From: Owenia fusiformis
Taxonomy: Eukaryota > Annelida > Polychaeta > Sabellida > Oweniidae
NCBI GenBank assembly: GCA_903813345.2
Contig: CAIIXF020000001.1
Coordinates: 17,255,915 to 17,319,914, forward strand
Direction of reading: 5' to 3'
Length of the DNA stretch: 64,000 nt
The notes beneath the pieces are model-generated. The model did not search any database, was not told the DNA's origin, and was given only the letters and a program-made list of their open reading frames with translations. Positions 1 to 64,000 of the stretch are shown one piece after another. Every line of letters starts with the position of its first letter. The stretch's first letter is position 1. Made by a program: the position numbers and the translations under genes.

Positions 1-336
1 CTGCGGAGGCTCTGTAGATACATGTTGTGGTATCATACCAGTCAAAATGCTGATTGACTGACTTGCTTGACTTTCGTCTTCTGTTGAAGAATCAGTGGCT
101 ACTGTTTCTAAAGAACAAATTGCTACTGTTTCTGAAGAGATACTAGCTGATGTTTTCCTCTTTGCTGCTTTTCTTCTATTCACATTTACTGTTTTTTCTG
201 TATTATTCAACCTACTGTTCTTGTAGCTGTCCTCAATGGGGTCAAAGTTCCAGTCATAGTGATCATATAGGGATTCTATCACTAACCTCTGTTCCTCAGT
301 TACATTTATCTTCAAGCTGTAAGTTCTGCTTTCCAT
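1..336 (-). CDS. Partial open frame, unknown protein, runs off left edge
   Basis: On the minus strand an ATG at 336-334 (preceded by GAA and followed by G, a fair Kozak context) opens 112 codons without a stop to the window edge. An in-frame TGA lies shortly upstream, so this ATG is the natural start. The product begins MESRTYSLKINVTEEQRL and continues with an acidic/aromatic stretch (YDHYDWNFDPIED). It then has a basic NRRKAAKRK patch that could act in nuclear localisation or nucleic-acid binding, and a Ser/Thr-rich tail with two SLETVA/SETVA-like repeats. I do not recognise a family. It could be the first exon of a host gene or a second protein of the transposon whose transposase lies at 1172-2809. 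The two are divergently arranged, but I see nothing that proves they belong together. Confidence 0.4.
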   Translation of the reverse strand, partial: MESRTYSLKINVTEEQRLVIESLYDHYDWNFDPIEDSYKNSRLNNTEKTVNVNRRKAAKRKTSASISSETVAICSLETVATDSSTEDESQASQSISILTGMIPQHVSTEPPQ

Positions 337-1171
337 TTCACTGCTTGAACTTCAAACATAAAATGACACTGTTTCTTGGATCATAGATTTAGTTTTTAGA
401 ATCTGAAAGACCAGTGAAATGCAGCTTGATAAATGTATATTACTATGGGAAAACCAAGGCTTTCTCCAATTCTTGGAGGTTTTAATAATAAATACTCTCT
501 GGTGGATTCATCATCTGGAATCTCAGATATACTCACTCGGGAAGGTACATTAAATGTTGAATGTCACCAGAAATCTAACATATAATCTTCATATGTGGAA
601 GAGTGTAATTTGTTCACCCCTGTGTTCATGATATGGTACATCCACATGAACTCTTGTAAGGTCCAAATCTAGGTTTCTATTGATGTGACCATGATTGATA
701 ATTAATAAACATGACTCCCTGACTTTGTCAATGAGGCATGTAGAAAATCTCTTGAATTTCCCAATTTTTCAATTTTATAGCTAAGTGGTGAAAGCAGGCA
801 AATCCTAGACCTCTGAGATTTTTAATTGGGGCTGTACCACTTATGTGCCTCATGGCATAAGTTGCAAACAGTTACCTGGATTTTTTATTTTTCTGAACTT
901 TCATCATTAAATTATGGCTAGAATTTGAGTAAGAACAAAAAAGAAATGTGGTTATAATGCAACAATAAAATATGGCTTATCATTTTTGCACTCCCTAGCT
1001 TAATAACTAAAATAAATATAATTATGGTTATATATTTCCCACACTGTCACATCCCTAAGGTACACCCTTTGCCTAAATTGCCATGTGTTTTCAACTGTTA
1101 CATTTGTGCCTTTTCACATATCTTACTAACAGTTACTAGGCAAGACACACATTGTAGCAATCCTAAACTGT
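337..1171. other. Spacer without recognisable gene
   Basis: AT-rich sequence between the divergent left-edge frame and the transposase frame. I see no long open frame, RNA gene or clear terminal repeat. It may hold the left end of the transposon and its promoter, but no inverted partner could be matched by eye to the sequence after 2809. Confidence 0.4.
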
Positions 1172-2809
1172 ATGATGGCAAGTAAAGCTAAGAAAAAGAA
1201 GGAATATAGAGAAAAGCATGGGCGTTCCTCAAGATTCTCAATTGAATGTGCAGGAGGTCAAGAGAAGAAGGAAACTTTGCTTGGAAAAACGAGTAAAATA
1301 AAGAAGTTTTTACACCTGAATGGCAATGTAGATGCCATAGAAATAGCATTAGACTATTGGCTAACACACAATATGCCATCTGCAAGTAGCAACACACATA
1401 CTTCAGCATCATCTGAAGGCAATCTTGAGCCAGAGTCTTGGTACACACCACTAGAGAGACATGAAACTGAGCAACCAATATTTTTTACAACTGAAAAAAC
1501 TGTCAAAAAACTTGTAAGTTTAGTTGAACATCATAGCAGAATATGTCAAGCGGAACTTCAGTTGCAAGAAGTAGTATTACATGGACATGCAGCAACAATT
1601 GCATTTAAATGCCAGGTCAGCGAACATTATGTAAGATGGCCTTCCTCACCCCACTTACCAAATAGCGAGGCTTACGTCAATCTTCGTTTTTTCTTTGGAC
1701 AGTTGACAAGTGGGCTACTGCCTTCACAATATGAGAATGTTGTTAAAGCAGTCGGTATGGGCCATCTAGGTTGGAGAAAAGAGAAGACTTATACAAATGA
1801 ATTATCTTCTCATATCAGTGAAGCGATGAAAGAATCTTGCAAAGCTGCCTTAGATGAAGAAAAGGGGACGTATCCTGATGTCGAGGCAAATGGTATCAAT
1901 ATCATGACGGATGCTCGACATGGTGGTAGAAGAAATGCGTTTGATTGTGATGTGATATGTTTGGGCCACAACAAACACAGAGTTATACGTTCTGAACATG
2001 TTTCAAAGGAAGATGAAATGTCATCTCAAAAGCATGAGGCATTGGGTACTAAACGGATGTATGAATTTTTTGATGCTGAACAAGTTAAAATAAATATTCA
2101 TGCCCATGACAACAACGGTACAATCAATAAAATAATCCGTGAGCACAGAGGACCTGGTGGCAAGGAAACTTTAAACCAGAATGACACATGGCATGCGGCA
2201 AAGTCATTCAGTCGTGAAATAAACAAAGTTTGTAAGGGGCCCAAATATAAAGATGGCGAGACGTGGCACTCGGAACTCATAGACAAACCCGATGGGGCAC
2301 GAAAAAGAGCACAGCAAGTTATTCGAAACTGTGATAAGAATCCGAATACAATCAGGATGAAACTAGAGCAAATTCCAAACCATTATAAGGACAACCATTT
2401 AAATTGCGATGCCATATCAAGCTGTAAAACAAATATCAACTACAGATTAGAGAAAATTAGAATCACCTCACCCATTGCAGAACAATTATTATTATCATCA
2501 ATTAAAAAAACAGAAATTTATAGACACGCTGAACATTATACAGAAGCTATGGACACATTTTATGTTGAGAGCTTCAACAATACGTTGAATATTTTCCATG
2601 ATAAGCGTGTTGTCTTTAAAAAGCAACAATTCGAAATAAGAACTAATCTAGCTGTCGTCCACTGGAATGAAAATGTAGACCGTGATTATTCCAGCATTAC
2701 TGAAATTGATGATCCACTGAATCCCTTCAAACAAAGAAAAGTTTTGAAGGACTACACAACTAATTACAAAAACAATATTTGGAACAAATGGATGGATTCT
2801 ATATTTTAA
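1172..2809 (+). CDS. DDE-type transposase-like protein, intact, intronless
   Basis: A single uninterrupted 545-codon frame. The N-terminus is very basic (MMASKAKKKKEYREKHG). The middle and C-terminal parts carry what looks like an RNase-H-fold catalytic triad: Asp247 in MTDARHGG, Asp313 in INIHAHDNNGT and Glu466 in FYVESFNN. Between the second Asp and the Glu are TWHAAKSF and a Cys/His-rich stretch (HYKDNHLNCDAISSCK). A WH..K motif after the second Asp is known from Kolobok/ISL3-like transposases, so I lean to that group, but the superfamily is not settled. No stop or frameshift interrupts it, so it is either a young copy or a domesticated one. No terminal inverted repeats or TTAA target duplication were found by eye. 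The transposase role is likely; the superfamily is uncertain. Confidence 0.75.
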   Translation: MMASKAKKKKEYREKHGRSSRFSIECAGGQEKKETLLGKTSKIKKFLHLNGNVDAIEIALDYWLTHNMPSASSNTHTSASSEGNLEPESWYTPLERHETEQPIFFTTEKTVKKLVSLVEHHSRICQAELQLQEVVLHGHAATIAFKCQVSEHYVRWPSSPHLPNSEAYVNLRFFFGQLTSGLLPSQYENVVKAVGMGHLGWRKEKTYTNELSSHISEAMKESCKAALDEEKGTYPDVEANGINIMTDARHGGRRNAFDCDVICLGHNKHRVIRSEHVSKEDEMSSQKHEALGTKRMYEFFDAEQVKINIHAHDNNGTINKIIREHRGPGGKETLNQNDTWHAAKSFSREINKVCKGPKYKDGETWHSELIDKPDGARKRAQQVIRNCDKNPNTIRMKLEQIPNHYKDNHLNCDAISSCKTNINYRLEKIRITSPIAEQLLLSSIKKTEIYRHAEHYTEAMDTFYVESFNNTLNIFHDKRVVFKKQQFEIRTNLAVVHWNENVDRDYSSITEIDDPLNPFKQRKVLKDYTTNYKNNIWNKWMDSIF

Positions 2810-4418
2810 TTATACAATATACTTATACTTTACCACATTCCATAGATTATTTACAAGATTAATAACATATAAATACAACATGACTATGTGCATGTAATTG
2901 GATTAACTATCACTGTTGGATATATAAAGATCACATCACTTGAAATGCCTCAGCCAGGATCAGGGTAAGTTAATATCAATAATACTTCATTTACTGCAGA
3001 TATTTTAGGCCATGTGCTTTTGTTGACCTCTAAATATGCACGGATCGCCTGTTGTGATTGGCTCATTTCAAAATAGGCTCCTCCTTCTCAGTTGTTCCAA
3101 TATCAGAAATTAAACAGTAATAATTACAAAAGTAAATAATATCTTGGACTGGATTTAACATGTTTCAATGCCTCCTATATTCATAGATAACTGTGACAAT
3201 TTATTGAGTGATAGGGTTTCTATAACTAGAGAAAATGAGGAAAATGTCAGTGAGCTCAGATTTTGTCTAAATTTTGAATTCAGCCATGTTTTTTCAACTG
3301 ATTCAGGCCTTTTATAGCGGGGGTGAGTCTTTAATGGAAGCATTGTTTATGGTATTGTTGATTTATTTCAAGCACACGTTTACTAACAACTCCATGTGTA
3401 GTAACAAACTTCATGATAACCACACGCTGTGCTTACACCATCTTCTATCTTCCCCCGCACCACTCTGCTCAAACCAACAAAAGACCAACAATACATTAGA
3501 CTGTTACTATAGTGAAACATAATAAGTTGGCACTGTTACTATTGTTTCTCCAGATGATTCCTTGGACACTGGGATGCAACTCTTTTAAATAAGTATTTAG
3601 GCTATACCTCATCACCGCAAACTCTTGTAATATGAAAACATAACTTCATATCTTGGAATTGAACATAGTAAATATTATGTGTGAGAAAGTCAACATACCA
3701 AAGACTAGCACTGTCCCATTTGAAAACAAAAGCACGTGTATACTATTTCTAATTGAAAAGCAAAAATACATGACAAACAAGCACATGAATCCCCGGGCAT
3801 GAACCTCATTCAGAATAAGTCATATGATGGCAGCGATAAAAACAGAGATAATGATGTTGAAGTTGATTGCATCGGTGTGACGTCCTTGGTTTTTATTCAG
3901 ACTTCAAGAGATTGAAAAAAATTCATAGAAAATTGCCATCATTTTGAATTGCAAAGCTTATATTCTCTGAGGGACTTCTTTGTTATTTCACCGAGCAGAA
4001 TTATATAATAATTGATTGCTCCGCCTTATCAATTATTCTTCTAATTACCGCCGTGCTTTGTGTCAATACGCAGTATTAACTAGTTCCAATATTTATTCAC
4101 GTTGGTTGATGTGCGCGCATTGATTGCCTTGGTCAACAGTCTATCCTTACTGGACTAATACCTTTCCCAATGATCGTATTGCAGCAACGGTATCAGTCGC
4201 ATTATAGTCATTCTCTTGTAGTTCCGACTTGTCATCTTCAAAACGAGCTGTCATTAATTTTGGTTTCGAAGACACAGTTCGCATTTTACCACTTATTGAA
4301 GGATAAGGTTTTTGGTTTTTACTTTTTGTGATGATTTTTTTTCAAATATTGTACTTCCATATTTCGAGCCATCTTTTCCTTTTCGATGGATGATATTTTT
4401 CAAATCATGGCAGTTCTT
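2810..4418. other. Spacer without recognisable gene
   Basis: About 1.6 kb of AT-rich sequence after the transposase. The short open frames here (3155-3343 minus, 3274-3522 plus) have no recognisable domain. It may contain the right end of the transposon. Confidence 0.4.
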
Positions 4419-4420
4419 TG

Positions 4421-4459
4421 ATTGGTCAAAATAGCAGATGGGTTTTGATTATTTAAATA
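4421..4459 (+). promoter_or_regulatory. Possible CCAAT plus TATA-like promoter
   Basis: A reverse CCAAT box (ATTGG, 4421-4425) lies about 25 bases before a TATA-like TATTTAAATA (4450-4459), and an ATG with a good downstream splice donor follows at 4522. The arrangement fits a pol II promoter for the zinc finger gene, but both motifs are common by chance in AT-rich DNA. Confidence 0.3.
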
Positions 4460-4521
4460 CGATTGTTATTGACCAAAAACCGTAAGCTTTGTCTGCAATC
4501 GATATAATCCTGATTAATAAA

Positions 4522-4550
4522 ATGTCACGTCGAAAGACTATCGCAGTTGC
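4522..4550 (+). CDS. Candidate first coding exon encoding MSRRKTIAV
   Basis: An ATG at 4522 opens MSRRKTIAV followed by a phase-2 GTAAGA donor at 4551. MSRRK matches the start of the NuRD-recruiting motif of SALL, FOG and BCL11 proteins. The exon cannot join directly to the zinc finger exon at 5140, which starts in phase 0, so at least one unseen intermediate exon would be needed. This is a suggestion from motif and position only. Confidence 0.25.
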
Positions 4551-5139
4551 GTAAGATCAAGCTTGAGCTAAAGCTAAGAACACGTTTTGTCTCACACCTT
4601 GCATATGTAACAATAGCATAATCTACACAAGGTAATGATCCAATGTATATTTATTCAAATCCTAACAGAAAATTAAAGGGCGCACTTATTGGTGTACATA
4701 AGTTCTTAAGCTTTGTCTCAAATAGTTTCAGCATTGTTAGGCTCGAGCTCTGCACCAGGTCTTGTGTGCATTTGGTTTGGTTTTCTCAGTGTTGTTCCTT
4801 CCACGGTAGTCGGGTCAGTGTGAAGAGCACTTTCCCCGTGTTTACATCAGTTTAGCAAACTCTCATTGACACCTTTCATTCAATACTTGACCAAGAGAAA
4901 GTGTGTAGAAAGTTGTACATTCGTGTCGGGGATGGAGGTAAACTAATTACAATGCCACAAAGAGCTTTCAAATTAAACACCACTGCGCTTTTAGAACGTA
5001 TATCAAATCATCAATGTACGTCACTTCAATTATAACATATAATGTGATGGGATTTATGAGCTGGCCAAATGGACTTGATGATCCATTGTATTTTAAGATT
5101 GTATTGTTAAAACATTAAATGTGCTTGGTTTATTTACAG

Positions 5140-6143
5140 AGAATTCACACTGGGGAGAAACCGTTCAAGTGCGAAATCTGTGGCAGAGCGTTCCGCCAAC
5201 CCGGGAACCTGACACGTCACCGTCTGACCCACACCACCGTTAAACCGTACGTCTGTTCCACATGCGGCAAAGCGTTCAACAGAGCTTCAAATCTTCACAC
5301 ACATATGCGCACGCATACCAACTACAAACCTTTTATGTGCCCATTTTGCGGCAAAGGGTTCCATCAAAAGATTGACATGAAGATCCATTCCTACACACAT
5401 ACAGGTTAGCCCTTCATGTCTTGTTTCATATACTGTTCCATAATATTTGGCCTTTAACAGGATATAGAACATATAAGTGCATAGAAATACAGATTAAATA
5501 TGTTCATTATGTTATTCATATGCATTTATTTTATTAGGAGAAAAGCCACACAAATGCCGTCTTTGTGGGAGAGGTTTCAAGCAACTTACGCATCTAACCT
5601 ACCACATGCGTACGCACTCTGATGACAAAATGTACCACTGCGAGGACTGTGGAAAAGGATTTAATCAGAAAGGAAACCTACAAGCACATGTGTTTGGACA
5701 TACAGGTAAGGCATAATGATTGCATGACTGATAGATCTTGGACTCTTCCATGGATACTTAAAATAAATCATCTGTTTTAAAAGTCATTAGGCCAGTATGG
5801 TTACATACTGTGGGGTAGGGAGGGGGAGCACATGAGTACGTCAACAAACACATCAACTAAAAACGACCTTCGAGAACAAAAAGACAAGCACCAACGAGTT
5901 ATATTCCATTTCTATTAAGAATTATCCATTTTGTGTCTATCGTCATATGTAAAACATTTCACAATCTATGTTACATATCCATAATTCATTTTACTTACAG
6001 GTGAAAGACGACACAAATGTGATGACTGCGGCAAGGCTTTCACACTGGCCAGCACTCTGAACACCCACCAAAGGACACACTTAGAAGATAAACATTTACC
6101 CGTTGAAAGTCACGAAACGTTTCTTCCAAAATCATTCCCTTAG
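5140..6143 (+). CDS. C2H2 zinc finger transcription factor (FEZF/GFI-like), 3' exons
   Basis: Three exons, 5140-5404, 5538-5705 and 6001-6143, encode six tandem C2H2 fingers with HTGEKP-type linkers and end with ...ETFLPKSFP and a TAG at 6141. Both introns are phase 1 and cut the Gly codon of the HTG-EKP linker. The first exon follows a strong acceptor (TATTTACAG) and begins RIHTGEKPF, the tail of an earlier finger or linker, so upstream coding exons are missing. Finger text such as [28 protein letters not shown] and [12 protein letters not shown] resembles both FEZF and GFI fingers. I cannot decide between them or a lineage-specific relative. Expected role: sequence-specific DNA binding in the nucleus. 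An ATG at 5119 would give a short alternative start ([12 protein letters not shown]), but the splice acceptor reading is preferred. Confidence 0.85.
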
Positions 6144-8500
6144 TCTGTTAGTTATCATATGCCATCCACTTATCAAGTGATTTTGTTACGAACAAAGTGC
6201 ATTGTGGTTATGACATGGGTATGACGTCAATTAATAACATTTGACAAACTCCTTGGTTGAATTTATAAGATGATATTCACGAGTGCTTATCATTTTTCAA
6301 ATGTCTCCATTTGAGGTTTCTCAATATTTTCATATAAATTGTGCAATTGAAACTGTTATTTGTTTATATATATATACATTTGCCAAACATTCCATTTACA
6401 ACAGGGTGGAATACTTATTTAGATGCAGATCAAGAATAGGTTGTTCTTCCGAAGTTACTCGTTCCATTAGTTTACATTTAAACGTTACTCTTAAACTATA
6501 ATAATGGACAACATGCATCATGATAAACCATGACATCTCAAATCTTCTCAGGGTAAAATAGAAAGATGATATGAGTATCAGAATGGACAGCATGGAGTTT
6601 GTTAACAATCTGATCCTTTTTCAAAGGCCTTCATTTATGCTTAAATTATAGTAAGTATGAAATACCCTTGCAGCAAGGAAGAACAAATTAAACAAACTTA
6701 TAATAAAAAACAACAACTTAAAATCAATCTTATATTGCTGAATAATATTTATAATGAAGTCCATTAAATTGTATGCCATCTATTGACTGTCTTCGAGGAA
6801 ATTGTAATGTTGGTTGACTTCATTACACGGGGTCGACAACAAGTATTATCCTTTGGAATACTGGTGTAAGATAAAGTGAGACTCTGATAAATCAGAATCG
6901 CCATGGGTTGACTTGCTATTCAAATATTTGTGTAAATATCACATGATCACCATATATTATTTATTGAATTATAGATGTTATTCTTGTTGTTTGTTATAGT
7001 ATAAAATTTCAATAAAGATATAAAAAATAAATACGCACTGTGTATTGTACTTCTTCAGGGTTGAGGATCTCGCTATAAGCGTCTGTGTTATTGTTCCAGA
7101 TTCTATTGTAGGTAACCAATGTTGTATGAGTTTCTTAAAGTTTGATACGACAGTAATATGATAGATATTCCTCTCAAAGTTTTTCACATATTTAACATAT
7201 TAATAAGTTTCGAGATATAATCAATGAAAATTGAGAAAAGGTCAAATTTCGAAATTTTTCAAGGTCACATCATAAATTTCTTCAAACTGAACACATCTTC
7301 TTTAAGCTTCAGATTGGCAAGAGTTCAAATTGAAATTTGAGTTGACCTTTACTTGGCCTTCAAAAGGGCCTCCCTATCCATCCATCATTTTTGATTTAGA
7401 AACATATATACATCTGAAGATGACTCTATTAGTAGTCATTGTCCAGCACTTGATAGCAAAATACTTTTTCAAAACTGAAAAACTACATGTTCATTTACTA
7501 TGATAATGGCTATGAAATAGCAAAATGCATTTAAAGATAGCAGCATTTGTATACTACTGCCCGGGTGTGCTAAAACCCTCTAAACAGGGGGTAGAAAAGC
7601 GTCCAGTATTTTCGTCTGGTACAACTGGAGATACAGGACGCAGACCTCCGTTTTCGATCCAGAGAGAGGTAGGTGGGATTTTACTCGGTGGCCTTTGATC
7701 GTTTTACAATGTTTCCTTAGTACCCCGGACAGGTTGAATGATGCAGTCATGTTTCTACTCTATATTTGCAATGAAACAACCATTCTTATTGAAATTTTCA
7801 AGATTTATTCTACAGACAATTTCCAACATGGAAAATAAATATTTTTTCAAAATTTCCAATTTTATGATTTTGACAGGCTTTTTTCAAAAACACTTCATTG
7901 TCAATAAAATACAGATTGTAGATTGGTATGCGAAGGGTTTACGTTGAAAGGTCTGACCAGGAGTGAATAGCGGTCGAATAGTCTGGTCATTGGTCAAGCT
8001 TGAATAGACTGATATGCAAAGAGTTCGTCTGGTAACGGCCTATGAATAGATATTTAGAACAATGCAAAGGGTTTACGACCGGCTGAATTGTCTGGTCAAA
8101 ACATAAAACTAAACCTAAAATAATATTATGATGTTTTGAATGAATTAAAACGTGAAAACATGTAAATAAGTACGCAGATAAAACGTTTATACTCTTATCT
8201 TAGAATGGAATGATTCATGGTTTTAAACATTATAATTGAATTGAATCAATAATCCATTGCCGCAGCTGTTTTAAAATGGCATTTCTCTCTCAACATTGGG
8301 TGGTAACAAGCGATATGATAGCATGGCTGAGTCAGACCTAGAGAATCGAATACAACTATTGATTTAATTTCATTATGAAGCACTGGAATAAATTTTTAAA
8401 TTACGTGGGAATTGTAATTATAAATTCAAAACACATTTGCATTCCGTTGGATAGAATAAACATATTAACGGACTTCACCTTAAGGAGGACAAATCTGAAG
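6144..8500. other. 3' UTR and intergenic spacer
   Basis: No gene recognised between the zinc finger stop and the promoter of the ZP gene. A motif with 'ggtttacg' and 'gtctggtca' recurs loosely between 7930 and 8100, without clear borders. Confidence 0.4.
7011..7016 (+). terminator. Possible poly(A) signal for the zinc finger gene
   Basis: AATAAA about 870 bases after the zinc finger stop codon, in AT-rich sequence without an intervening gene. It would give an ordinary-length 3' UTR. Closer variants cannot be excluded. Confidence 0.3.
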
Positions 8501-8513
8501 CGCTTTATAGCGA

Positions 8514-8521
8514 TATAAATA
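8514..8521 (+). promoter_or_regulatory. TATA-like element upstream of the ZP gene
   Basis: TATAAATA about 100 bases before the start codon at 8615. A second similar motif (ATATAAAAAC) follows at about 8528. Either could place the transcript start at 8540-8570. Confidence 0.35.
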
Positions 8522-8614
8522 CTTATCATATAAAAACAATTTTAAGTAGAATTACTTTAAAGTGATAACACGTGTTAAATTGGATAAAGACTGACTGGAT
8601 TATTATAGATTATC

Positions 8615-11600
8615 ATGGAAGTGTTTAGCCATGTGCACACGCTGTTGTCTTTTTTACTTGCAGTTCTTTTTCTTGTGGACTCAGTCAGTTCAGGTTTGTA
8701 TTCACTACGCACTTTGTTGTTATCATTGCCATTGGCCGTAGTTAGGATTCAAAACCAGGGGAGGCAAATTTAAGTGGGAGAGGCAAAACTTTCCTCCAAA
8801 GTGGATATTGTACAGGGTGGTCCAAAAAAGTGAACTGCTTCAACAGGTTGTATTTTCCTTAAAACATGCATGTATTGGCTCATGTTATCACATATTGTAA
8901 GAAATTTTTGTTGATGCCATAATTCATTCTCAGCCTTGAATTTTGTAGAAATTACAAGACTTAAGCAAACATTCCTAAAATTAGTTATTGTGCAAAATGT
9001 TACCAATGTGAAGCACGGGAATTGTTGAAACATATTGGATGATCTGAAAAAAACTTTCAGTGAAAGCTTTGAGTCATATTGCATTAGAATTGGTCCATGG
9101 TTAATGAAGATATTGACATTAATATCATATGGGGCCATGTTGTGATTTCACTTAAGATGTTTTCGTCTTTGGAAACTTAGAACATTTCTACGGATCACAA
9201 TAACTTTGCAACTAACGGAGGTAGGATGCTAATTTTTACACAATAATGTGCGAGATTCAAAACCAAACAAAGTCAGAAAACATTAGGTTTTTCAGACTGC
9301 GGCTAAGATAGTTGAAGGGTTGAAGAATCGCAGTAACATTTTATCCATTTTCAGTGACGTTTAAATTTGAGGTTAAAATTTCTGCAAATTTCAAGACTTA
9401 AGAAGAATGTATGGTACCAACAAGAATTTTAGACCATCCTCTACAACATGTGAACTATGAAAAAATTCTTGCTGGTAAAAAGGAAAATATAGCCCGTTGC
9501 AGGGGTTCACTTTTTTGGACCACCCTGTATATAGTTACCAAATGACACAATGTGCTCAATTTCACAATACAAACGTCTAGAAATATTTCTTTACAAGAAA
9601 CTTAGCTTAACTTAGTAATATGGTAATTACTATGGTTTCTTAAATTATGTGTACCATAATTGAATGGTATCATCATACGGTCAGTTGTAGAAACTTAAAT
9701 TACAAGTCCTTAAAAGTATCTGTGTCCGTGTATGTGTTTGCGAAACGAATATAAATATCATGTAAAAATGCTGTCAGTTGATACGAATTTAATGTTAAGT
9801 CAATACAACAAACCGGTGTACATTGGAGTAAGCACACCCTATTACACAAGGGCCAACTTCAGCAATATTGGGCAGTATCACTATCTAAGTGTGACATTCC
9901 TTAGTTTGGCACCAACGTACTGTAGTCAAGACAACAAATCGGTGTACATTGGAGTACTGTAATGACTACATTACATTAGTGTAAAACTAAGGGCTGTCAC
10001 ATTTAGATACTGATACTGCCCAATGTTGATGAAGCTGGCCCCTGTGTAATAGGGTGTGCTTACTCCAATGTACGCGAGTTTGTTGTATTGGATACATTAC
10101 GTAAGTTTCAAACTAAGGACTGTGCCATTTAAAGCATTAGACTAATTAGATGAAATATCTCCATATATCAGAGCCTCTCTAAGTCTTTTTAAACTATCCT
10201 ATTAGTGGAGATTTAGTTATTTGCTAGATTTGACCCATGTCATTCATTGTTACTTGATTCTTGTTATTGATTTGCATTGAATTGGCCTCATCCTTCCACC
10301 AAGCTTAAATGGGTCTGAAAAGTTGCCATGAACAAACTCATAGATTCTTGGAAGCAAATTGATAGAAGGTCGTGAAAGGCCGAGTGAAATGCATGAAAAA
10401 TGTTTTGTCAAATGAAAAAATATGTCGAAAAACCTAAAAATTCAAAACATGATCTTGCATCTCGAATGACCTTTACTGAAGTCATCAATATGTTTTGATT
10501 CAATTTATTACAGTGTTTTCAGAACTAACCAACCAATATAATTATTGCTATGTGAGATAAAGCTGTGATAGACATAGATAATCGGCCCAGGAATATTTCT
10601 AATGCAGGTGTAATTAAACATCATAATGTTTATCATAAACAATAATATCTTATTTTATAAAAGCTGCTGGTCTAAAGCCAATGTCCTCTGATATCTTCAT
10701 CTTTCTCCATAACCAGTTTTACCCCAGTTATTTCCAGTTTTACTAGGGGATAATGGGCAAATGTAAATTAAACAACTCTCACCATTTTACAAATGAGTAT
10801 GCTTGAGTTGCAGTCCCCATAAAGTAGTCCATAAAGTAGTACTCACTTAACTTACACATACTAGTATACGCTATTCATTGGCGTTAGCTATTATGACAAA
10901 AATGACGTTTTCCATTTTCCTTTATTAAATATCAAAAATAAGGATTTGCCTTTAGTCCATTCCAAGTGTTTTAATACACCAGGCTTTATAGAATACCAAT
11001 TCTCCAGAATGGAGTCTTGTATTTAAGATTTTACTTCACATACAAGTGAGAGACAAGTGCCCCTTCATAAAACGAATTTCAAAAATCGACTGGAGCTTGG
11101 ATGAAGAAATTAATTTCGTGATTAGGAAATAAAATGAATATCAGACGATGATGTATTCAAAGATTACAAAATAATCGTACAAACATGTTTTTATTTGATT
11201 ATTGACGAATTTGAACTAGTTAGTGGATTATGTGTATGAGGCGAACACCCTAAAGGTCGTGCCAATTACAAAACCGTACTGTATCGAACTTTGATTCACT
11301 GCAAGTAAAAGTGTGTTTCTTTCAAGAACAGCATTGCTCCATCTGTGCAAATCGTATTATCGATATTTGTTAATAAATTGAAATGTTAATGAATCAACAT
11401 GTTTATTCTAGTGTTGATTGGAAATTGTGTAAGCATATCAAACACCATGTCATGTTGAAACTTGGAGGGTCTAGTTCTTGATTGTTTAGTATTGCCTCAT
11501 AATGATTTATCAGAGAACTATTTATCTCATGGTTGTATCACAATACAAAACATGTTTCTAGCCAGTACAAGGGATAGTATAGGCTGTGGATCACAATATA

Positions 11601-14600
11601 GCAATGGATCAATGTGTTTAACAGTTACATGCATTTTGCTATGAAGAATATTGACTGTACTTTTGTATTTTTTATTAGTTGGACTTGGCGAGACATGCAT
11701 AGATGACGCCGCTTGCACAGGCACAGTACAAGGCTCACTGTGTGATATAAACTCGGTGTGTGTTTGTGATAGGGTCGGCCATTTTATTGACGATTCAAAT
11801 GGTGGATGCGTTTGTGATGCAGCAAATCAATTTGTCTCCGATGGAGGCGACCTTTGCGTTTGTGATGCAGCGAAAAATTTCGCAGATGATGGAAATGGTG
11901 GATGTGCATGTGATGCTGCTGGAAATTACGTAGATGATGGCAATGGAGTATGTGTGTGTGATGAGGCTAATGGCTTTGGGTTACGAGACGACGCTTGTAG
12001 TAAGTAATATTTATAAACTGGTAATGATTCCGGATACGAAATGGCTGAACACTTGAAAGTTGTATTTTGTTGTTCATAAGTATTCTTTGTATAAATCTTA
12101 AAGGACCCGTGTTAAGTTTGAAATATAGTTTAGTCATTCAAGTATCATTTTTCATGATTTAAAAAACTAAACTTGAAATTTTTTAACTTTTATAAATTGA
12201 TGACTTTCCCGCCATTTTAGAAACAAAAAGTTAAGATTTTAAGATCATCAAATCAGAGACATAAACAAAAAGTTCTTCAAAATCATCATAAAAACAACAA
12301 AAAAACATCGGAACAGATGAACTAATTTAACACATCAACCGTTGAGTTATCCAACTATCCAATATTGCCCCTTTTGTGTTAACTTCAGAATTAAAAGTTG
12401 ATATTGACGGGGACTGCTCTGATCCCACCACTACGTTCTGTTCTGATCCCAATTCCAACTGTGATGGCACATCTTCAAAATGTGCCTGCAATGCCGATTA
12501 TGAAAACAAAGAGGGCGTATGTAGTAAGTATAGCCTACACCTTGATTTTATACTTTTCAATTCAACTAGGACTCGTCATGAGACGATATTCCGAGACTAT
12601 GACCTTTTTATTTAAGCCTTTGTAAAAAGAGTTTCGTACTTAAAAGAGAGCGTTTCTCTACTCTAGGAGGATAATGCTCGGTTTTCCCTGAGACTTACCC
12701 CGGGAGACTAACATGATCATGGTCTCAGGTTTTACCTAGGATGAAGAATCCTAGGTTTACCTATTCCTAGGTTTACCTATAGTAACATGCATTGATCAGT
12801 GACTTATTTATCCACCAGAGAGGAGTGTTGCCATCGGAGGAGATTGTTCAGATACTACAACGTTTTGTGTTGATGCGAACAGCAACTGTGACAACCAGAA
12901 CACCTGTGAATGTAACACACAATACGAACCTAAAGACGATGTTTGCAGTAAGTGTAGCATCCGAAATTATAATTGCGATAATGTACAGGCCCGTAGCCAG
13001 ATTTTGCCAAAGGGGCGGGGATTTTTTTTAGAAATATCCCGGGGTTCAAATTTGACAATTTCGATCCAAAATCACTCGAAAAGTGCTTAAAATAGTAAAG
13101 ATCAATTTGACCAGGGAGGGCTCGAACCACCCGAACACCACCTGGGTACAGGCCTAATGTAGCATAGTGATAGTATCACAGTCGAAAAGCCACGGGTAAT
13201 AACGCAGAAAAACACATATAATATAAAACTCGATGAAATATACGACTGAAAATAAACAGTGCAAGAAGCAAACTACATCTAGTAAAACATACAGCAAACG
13301 AAAAATTCAAAATTTAAATCCGGACCTGTCTTCATGCAACTGAATATCGTTTTATCAGAGTTGAGAGTGGTAGCTGGAGGGAATTGTTCAGATGCGGCCA
13401 CCACATTCTGCGTTGATGCCAATAGTAACTGTGACGGTACAGCATGTGTATGCAATGCTGATTGGGTGAACAGAAATAGCATATGCAGTAAGTGTATAAG
13501 ACGATTGCTCAAACTTTATATCAAAGGGTAAATTAAATAACAATACTTCTGATAATCCTGTATTGTTACTCTGATGCAGATCTGCTTGCTTTGACATGGA
13601 TCATTGCTTGGATTTCATATATATCGGGTGTCCCAAAAAGTGAATCGCTTTTTGTCAAGTATTCTCTCAGCTGTAGATGAGCCTAATTATTTGAAAATTT
13701 TTACTAAGGAACTATAGTGTATCATTAGCAAGTGCTATAGATATGTAAGAGATGGGTTGCATATTATGCGAGTGTTCTCAAATCAAAAACACCCACCATG
13801 TCAAAATATTAGAAGATATCAAAACATGCCAATAAATGGAAAATCATTACTTAAGTCTGAAAGAAGCTGTTTTCAAGCAGAAATGGTTTTGTATATTTTT
13901 CCATCCCATGACACAATCATTCCGTCCTTTAATATATGCCTATTGGATTTTATGCAATTTTGTTCATAAGTCTATTTATAGTAAAATGACTGTAATTCTT
14001 GCCCATAATTCCTTGATGATTCATATTCCACCCAAACCGTTCACCTTGAAACAGTTTTCAATAGTTGCCTCATCGCTTATCGCTTAAAAGTCTTTTTTTG
14101 TCCATCCCTCCAAACTGAAATTTTGGAATAAAACGTAATGAAACGTAATATGGAAACAGAGAACACTAGTGAACCAATTCAATAAACCTGACACACAGAT
14201 AAGCTGTTTTTGAGACTAAAAACTGATTGACAGATTGTATCACCTGATAGCATGCACAAATGCTATGACGTATGAAGGACTCATTGCGCAGTTCTAATGT
14301 TGGATTTTTTTGTGACATGCAGTTTTGAATTTGTCAATTCTCACATAAATATGTAACCGATCTCTTACATATTGATACAACTTGCTAATGATACCCTAAG
14401 GCTACAGCAGAGAGCAGATATTACTCTCTTGTTATTTCTAGCGACAAGTAATGGTACATGGCGTTTTCCGATTTTTTTCAGAGGAAGATAAGGCAGTTGG
14501 AACTGAATGTAACACAGTTACATCATATTGTGTCGATGGTAACTCATCGTGTTCAGATGATGGAACGGGCACATCAAAATGTCTATGTAACGATGGATGG

Positions 14601-17600
14601 GATCAAAGAGCAGACGGCCAAGGAGGATTTCTTTGTCGTAAGAAATTTGACAAGAAAGCATGAAAATTATTTGCAATTGTGTTCTTGAAATGCTCTGAGA
14701 ATTTCTGAATGAGAGAACAAGATTTATAACTTCTCAAAAGTGTATATAAATTATAGTCCAAAGTTGTGCTCAAACTGTGCGCTACTCCTCAAACACATTA
14801 GGGAGATTTCGCAACTCACTTATAGCATGTTTATTATACGGAAATAATAAATATGCTATAAGTGAGTTGCGAAATCTCCCTAACATCATGTTTATTATAC
14901 GGGAATAATAAATATGCTATAAGTGAGTTGCGAAATCTCCATAACTCTAGAACTATGTCGAATGTTATCGGGAATGACGTGAGTTATAATAAGTGAGTTA
15001 CGAAATCTCTCTAATGTTATATATCGTCGTTATAATAATATTATCTTCTTTGTTTATTAGAGGTACCAAAGCAGCATGGTGAAGCATGTGACACTGGCAA
15101 TGCACCCTTTGACTACTGTGTCAATGACAATGCTTTATGTGACTCAGTAAATGCTAAATGTGTATGTGACAGTGCAAATTCATGGGAATGGAGGCCTGCT
15201 GCCAAAAAGTGTCGTAAGTCTTACATACAGTAGTGAGTAGAGGCTATCAAACTTTTCAGAAAGATCTCGGTTAGGCTAAAATCTCCTATTTAAGATCTAA
15301 ACCCCCAGTTTTAACCATTTAGAATTGATAACAAAGTCATATTACCAAGTAACATAATTTTTCTGTTTATGACTCATCCAATGTTCTTCTGAGATAATGA
15401 GGATTTCAGCAAGGTTCTATCAGGATATCATCATATCGAAAAGGTCAAGGCTTCGAACAAAAGATATACGTTTAAAAAATATCAGATACAGACTAGATAA
15501 AACATGAAATTAATGAGAGCCTTTTTTATGTTTATATTTTATACTTCATATTACGCAATATTGTTAGTCTATTGGATATTTAGAAATAGCATTTTAAAAG
15601 CACTTAAAATACACCGTTCACAATTTTCTCAGCCCCAACCAGTAGAAACATGTTACTGGGCATATCTAAATCGTCAATTCTAATAGTTTAGAATAAGGGT
15701 TCTTAAACAGGAGATCTCACTTGGTTTTCCAAAGCTTTGGGTTACATCTAACAACCTGGTTGTTTTGAGAGGGCTGGCTGCTTAGTTTCAGTAACATTTC
15801 TGAATTTGAAATGAAATATTGAAGTCGGACTTATATGATGTTACTTATGATTGTTTTTATTGTGATTGCGTGCCATATTTCGTTTTGTCTGCATGTGATC
15901 TCGAATACCCAAATAGGCTAACGGGAGATAGACGTAATGATCATAAAAAGATGGCAGTACAATCAACACATGTGCACGTTGCTTCGTTGATGTTTAACAT
16001 ATGAAGTACAGTGCTGCCATCTTTATATTGGCCTAAAATCCGTGTGTATATGTAATGGTTGTTGGGTGTATACTTTCTGGCTGATCTTGAATTCCATTGT
16101 CTTATTTTATGGTCTCTAGAACAACCTAAACTTGTTGGTGAGGCGTGTGATAAGAATACTTCTTACTGTACTGACTCTTTCGCAAAGTGTGGGGATATAA
16201 CTAGCTCTGGTTCTGATTCCTGCGAGTGTGATGAGGTAAACCTTTGGTTTTCAAAGGACGAGGCTGGTGTCATTGTGTGTAGTAAGTATTGCTATATTGA
16301 TTCTTACTGGGATTCTCGTCAACTGATATTCTTTTGTATCTATTAGACACACTTAAAATGATAACTTATTCCCAATAGCCAATACCAGGTGTCTCAAATG
16401 TTATTACTTGAATTAAATCTTCAGTCTGTCCCTTAATGATTTTCTAATATGATAAGGAGATTGTCAATTGTTTTTATCTAGCACCTCCTTTAAAGTCCAT
16501 ATTATGAAAAATAACTCATTTTCATTTAGTTTTCCCAATTTGGTTAAATATTTTATATTTGATTATTTTCTTACTTCTGATACTTTCACCGTTCCAATGT
16601 TTTACTAAAATCTTGTCCAAGTATATTATTTTTCTCATGAAATGAAAAATAGAATAAATGCACCCCGATGCGACATACGGTATGTTTATTATGGCTTTAT
16701 AAATCTATGTTGTAGAGAGGAGAACATTTGTTGGGAAGATATGTGATGAAAAGTTGAGTTTTTGTGATGACACAAATTCATTATGTAAAGATGACGGCTG
16801 GGGTAGTAGTGTCAATCGATGTATTTGCAAAGAGGAGTACCTAGCTGTAAAAGCTGATAATGGCACATATCAATGCGGTAAGAAAGCAATAGGACGTTAT
16901 TCTATAAAGGTCGTTTTTAAGATGACATTGCATAAGTGAAAACTAGATCATATGCTTTGATATTTGGAATGATGACATACCTTTTCATGTGTTTTATTTG
17001 TAGCTCTGAAAATTACTGGAGATAGTTGCCGTCAATGCGAAGACAACCTAGGTCAGTGTTACGATACAGATGGTGATGAGCAGCGAGATGGGTGTGTTTG
17101 TCCTTCGTCAAGGTCCGGAGATGACTGCACGATATCTCACGGTATATCTGTTTACCCATGATCTCTTACGGTTTAGTTTATATTAAAGAATATACCAAAT
17201 GTATTTTCAAGTGCAAGGAAAGTGCTAAAGATATTTTGTCCCGAGGATTGTTGTCTCAATTCGCTCTACCACCCACGTAACTAAAAAGAAGTCAGATAAA
17301 AATTTTGAGGACAAACGACAAACCATGTGCCGGGATAGTGCATATAAAAATCGAGTCTCAATCCCCTTTCTTAGGCATTATTGGTCCAAGAATATTTCAC
17401 TTCATTCAATAGCTGCTGTTTGGCAGCGAAGAGGATATGTTCTGAGGGGACTCATACTCAATTTTTATACATGTTTCCGGGCCTATGCGACAAACCATTT
17501 GATCCGAACTATAGTATATCAGTCTGTATGTTGACCTTGCAGTCAGTGTAAAGTGTACGAGGGACAGCATGAGTGTATGTTACAAGCCCCATGAAGGAAT

Positions 17601-20600
17601 TGATTTCTCCGGAGGAGCCTCGGTAGGAGCAACGATGTATCCTTATGGCTACAAGACAATAGAATGCTTGGCTATACCAGCATCTGGAGGTGACGAATGC
17701 GAAGATGGGAATCAACTTTTAAAGATTTCTATCAAAGATGTAGACCTGGCTAGATGTGGAATAAAAGTTCTTAATGAAGTAAGGGTTTGCAATTGACTCT
17801 AATTACTAAAGTAGTCCGTCAGTTAAAATCATTATCCAGACTGACCTATAGAAAGCTATATAATGAGTTTTATCTATTTTAGCCTGGACTGAAGAAATAT
17901 GAGACTCTTATTGTGGTCCAAAGAAATCCAAACTCAATAGATTCGAATGATATATCCTTCCGCACTTACTGCACGTTCGATGACGTAAAGCAGTTGTCTT
18001 TTGAAGGAATAGGAGTCCTTGGGTAGGCTAAATAAATACTATATATATAGGGTACAACATGCGTGCATGTGCACGTACAGCTTAAACTGAAAATAATTCC
18101 AAATGCAAAACTTAAGATAATTCATTGATTATAATTCCATAATCACTATTTAATTTAAAGTTGAATTTTTATTATTTTGCATTTATGCTTCTTTCATGTT
18201 ATCTCAATTCGAAAAAATGATTTAATAAGTTGGATTCATGTATGTGTGGTATTTATTTTAGAGTGCCTGGTAATTCCAACGGCGATCATCTTGAAGCAGA
18301 TATCCGCTTGTCGGTTGTTAATGCCCTCGGTCAAGAAATTCCAACGGGAGTAGCTCTTCGACTTGGCGATAGCATTGAGCTAGTAATGTCTTTAGCTGAT
18401 GATGGTTCGTTGAGTATCATTTTCAAAAAAATTCTTAAATTCAAGCCTAGATAACATCCGTTTTTTCAACACATTGATCGTGACTGCTATCTCACTCTCG
18501 CACTGTGCCGAATCACTAGAAGTTTTATGACAACTCTTTGTTTAAAAGGGGGATAGTGTAAAATATTTTGCCTTAATTTTTTTTATTTTGTTTTCAAAGG
18601 TACCTATGGATCTATGAAGGTAGAGCGATGTACAATCTCAAGTGAATCAGAAATGCCCAGTACATCGGCTGTAACTATTCCAGTCATCACAGATGGGTAC
18701 ATACATTTGCGTTATTTATTTTTATATCACCACTAACAAATGGTGATATCATGTTGTAGTAACCCATTTTTGCAACCGACATGCTGCATCGACAGTTTGC
18801 CAGTCGGCACATGCGACGTTACACTCTTGTGAGCATTTTTAAGTGTTTAATTGATGTATTCTTAAAACTCTTCTTAAATCATCCACAATTCATTGAGTCT
18901 TGATTTCAATCATAGACATGGACTTCACTTTCATATTTCACTTTTTTCACTTTCATATTTCAGTAAAGCAGATGAATACCTTATTGTTTATTTGACATTG
19001 TAGGTGTCCAACTGATAATCAAGATCATATCACCAATGAAAATACATTCAAAAGAATAGAGGGATCCACTCATTACTTGAAAACAGGTCCCATCGAAGTG
19101 TTTAAACCAAGCAGAGGGACGTCTAGTTATGTTCATTGCACCGTAAAACTGTGTCTCACTAAGAATGAAGAACAATGTAAAATGGTAAAGTCAATGTTCT
19201 TATCAATTACTAACCATCTTCATAAATAAGAAAAAATATTTGCAGCCCGATTTATCTTCTTTAAAAGTAAACTTCATCTACCTAGTATAATACAGGGTGG
19301 TCCAAAAAATGGGACACTCATATTTAAAAAATAAATATTGATTTTCTTGATGAAAACATGTCATATAATATACCGGTGCATAGGGAATTCACTTATCTTT
19401 CATTTGGTATATCATAAATCGAAAATTTATTATAATATCTGTCAACCAGCGTCCATAATATAAATTATGTCATTTTCGTTTCAAAACAGGTTTTCAAAAA
19501 CTTGCAAAAATCAGTTTTTATCAACTTTATTTACATAAACAGATGTCCAAAATGTCCACCATTTTGATCAATTATACCCCTCAATTTTGGCCTAAACTGG
19601 TCAAGGGATCATTAATCTGCTGTTGAGACAATGAATTCCACTTCTCAACAATTCTATTCTTTATAATGGCTAGATGGGAGGGGTCCATGGTACACTGATG
19701 CTTTTAGTTCTCCCAATGCGTGGTAGTCGCAAGAGTTGACACCGGATGATCCAATTATGTTGTTTTTATCATCCATTACATTTTCCAACAAGATGGAGCT
19801 CCAAGCCATAGATCCCACAAGTCTTTAAAGGAAAATGTGCCTAGATTCGCCCCCTCAATCACTGCCTCCGCCACACTCGATTCGACTACCACTAATTGGG
19901 AGAACTAACAGAATTGGTGTACCATGAATCCTTTACATCTGTTCAGTCCCTAATGGCACAGTTATTGAGAAGTGAAATTAATTGTCTCAACAGCATATCA
20001 ATGATGCTATCCGATTGACCAGTTTAGGCCAAAATTGAGGGCTATAATTGATCAAAATGGTGGAAAAAAATGGTCTGTTTATGTAAATAAAGTTGACAAT
20101 AAAACTTGGTTTGGAAAACCCGTTTTGAAACGAAAATGATGTCATTTATATTATGGACGCTGGTTGACAGACATTACAATAGATCTGAACATATGATATA
20201 CCAAATTAAAGATTAGTAGATTCCCTATCGACTGGTATATATTATGACATGTTTTGATAAATGAAATCAATATTTATTTTTGAAATACGAGTGTCCCAAT
20301 TTTTGGACCACCCTGTAGTATTATTCTCGTATATTATAGACGACCTGTCCAGCAAAGTCAGGCGGCAATCGGAGAAAACGTGCAGTTGATAGTGCTAGCG
20401 CAACTGTTAAAGTTGGTTGGAAGGTATTCGGAGAGGGAATCGCAGATGGAAACACAGGTAAAATACAAATATTTTTTCTTAAAGTAACTTTCTGTAGATT
20501 GAGTGAGTAATTTATTACCACGCAGGACACTTCTGCACTTGTTTCAATTCAATTAAAAAGTGTAGGCTAGATGGATGTCGGCATTATTTACACATGCATT

Positions 20601-20922
20601 TTTCTTTACAGATAATACCGTAGATACCCCTGTGAATACTGGAACAACCCCAGTCGTTGTGGGTGCCATATGTGGCGTCTTGCTCGTATGCTTAGCTGCC
20701 ATACTGGTCCTTGGTGCTATTGCAAATAGGAGGCGTAAACGCAAAGCAGTGGACGCCATGGAATTGAAGACTACCGCGAGTTCGGGGGCAATTCCGGAAA
20801 AACCCGAGCCACAAGTTGTAGCATATGACAACCATGCTATGACTCCAATTGTCAAAATTCACCGACATCGAATTAACGACACACGGATCAATCCTGAGAG
20901 TTTGGCATACAAGGATTTTTAA
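8615..20922 (+). CDS. Transmembrane ZP-domain protein with EB-like and EGF-like modules (17 exons, 929 aa)
   Basis: Exons: 8615-8693, 11679-11999, 12389-12523, 12819-12947, 13359-13487, 14482-14637, 15061-15213, 16120-16281, 16716-16877, 17004-17141, 17543-17778, 17883-18022, 18262-18404, 18600-18696, 19004-19184, 20340-20457, 20612-20922. They sum to 2790 nt (929 codons plus TAA) and all phases agree. Exon 1 is a signal peptide (MEVFSHVHTLLSFLLAVLFL). Exon 2 has short CxCDAA repeats. Exons 3-9 each encode one six-cysteine EB-like module (e.g. GDCSDPTTTFCSDPNSNC), and exon 10 an EGF-like module. Exons 11-16 form the ZP domain (about 522-790), followed by the furin site RRKR (798-801). A membrane segment (about 841-864), a basic stop-transfer NRRRKRK and a 65-residue cytoplasmic tail follow. 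ZP domains polymerise into extracellular filaments after cleavage at this site, so an apical matrix or cell-coat role is inferred. The ortholog is unknown. The GTTCGT donor of exon 13 is the weakest splice site. Confidence 0.92.
8813..9527. mobile_element. Tc1/mariner-type non-autonomous element in ZP gene intron 1
   Basis: CAGGGTGGTCCAAAAAAGTG at the left end is matched inverted by CACTTTTTTGGACCACCCTG at the right, each flanked by TA, the mariner target duplication. Weaker inverted similarity continues inward (e.g. ttgtattttcctt against aaggaaaatat). About 715 bp. No transposase frame is visible. Confidence 0.85.
9804..10095. repeat. Foldback repeat in ZP gene intron 1
   Basis: About 110-base inverted arms: 'gtgtacattggagtaagcac' at about 9818 matches 'gtgcttactccaatgtac' at about 10056, and the arms continue through 'ttgggcagtatca' / 'tgatactgcccaa'. 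A second copy of the outer block (cggtgtacattggagta) sits in the loop at about 9940, so the element also has an internal rearrangement. Confidence 0.7.
12986..13155. mobile_element. Short MITE with 6-bp target duplication in ZP gene intron 4
   Basis: Terminal inverted repeat AGGCCYGTASCCAG (12987-13000 against 13142-13155), about 170 bp in all, flanked on both sides by the direct repeat AATGTA (12980-12985 and 13156-13161). The superfamily is not identified. Confidence 0.75.
13627..14450. repeat. Foldback element filling ZP gene intron 5
   Basis: Left arm around 13660-13760 (gtatcattagcaagtgctat, atgtaagagat) is mirrored around 14350-14420 (atctcttacat, acttgctaatgatac, ctacagcagagag). The left tip GGGTGTCCCAAAAAGTGAAT resembles mariner-type ends. 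The right tip is degraded, so the borders are approximate. The short open frames inside (13757-14087) are not genes. Confidence 0.6.
14798..14943. repeat. Hairpin repeat with partial duplication in ZP gene intron 6
   Basis: 14798-14883 is a near-perfect 86-base palindrome with 30-base arms (ttagggagatttcgcaactc against gagttgcgaaatctccctaa). The right half is repeated directly at about 14886-14943, and weaker traces run to about 15020. Probably a small hairpin MITE or a replication-slippage product. Confidence 0.75.
19293..20315 (+). mobile_element. Mariner-like foldback element with transposase remnant in ZP gene intron 15
   Basis: TA-flanked ends CAGGGTGGTCCAAAAAATGG and CCAATTTTTGGACCACCCTG. 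The two arms are inverted copies of each other over roughly 440 bases (to about 19731 and from about 19886). The short centre encodes FQQDGAPSHRSHK, matching the QQDGAPxH signature around the second catalytic Asp of Tc1/mariner transposases. The 3' part of the transposase therefore appears twice, head to head. It cannot encode an active enzyme. Confidence 0.85.
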
Positions 20923-21718
20923 TTGATGATACATTGACACGATAATGTCACGATAATGTCACTGTGTGTATACCGTGTTCAGATGGAAACTTGAGTTATG
21001 GTTAGTGCATATGAACATATGCATGGGTTAATAATGCAATCAGAACATCAACGAAACTTTTATATGAAACCAGTTGGAAACTATGTACCTGACTTGTGTC
21101 TGTAACTCAATTTTACTTTCAATGTTTCAATCTTTTGTAATTGTATTTTATACTCATATCTGGTTCTTTTGTCATTGTTTTGTATTTAGCGTAATGGTAA
21201 GACTTACAAAATACTACGAAAATGCATTATTTAAATATGTTTGTAAAATCTGCTCTATTCCTGTTTATATATTTAATATATTTAATTAGTGATTAGATAT
21301 GTACTGATAGTTAAATCATATTTAACAATGTACTTGTACAATTGTATATAGAGAATAGACTAAAAGTTGTTGCTTTCTAATTCAAATTTTTTCATTTTAT
21401 TTTCTTTGATCTTATTTCTACAAAATTATTGCATGCAATAATGTAACTCATTTTTACTGAGCGCATAACCTTGAAACTATACTGTCAAACAGACAAGTGG
21501 TTATTAGATTTTTCCAACTCTTTTTTCATTAAAAATTTTTTTTTCCAAATTAATTTTCAAAAGTTTTTTTCACATTTTTTTCAAATACATTTTTTCAATT
21601 TTTTAATAGTATCCGACGATATCACGTCATATGGATCGGATACGATTTTAGTGGTGCATACCAAAATCATCTTGTGTGGTTATCCCCATATATATTTAGT
21701 ATCCATCGGATAAATACA

Positions 21719-21724
21719 AATAAA
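21719..21724 (+). terminator. Possible poly(A) signal of the ZP gene
   Basis: AATAAA about 800 bases after the ZP gene stop codon, in a T-rich stretch. Its use is not proven. Confidence 0.3.
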
Positions 21725-22701
21725 ATCTGTTTTTGTTTATTGACTGAAATTAATACTCTGATATATTTGAGGTTCTGAGGCCCCATGCAAAGTTTTAAAA
21801 ATATTGCTTAATCATCAATTCCTCTCTTATTTTTCAATTAGTTTTCTTTTTATGACAAATTAGTGTTAATAATAGTTCAATAATAGATACGTATGACGAC
21901 AATTTAGGAGCTTCACGTATCACTTTTTGATAACATTGGGTAAGGCTTCAATATAAGACAATCTTGTTTACATGGGTCCTTTAACGAAATATCAATTGTA
22001 TCAGTTTGATAAAATTCGTGTTTATCTTTGCATCTTGTAGTCAATAAAGTGTATTCTATCAAAGTTAAGTATATATTTACTATGTATATGTATAAATCAA
22101 TCATTTATGCCAAAACAAGTTCAAAGAAATGGCAGAAAAAATATAAGCACTTGTTTGGTATCGCATGTACAAATAAACAAAATTGATTTTTGATATAACA
22201 ATCCATGTGTTTTGACTAAATCTCAAAAGATTCATTGAGTCAGTTTGTACTAAGTCTAGGTATAAATCAATGAATATATTTAAATTGTATCAGTACATTT
22301 AGATCAATTATATGAGTACTTTTAGAGCAATTTAATGTAAGAGAAATGCATGCAAGTACAAACTTTCTAAATTGTCCCACAATAAATGTAACAATAATGT
22401 ATCAACAGTTATATAAACAAGAGGAGGGAAAGCCCCAGAGTTTAAAGATGACAGACATAATTACCTCTCTTGCTTACCACCTTCGTTCGTTCGAATTTTC
22501 ATCGGCTAGTTATCAAATACTACACTTCGATGGGATGTTTTAATTGATATAGGCATATTCCGTACACCTTTCTTTATCTTGATGTGAAATGAGAAGCTAT
22601 GATATTGGTTAACACGCCAGAAATGAAAATAATATTATTCGAAGTGTATTTCGAAAATTTTGAAACCGCCATTGATGACGTAATTTGTTTGCCGACTTTT
22701 G

Positions 22702-22793
22702 ACCAATCAGCGACGATGTCATCTCAATACAGATTTACATTATAAGCGTATGTCATCTTTGAACCCTGGTGTTTCTCCCCCTCTGTATATAAA
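22702..22793 (+). promoter_or_regulatory. Promoter-like CCAAT and TATA pair without an assigned gene
   Basis: ACCAATCAGCG at about 22702 is followed 84 bases later by TATATAAA (22786-22793) in a locally less AT-rich stretch. The spacing suits a pol II promoter. No coding exon could be assigned downstream, so this may be the start of a non-coding transcript or chance. Confidence 0.25.
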
Positions 22794-23869
22794 CGATGAT
22801 ATGTAGACTAAAGATCTGTTGTTTATTTATTTATGGATTCCTATTGTCATAATATTAAGCAATTCTAAATGCTCACAACTCATGATTTTCGGATGATTTA
22901 TCGACCTAAGGTCACCTAAACTAGGTACAATGTACCTATAGGCAATTAATTATGGCAATCAATATCTAGTCTAAACTAGGTAAAATATATTTAATTCGAT
23001 CGGGTCATCATTTTGCAGCTGCTTATGCCAAAAATTAAGTATATTTAATATCGGGTAAAAAATGATGAAGAAATAAGCTTGACCCTAACGAAAAAAAAAT
23101 CCGCAAAAAATAATCAAAATGCACTGGCAACTATTGGAAACGTTTGGTATTTTTTATTATTTTATTATAATCCAAATGCATATTGGAACCCAAATATTTA
23201 ACGCTACAACATAGATTACGAATTCAAACTATATATTTGCAATGTTTACGTGTTTCATTGTTGATTGTATTAAAAAAATGAATACCCTCAAAGGCCCCAT
23301 GTTAAATCCTCCAAATATTTTTTTCATGAACTGTGAAAAATCGTTTGAGACATGTTTTGAAAAAGTTGACTTTCGAAAAAAGATGTTAGCTACTCTTGAA
23401 ATCCAGCCATTTCAGAATTTCAGATTAGACTGTAAAACACATTATTTCCAACACTCCATACGAAAGATCAAGTTGAAGTTTCACATAATATACATTTTGA
23501 TAACATTTGGTAACATTACGATTAAAGTCAACGTAGCTTAACCTTTTCCAGAGGCCTTAATTAAATAAGCACGTCTGATTTTCACGTCTTGAAACCATGG
23601 GAGCCTATGGTGAACCGGGATGGAAACATAAATAGTATACAATTTTAAAAGCTGGGAAGGTAAAAGCGCTTAAATTTCAAGCGCACAAGTACTCCACACA
23701 TGTGGAATAAAAAATGATGCATCGAGGTCTTACCATTTTTTGCAGATTGTTATCTCATTTCAACGCAAAGTTGATTTCATGTCCTATTTCATTACACGAT
23801 GGGATGAGAGTTGAGAAATTAAACATAAGGTAAATGTAAGAACATTTTTTCAAATTTATTATGTTTAAA

Positions 23870-24008
23870 ACATATTTACATTGTGTACAATATAAGTCGA
23901 CAAGATGTTCAAAATATGTACCATTATATGTAATAGTATTTAGGATTGTATGGAAAGGCTGCACATTTAAATCAGTGAAGTTGATACAGTAAAGTTGATA
24001 CCACCCTG
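23870..24008. mobile_element. Degraded mariner-type right end
   Basis: The sequence ends CCACCCTG followed by TA at 24009, and just inside reads 'gatgttcaaaatatgtacca', close to 'gatgtccaaaatgtccacca' inside the element at 19.3-20.3 kb. The left end was not found. Confidence 0.4.
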
Positions 24009-24635
24009 TAAATATGACAGTTGGAAATATTGCTCACGTACATGCATGAAGCAAGTGAATGCTTAACCTTAAAATGATAAAATGTTGCAAGCACCTTTTT
24101 CATTTTTACACTTTACTGGACCTGTATGAGTATTATATTTTTCAAGCTTTTTTACCGATTCATAAAGAACATAAGAAAGTTTATCCGGGTCAGTTGATGA
24201 TGCAAGTTCGATGGCTGTTTAAACATTTGGAAATCATTGGATCATATTTAATCGATGGAAAGACTGATGTCAGTCCCGTCGTCACTAATTAGAAATCTGC
24301 TTCAAGTACTGACGCAGGTTTAGAAACTTATACTCCATAAATATTAATTACGAAGACATCGACAACATGTTATCCTATCTACATATATTCGAGTGTTATT
24401 TTAACAAATATATAGATTTTTACAGCTACAAATTCAAAATAATATATAATACTATGTAGTTTACATCCTATATACAGATTACTTTGGTATGTAATTCGCC
24501 CATGTTGTTTGATTCAAAATTTCTCTAGGGTCAATTTCATTAAAACATTCCTCCTTGAATAAAGTAGACCATTTTAACACGTACTGACCATTATACAGGT
24601 AAATAAAATGACCTAGTTTTTCAACAATTATGTCG

Positions 24636-27600
24636 TCACATTATGGGTATCTCATAATAATAAAAATTATTTTGTTTCACAAGGTTTCCTCCTTCCTCAT
24701 ATCTTTTGGAATTAAGTTCACATATGCTAGTTACTACTTCGTCGCTTAAAGTGTGAACCTTATAAGATTCACCAGCAGTCTTGACCGTTTTGATTTTGCC
24801 CTTTGAGGGCTTTTTTGATGGGTCTTTGGAATTTTTAGAATTTTCGGACCCTGATTTCTCAAAGTTGAAAGATTTGCAGCCCTCTTGTGTTATGCACTCC
24901 ATTGCACACTGTATTGTATCTTCTTTCATAGTTGTCCTGATTACAGAGCCTACAAGTCGATTATCTCTCTCTCCGGCACGGAATTCTCCATATCGTTCTC
25001 TATCACCCCGGAACACTGCAAAATTATTTGATGCATTATATTTTGTGAATAAAGTGACTGTGATATTTGGCTCAGCTCAAATTTCATATATTTCTTTGAA
25101 ATAACTTGAAAGAGATAATGCTACACATGATTAAAGCAATTTGCAGATATAACATATCATTCGAAATTGTATATTAACACATAGTTATGCAAGTATTATC
25201 ACTTTCTGGTCAGTCAGAACACAAAATACCAGCCACTCTATATAAAAGTACTAAGCAAAGTTAAATTAAGCAAAAACTTGACGCAACGTGAAAATTATGA
25301 ATGATACTATTTATGTTTGGGCAACGCCCGTGTTTTTGTTTTTTTCCCCATTTTGTGCGCGTTGACGAGCGTTGATGATTTTTTTCAACGTTCAAGGAAC
25401 GCTCCAGCAACGTCCGGGCGGTGTGACCGGGCCTTTATATGCGTGTCAAGTGTAAGGAGTTATTTCCGATTTGAACCCTGGGCATTACACTTACGAGTGC
25501 ATACAGGTTTATGATTATCCCATCGAACGGAGTTCGGAGGAATATAGGGAACGCCTACGTCCGTCCGTCCAGGCGATCACTCAAATAACGTCGACCTGAT
25601 TTTGTTCATATTTTGTACACATATACCCTATGGGGGTAGAAGTTCTGCTCGAAAGTCGATTTTCAAAATGGCCGCTCGTTTAAAAATGGCGGCCATTTTA
25701 GTGGTGCCGACTAAGTAATTTAGGTACAATATATAAATTGTAATTAGTAATATGTTTTAAATTCAAAAAGTAATATAGGACATTAATAAAGCTAGAAATG
25801 TCGATATTTAAGAAACACATGACAGCCATCTTAAAGATATGGCAGCCGTTTTTACATGCTATTTTACGATTTTTGCTGTAACTTGAACAGTAGTGGAGCG
25901 ATTTCGTTCATATTTGAGCATGGTACACTGTCAAGTGACACTTTGGGCAAAAGGTGGCCATTTTTGAAAAGTGGCTTCTATTTTTACGTGTATTATTTTA
26001 CGTTTTTAACTCGAAAAATGGCAGAGCGGGCGACGTGTGTCATTTTGCGTTTTTTACGATAATTCAAAATGTAATAGAGCGTTTTTGTTTGATATGCGAA
26101 TACTCACACACTGTCTTATGACACTTTGGCTAGAAGGCGGCCATTTTTTAAGTGGTTGCGATTTTGTTGAGATTTCATATGTGCCTGCTTAGAAGCATAT
26201 TATCTGATGGCTAGTGAGCGACCATTTTGTTATTTGTGTTTATATGCTATTTTACGATTTTTGCTATAACTGAAAAAGTGGTAGAAGGACGCTTTGGCGT
26301 TAATGTTTTCTGGTTGAATTTGAATTACTTTAAAAAAATTAATAAGTCAAGGACTGTCACAAATCAGTATTAGCCTAAAGCATATTGATTCGTGCTTAAT
26401 TTTTGTCAGACAAAAAGGTACCGTCCCAACAGACCCCCTTTTCTGCCCCCATCAGAATCAAACTTATTTTGCAACGTTTTCATTTCCAAATGTTGTATAG
26501 GTCTGCATGTCATCACGAAAATACAATGCTATACGAGGGGACTTCTGGGACAACCCTCGTATATACTGCTATATGAAAACTTTACATGCCAGTAGATGTC
26601 TGCTACAGGTTTTCCTTATTTTCTTCATATGATTTTTAGAGAATCAAAAAAGATTCCTCCTTTTATAAAATATAATGTCTTGATTAATAGATACACTCGC
26701 AAGGAGTATATTAAGCAGGAATCAAAGATAAAAACCATTTATTTCCTGTCTCAATAGGGACACATTTAACAACAACCTTACACACGGATAATACATTATA
26801 TCGTAAAGATTAATGGTGAACCCTTCACTCTGACATCATTTGTTTATTAACCCAGATATTGTACATCTCACTGCACAAAGCCATAAACTTTAGGATTTAT
26901 AGAATTGATGCTGAGCTTAGATGATTAGATTCTATTATACTGATGTTTAGGTAGCGTCCAATAAATATCAATAATTAAAGGAAATTGATAATCTAGCGAT
27001 ATCAGTTGATCAAAGTGCAGGGGTGTATATAATGATTGTGTTTACGCTAGGAAACAATTAACGATTGTGTTTAATTATTATTCCTATGTTTTTCCATTCT
27101 CCTGGTGTGTGTGTGAAAAAAAGAACAATTGACAAAAATTCTGAATTTATTTCATGTATTCTCTCAGACACATTTAAGGTGCCCAGACTTCATCAAATAG
27201 CACCTTTGTATGGTCAATGTATATGGGGACAAGCACTTGCTCCCCCTCTGGCACCCCAGCCCTACTCCTCACCCCCCCACAAAACAATTGGGAATGTTTG
27301 GAAGTTGCATTTGTTAATTTTAAACACTTTAAAAGTGCCCAGAAATCACCAAGTGACATAATGAAATCATAAATAATTCTGACACAGCATCCCAAAAACT
27401 AAAGCATTCATTTACTCAAACAAACACATTAAAAGTGCTCAGTTAGTAAAATTTCCTGTGCTGCCCACTCGCTCCTCTAAGAAGAAAATGATTAAGAAAT
27501 CAGAGTTTCTTTAAATTGATTCTATTGCCTTCTAGCACACCCTCCCTATTCCAATGTTTCTCCAAATTGCTCATACAAGATTTAGTCTAAAAACAATAAA

Positions 27601-28176
27601 ATACTACAAAATAGGCTGAGTGGCCTTAATATAGAGAGTAACTGACTCCCAACTGACTCCCCTCTGACTTACGCGATTTGATTTACGCGGAAAAAATGAC
27701 AATTTTATTTTCTCTTTATTAAAAACCGCACCCCCTTAGAGAAAAATGTCTTACGGGCCTATCTCTCCTGTGTCATTTATTTTATTTCCGACGTTCTATA
27801 ATTCATTCCAGTTCGATCATTTATAATTGGAAATTGACAGCTTAATATTAAGAAAATTGGTCAATAACAGGGTTTTAATACGAAAAAATGTGTAATTTAG
27901 CAATGTAAACAAACGGAAGGAAATAGAAAACTCACATTTGCATTTGCCGTAATCACATTTTACGGTTTCATAGTCATTTCCTTTGCAGTTAGCTTTTGTC
28001 TTTCCACTTTTTCCTATTTCAGTTACCGATGGGCAATCCCGAGTTCGAGTCCGCTTTCCTTTGCCACATGTTCTCGTACAAGCACTCCAACTGCCCCATT
28101 CCCCCCAGTTGTCTTTGGCATTGTCTGAAAGTACCAAGAAAGACAGTGGAATGGCCAGTAGTAGAATTCTAGTCAT
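24636..28176 (-). CDS. Secreted TSP1-PAN protein (two exons, 206 aa)
   Basis: Exon 1 is 28176-27936 and exon 2 is 25015-24636, both on the minus strand. The join is phase 1 (donor GTGAGT, acceptor TTTTGCAG), and the total is 621 nt including TGA. Residues 1-20 are a signal peptide (MTRILLLAIPLSFLVLSDNA). Residues 24-80 form a thrombospondin type-1 repeat with the WGEWGSWSAC tryptophan motif (C-mannosylation type), CTRTCG (the CxxTCG O-fucosylation motif) and six cysteines. Exon 2 carries a PAN/apple-like domain (CAMECITQEGCKSFNF ... ICELN), split by a Lys/Ser-rich insert of about 40 residues. Both domain types bind matrix or glycans, so an extracellular adhesion or matrix role is inferred. 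Further exons inside the 2.9-kb intron cannot be excluded, but none was seen and the frame is complete. Confidence 0.82.
25550..26300. repeat. Diverged tandem repeat in the TSP1-PAN gene intron
   Basis: A unit of about 190 bases containing 'ttttacgatttttgctgtaa', 'tgacactttgg' and 'ggtggccattttt' recurs at about 25865, 26055 and 26254, with an outlying part near 25670. Copies are strongly diverged, indicating an old interspersed or satellite-like repeat. Confidence 0.55.
26534..26559. mobile_element. Minimal mariner-like end pair
   Basis: Within 30 bases, TACGAGGG and CCCTCGTA face each other around 14 bases. The outer TA and the ACGAGGG end are those of the element at 41168-42107. This looks like an extreme internal-deletion derivative, though a short chance palindrome is possible. 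Confidence 0.3.
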
Positions 28177-28216
28177 CTTCAGATCTATCTAATTATCGCA
28201 CTGGTCAACCTATGGC

Positions 28217-28225
28217 TTTTAAATA
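28217..28225 (-). promoter_or_regulatory. TATA-like box of the TSP1-PAN gene
   Basis: On the minus strand TATTTAAAA lies about 41 bases before the ATG at 28176, which would start transcription roughly 10-15 bases before the ATG. Plausible but unproven. Confidence 0.35.
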
Positions 28226-28589
28226 CACTCTACTATACCTAACCCCTAGAAATGCATAAGATACTCTGTTTGTCTAATTGTATTGTTAAGTATATTTTTG
28301 AACGAACCTTATTAACATTCTAGCAGGCATCCAATAAACTATTAATAAGGAACAGAAAAATAAAAAAAATAACAAAATCATTATTATAAGCCAAATAGTG
28401 GAGACAATTACGGCAATAAAACTCTAGAATATTGCACAATGCACATACTAGCACCATTTTTTGACATAAGTATCACTAATACATATATTTTCGATATCTA
28501 ACAAAGTGGTGTTGAAAAGTGGCCCCATTTGATAATAGCAGGCATTGAAAATTGTGGACATTTACATTGAGCTCCATGTTAATTTATCA

Positions 28590-29880
28590 ATCTTCAAAAT
28601 ATCCCCTGATAAACAGTTTTAGATTAATAAAGCCAATATTTTCAGGATGTTACAATAACATGATTATCTTCAAAATAAGAAGGGTTACATTTTTTCTTTT
28701 ACCTAGTTCCAAAGATATTTGCGTTTGAATTTTTGAACTTCCCCATTGGCTGCCACTATATAAACGGCTATCAATATGGTTTTACTAAAGCATCTTTTTC
28801 TCTTAGCCGTTAAAAACTATAAAAGACCTATTTTGAGCCGCATGTTAAATTATCTATCATCAAAAGACCCCCTGCAGAACAGTTTTAGAGTAATCATGCC
28901 AATTCTCCTAGTATGTTGCAATAACATGATTATCCTCAAAATAAGAAGGGCAAATTTTTTTCTTTTACCTAGTTCCAAAGATATTTGAGTTTGGATTTTG
29001 GAAATTCCCCATTGGATGCCATTATAAACGGCTATCAATATGGCTTTACTGAGGTGTCTTTTTCTCAAAAATTCCAAGGTGAAATGTTCTAGTATTGCAG
29101 ATTTCTATAGTTAATATATTGATTTAAAAAGAATCAAACAGGTACATTTCTGAAAATTTATTATTTTCGTTATATTTAGCCGTTAAAAACTATAAAAGAC
29201 ATAATTATCTTCAAAATAAAAATCAAAATCTTTTTGTTTTACCAAGTTCCAAAGATATTTGAATTTGAATTTTGGAAATTCCCCATTGGCTGCCATTATT
29301 AACGGCTAACAATATGGCTTTTCTAAAGTTTCTTTTTCTCAAAAATTCCACGGTGAAATTCTCTAGAATTGCAGATTTCTATCGTTAATATATTGAATTG
29401 ATAAAAATATATTGAGCCCCATGTTAATTTATCAATCTTCAAAAGATCTTTTGCAGAACAGTTTTAGAGTAATAATGACCATTCTCCGAGTATGTTACAA
29501 TAACATGAATATCTTCAAAATAGGAAGGGCTGACTTTTTTCTTTTACCTAGTTCCAAAGATATTTGCGTTTGAATAATCCTATTGGTTGCCATTATAGAC
29601 CGCTATAAATATGGCTTTACTATAATAGAGTGTCCTTTTCTCAAAAAGTCAACTATGGAATTTTCTAATATTGTATATTCCATTGTTAATATATTGATTA
29701 TTTGAAATCAAACAGCTACTTTTCTGAAAATTTCTTATTTTAAACATGATTAGCCATTAAGTTAAAGATTGACAAATTAACATGCGGCACAATATGTTTT
29801 TTATAGTTTTAACAGCTAGATATATTTAAAATAAGAATTTTTCAGAAATGTGCTTGTTTGATTTTTTAAAATCAATATAT
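28590..29880. repeat. Four diverged tandem copies of a ~280-bp unit plus an inverted end
   Basis: A unit containing 'cagttttaga', 'acctagttccaaagatattt', 'ccccattggctgccatta' and 'aacggctatcaatatggctt' occurs at about 28610, 28870, 29200 (partial) and 29455. The stretch 29750-29880 matches 29100-29190 inverted (phase: 'ttaatatattgatt'). The array lies in the spacer between two minus-strand genes. Probably an old transposon-derived satellite. Confidence 0.7.
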
Positions 29881-29899
29881 TAACTATAGAAATCATGCA

Positions 29900-32424
29900 T
29901 GTACAATTGAACACTTATCTGACTCCACTAAAATGGGTTGCTCATGAACACTAAATGCAAGGTATAGTAGAGTGAAATACCTCGCCGTGGCTTTTTATTT
30001 ATCGGGGGCAAGCAGAAATGTAATTTACAATTCATCCATTAACGAAGAACTTCCCGTGAATTTAATGACCAAGATTCAATTAACTATACATATTTGTAAT
30101 GTTTTGGAAGGGTTTTAATTATGAGTCCTTCATCGCAGTAAAAACCATATTCTACTTCCCGAAAGCTCATCATACGATATCTTGTATTACCATATATTTA
30201 TTCAAATTACATTTTACCATAAACTGAAGTAGATTGTGCATTATGCTAATAACAGCGGATACCTTATTTTTCTTATTATATGAGAACAATTAGGATTTGA
30301 CGCATAGATGTTAAAGGCCTGTAGAGAGAAAATTTGATTTTTTAAACTTTTTCTGAGCTATCAGGGCAACATTTGGCTTAACATCTTCTTTGACATACCT
30401 ATTTTCTTAAAATGTATGGATAGACTATCAATTTCAGCGTTAAAAAGCTTAAATTCATTTCAAAGCTTCTATAAAGGGAGTCCCACTTATAGATTTTTAA
30501 GATCCACCTCGTTTCAAGAGGAATATCAGGGTTTCTTTGGGAAATAATAATAAATATCCAAACTTGTATATTTTGACACTGGTCCATGATCGTTGAATGG
30601 CCCCTCTGCACTAATTATTGCACTTTTAAATATGAAAAACCCTCAACGAATCTGACCAAATAAAATGTACAAATCCAATATGCATGTACTTAGCGATATG
30701 CCATACTGTTAAACCAGTCATGTCAACAGTGAACAAGATGGCGATATGTACAGATGTTTTGTTTTAGTATTTTGTGTTAGGTATTTTAAGTTATGTCAGG
30801 ATTTTTAAGTTATGTCAGGTATCTCAAGTCCAAAAATAAAGATAGTGAGTAATTTTGGAATTTTTCTTCTCCAAGTAAAATATTCCGCAGCCAGGTCTAC
30901 GAAGCTTTAAAAGAGATATTTTTAAAAAAATTTGTTTTTTCACATCTCAACAAAATACTTATCTAAAATCGTTAATAAACAGGATGTTACATCGTATCAT
31001 TTAGACATGATTCAGAATCTACGGTGAGTTTTGCACCGATCCTACTGTTAAACCAGCAGTAGTCCTTCCATGCTCCAGGAGACATCAAACAAATATCTCT
31101 GGTTGCATGAATAATGCCAGGGCAGGTGATTTTCTAAATCCTATGATCAAAATGCCATAATGCTATACAACCGTCGTTAATCTATATCAAAGAATAATGT
31201 TATTCCCTTGATTATTTCCCTATCCGCCTCGCCATTGAAAGTAAAAGTGAGAGGATAACAGAGGTATTATATGGCTTTTATCTGAAGCACTTAAGGTATA
31301 TTTGTATGATGAGAATACTTTGTTCAAATCAAAACATTTGCGATAAAATTTTGAAATGACATTGCCATGACATTGACATTGCAATAAGTCTCGGCCCGAG
31401 TTTTGGTTTTCAGCTTTTTTATGAAGTGCGGAACTGCTTCAGAATTACTTCTTATATTCACGCCTTTAAGAATTAAGTTTACTTATTATTCACATGCACA
31501 TCTTCAATATCTGCACAATCAGAGAAGATATGAATTAGGAATCTTAAAGAAATCTGAGGATATCTATATCCATACTACATTAATCAAAATAATGTTGATT
31601 AATATTGAAAATTTAAGGCCCATAATTTGATAATGTGCCTAAAATAAAAAAATAAGGCCTAAAAAGGCCAAGTAATGCCAAAAAGGCCAATTTATTGAGG
31701 TCCCTCAAAGGTTTTGAGCCCACATATATTTCTTGGCCAACCCTAGGAGGAGGGGGTAAAGTAGAAAATTTCCAGATTTGCACGTTAAATTTTCTGCCCG
31801 ATTCTTTCGCTTAGAGTACACAGGAAATTTACTGTAACTTTGATATTTGCCACGTCAAAGTACACAAATCTTTAATATTGGGTTATTCACAAAAATCAAT
31901 ACATTTTTATGTATTAACCAGCGGATTTAATCCCGAGAAAAAAATTGCCTCATTTTCCAGACCTGTGAAAGAATAATTAAATACCATTCAATAATTTAAT
32001 GATAAAAAATCGCCAATGCTTCTTGATAATCTACATGAGCGAAACTTCAGGTGTTATTCAGTTATTCGTCATAATTAGCAATTAAATTCTAGATACCGTT
32101 CCGATCAATTCTTCTTGATAATAATGTAGTTTCGAACTTAAAATATTTTATCCAAAATGTTCCATCAAATCTTTCTTGGATCGTTATATCCTACTCTATA
32201 ATATTATATTGATTATGCAAGGCTGTCAACCTTCCGTTTGTCATCTTATACCAAAATTGTTGTTTGAAATGGAAATCTCTGCTATTGACTCCTGAGTTCT
32301 GTTTAGGTTGAAAGGAAATTCATAATCAATGTAAATATGAAAAGAATCAATAGGAATGCAATCAAAAGATACATATAAATATCAAGAAAAAAGATGAATG
32401 AGGCATAATGAGAAAACCGACTTA
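29900..32424. other. Intergenic spacer
   Basis: No gene or clear repeat recognised. The open frames at 30399-30611 and 31403-31630 have no domain similarity I can name. Confidence 0.4.
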
Positions 32425-35400
32425 TTAGCATATATAATCCTTTAACAATATGCCTTTAAATTTTCCATTCGTCATAAAGATAACACACGTACAAAGAATC
32501 ACGGTAGAGATGAACGTAACTGTGAAAATATTGTTGTTGTTTTTGATTTGACCCGTTCTGATTGATCCATCGTCTGACGTCAAGAAAATAAAATACGCTA
32601 TTTTTGAAGCATAGGATGAATACGTTAATGGGATTTGGGAAATAGAATATAACAGTCAACACTCTATAGAATAGCTGACTTCCTTACAAAATAAGATAAA
32701 ATTCAAATAAATTAATACATCATGTAAGTATGTTAATAACCATATTTGCCCACCTTGGTTACCTTTACCACTTTCTTTGCCCTTTCCATTTTCTTTTTTG
32801 GAAACATCGTCGTCTTTGGTTGATTTATCCTCAGATTTGTCTCCTTTACCTTTACTTTTGTCGTCGTTTTCGTCCTCAGTGGATTTATCTTTAGAATAGC
32901 CACCTTTACTTTTGTCATCATCTTTGTCCTCAGTCGATTTATCTCCAGACTTATCCCATTTATGTTTACCTTTGTCGTCATCCTCGTCCTTAGACGATTT
33001 TTCATCAGGCTTGACATTTTTACTTTTACTTTTGTCGTCATCTTTGTCCTTAGGCGATTTATCTTCAGACTTGTCCCCTTTACCTTTACTTTTGTCATCA
33101 TCTTCATCTTCAGGCGATTTATCAGGCTTTACCCCTTTACCTTTACTTTTGTTGTCATCTTCGTCCTTAGACGATTTATCTTGAGACTTTTCTCCTTTAC
33201 CTTTATAGTCATCTTCGACCTTAGTAGATGTATCTTCTGACTTGTCCCCTTTACCTATACTTTTGTCATCATCTTCATCTTCGATGGATTTATCTTTAGA
33301 CTTGTCCCCGTGGCCTTTGTCTTTGTCGTCATCTTCGTCCTTAGACGATTCATCTTCAGACTTGTCCCCTTTACCTTTACTCTTGTCGTCATCTTCGTCC
33401 TCCGCCGATTTATCTTTAGCCTTTTCCCCCTTGTCTTTACTTTTGTCGACATCTTTGTCCTTAGACGATTTATCTTCCGACTTGTCCCCTTTACCTTTAC
33501 CCTTGTCGTCATCTTTGTCCTCCGTCGATTTATCTTTAGCCTTTTCCCCCTTGTCTTTACTTTTGTCGACATCTTTGTCCTTAGACGATTTATCTCCAGA
33601 CTTGTCCCCTTTACTTTCAGTTTTGTCGTCCTCTTTGTCCTCGGTCGATTTATCTTCAGACTTATCGCCTTTGTCTTTACTTTTGACGTCATCTTTTTCC
33701 TCGGTCGATTTAACTTTAGACTTGTCCCCTTTACCTTTACTTTTGTCGTCCTCTTTGTCCTCGGTCGATTTATCTTCAGACTTGTCGCCTTTGTCTTTAC
33801 TCTTGTCGTCATCTTTGTCCTCGGTTGATTTATCTTTGGACTTGTCGCCTTTACCTTCACTTGTGTCGTCCTCTTTGTCCTCGGTCGATTTATCTTTAGC
33901 CTTTTCCCCATTGTCTTTGCTTTTGTCGTCATCTTTGTCCTTCGACGATTTATCTTCGGACTTGTCCCCTTTGTCTTTACTTTTATCATCATCTTTGTCC
34001 ATAGACAATTTATCTTCGGACTTGTCCCCTTTACCTTTACTTTTTTCGTCACCTTTGTGCTCAGTCGATTTATCTTTAGACTTGTCCCCTTTGTCTTTAA
34101 TTTTGTCATCATCTTCGTCCTTCGACGATTTATCTTTACCTTCATCTTCGGACTTGTCCCCTTTACCCTTACCTTTGTCATCGTCTTTGTCCCCAGTCGA
34201 TTTATCTTTAGACTCGTCCTCTTTGTCTTTACTCTTGTCGTCATCTTCGTCCTTCGACAATGATTTAACTTTCGACTTTGCACCTCTTTTTATCCGTTTC
34301 GTTTCGGTAACACTTCCAAATTCTTCATGTTGTTCATTTTCTGTTTTCGAAAAACGATTCAAAGTCCCATTTTGCATAGTTCTGTCAAAGTTTAATTGAA
34401 CATTTCTGTGAGCGTTAGACATCTGGGTAGGGTTAGAGTCATCGTTGTTACATAGAGCTTTGGAGCAACATATAAGTTTGTTAATATTTTTTTCTGGACA
34501 CTTCTTTAGGGGAATGCAACCCTTCCACACAATAAACGCATCATTATCGGAGTTTCTTATTGAGCCACAAACCTGTAAATATAATCAATATTATAATTAC
34601 CAAGGTGCCAGGTAACACACGAACAAAATAATCGTCACTCATGGTTAGATTTCGTACTTTTGTTTTGTTATAGCTATTTATAAGATATTATAGATTATCT
34701 CTTGGATGAAAATTTTCTCTTTTTTCAAACTTGATATAACATATGTAACATAAAGAATCGACTATACTATCCCCAGGCTTAATCCATTAGTTCTTATAAT
34801 TCAAAATGACGAATAAAAGACGTGGGTGTATGTAAGGCTAAATGAGGTCAATAAGAAAATGTTATAATTGACCTGTTCTTAGTGTTGATTGTTTACTTAA
34901 ACATTGTATCATTCCACTTTGGAAAGATACTTCATTAGACTTAAACTTGATTCAGGTATATTGATTACAGTGATATGTACCATTGTATTATATGAACAAT
35001 GAGTTTTAAAATAAGTCTAAATATGCTTTAAAACATGTTGTTTGAATTTGCCAAAAAGGTTCAATTGAATTTCATTGACATGCTCTTAAAAGGGTTTATG
35101 ATGAAAATGGCTTGATAATATTCTTCTGTCCCGACAATGTATAATTTATGACAACATTGTTCAAATTAAATGTTCCCATAATTGGGTATACAACCTAATT
35201 TACTTTTCTGTCATCGAAGAATCACCGAGGGAAATGATCGTTAATGTTTATTGTTAAGGAGTACAAGTACATGTATAATGAGCAAGAGATGTCTCTTCTC
35301 TAGCTACAATGTCTAAAATTCTTTTTTTAATAAAATTAAATCCGTTGAAATGCAAAGAAATATCATTAAAAGACCATGTGCAGTATGGTAAGTGATTTTA

Positions 35401-36828
35401 GATGGTCATATCTTTCACCATGAGTACTTTCTGGGCATAAACACAGTGGGTTTTATTAAAACAATATGTTTTATTTCAAGTGAAGTACCCATGATGATAA
35501 AAATATCAATTGAAGAATTCGAAAAATTATGAATAGGGACACCATGTCAATTTTTTTTTCTAAATATTGAACCTATTTACTCAAAAGAGGATCTTCTTTT
35601 TATATTTTTATTGCATGAAAAGATCATTCAACAAGGAGTCTAAAACATCTTCAAATATAGAATGGTATTGAAAGTCTAGTTTGGAAGATATCAATTTTCG
35701 ATGACCAAAATTATGCACAAAACAATGGATAGCGCGAGTTTTTTCCCTATGGGCAAATAACATGGGATATGTGGTTTTTAACTTTCGCATTTCAATACCC
35801 ATCCCCTTTTCAGAAATTGTTAATTTAGTGTAGAGGAGATTTTTGATATGTTTAAATTGAGAAAAACAAGATTCTCTTTTTAGACAATGAGCCTAACATT
35901 CTTAAAAAAGTGCCAAAGGTGAGGTCCTAATCAATAATTTTTCAAAGAGTTAGAATGATATTTTACTATCATGGGCCGGGGACTTAACTTGAAAGAAAAC
36001 ATATTGTTTTAATAAAAACAACTGTATTGATGGCCAGAAAGTACTCATGGTGAAAGATACTGTATGATCATCTAAAATCAATTGCCAAATTGCACATGGA
36101 CCTTTAATCAAAATACACGTGTTTATATTGTATGAGTGTATGTTGGTGTTGGTTGGGATCATGACCATCTAGTCCATGCCGTTGGGGAAAGCGGTATGGA
36201 AAAAGATGGGATAACGGTCCAACAGAAGTAAAAGAGGCTTGTGGGTCATGAAGGTGTCACTACGGTAAATAGCACTTCCGGGTATGACAGTGTTTTTTAA
36301 TACTTTAAAAACAAAGCCATGGCAAATCCAGTTGTGTATATAGTAAGTTAATGTGTATGTATAGTGAGATATTTGAGGTATTTATGTAAGTCTAGGTCAA
36401 GTACTTTCTAAATTTAAACTTGAAACTTGAATTTTGTGAATTTTTCAATGAATTATCGTAGTGACACCTTAAGTCGTAAAGAGGTCAGATATAGCATTAG
36501 TATATAAAATTTCAATCACCTCATTTTTGTCGCACACCATTGTCATCATTTGTCCATCATTGCACTCTAGTTCACTCTGGCATGCAAAACATTCTAGCGT
36601 AAAAACTAAAAAACAACAGCATTGAATTAGGGGAACGCTAGATACAAATGTATATATATCAAATTATCAAAAATCAGAGAAAGCTAAAGACAGAACACGA
36701 GTTATGATAATTTTGAACAAACCAATATGTAATTATATTCTAAACTGAAAAATAATGCAAACGTTTTTCATACCTTTGTTTAAATTTAATGCCATTATAA
36801 CAGCAGCAAAGATCCAATGGTAATCCAT
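32425..36828 (-). CDS. Ly6/uPAR-type membrane protein with Lys/Asp-rich repeat domain (four exons, 698 aa)
   Basis: Minus-strand exons 36828-36774, 36593-36520, 34572-32754 and 32573-32425 sum to 2097 nt with matching phases 1, 0, 1. Exon 1 is a signal peptide (MDYHWIFAAVIMALNLNK). Exons 2 and 3 make a three-finger Ly6/uPAR domain with ten cysteines, from ECFAC to the typical ICCSKALCNN end. RIKR at about residues 136-139 fits a furin site. Then come about 24 units of 20 residues of the type KSKDKGDKSEDKSTEDKDDD. Exon 4 adds IFTVTFISTVILCTCVIFM, a membrane segment or GPI-signal-like tail, and ends at TAA 32427-32425. Without the last splice the frame would read on to a stop at 32656. Ly6 domains are usually GPI-anchored and short; the repeat tract is exceptional. 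A calcium- or polyanion-binding extracellular role is inference. Confidence 0.82.
32830..34280 (-). repeat. Coding minisatellite, ~24 copies of a 60-bp unit
   Basis: Unit of 60 bases, reading KSKDKGDKSEDKSTEDKDDD-like peptides on the minus strand. Copies keep the period and frame and differ by scattered substitutions. Long open frames on the plus strand (33242-34399) and in another minus frame (33255-34283) are by-products of the periodicity. Copy number is likely to vary between individuals. Confidence 0.9.
35364..36109. repeat. Foldback element in Ly6-type gene intron 2
   Basis: Arms of about 190 bases: 'ctttcaccatgagtactttc' (about 35411) is mirrored by 'gaaagtactcatggtgaaag' (about 36038), and 'attaaaacaatatgtttt' by 'aacatattgttttaat'. 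The outer tips 'attaaaagaccatgtgca' and 'tgcacatggacctttaat' also pair. A non-autonomous DNA element of about 745 bp. Confidence 0.75.
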
Positions 36829-39800
36829 GTTTATAAATCTAATTTACACTGTGTTTCTTTTGATCACTCATTATTTCTCATCACTAAAACCATTGTGAGA
36901 AACTGATTATTATTTAATAGTATAATCCAAGTTTGCTTTACTCTACATATCTTAATGCCATGTTTCTGAGGCCTCGGTTGGATTATTTAATGGTTCCACC
37001 TTGTAAATGTCACGGTGGTATTATTATGTCTAGTCAGTAAGTGTCTACTAGGCCCGTTAATCTCTCATACTCTCAAAGTGATCGATTTAGTTTACTCGTT
37101 TCTACTTCACAATAATAATGGCGTATCCTAGATTAAATGTCCATGTTGCACTTTGGTTTGATGAAACATACATTATTAACAACAATTATGATTAAATATC
37201 CAATTTGCTTTGTCGTTTTTGTAATTGGGTTTTACGCGTTTTCCCAGCTCTTGCATTAATAAGTTTTTTCTCTCGTCAGTAGCCGCGATAATAACAACTT
37301 TCTTTCTCATTTGATTGTTTTTCGATTTATGATACAAAACTCTAGCCTCTGACACTTAGATTTCAAATAATAATAACGATAATCATAGATCGTTTTCTAT
37401 TTACACTACTGCCTCTGGTTCATTTATGTTAGTAAAGAAATAATAGCTATGATTTCATAATATTTTTTTATGATTTTAATTTAAGTGGTTAATCAAGATC
37501 TTTTTTCAATACTTGATTATACGTTTACTGCTGAATGCACTATTGAATAAACCAAAGGAAATTTTCACTACAGTACCCAACACTTAAAAACGTATAAGCT
37601 ATGTACTACGCGTTTGGTTTGATTAGAATATTTCGTATTTGGTGTGGTACTTTTAAATATCTACACAGTGTACTATATCAATCACTCAATAAACTAACAA
37701 TAATGAAAAACACATGTTTGAAAACAATCTGCACACCATCAATGATTCACTGAATAGATCCTCACGAACACCTTATATGCGATGTGCCACAGTATGTAAA
37801 GTTGTCTTTGTTGTGTTTATTAATATCTATTGGTTTACAATGTTTTATCAAATTTGCAATAACCAAATTGTTGCACCAGGGATAGGTTAATAAGTAGGCC
37901 TAGTTATACAACTGATACATGAATTCTTGCTGTTCTTACTGCCATTTTTTGGCCAAAATTGTAAATTGATTACTTGATTTATACACGCTATCAGATTAAT
38001 AAAAATGCATTCATCTATATAAATTCTTCATTATTCGTTATGTTACATCATTATTTACTTCATGCCAAAAAAGAGAGCAGAGGTGACGTAGCCAAGAAGA
38101 AAAAAGCGACGAGGCGAAACATATTTCCAAACCTTACCCAGCTTGCCTGTCAATAGAAGAACACGATGATAACCCATACGTATAGAGATTGTTCATAATT
38201 AAATAAAAAATGATGATTTAAGATTAAAAATCTATAAAAGTTATACAATTCAAAACTCATCATTGCTAGACGAATCTTTCTCAAAGGATGTGGCAAGTGC
38301 ACGCGTCTCTGCCTCATCCTAGCTACGCTAGAGGGGTCACATAGGCTTTAGTCCATGGTATGAAATTCCTAAGACGCCTAATTAAAGAGCTGGTAACACA
38401 ATATAGTGCAGCGATATTTGCCCTAATATATACATACCTACACATGTCCAGTATTATTTTTTATTGTAGCCGTTCAATATACTTCGGACTTTGAATAATA
38501 TGTGTCATTAGCAGGGGTCAAAAACGAAATCCCCCTTTTTACAATTTGGAGTACATACTGCTACAGAAGATTATATAAATACATTTTGAGTGCATGTTTT
38601 AGGTTTCCTAATTATAAATTTGAGATTTGGACTGCTATTGTCGGGGATCAACTATCAATAAAGGAGGATGTATTACTCTTCATTGCCTTACTATATCTTT
38701 GGCTGAAACTATTCTGCCCCTAGTTATATATTGCTCAGTTGTTAATAAAACAACAACCAAGACCTGGTCGAAAAAATAAACAAAATATAATAAGCACATT
38801 TATGTTATTACACTAATTTAACCACCAGATATAACATTGAAATTATGCTTACACTATAACGTCTTGAAACGAATGAAAATATTTACTTTTTTGACCCCTT
38901 GTAATGAGAGGCAGTGTTGAATTCCGTTGGAGTATCATAAGATGTTATTTCTTTTACGAATATAAAATCATTACTTATATGTCTAGATTACTTTCTATCT
39001 AAGTCTCAACAATTTGTTTTACTTTCTATAAGTAATAGATCTTCAAAAGGAACATTTCTACTTCGTTGATATTTACAGTAGCATATCTTTTCCCGATATA
39101 CTCAACTGATATTCCTTAAAGTGTCTTGACCTATTTAACAGATTTAATTTGATTAATACAATTTGATATATTATAGCATTGAAGCCGTTATATACCAAAC
39201 AGTTGGATGCCACGTGAATTTCATTTTTGCACACGCTTGGATTGGGGTATCAGACCATATGTTTTCTACATTCACGCGGATTCAACGTGAACTTTATTGA
39301 CGCACATTATATACAAATAGAATTTGGATAATCGCTAATTCCTGGTGGTCAATAGTTTCTGTAGCACCGGTAAATGCCAATATATTTGAAAGAAAAAATA
39401 ATTATTCACCTAAATACATGCACAGTGCGTTTTTTAAAATACATCCTAAATAAACGGCAATATAGATCGGTATTAGGTACAACCCATCGATTACACATTG
39501 ATTATTACAGCAGCACCAGCGACAATGATTCTTTCAATTTCAGAATATTTTGGGCTTATCATTCCTTGTCATCTCAATTTTCTCCCCAAAGTGTATAATA
39601 TCTTAGAGGAAATCTTAAGAATTTCATTTTATCATTTGGGGGAATTTATACATTTCCTTCATTTTTGCACTTTGACATAAACAACTTCGCTATTAATTTA
39701 TGGATCTTGAAACATCACCCTACACGTAATGATCGTACCAATTTTAAATGGCAGTGGTAAAGACGAGCCACGACGGCTAAAATCCCAAAACATATATCTA

Positions 39801-41160
39801 TAGTACACGGTGATTTTACCTGTTTTAGAAGATATCAAATTGTGCAAGCCATGTCACACTACCCTACCACGCGACCACGTTTTAAAGGGATACCGGCCAC
39901 AATTAATGAAGTTGCAAATGGAGGACTTGGGTTTTACCTAGGCCTGTTCTCGATCATATCCCGAGCAAGGTGCCATATCGGTGCTTATTCAATGATTATC
40001 CTAGGGACATAAGTAAAGTTAAGCTACGCGTTTCTAAGAGAACGTCATGAACATGTTATGTTATGAGCCCCCGGGATTATTTACCTACTCTCGACTGTTA
40101 CAGGAACCTTTACAACTAAGTAAAACTATTGGGGAGAGCTTTCGGAATGTGCCTGGAATGATGGGAAATTATGTAAACTTATTATCTAGGTCAAAGGTCA
40201 ACATCCAGGTCAAACTTTATATTTTCAACATTTCGCCAATTATTTGAAAATTTGAAAATGTGCCATTAGTTTTTGATTACTCTTACCGATTTTGAGATAT
40301 GCCGTCTGGAAAGAAGGTCAACAAAAATTGTTTATGGTATCAAAACGATAGGAAATTTTCGATAAAATCGATTTAATGATATCTCTAGCTCTATGTAAGG
40401 TTAATAGTGCTACGCGGAATACGGCATATATTCATGGTTTTGCGGTATTTGTGATACGAGTGAATATGACATAGGCCTACTCATCTGCGGTATATAGCAT
40501 AATCCGCAGATGAGTATGGCATATTCCGCATTGAATATGTTGTGCAAATCAAAAGTTTTTGTCATGCTTAAAACTACAGATCTCCTTAAAACGAGACTTC
40601 AAGTGACAATTGAGGACCATTGAGGAATGGAATTAATTCAATATTCAAAAATATTGATTAGGAAAAATACTATAGACCGGCATTTGAGAATATTGTGCCA
40701 GAAATTAACCCACAAAGCCATCATCATTCACCGACTAACAAAAAAAGCGGAAACGTTTTGCTCTGTTTCTTCACATGACATCCAAATAGTAATTGCAGAT
40801 CCATAAGTCCCCCACTATTATGCCAATATAATATTAATGTATCATATCAAGTACATAATAAAGTCTGATTTGTCATATCACAAGCCTCCATATAATCAAG
40901 TCAGCTTATTTAAACACTATTGTCTCCTACTGATTCATAAACTTCATAGCAATCCATATATCGTTAATTCGAACAGTGACATCATTTTGACCAATAAATC
41001 TTTTTTTTATTACTATCACCTATTTCGACAACAGACTCAAAAAATAAATTTTGAAAATATACAATTACTCGTATCGATTTATAGTAATTAAATCGGCATC
41101 GGGATTCTGTTGTCGAAGTCGGTGAAAGTGAAAAGGGTCTTTTATTTTTTACCTTTTATT
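36829..41160. other. Intergenic spacer upstream of the Ly6-type gene
   Basis: About 4.3 kb without recognisable gene. It must contain the Ly6-type gene promoter at its left end. A small imperfect inverted repeat ('actcatctgcggtatatagc' with 'atccgcagatgagt') lies at about 40479-40515. Confidence 0.4.
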
Positions 41161-41167
41161 GAAAATA

Positions 41168-42107
41168 CGAGGGTTGATCATAAAGTTCTCATAATATCTC
41201 TCTAATTTCTTTATTTTCAATATATTCTAATGAAATTTTCACAGAATGTGCAGCATAAAATGTCTTATTAATTCATCAAAAACATTTAGTTTAACAGAAA
41301 TATTAGATAGGAAATGAGAGAAAGCAATTGAGAGAATGGCTCTAATTAACCATGTTAACAAACATAATAAACCCTCATAGATTACCAAACACGTTAAAAT
41401 GTTAACTTGAATATGTTGTTAAATGCTTTTACTATTTAGAAAATTGATCATGGGATTGTGTGATGTCATAGGGGATGCTTTAATGCTTCATTAGATGTGA
41501 TACCAGAGTATGAGACTCAAAGCTAATGATCAGATATGACTGAGTAAGAGAATCCAACAGATGCAGAGATCTTCAGAAAAATAAAAGTCATGCTGATAAA
41601 ATGTTATATGTTAAGTTTGTAAGATACTTTGGTGTCAGACTAAACATGACCTAAAACAAATATATCGCTAAGATATCAAGAAAATTACACCCTGCGTGTG
41701 GTCTGAATATGTTTAAAATGAACTAAAGGGGCAAAATCAATTTTCCTCCCCTTGGGATATTTGATAAAACAGGCACTTCTTATGAAGCATATTAATCATC
41801 CAATATGAGATCACACAATTCACATGACCATTATAATAGTTCACAACAGTCAAGACCACATATTATTTGACAATTTAATGTGTTTGATAGCTTATTTGAC
41901 AACTTATTATGTATTTAAACATGGTTAATGGGGGCTATTCTAGGTCGTTTTTTATTTGCCCCGGGTGGCTGGATTTCAATTATTCTAAATATTTTTGCTG
42001 GATTAATAAAATATTCCATGCTGCACATTCTTTGAACATTTCATAAGAAAATATTGAAAAATAAAGAAGTCAGAGAGATATTATGAGAACTTTATGATCT
42101 ACCCTCG
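41168..42107. mobile_element. Mariner-like element with long inverted ends
   Basis: TA-flanked CGAGGGTTGATCATAAAGTT and AACTTTATGATCTACCCTCG. Inverted similarity extends about 60 bases strongly and further inward with gaps (agaatgtgcagcat against atgctgcacattct). No transposase frame is visible. About 940 bp, non-autonomous. Confidence 0.85.
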
Positions 42108-42540
42108 TATATGCTTTTTTCTTGATGGCTGCAAAAAATATAACAAAAATTGCTAGTTCTATACCTTCTGTTCAATGCCATGTTACAATATTTGCGTTGA
42201 AATTTACATTTGTTGGGCTGTAAAATCAATTTGATTAAGTTTTCAGTCTTGAAAAATAAGAATTTTAACTTTCTATCGGAAATTATGCATTTTTCAAAAT
42301 GGCCACCAAAAATCACCTTCGCATCTGTGAATGCTACAATGATAAGATTGGTGTCAAAATCTATACAAAAAGGTTTCGAGTCTTAAAAAGCTTTGTCACC
42401 TTAACACGACAGCAAAATGGCTCCCAACAAACATCATAGTGGTCAGTATGTTTAATTTCATCTTTTAATGTTCTTTTTAACGCAGGTCCTCGTCATCCAA
42501 GAGACACCAGAGTATCTTTTAATAACTCGCAATGAACCTC

Positions 42541-43388
42541 ACCCTATGCAGACAGAGCCTGTGGGAAATATTGGGTGCGGAGCAAATGAGCAGAGGGTGC
42601 GGAGCTAACGGTCATTTTTGAATTTAAAATTGGGATATTTCTGAAACTAAGCCGTTTTGGGACTTCAAATATACCAAGATATGTGTATTTGACACCAAAT
42701 ATCAATACAATTGTGAAAATAGTAGCGCAATTCATTCTATAGCGACGCAGTGTGCCTTAAACCTTTCCCAGACCTATAAATTTTGAAATTATCCTTTTAA
42801 TACTGAGTCCCCAGCATTCATAAAAAATGGTGTTCAAGGTGCACTATCTATACAAATTATTTTTGCATCTTGGAAGCCAGGCAGTATCTGGGTGATTTTA
42901 TAAAAATTCGGAAATTTTTTCAGATATGAGCCCCCTCTAAATATTGGGTGCGGAGCAGCTCCATAAACGTAGCTCCGCACCCAATATTTAGAGGGGCTCA
43001 TATCTGAAGAACATTTCCGAATTTTTATAAAATCACACAGATACTGCCTGGCTTCCAAGATGCAAAAATAATTTGCATGGGTAGTGTATCTTGAACACCA
43101 TTTTTTATGAATGCTGGGGACGCAGTATTAAAAGGATAGTCTCAAAATATATAGGTCTGGGAAATGTTTAAGGCATACTGCGTCGCTATAAAATGAATTG
43201 CACTACTATTTTCACAATTTTATTGATATTTGGTGTCAAATACACATATCTTGGTATATTTGAAGTCCCAAAACGTCTTAGTTTCAGAAATATCCCAATT
43301 TTAAATTCAAAAATGACCGTTAGCTCCGCACCCTCTGCTCATTTGCGCCGCACCCAATATTTCCCACAGGCTCTGTCTGTATAGGGTG
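42541..43388. mobile_element. Near-perfect 0.85-kb palindromic foldback element
   Basis: The two arms, each about 415-425 bases, are almost exact reverse complements, with a loop of about 15 bases centred at 42964. Outer ends read CCCTATGCAGACAGAGCCTG and CAGGCTCTGTCTGTATAGGG. The same 63-codon frame (MNC[AT]TIFTI.LIFGVKYTYL...) occurs once in each arm on opposite strands. It belongs to no family I recognise and is probably not a gene. Arm similarity indicates a young or conversion-maintained element. Confidence 0.88.
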
Positions 43389-43425
43389 GAACCTGCACCT
43401 GCAATGGTGAACAATGTACCATATA

Positions 43426-44038
43426 CAGGGTGGGCCAAAAAAAACGCCACTTTTTTTTCAAGACACTATTACTTTTTTATTTTCCAACCTACATACCCCT
43501 TTTGCAGTTATACAGTGCCAAGGGTTCTAAGTAATAATATAATGTAACAAGTCCTTCAACTGAGATTATATTTGATCTAAAAGAGGAGTCCAATTGGTCC
43601 GCCACCATATTTGATGATAGATTTTAGTTTAAGTCGCCTTGCTGAAATAGCAGTATCAATGAAATGTTAGCATAATTTTTTTCACCATGTCTTAATTGCC
43701 AGCTTTAGTTGAGCAATTTTTTAGATTGGGTGCCTTCATACCATCTCCTGGAAATCTTCCCTATACTCACTGGGGTTTGCATCAGGGCTATTGGCTTGGC
43801 GGTCATCAGGCCATATCAGTTCAGGAACATTTTGCAAATTATGCTTATTTCTCTTGGCGCACCACATGTTTAAGTGAGACGCTGGTGACATATTTTATTC
43901 AAGTAAAAGTGTATAATTCATGATCCATGGCTAGATAACAACCTCAAGTTTCATTTGCTATGCAAATTATGATTTTGCATCATAAATTAAAAAAGTTATA
44001 GCATTTTGAAAAAAGTGGCGTTTTTTTGGACCACCCTG
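43426..44038. mobile_element. Mariner-type MITE
   Basis: TA-flanked ends CAGGGTGGGCCAAAAAAAAC and GTTTTTTTGGACCACCCTG, about 613 bp. The CAGGGTGG ends are shared with the elements at 8.8 and 19.3 kb, but the interior differs. It begins about 40 bases after the foldback element at 42541-43388. Confidence 0.85.
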
Positions 44039-44641
44039 TATATCAGCTAATCTTATCATTGTAACATGGACAGAAGCTACAGAATTAAATATCATTTTTT
44101 GTTATATTTTCCACAGCCATTTAGAAAAAGCCATGCATTTTCAATAAAAAGTGAATTTTTTATTATGAAAGACTCGAATGCGAATTGACATCCTTCGAAG
44201 AAATATCCTGCTAACAAATATAAAGATGTCACTGTAAACCTCAACATATATCCGAAAACGTCCAGAGTCGGAATCTTTGTGTTTGGGTTTACTGTTCTCG
44301 CCCAATCAGACAAATAATTCAGTGTATAAGGCTTCTGTCAAGCATTGATCCCCAACTCATTCTTAAAATGATTAAGTGTGTGTCCGTAATTTCATATCCA
44401 GAAATTGTAATAATCAGACATATTCTTATTTCCTAATTCAAGGTTCGTACACTTTTTTCAAAATGAAATTCCCTGACATTTCCCTGACATTTCCAGGCAA
44501 AAAAGGAAATTTCCAGATAAAGTTTTGCTTGCACGGCCTGCTAAAAAGTCATACAACTGTATTATTTAACATTTTATGAAACATTATGGTTTGCACCACT
44601 GCAAGCGAAGGAAACTCAAAAGGGGGAGGTTGTTACAAGAA

Positions 44642-44721
44642 GGGCAATATAGTGAAATATTGGACCGAGGGCCGAAACTTAAGGCCGAAGGCCCAAGGTC
44701 CAATATTTCACTATATTGCCC
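44642..44721. repeat. 80-base hairpin
   Basis: 25-base perfect arms (gggcaatatagtgaaatatt... against its complement ending at 44721), with an inner imperfect pairing of 'gagggcc' and 'ggccgaaggccc'. Two direct copies of 'ttgccggtcattaa' follow at 44825-44850. Likely part of a small hairpin element. Confidence 0.65.
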
Positions 44722-45017
44722 GCAGAAATGCCGTTATTAGTATTATTACCACCGTTAATGACCAGGATTGAAATAGCAAGAAAATCGTACGCACTGAACA
44801 ATATCTAATTTCCCGGGGAAAAATTGCCGGTCATTAATTGCCGGTCATTAATTGCATTCTTGAATGGAAATATTGACCACCACCATTACGTCACATATTG
44901 CTCAGGTCGATATAGTAAAATGAATGACTTCTAACCAGCACTAAAAACCCTAGAACTGGCCCGGCAAAGTGGTAACAATACAGAATTGTGTACCTTTTTG
45001 TTATTTATGAGTTAAAT

Positions 45018-47233
45018 CACTGGGGGGGGGGGGTATCGTGATGCAACAACACCGTGTTGTTGCATCAAGATGGCCAGACTTCCGGTGATAGATTTTCGTA
45101 CAATATTTTCTTTTCCCAATTTAAACCCATTTCTCGAACGAGTTGATCAATAATCATACACATGCAGTTATCGCATGATCTATATTTTAAAAAACTGTCA
45201 TTAGTATACATGTAGCATCATCAAGAAGCGATAAATTCGCGGTTTTAATTCCTCACTATTGATGCAACAACACCACTCTGTTTATTATCGATGATGCAAC
45301 AACACCAATGTGCTGATGCAAAAACGCCAATATAATGTATCATTGAACAACAAGAGAAACTGTTTTATGTTCTGTTTCCAAGTGTTCGGGTCGGGACATG
45401 AATAAAACGCGCGAGTCAGTCATGAATGAAACGTATTTTGTTTGGTTTCAATGATTTACCGTATGGAAATTGTTTACAAATAACTAATATAATTATGGAA
45501 AGACAACAGATATCAGTCATTTTGTGTTGTTAGTACCTCAATTAAAATACTCATTTCTGATTGGTTGATGAGCGGTCAACAATTGTATATTGTAGTACCT
45601 CAATTGAAATACTTAATTCTGATTGTTTGATGAGCGATCAACAATATGTACTGTTGACCGCTACTAGGTACTGTTGGCTGCTACTTTTGAAAAAAATGTT
45701 TTTGAATGTTGGAATTTTCTTTAATTTTGAAAAAATAAGTTGTGTAAAAAATTACAAGTATTCGACGGTTTGGGGATTTTTTGCCAAAATATGATACCTT
45801 TACTTATCAAATATGTTCACGTGATATTCGATTATATATTCGTCCAATTATTATATTCTTTGGACTTACAAAACAATTGTTAACCTCTCTTTTCGGTCAA
45901 CTGGCAAAAGTGTATACCTCAACAATAAACCTCGAGAGAACTGTTGACCTCGACCTCCGGTCTCGATCAACGGTACTTTCAAGGTTTTCAGTATCGGTAT
46001 ACAATTTTGCCAGCTGTTGACCTCAAGAGAGGTCTACAATTGTATACTGTTGTCCGCTACTAGGTACTGTTGACCGCTACTTTTGAAAAAATGATTTTTA
46101 AATGTTGATTTTTTTTTAATTTTGAAAAAATATTGAGAGGGATTCAATATTGGTTTTATTCCGAGAGACAATATAATATTTCCCGAGGGCCCGGGAGAAT
46201 CTGGGATTACTGTACTGTACCCCTATCAATTTACCTTTTTGGGCCTTAAATCGTATCACTTTTTTAACCTTTTTACTCAGTCGGAGAGAATGAATCCAAA
46301 GAGAGCAATACTTCTACATGCGCGCCGTGCAAGATTTTCATTAAACGTGTAACTAAACCCCCCTAATAAAGTCAATTAGACGCTTTTACACGTTGGCTCT
46401 CCAAATTGGAGGAAATAAAGAATTATATCATATCATATCATATCATAGATGAAGCAATCATCCCATCAACATGCTTTTTGAACAGTTTTAGTTATATTTT
46501 GATAAACAGTGATAACGTACTTGCATCTACTAGTTTATCACTGTTCCACAGATGGATGACAGATAATTTCCAATAGCTCGTCATATTTACCGAGAACGAA
46601 AGATGTTTGTCCATCATCTTGAATGGTACTATCTGGAGTCAGGGTCATCAAGCTATGGAACAGTGGTTTATGAAAATAGATTGGGTAACTATAGCTTGCC
46701 ATGTTAAAGGCGATTGAACTATGTCATAGAACAACGTCCAGTACATTATGATACTAGTATTTAAAAGAATTTTTGAAAATACATATAAAAAAAATCTTCG
46801 CCCGCAGGACGTGTATTTTAGAATGCCTTGAGAAGAACGCAAATGGGTAATGGGTAACGGTGTAGCAATAGTAGCTTTAAAATCTGTTCCTCTCGAGATT
46901 TATGGTCTTCTGAAATTAGTTATTAATTGGTGTTGCTGCATCATTGCTTAAATCTAGAGGAGTGTTGTTGCATCTTCGGTTTGGTGTTGTTGCATCAATA
47001 GTGAGGAACTAAAACAGTGAACTTATTGCTTGTTGATGATGCTACATGTATAATAATGACAGTTTCTTTAAATATAGATCGTGCGCTAACTGCACGTGTA
47101 TGGTTATTGAGAAACTCGTCCTAGAAATGGGTTTAAATTGGGGAAACAAAATATCGTACGAAAATCTATCACCGGAAGTCTGGCCATCTTGATGCAACAA
47201 CACGGTGTTGTTGCATCACGATACCCCCCAGTG
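45018..47233. mobile_element. 2.2-kb DNA element with ~290-bp inverted ends and subterminal palindromes
   Basis: Ends CACTGGGG... and ...CCCCAGTG are flanked by the direct repeat TAAAT (45013-45017 and 47234-47238). Just inside each end is a perfect 27-base palindrome (45040-45066; 47191-47217) built from GATGCAACAACAC. Further single copies of the same word occur deeper in both arms, the layout of transposase-binding sites. No transposase is present. The interior holds nested repeats: 'actgttgaccgctac' is repeated at about 45650 and 46045-46080, and a LINE-like tail lies at about 46.4 kb. The superfamily is uncertain. CACTG ends suggest CMC-type, but that family makes shorter duplications. 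Confidence 0.8.
46230..46447 (+). mobile_element. LINE-like 3' end with short tandem tail
   Basis: A stretch ending 'ggaggaaataaagaatt' followed by four or five copies of ATATC, the kind of tail left by non-LTR retrotransposons of the CR1/L2 type. It is inside the 2.2-kb DNA element. The 5' border is a guess and no reverse transcriptase is present. Confidence 0.4.
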
Positions 47234-47992
47234 TAAATGAGTTAAAGTTAAATATGAAAGTGAATCTCAATAAAACGTGTATTAAAACTTATAGATCTTG
47301 ATACTTATACAATACAAGACACCCTTCAAGTAACCATGCTCTTTATATAAGGAAGGTCAGTCGTGATCATGAAGAATGTAGGAGTTCGCGAGTGAAACAC
47401 AAGCTTATGTCAACTTGTTTTGTTTGAAGTATACATGGAGGCTCTCAAGATTTAATTCTTCAGTCCAGAGTGGACACACCCGCTATACAACAACTGCTCA
47501 ATGTGTTTTTGAATAACATAATATTTAAACAAAGTGAATTTGAATAGATCTGATACGCTTAGAATAAAGACAAACAAAGATTTGACGAATCTCGTTAGAT
47601 ACTGTGAAAATAGTGTTGTTCACTTTTTTTATTTGAAAAAAGGTTTATCCAAACAAATTCTTTTGGATTCGAAAAGATGATCCGAATGCAAAAAAATTAA
47701 GTAATATCAATTTTCGCAAAGTAACAGTTTATTCGGTGAGGACACCTATGTTTTATTCCGTCTTGACAGAACACAGTGTTAATATCATTGAGGGTATTGA
47801 GAATCACAAGGCAGTAAAGTACACATCACTCAAAGTGTAGTTATACACATACACATATACCCGATTGCTGGATTTGATGGTCTATAGGTGTGGAGTGGAT
47901 ACCTACACATACTTAATTATTAAGTCAAATCAGAAATGTAAGATTTACTAGGACAGGAATCGTAGGTTTTTCTGAGAGAAACCATTTAAAGG

Positions 47993-50900
47993 ATGAACAC
48001 AATCTTATTTGTGCTTTTGATGGTGAGTATTGGAATTTTTATTTTTTTAAACAATATGTTAATCGTAGGCATCGTGTTACATAAACTTAATAGTTCTTCA
48101 TCTTATGGTACTCGATATAATTTGCATTGGTTACTCTTTCAGCGGTTGCTAGGGCTGCATCCAAAAATAACGGCGACAAATTTGCATAACATTGATTTGT
48201 AAAATTCGTTAGGGTGATCTTATTTTTGACGTCTTTTATGTCTTATGATGATGAACGATGTCTATCTCAGTGATCTTTATCGTTTTGATAATTTCAATTA
48301 TTTTACATCGACAAATTATTTTAACAAACTACATTGGGACGGGTAAACTACAATTTTGGATCGAATGGGAGCTGGGCTGATGTGGGAGGGGATCCTGGCG
48401 GGAGGGGATCAATTTATAAAGTATATACACATATCTGTACACTTGCGACCACATATATTTGCTTGCGACATTACGAAGACAGGACTTTATATAACACAAC
48501 ATGCAAACAATATCGATGAGCGTATCAAGTATATATGGAAAATTGGAAATTAAAGATGTTGATAACAGATGGGAAAACCACGATGCAATTTTAATCTTCT
48601 ATATGGTGTTGTAAGTACATGAATCATGTTCAGTTCAAAGGACAACAATTCACTGAAATCAAAAGGACGATGGGCACCTTAACCTGCAAATCCAAACATT
48701 AACGCAACTTGTTCAGTATAATACCCTGACTGATCTCCATTCTAGAACGTTTGTTTATCCTTTTACGTGTTTAAACTTACATGAATTAAAGACCAACCCA
48801 TATGTGTGTTCTGTTTGCCGAATCTCGTTAACTCAGTAAAAGATTGAATAAGTGAGCTTGTAGCTTACTCGGGATGAGTAAATACTTGAGATTCCGTTTC
48901 GGGAAAATTTTTAGGTATCAAAGGTGTTAGTATAATATATGATTTAACATTTTGCTGTAAAACTATTTGTTTTGCCCACCATGTGTCGTTTGCCGCCCTC
49001 TGTACCAAAGTATTCACACGTTGGCGAATGTTGAGCCAATATACGGTCTAATGTAACAGCTCCATAACAAGGAAGTACAGTCACTTTTTACATTACAATT
49101 GCTAGGTTTTTTTGGCTAAAATTCATAAATGCAAATAGTTGTGTTTCTTGGGGGGCCCCCTTTCTTGTCTGTCTATCACATTAGAATCGTAACAAAGACC
49201 TCGATTAAATAATTTATGTCAAATATAGGACCTTTTTTAACAATGAACAGAATCAAATTGTCGGTCATATACTACACCATGAATTATAAAATCTCGGTCT
49301 TTTTTCCTTAATTATAGATTTTTACTTTGCAAAATTATTTATTCAATTTTTAGGTTAGAAACTGTGTTTTGCCTCCGCTCCCCCATTTTCGATATTTCTT
49401 TTCTTCAAAGATTCGACCAAACAACTAAACCAGATTTACCAAATCTCGAGCTCTAGAAAAGATAACTACCCATGTTTTTTGTCCTAAAAAGCTAGATCCT
49501 ATATACACCTATCACATTCAATCATTACCCTTTCGGGCTAACATAGCATTACATGTTACTTTTTAATTGAAAAAGAAAAATACACCAAAAATAGCCCCTA
49601 TGATACTTTGACCTATACTTGACTCCATTTGACCTACTTTTTGAGATCTTAATACACTTTCCTCGAGAGTTTGGAATGACCTATAATACGGTACCTCGGT
49701 TTTTACTCAATCTCTTCAACTTTGGAAACGCCAAGGGAGGGAGGAGGGGGGTGGGTCATCAGTCCAATAGTGTTATGAAAAATACGTTGTACACATTAGG
49801 GTGGTTGAATTGAATGATCTCTCCCAACGTCGTATTGTGGATTTTTAATTTAGCATCTATTCTCTTTTTTTGCTTCGGCCGAGCCATTGATGCGCGCGCA
49901 CTAAGAAATCGGGTCGTTTCACTTGATTTAAACGAACAATGTCAAATACCGACCTAGGCCATATGTGGATTTTTAATTTGACAATTGTAACTTATTCTTC
50001 ACTTCAAGGTCATTGGAACCACAAGAGGAGATGGTCGATTTGAACTGAAAATGTTGAGTTACAACAACACCGAAGGCCTAGATATATCTGAAAGCTGCTG
50101 TGATAAGCCCTGTGATGGAACTACAAGTTGCGATCATATCTTTACTGTGTGTATCTCGTCGTCTAGGTAAGTAAATAGGAGATGTTTTGCTGTCACAGCA
50201 AGTTAGTTACAAATGCAATTGCTATTCTTGGTAACATTAACGTAGTTTATTGTACATCATTATCCGTCCATGTCATAATTAACCCCTAGAGGATAAATTG
50301 AAAAAATAAATCATAGTTTTAATCATATTTTTTTGTCGATTATTTTGCCAATTTAGTAGTAATTTAAAGCAGTTTGTTGTTGGTCTTGATCTTTTCTGGA
50401 ATACTCGTTTTTTATCATCACTGTCTGTCCGTTCTTCCATCCATCCATTGGTCCATTCAACATCACCTATGGACAGATGGGAACTGCCTACTATCTAAAT
50501 TCTCATTTTCATTTACGAGAGTTTATACTCGTAATTTGGTTGTGTCATTTTAAGCAAATTCCCCAATAATCATCTTATACTTAGTGTATTAAGTATAACA
50601 TGAAGCGAAAAAAGTAGATAGCATTGAAATGTGAACATATGAACTTGAATGGCACAATAACGTTTCAATACAACGTTCATCAAAATGAAGAAGACAATTT
50701 TACATAAGAATTAATATGGTTTGACAATCGATGGCATCGTATAATCCATGAGTTTGGAACACATATATAGTAGTTGGAATAAGTCGCAAGTAATATTTAG
50801 TCTTAATCATAATTAGTGTTTAAATGAATTTTGGAATATTTTTATTTTTACACAATAAACCCCTGGGGATGAAAGGATTAATTAAAATGTGTAGACACAG

Positions 50901-53900
50901 GGGCTCCGTTATCTTATCTGATCAATATTTCTGACAACCGCCGCTTTCCATTGGTGTATTCAAGCCCAGGGACAAAACTGCTCTTTCTTTTGTCACCCGT
51001 TTGCTCAACCATATAGTAATAATTAATGATTGATTTTGTTGTTGCAGTAATCATGATTGTGATTTGATTGAGTATTCCGTGGGACCATTCGACAGCAAGG
51101 ATTTCGTTTCCGAGGACGATTTCAACGAAAACCCGGATGCTTCTAAAATAGTTACATTTGAAAAGTGGAATGTAAGTTTTTATTTTTTATTTTAAATTTA
51201 CATGAGTATAACAATGGGCAAGCTTAAGAAAAACTAGATGTATTAACATAAATCATTAAAATCGATTTAGAATTTTAATAATAATTTAAATGTATGTGCA
51301 TTGTTAGAAAAGATTGTCCAAAATCGGTTGCGCTAATTTCCCTCCTCCTTTATGATTATTATTTAATTTCGCGCTATACATTTAATAGGATATCGCGATA
51401 CCTGCTATCTTTGGAAGCACATAGGTTCAGTTGGAGATAAGTTGAAAAATTGTTTATCCTGATTAGGTTTCATCTGAAAGAGACTAAACGCCCATAATAT
51501 TGTGACTCTATATGAATATATATTGGGGATTGGCTTAGGTACCTAAGGTATGTTGGCTTAGGTACATACCTGTATATACAACACCCACTCGTTCCTATTA
51601 TTCACACAACTTCCTAATTTGCCAGACATTTACTTGGAACAAATCCAAGGACAATTGAAACTGAAAAAATGTGATCAAAAGATTATACCATAATGAAAAG
51701 ACTACACAATTAATTTCCATTAAACTTATGTTTAAACATAAACGTCATTTGCCGTAAACTCTAAAAGAGTGTAACATCTTTTTGCAGTCACACCCAATTT
51801 TTATAGTATTTTTTTTAATATTGAATAATATAATGAATAACACATACTAATACAATGAATAAAGGTAAAAATATTGCTTTACGCCATATTATCCGAGAAT
51901 ATACTTTTAAGTATAAATATAAATATTTGTCATATATGATAATGCATTGAATATCAACCATACAACCACTTTCAAAATTCGGATAGTCATAAACCAATGC
52001 AGCTAATATATTTTGAATAAGAATACTACTTCACAATAGTATAGTCTGGATGTTTTTGTCTCAGACGACGCATACTGGAGCCCAGAATGAGGACAATGAA
52101 AAGTAATTATGAAGTAAAGTTGGGATCACAAATTCAGAAATTGATCAATATCATTTACATTCACGATGACAAACAAATGACACAAATGACAACAAATAAT
52201 CAGGAAGAAAGCAAAATTTAAATCACTATATTGTAAAAAGATAAATATTCAAGCAGTTATCATGACCCAGTATTCATGGCCTTGGAACCAGGAGTTTATA
52301 TTTTTAATTTATAAACCATTATAAAATTACCCTTTCGATTCACTTAAGCGGTTAATAGATCAAGACACTTCATGTCATCTCTAGGGAATGTAATACATAT
52401 CCAAAGGTATTTCAACTGAAGATTCAGATCTCAAAATTAATGCCGTGTAAATATGTAATAAATTTTCATTTTGATCTGCCTATTTCAATGCATCATAGCT
52501 TGCGATTTATTAACATTGAAAGTTGAATTTCGATAAAATAATGAACATTAAGATGAAACATTGGTGAAAAATAGATGACTAGAAATCCTAAATTACCCAC
52601 AGTAAGGCACTCAAGTACACTTCTTAACATTGCGTGGAACACTGCGATTGGAGCCCTTGAGATTTTGACCTATGGGACCCCATGGAACCTTGTGGAATAT
52701 GGGATGTTGCCCCGATATGTCCCAAAAAGTCAATTTCCTCACGAGGCAGACACAAATAGTCAAATAGAATCATACCAAATCATATGACGTTCCACAGAAA
52801 CAATGTTCGTTGTACTCATGTACCATAGCCACGAGGGTATAGTTGGTAATCGAGACTGCATGATATATCCATGTCCTGATGAACTAGATGAATCTAAATT
52901 AAACTTCATAGGGTACTTAAGGGCCGTTTAGTGTACATAAATAAAAAAGAAAACATCTATAATGAAAACAAATTCCAACTATCCCAAATCATAATTCAAC
53001 ATGAGTTGAAACAGTGTCTAATATCACCCCACCTTTCCACCATACCAATATCACAATCCGAAACCATAACACCAAGGGACATTTCATTCATACTAAATTA
53101 CAACTGTTTACGACTAATAATTAACTTTTTTCAGGGAGAAATATATATAAAGATAACCGTTTCTGACGATGATACAGCAATTGATACAGAAGTTGATACT
53201 CTGCAAGATATCTATACTCTGGCCAATGCTTCGGCAATAGGCCAGAGTCAGATTGAGCAAGTGGATGTTACAGGTACAAGGGCTGTTTCTCCAACTAGGT
53301 GAGTAAGCCTTATTTTTAAGTACGTTTTTTTTATTTAAGCAATTCATTACGGGCTTTGTCCTATTTGGGCATTATAGCCAAAAGGGGACATGCCATTAAG
53401 AGGCCATTCTCTGACTTAGTCATGTTTTCAAAAGTGTGAAAATAAAAATATTCATGAAAAGTTCTTAAAATATTCTGAATAACAAGTTGAATATATATAT
53501 TTAATGATGGCACAAGCAAGTCTGAAAATTAACATGAAATGAAGGGTTTTGACAGATGCAAAAGATGGTAGATTTGTGATGAAGAAATAGAGGTTTTTGC
53601 AGTAACAACACAATTACCTCGAATTTATCGGTTATGAGAGACTGAGGACTAAACTTGACATAATTTTCAATCTCAGATTATCAGTAGTATCTAACTTAAG
53701 CCGGACAGCCACTCAAAATATATATGGAGCCCATAAGATTCATTTTTCTCAATTGAAGTCACTATTTCTGTTTTTAGCTTCAGAGGATAGGAGGTACATG
53801 AACATGCTAAGTTTACCTAGATCACAAGCCTTACCACAAATATAAAGTATATAAGAATAGAGTTGATATGTGTGAAAACCTTAAACTTCCCATTTTATTG

Positions 53901-56900
53901 GGGATGGAACTTGTGGACCATGTGTATTTCTAACTTCTTCACATGTGCATGGATCCAAAATTGTGGCAGCCATCTTGGATTTGTCATATTATGTGGACAT
54001 GGTTTTGGTTGTGCTGAATTTGTTTCAAAATAACATTTCTTGTATACCTTCGATAAGTGAGATAAGCATTTGAAATTAAATACAGATAGTACACTTGACA
54101 TTTAATGCAGTAAACAGTAATACAATTCATTCTTACATAATAAGTGAGTCCAGACAAAAAGTTATTATTGTGTTAGTTTAACTGGGCATAAATTACACTC
54201 ATTGGCCTTGGTTTTCTTAATTGGCTTGGATAAAATGTTGTTCTGTTTATTCAGAAAAGGAGTATAGTTCAATATACAAGTTCACATTCGTTCCATCCTC
54301 TTTTAGCTTCAGAGGATAGGAGGTACATGAACATGCTAAGTTTACCTAGAACACAAGCCTTACCACAAATATAAAGTATATAAGAATAGAGTTGATATGT
54401 GTGAAAACCTTAAACTTCCCATTTTATTGGGGATGGAACTTGTGGACCATGTGTATTTCTAACTTCTTCACATGTGCATGGATCCAAAATTGTGGCAGCC
54501 ATCTTGGATTTGTCATATTATGTGGACATGGTTTTGGTTGTGCTGAATTTGTTTCAAAATAACATTTCTTGTATACCTTCGATAAGTGAGATAAGCATTT
54601 GAAATTAAATACAGATAGTATACTTGACATTTAATGCAGTAAACAGTAATACAATTCATTCTTACATAATAAGTGAGTCCAGACAAAAAGTTATTATTGT
54701 GTTAGTTTAACTGGGCATAAATTACACTCATTGGCCTTGGTTTTCTTAATTGGCTTGGATAAAATGTTGTTCTGTTTATTCAGAAAAGGAGTATAGTTCA
54801 ATATACAAGTTCACATTCGTTCCATCCTCTTGTAGAAATGAATCTCATTTTATTTCATCTCAAATATAGAACACAAAAATATATTTCTATTAATTGCAAA
54901 AGTTAGCTTCTATGTTATGACTGAGTTTGGGTTCCGCTTCTAGGGAAAAAATATTCATCTGGAAATATCGTATTGACCATTGCTATACACTCCATATTTA
55001 ATCCTCCCAGTAAATAACATTGATATACAGTATACAAGTATATATGACATCGAGGATCTGGGTTATGTGAGACATGAGGCCACTTGTCTTTTTGAATCTC
55101 ATATTCAATATTCTTTCTTAAACCCTCATATTTAATATTTTTGGAGTGGTAATTCAATTATGTACCTATTTTTTATTCTTTATCCCATAGTTGAACTCTG
55201 TTCCGCTCTGTTAGGTAACATGAAAACATATTTATGATATTTTGCAAATGCGTGGAAAAAGTGATATCTGTGGAATACGGAAAATATTTCACAGATATCA
55301 CCTTTTGGCAGGGATTTGAAAACTGACCACCAATATGATGTGTTTTGTTACATAGTGATTTCATGACATCACGGGGATGAATGAATGAATGGATGTTGTT
55401 TTGATATGCTTTGTTTAGTTTTAGAGGTGAACTATGGGAAAAATAAAACATCCTATGAATTTTCGTGATATTGTGTTAATCTAACTCATTGATATCAATA
55501 TCTGCGCTAATTCGCTATGCTAACTTGGCAAGATATTGATATCGACTCGGAGATAAAGATAAAATCATTTAAAATCATATGATATCCTATACATATCCTT
55601 TACTGTGCCACAACTTTCTCATATGTTATATATTTTGGCACAGGCCATCATTTATTTTCCGTGAATTCATGCTTTTGTTCCTCTTTTAGAAATGAGAGGA
55701 AATCTTTGAGTTTCCTTGTATTTAAGTTGCTTAAATGTCGCCCTGTGATGTTGATAAAAGTCAATAGTAATCCATTACAGTCACAGTTGAAATGTACCCA
55801 TTGCTAGCCCAGAAACTACCAAAATAGCATTTGCATTTTGTCAATATTGCCCTATGTGCTTTTCCATGAAAATAATTTTAATCGTATCTTTTCTTCAGTA
55901 TATCATATATTACATTTTAATATATTTAAATTGGTTGATATTTATGTACTATTTACTTAGACAACAATAAATAAAGATTTTTTTGTAAAAACACCAAAAA
56001 TGGTATATGATCTTTAAATGACTGTTGTGTGAACATCAAAGGTCAAACTTCGCTGAAATTGTATTTTTATAAAGCACAAATGATTTTTCTTCAATATGAT
56101 ATGCATTATTATCAGATATCTTTGGGGGCTAAAAAGGGCCCTTAATGACACCCGTCCTTTAACAAAGTACAATAGGCAAATAAGTTCCCAGTTGACATTC
56201 TTTGCTTCCCATGTGTGACATTCTCAGAAATATAAGCTCATACCGGTCACTGATGGCCATCTCCAGATATTTGCAGCTTAGCATGAATTTGGACCTTTTA
56301 AAGGTAGTAGAATGGAAAGAAATGATTTGTGAGTCAACGACGACGTTGCAAAAGTTTCTTTTTGCATAACATACAACAGTTCTGATTTTCCCAAAGGAGT
56401 ATGAACATATTTGACTAAAGCCAAAAACTTTATTCAGATATGTTTATGATACTGGACTCATTTGAAAAAATCATAAAATTAAAGTAGAACTTTCTTTGAA
56501 TGAAAATCCTATAAAAAAACTCCAAATTACCTATTAGTATGTTGCTTTCATCTTCAATATTTCCATTCACCCTCGTAGCATTGCTAATGCCAAATCACAC
56601 ACGTGTCATTGTGGAGACAATCGTGAAACCACTTCAATTTTCACATTCCAACACACTCAGCAAACAATATTCTGGACTGAACTTGAAATAAATCCATCTC
56701 TCAAAACCCAAAACACTGAGAGCAAAAACTACCTTATAGAGCCTCGGACATGAATATTCCAAAGAAAATTATTTTTGAAAAACTGTAAATATTGTTGTTA
56801 TGGATTGAACATTGAATCGTTATAACTACCTAGTATTTTGTGAGTTATGAAAACATATCTTTAGAACCAATCAACACATTTTTTACATGTACTATAAGAA

Positions 56901-59900
56901 ATGTAATATATTAATAAGACATGGTATCATATCAAATTATTCATTTATAAAATAATATTAACATTACTTTTAAAAATTTTCAAAGTGATATATTTTGATA
57001 TCCGCATTTATTGGAAAATTAACATACGAATTCCTTCATATAACTAAATAAGGTGTAATACTGTCTAAAGAAATAAAGCAACGGATTTAAATTGGATTCC
57101 TTTCATTTTTTATTTACATGTAGCCTTCATTGAATTTACAAGCCAAAGTAGTTTGAAACTCATAAGTTGCGGTGTGACCCTTTGAATTGAAACAATTGAA
57201 ACAAGTATTGAAAAAGTGAACACTCGTGTATACGTACTTCTCTCTGATTTTCTATATTAAACTGCACTCTGATTTAAGAGTTTGAAACACTTACTATAAT
57301 GTTATGTGTCAATATGGTAATACAAATCATCAATGACATATGGCATCTCGAGTTGACAGTGTTTCGGGGAATAAACTTTGCTAGAATTATTAAAAGTGCA
57401 ACAGGTATTCACCTCAATAGTATAGATATTTGTATAGTATTCCTAGCAAATATTTCAGACCTTGACTTTTGACACCAAATCTGTAAGCTCAATGCATGGC
57501 GCCTCGTTACAAACTATGTAGTTTCACATAACTATTTTGTGCCCTTTATTGAATATCTAAATATTACGTTAAAAGCTAGCAGTCTTTACACAATAGACTA
57601 TATCACGGGATACTAGAGTATCCGCGTATATTGAGTATGACCGGTTCTTAGGCTACGAATATGACCTGTTTTGGAAAGTCATGAGAGGCACAGCTGCTTA
57701 AAAATGAAAAATAAAGGTTAACTTCTATATTATCCTTTTTGAAATTGTGTTTGTTGAATATAGTTTATGCTGTATTTAATAGTAATGTAACAATAAAATG
57801 TTAAACATGAGCTATTTTAGCAATGTAACTGTTCATAATGGAATATCAATCAGAAAGTACAGATTTCTCGCCTTAGAGCCAAATCATTAATATCACAGTA
57901 GAAAAAAACAAATCCCAAACCTTTTTATGGCTAACCTGAACAAGATCTCCAAATCTCAGTTTATATGATCCCCCGTAGAGTGAGCAAGAGAAGGATTTAT
58001 CTTTTCCCAGAGGATACGCTTGTGAAATGTCATGGAAACGAGTGTAACACGGCCCACTGATTGATGTGATCGGAATGTTACCGGTGTAGAATACGAGTGT
58101 ATGTATTGAGAGCACCTAAACTCTCCATTATGGTACCCCATTCTGATACTCAAACCATCTCTGCTATGCACAAGAATATGCTCTAGAAGGACACTGAGAG
58201 AAGGCTGTGATATCTCACGATGATGGTACCCTCGAACGTGATCGTTCAAGGTGTCCTTGCTTTTATAAATCTTGCCACACTGATCGCATTCAAAAACATC
58301 ATAAACAGAGGTGTGCTTTCTGGACATATGCCTTGTAAGACTATTTTTGTGTGTGGTGTTAAATTCACACAACGCGCACAACAGTATCTTGCGTTTTGTG
58401 GCATTGGGATCGCTAGTACCAATCAGCTGTTGAACACCTTTATAATATGTTTATATTTTCAAATACATGATAAACTTTTCTTTCCATACATTGTAATGTA
58501 TTGGTATAAAACCTGTCTTAATATATTACTGAAATTCGATAAAAATGTTCTAAAAGCATATTTTGCCATTACTTTCGCCAACATTCTGAAATCGGGTCAA
58601 CTGATTTAACCACAAATCTACAAAAGGTCTGAAATGGGACAACATAATTATAATCAAACAAGGCTATTGTTTTCGGTCTACGTTTAACTGAATTCTTTTG
58701 GAAAAAATAGGCTCTTGACACTATAAGTCATCTACTCTTATTTAGTTCTTCCCACTTTATATTGGAGACCTACTGCAAGCGTCTGAAGAGCCTCAACATT
58801 CTGGTATTTCGAATTACCTTTTGCATCTGTCACCGCTAAAAGTCGTATCCAAACACCGGTTAAATGCCGATCCAAGACATTTCACAACCGTATTCTCCAA
58901 TAATGGGGCACCAGTGACATTCGTATTCTCAAAAATTCAAAGATGTATCATATTTGGACAGAGCAGGCTAAATTATTTAAAATATTCATGACTAATTCGT
59001 AGATCTAGCTATATATTATACATAAGATGTGTCATCCTCTTCGGAGTTGCGTTGTGTTACACAAAAACTGATCAAAGATGCTGGAAACTAGGATTTTACG
59101 GCTTCAATCTAATGTTAATACGTTTTCTCTTGATTAAGGCCCCTTGTGATATGCCTGGCATTATAAGTATACCAAGTATCATTCATTGACCAAGTAGGAT
59201 AAAAAGAAAACGTTCGAAAGTGTTCATAAAAAGCAAGTACTCACCTCGTATGTTTATAGGAACAGAAATACGGTCACACTCGTAAGCTTAGAACCGGTCA
59301 TACTCAATATACGCGGATACTCTAGTTACCCGTGCTATATCATGAAAGGTGATCGATCGAATCAAATATTTTAAGTTGGAAGGGGATAAGAAAAGACATA
59401 AAGGATAGAGAGTGTAAATTATCGAAAGCAATATATTTTAAATGTCATGCCTAATCCCTCACAATACTTAATATTTTATTAAATGACAAAAACTGATATA
59501 CCAGATCAAATGTGTAGCATGATAAACAGTGAGAAAGCGGCCATATCTGAAACTAATCGAGGAAAAATAGCGGTGAAAAAATGCGCCCTGATTTCATTGA
59601 ATACGTTTTCAATTTAAGCGAGTTCACCACCACCACCCCAAAATTCTCAAGGGATTAGCATAAACATGTCATATAGTTTGAGATTATGACACGATGTCTT
59701 CGTTTCAGCATAAAATATATCATATATCTTGTGACTCTAGCTTGTTTAATCTGATCATGGAATTCTACGAGTACATCCACATATAAAAATTATACTTGTA
59801 GTATAAGAATATGACTTGCGTCATATGGAAGAAAATATAATAAATAATATTTTACTTTGTCTAATCTAAGCCTACTTACTCCCTCCAAGTTTTGGTGTAA

Positions 59901-62900
59901 ACGGATTTATCTTTTACTGCATAGATCAAAAGTACATGTACATGTACCTGGTATGTCACATTTTATTCACATTTGCAGCAACGATTTGTACTTGTTTTTC
60001 CCTGTAAGAATTTCGACATTCATTATGAGAGAAAAATATTTTCTTTTGTTATTTTGCACATGGGAGAGTGTATCGAATACTACAGTTGAAAGGTTTTGGG
60101 CCCTATATTCTAGTAAGCCGTTTTAGAAGTTTTCGAACGGTCATGCCTATTCAGAGAAAACCGCTCATAGGATTGTCTTCACATTGGCACTTCTGTTAGG
60201 GAGAGACATATTGGATGGCTTCTTGGTGGAACGATGTCGTTTCCATCATGTACTTTTACATATACAGTACATATATAGATCATCGGAATATTTTCCATTT
60301 ACCTGGTAAATTGTTCCTAACTGGTCTCCACATTCTTTGTTATTTTAGCCTAACCTACTCCATATCAGTGTGGTGTGATGAAAAATCCTACGGTGGTGAC
60401 TGTTCAGTGCAATGTACAGAAGAAAATCATTGCGAAGGACACTATTCGTGCGATCCACAGACAGGAAGCAAAGTCTGCATGGACGGTTGGATGGGAGAGA
60501 ATTGCAAAGATCCATCGAACGTCACTGAACCTTGTACTTCCTGTAAGAATACATAACATTATAACCACTTGTTTGTAATAAGTTAAAAATGCAAGGAAAC
60601 AGATTAAAATGATATTATTATATTCATTGAAATACGTTTTACTTTCCCCGACATTTTGCAATGATTTACCAATGAGAAAATGATGATTTATTGAAAGATA
60701 ACCAAATACAAAACTTGAATATTATAATTACATTATATTTCAGCCTCATGTGATAATGGAGGGACGTGTTTTCCAAAGGACGGTTCATTCTCTTGTTGTT
60801 GCATACCAGGTAAAACTTAAAGACATCATACACTTTTGAGAGAATTGACTTTCAACTGGATCTACTTTCAAACCTTTATACGTTGAATTCATGAGGCTTT
60901 TATACTTTAATTTAGGCTTTTATTAGAATAGAGTAGTAAGCTTTAGTAGGACATATATAAGTGTATATGAATGATATATCACTGTATCTAGGACAATCTG
61001 TATGTACATTGTGTCACTATTAGCTAGTGGAACAAATGCACAATGTTGAAAGCGATCTTTTAATACGATGTATCCATTTTAACCATACGCTTTACACAAT
61101 TTTATTATCTAAATACTTTTGAAGTGTCTGAGTAAAATTGAAACTCTCCAAATATTACCCCCAACTCATTTCTATATCTGCATGGTTAATATGTACATTA
61201 TCTGTCCTTATGAGGGCATTTATGAATAGATAAATGTCATCTTCACCTTTTGATACAATTCAAGAATAAGTTCCATGTGACACTAATGAAAACATCCGAA
61301 CTCTAAAATATATTTTGTATATTTTAACATCTAACGAATTGTATTTGTTTTGTTTTATATTATAAGTGTCAAAAATGTCCGGTCCTAAACAAATTTCCTG
61401 TAATTACAATGTATAGCCAACGATTAAACTACCCCCTTCTAACATATGGTAAGTTAAAAGTTCATGCAATAAATTATTCTTTTTTTGAAGTTTATGATGC
61501 GTACTATACGACACATTTAATATCTATTTTTTGTCAGTGAAAAATCTAACATGCGTAAACATTAACCAACTGAACTTAAACTCATTGTACAGTAAGATGT
61601 ACACGGAGGATCAATGACTGACTGCTTTCATAAAAATGTGAGGTGTTGACTTTTAGTATAGTTTCATTTGATATGATAAATGTTAATGAATGGTGCTTTA
61701 AATAACTGTATTTCGGTTGTTGGTTGTACACTTACATACAACGCATAAGTCATGTGTACTCATCTCAATAAATTCATGTATGCAACTTTAACTTCGACGC
61801 GTTTGGCAAGTCACATAAGGGCAAGGGGCTTGGGGAGAGGTAGAGGTTATGATTATACACAGTATATTTTTTCCTGGCCTACGCTACTGAATTATATCTC
61901 TGTTTTTTTTTGCAATCGTTGCAAAGTTAAACTTACAATTAATATACCCTATATTATATGTATGTGCTTATGTGTATATGTACTTCGCTATAATATGTGG
62001 TACTGATATTTATGTGCATGTCGTCTTCTTCAGGGTTTGAAGGTCAAATATGCAGTATTGATATTGATGAGTGTGCCGCGAATCCCTGTGACAATGATGG
62101 CACTTGTATACAAAAATTAGGAGGAGGTTTTACCTGTCAGTGTAAATATGGGTAAGCTATAGAAACCCATATTAGTCTAAAAGCAGTGAATCTGATCTGG
62201 ATACGTTATTTCAATGATATTCACCAAGAGCCAATATTGAGGAGGTATAGAAGGCAACATCTGCAAAACAAAAAAAATATAAACGAGTTTCAATCTTGCT
62301 TACGTATACTTATAAAATATACTCATAAAATTAAATAAACTTTAGCGAACAAAGTACAATTATACCGTTAATTATAAGATTATTTTAAGAAATGTCAATT
62401 CATAACTTCTCGATCAAAGTCTAAATTGATTTACTGGAAGTGCAAGTTGTAAACTCAAAAATATAACTTGGTGCAAAAACGGTCTTTCCCAAAACCACAT
62501 CGTGAATTCATATTCTCTTTATTCATTAAATGCTCCAGTTATGAGGGAGACTTTTGTCAGAAGAGGGTGTGTGTCAGCAACTTCTATGGTGAAGACTGTA
62601 ATACATATTGTGTGGCACAAGACACCTGCTCTGGCCATTATTTATGTAGCGACACCGGAGAGAAAATCTGCATGGACACTTGGAGCGGCGAAGACTGTAA
62701 CATGAACGATGACTCAAAAGTAATTTGTGGAGGAGGTAAGGATTTAGGTCATTGCATGATTATTCCTCTGACACAACAACAATTTTATTTTGAAAATTAT
62801 AACATTTTATCTAAGGAATCAAAGTGCCATGGAACGATAAATCTACATTGCAAGCATTCAATTTATGATGGGAATTGACGTCTAAAATGGTAAAGTGTTT

Positions 62901-63427
62901 TATATTTTTACATGTCTTACTACAATGTACTTGATGTTTGATTTCAACATAGGTGTAGGCACGCTGTGTTTCAATGATGGTGTCTGCGACAATGACGGTG
63001 ATTGTTGTTGTCGTAATGGTTATACGGATCCGAACTGTGGAACTATATTGAATACATGTGATGGTGTAAATTGCTCCAATGGAGGACTGTGTCAGCAACT
63101 CGTGGGCTATTATATCTGCAATTGTGCGGACGGTAAACACTTTTTAATATTATTGTCTTAGCATCGATTGGAAATGTTTCCTTTACTTAAACTTTGTTGG
63201 TTGATTTGTCATGCGAATACATTAGATTCATATTTTAATTCTGTTACCAATTATACAGTCGCAAGATTTAAGACATTTGTTACGTTATATTATTAGCGCT
63301 CCATTATTAGCTAGAGATTCAACATTAATGTATTAACATTTCCTTAGGATTCACTGGCAGAAACTGTGAAGTTGAGATTCAACACTGCTCCATGAACCCC
63401 TGCAAAAATGGGGCCATTTGCCAAGAG
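47993..63427 (+). CDS. Notch-ligand-like protein with two DSL domains (5' part, continues beyond window)
   Basis: Exons 47993-48022, 50009-50166, 51048-51171, 53135-53298, 60349-60542, 60744-60809, 62034-62151, 62539-62735, 62953-63132 and 63348-63427 sum to 1311 nt (437 codons) with matching phases. The signal peptide is short ([17 protein letters not shown]). Residues 18-130 resemble the MNNL domain of Delta ([16 protein letters not shown], later [11 protein letters not shown]). DSL-1 is residues 168-211 ([11 protein letters not shown] to GWMGENC), then an EGF, a calcium-binding-type EGF ([16 protein letters not shown]), DSL-2 at 296-338 ([11 protein letters not shown] to WSGEDC), and at least three EGF modules. 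Canonical ligands have one DSL. Both DSLs lack the RPRDDxF residues that contact Notch. Expected to be a membrane or secreted protein. The ten-codon first exon and the weak GTACAT donor of the last exon are the least certain parts. Confidence 0.88.
48023..50008. other. Intron 1 of the DSL gene
   Basis: No repeat with clear borders and no coding frame of recognisable type. If the short first exon at 47993 is wrong, an alternative signal-peptide exon would be expected here or further upstream. Confidence 0.4.
53772..54829. repeat. 529-bp tandem duplication, two almost identical copies
   Basis: 53772-54300 and 54301-54829 are direct tandem copies that differ at only a few bases (e.g. agatcacaag/agaacacaag, gtacactt/gtatactt). 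Both copies carry the same 68-codon minus-strand frame (MSS[VI]LSVFNFKCL...), which has no known domain. Located in the 7-kb intron between the MNNL and DSL-1 exons. The identity indicates a very recent event, or an assembly artefact. Confidence 0.92.
54830..57597. other. Intron sequence of the DSL gene
   Basis: No gene or bordered repeat recognised. Short frames at 54915-55157 and 55173-55451 (minus) lack domain features. Confidence 0.4.
57604..59334. mobile_element. 1.73-kb DNA transposon with 6-bp target duplication, carrying a C2H2 exon
   Basis: Terminal inverted repeats of about 60 bases begin CACGGGATACTAGAGTATCC on the left. The mirror on the right (59275-59334) is about 88% alike (CACGGGTAACTAGAGTATCC). 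The direct repeat CTATAT flanks both ends exactly (57598-57603 and 59335-59340). No transposase is seen. The interior contains a zinc finger frame on the minus strand. Inserted in the long intron of the DSL gene. The superfamily is not identified. Confidence 0.82.
58219..58426 (-). CDS. Candidate C2H2 zinc finger exon inside the transposon
   Basis: On the minus strand, a frame bounded by a CAG acceptor (before 58426) and a GTGAGA donor (after 58219) encodes two consecutive C2H2 fingers: [23 protein letters not shown] and [24 protein letters not shown]. The finger style resembles the terminal exons of BTB-zinc finger proteins of invertebrates. If unspliced the frame reads on to 57956 with non-finger sequence. 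It may be an exon captured by the transposon, or a DNA-binding part of a deleted transposase. Expression is unknown. Confidence 0.45.
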
Positions 63428-63597
63428 GTACATTCTAGTTCTATATCAAACCAAGCATATCATCACATAAACAAGTTATGAATATCTCATGCGTGTCTGT
63501 GTGTGTGGGAATATATAAGCGCAAATGCCAAAGGGATAGAAATGTCAGCTGTGCTTCCTCTGGTGTGTTCGAGCGTTAACATTAGCTGCCTCTAGTG

Positions 63598-63790
63598 TCA
63601 GATCGACTGACAAAACAACCTTTTTTGGGGTTGTCGAGTTGGCCGAGAGGGCTTTCAGATCGACTGACAAAACAACCTTTTTTGGGGTTGTCGAGTTGGC
63701 CGAGAGGGCTTGAGCGCCGGCACGTTCAAGCTGGGCGATTGGGCGCCGTAACCACGAGGTTGCGAGTTCGAGACGCGTGTGTTCCTTGTG
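63598..63790 (+). mobile_element. tRNA-derived SINE with duplicated head
   Basis: Pol III box A (TGGCCGAGAGG, 63697-63707) and box B (GAGTTCGAGAC, 63764-63774) stand at a spacing typical of a long-variable-arm tRNA (Leu/Ser type). The sequence cannot fold as a functional tRNA with proper acceptor pairing, so it is a SINE head. The first 57 bases occur twice in tandem (63598-63654 and 63655-63711), giving two box A copies. The tRNA-unrelated body probably continues to about 63960. Confidence 0.65.
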
Positions 63791-64000
63791 TTTATTAATT
63801 CAATTGATCCCAAAAAGTATTTCAATGAACAGGGACGTATTAGTCTGGACTTCATTATTAAAGAATGATAGTAGATTTGCTTCAAGACTTTGGACTCCCC
63901 TTGACCAACACAACAGTAGTAGGGGCTTTGGGTCACGAGGGCTACACTAGACAGGACTAGACTAGAAAATGATATATTATATTGAATAGTTAATTGTATT

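Follow-up and report, generated by a model that had tools for sequence, protein, structure and literature searches.

What kind of protein begins like a Notch ligand, carries several DSL domains and has lost in these domains the residues that contact Notch? This question is raised by a gene in the window, the whole 64,000-nucleotide stretch of Owenia fusiformis DNA analysed here (C1:17255915-17319914 of a 498,259,871-base genome in 525 contigs; C1-C12 measure 31.9-62.2 Mb each and C13 0.66 Mb). On the + strand we followed a spliced frame that opens with an ATG at window position 47993 and continues through 36 exons and 2,317 codons without a stop; its C-terminal end lies beyond the part read. 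Ten exons fall within the window (47993-63427) and 26 past it, up to about C1:17331.8 kb, and all 35 joins, those among the ten window exons included, are AG/GT and in phase. Exon 1 (47993-48022) provides the ATG, a signal-peptide-like start (by eye) and a GT donor whose phase fits exon 2. The start, middle and later parts of an MNNL domain are encoded by exon 2 (50009-50166), exon 3 (51048-51171) and exon 4 (53135-53298). DSL-1 occupies exon 5 (60349-60542) and is followed by an EGF with an extra cysteine, forming a CCC motif, in exon 6 (60744-60809) and by a further EGF in exon 7 (62034-62151). DSL-2 occupies exon 8 (62539-62735); exon 9 (62953-63132) holds another CCC EGF and the start of the next one, and exon 10 (63348-63427) encodes an EGF, after which the gene continues past the window. 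DSL-3 begins just outside, at C1:17320547, and is spread over two + strand exons. The domain order of the N-terminal part is a signal-like start, MNNL, DSL-1, two EGFs, DSL-2, four EGFs and DSL-3.

DSL-3 is followed by a Trp/Gly-rich domain of about 105 amino acids, an S/T/M-rich repetitive stretch and an array of repeats of about 105 amino acids, mostly encoded by two exons apiece. A profile of ten of these repeats, whose best match in unrelated DNA was 0.69, found eight further pieces at E≤0.01 on the + strand of L052 and L053, the last of which begins at about C1:17360912, taking the array to about C1:17361 kb. If this is one gene, it would span at least 57 kb, with C1:17337001-17344000 unread and the end beyond the part read. 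Inspection by eye as far as residue 2317 revealed no transmembrane segment or Delta-like C terminus, the gene's end lying further on.

The rest of the window contains several other features. The intron that separates exon 4 from exon 5 contains a segment of about 530 bases twice in tandem, in near-identical form (53780-54840, by eye). Past exon 10, two identical 57-base units lead into a sequence that resembles a tRNA by eye (63598-63711), for which ARAGORN and Rfam returned nothing. A 60-base unit is repeated about 24 times with a 76% match at 32822-34253. A series of cysteine-rich EGF-like pieces runs along the + strand at 11645-17793, and the two pieces that we tried matched no Pfam family over the cut-off. 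C2H2 zinc-finger pieces are found at 5119-5713, the first of them confirmed by Pfam.

The preliminary description of this locus had reported a Notch-ligand-like protein with two DSL domains, which are indeed present in the exons where it placed them, although the gene has a third: Pfam recognized three DSL stretches in the 688-amino-acid N-terminal protein (E 8.5e-29). The MNNL domain that it read in the spliced frame gave no Pfam match at E≤1 when the whole 688-amino-acid protein was the query, and was identified when the 153 N-terminal residues were searched alone (E 4e-8, 33.3 bits against a cut-off of 22.5), with exons 2-4 matching profile positions 2-137 of 157. The profile search with both models that had been proposed succeeded on the 688 residues for DSL and only on the isolated N terminus for MNNL. 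EGF units, also claimed, were found in five stretches by Pfam and number six by cysteine pattern, whereas the EGF-Ca assignment, in exon 7, stayed just under the cut-off (EGF_CA, 26.3 bits against 27). Against the PDB, DSL-1 matched Jagged-2, Jagged-1, Delta-like 4, Delta-like 1, Serrate and Delta (E 4.2e-11 to 6.6e-6). The Pfam scores together with the long series of consistent joins rule out chance. AlphaFold, given DSL-1 with DSL-2 as the sole other alignment row, returned a mean pLDDT of 40.6. Neither the Trp/Gly-rich pieces nor the ~105-amino-acid repeats matched a Pfam family over the cut-off (two matches fell below it).

The gene belongs to a large company. At E≤0.001 the genome contains at least 63 DSL matches, set against four MNNL matches in an exon-by-exon search that missed the window gene's own MNNL. 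One of these four lies at C1:52.303 Mb, with two seven-cysteine DSLs nearby. Nineteen of the 63 DSL matches fall within C1:31.84-31.93 Mb, where L015-L023 form a tandem cluster of EGF arrays, DSLs and Trp/Gly-rich domains on the - strand; one cluster piece has a VWA domain, and NNST is abundant in the EGF arrays. When the genome was searched with the window gene's own Trp/Gly-rich domain, it found itself only, and the kinship emerged only with a profile of 17 cluster copies, whose sole match outside the cluster, among the six-frame pieces searched, was the domain after DSL-3 (E 1.3e-5). One cluster Trp/Gly-rich domain, compared with the PDB by phmmer, had no match at E≤10. The window gene and the cluster thus have in common a seven-cysteine DSL and the domain that follows a DSL. 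Elsewhere, open frames are built of DSL-EGF-EGF units: L028 (C2:27552000-27561900) encodes 2193 amino acids with 16 GHY-type DSLs, and L025, L027 and L051 encode 1370, 910 and 1196 amino acids, the frame of L051 running off the fragment.

Two further DSLs, both on C8, are of the canonical type. In a tree of 39 rows and 44 columns, where 11 tandem copies represent the 42 of L025, L027, L028 and L051, every bootstrap tree grouped these two with three human DSLs (100%; support 92/78, the bootstrap not having settled). The phylogeny that the preliminary description had called for was otherwise poorly resolved: it separated this canonical-type group from the window DSLs but left the latter unplaced. 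The genome also has a match to the Notch NOD domain on C6 (79.6 bits) and a weaker second one at C11:1264928-1265086 (41.3 bits), which may mark a second Notch-like gene.

A review lists F199, R201, R203, D205 and F207 of human Jagged1 as forming the surface on which receptor contact crucially depends (PMC3415683). At these positions DSL-1 has Q, T, E, H and E, and DSL-2 has Y, V, Q, T and S, so that neither keeps any of the five; DSL-3 has E, T, H, D and A and keeps one, D205. DSL-1 aligns here without gaps to RPRDDFF of human JAG1 and RPRNDFF of JAG2, and the corresponding seven-position readings are TEENHCE in DSL-1, VAQDTCS in DSL-2 and TSHDDCA in DSL-3. The first two readings are those given earlier, as is the loss of R201, R203, D205 and F207 from both domains, to which the change at F199 can be added. 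The DSL at C8:9603036 reads FCRPRNDRFGHY and keeps all five contacts; that at C8:20945575 reads YCKPRDDKNGHY and keeps R203 and D205. A comparison of 18 cluster DSLs by eye shows D205 retained in 14, R203 in three and F207 in none. Because the loss of contacts is graded in this way, the extra cysteine described below is shared more widely than the loss of all contacts.

Each of the three DSLs of the window gene has seven cysteines, compared with six in the DSL of canonical ligands (PMC2770060). We surveyed 46 DSLs of the pattern GH[YFSHIV]xC in six proteins (16 in L028, ten in L025, nine in L051, seven in L027, one in part of L011 and three in the window gene) and found in 45 of them an extra cysteine that one or two residues separate from GH. 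Counted from C3, it stands in nearly all of them at the position of F206, a residue that is itself absent from the list of five contacts and adjoins F207; the text available for PMC2725086, on the DSL-EGF1 structure, contains nothing on this position. The extra cysteine has a companion. In 43 of the 45 cases the next domain is an EGF that has gained a third cysteine in the C4-C5 interval, which creates the CCC motif; the other two are a unit truncated by the fragment end, in which CCC is visible, and DSL-3, which is followed by the Trp/Gly-rich domain. Among the EGFs that a fixed pattern recognized in 16 ORF segments, CCC is present in 43 of the 44 that come immediately after a DSL and in none of the 152 others. 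The single exception among the 44 follows the only DSL of the 46 with six cysteines, unit 1 of L025 (DDELGHY), and reads CVC. Both C8 canonical-type DSLs have six cysteines; downstream of them, exons that resemble EGF1, read one by one, show C-K-C.

The cluster follows the same rule with a different partner. A pattern recovered 18 of its 19 DSL matches, the 19th being partial with an in-frame stop, and all 18 have both the extra cysteine and a linker cysteine 9-10 residues past the last DSL cysteine. DSL-3 of the window gene resembles them, with a linker cysteine ten residues past its last DSL cysteine. Seven-cysteine DSLs seen in the genome number 64 in all: the 45 of the six proteins, the 18 of the cluster and the first DSL of L011, which by eye has a CCC EGF in the next exon. 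One DSL-like unit of L051, which has neither GHY nor the extra cysteine and is followed directly by another DSL, also fits the rule by eye. A 650-amino-acid open frame in L024 (6902-8851, C1:48.007 Mb), with an S/T/P-rich tail, strings together many short DSL-like repeats of six cysteines and has no EGF, again in keeping with the rule (by eye). Since tandem copies are not independent, the figure of 43 out of 44 reflects only a small number of events: the two cysteines were gained together at least once and were perhaps lost together once.

In Jagged1 the DSL disulfides pair consecutive cysteines (PMC3415683). With the six standard cysteines already paired, the seventh needs a partner outside the DSL, and we infer that it is bonded to the domain that follows through an additional disulfide rather than remaining a free thiol. 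The partner could be the cysteine between C4 and C5 of the EGF, or the linker cysteine (C1 of the EGF) with re-pairing within the EGF. The preliminary description had noted the extra cysteine in DSL-1 and DSL-2 and had left open whether it was unpaired or part of an added disulfide; given that it recurs in many DSLs and co-occurs with a cysteine in the next domain, the disulfide fits better.

Taken together, these observations are best explained, in our view, by a giant extracellular protein with a Notch-ligand-type MNNL-DSL head, a member of a family that has expanded in this lineage with the DSL reused as a building block, and with a structural or adhesive function; we consider this reading probable. 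The two extra cysteines would form a fourth disulfide that clamps the DSL onto the following domain, next to the position of F207, one of the Notch contacts. Clamped in this way, the S/T-rich and repeat-bearing chain would work in a surface coat or extracellular matrix, in adhesion, cuticle, mucus or tube, and Notch signalling would be left to a conventional ligand encoded at another place in the genome. From the architecture alone, a matrix or adhesion role can be proposed for the window protein, which presumably does not activate Notch; as far as its sequence tells, a role in building or adhesion is likelier than one in Notch signalling. We suggest more tentatively, as a possibility that falls short of even chances, that a ligand head gained a cysteine beside F207 together with one in the next domain, and that the resulting clamped brick was copied more than 60 times into giant proteins within one lineage. 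If true, this would give a concrete example of how a receptor-binding domain may leave signalling, through a cysteine beside its contact face and a partner in the next domain. MNNL plus DSL plus EGF, a usual criterion for Delta, also catches proteins that lack the contacts.

Several other explanations would account for parts of these data. One is that the protein is an ordinary ligand variant that still activates Notch, its three DSLs adding avidity. Its MNNL-DSL-EGF order does match Delta and Jagged; however, the contacts are lost, cysteines have been added, the 2,317 residues read show by eye no Delta-like C terminus and canonical-type DSLs exist elsewhere in the genome, and we regard this as very unlikely. 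A role as a decoy or cis-inhibitor that binds Notch through the MNNL domain or the EGFs and does not activate it draws on the retained MNNL, since in human ligands this C2 domain provides a second contact with Notch and holds a Notch-EGF12 site (PMC5538765), and on the presence of a Notch NOD match in the genome. Sponge Deltas, moreover, are described as lacking the bilaterian DSL binding sites (PMC3482393), so the loss of DSL contacts alone cannot exclude Notch binding. Nevertheless, all five contacts differ in two of the three DSLs, and most DSL matches have no MNNL that the exon-by-exon search detected (the search that missed the window gene's own), which makes a decoy improbable. The earlier suggestion of a non-canonical ligand, a decoy or a structural protein is therefore upheld as to a non-canonical role, with the structural option favoured over the decoy.

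The same expansion might instead reflect recognition molecules, that is, tandem-expanded and fast-diverging surface receptors or secreted binders, for example in immune or self-recognition. The concentration of 19 of the 63 DSL matches in one 31.84-31.93 Mb segment of C1, the VWA domain in one of its pieces and the wide divergence among the DSLs agree with this idea, yet tandem copies of a building block suit structural proteins equally, and we think it unlikely. It is also rather improbable that DSL-1 and DSL-2 belong to separate mRNAs from two genes, or that exons 5-7 are optional. Skipping of DSL-1 is possible because exons 5-7 total 378 bases and exon 4 joins exon 8 in frame; against separate transcripts, every join is AG/GT and in phase, and each of the two DSLs has its own CCC EGF in the next exon.

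Compared with known systems, the structural or adhesive protein that we favour resembles Delta and Serrate/Jagged in its N-terminal MNNL, DSL and EGFs and in the DSL fold residues (YG, GHY and W.G..C). It differs from them in having three seven-cysteine DSLs with contacts lost instead of a single six-cysteine DSL with contacts, and in its CCC first EGF and its S/T/M-rich and repeat regions. In Nematostella, DSL-only genes of 1-11 repeats have been described, along with one gene that encodes MNLL and three DSLs (Gazave 2009, PMC2770060). By that description the latter shares MNNL and three DSLs in one gene with the window locus, whereas the available text mentions no EGFs, clamp or repeats and its authors leave a misassembly open. 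A screen of 138 DSL-family genes in Lophotrochozoa reports DSL tandem repeats in bivalves and DSLs combined with EGF and other domains (PMC8166818); the lineage expansion, the presence of more than one DSL per gene and the combination with EGF and other domains recall the family described here, although the text available, compared by description, does not mention an extra-cysteine clamp or a loss of contacts. More broadly, the accessible parts of the open-licence literature on such proteins do not name this clamp, which is the new part, as multi-DSL genes are already in print. A further comparison is with the 'DSL-like' proteins of Platynereis, which have a DSL and further conserved domains and stand apart from Delta and Jagged (PMC5356439). 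As described there, the class combines a DSL with a conserved non-Delta domain, and the window protein has such a combination in the domain after DSL-3, which is common to the cluster (E 1.3e-5).
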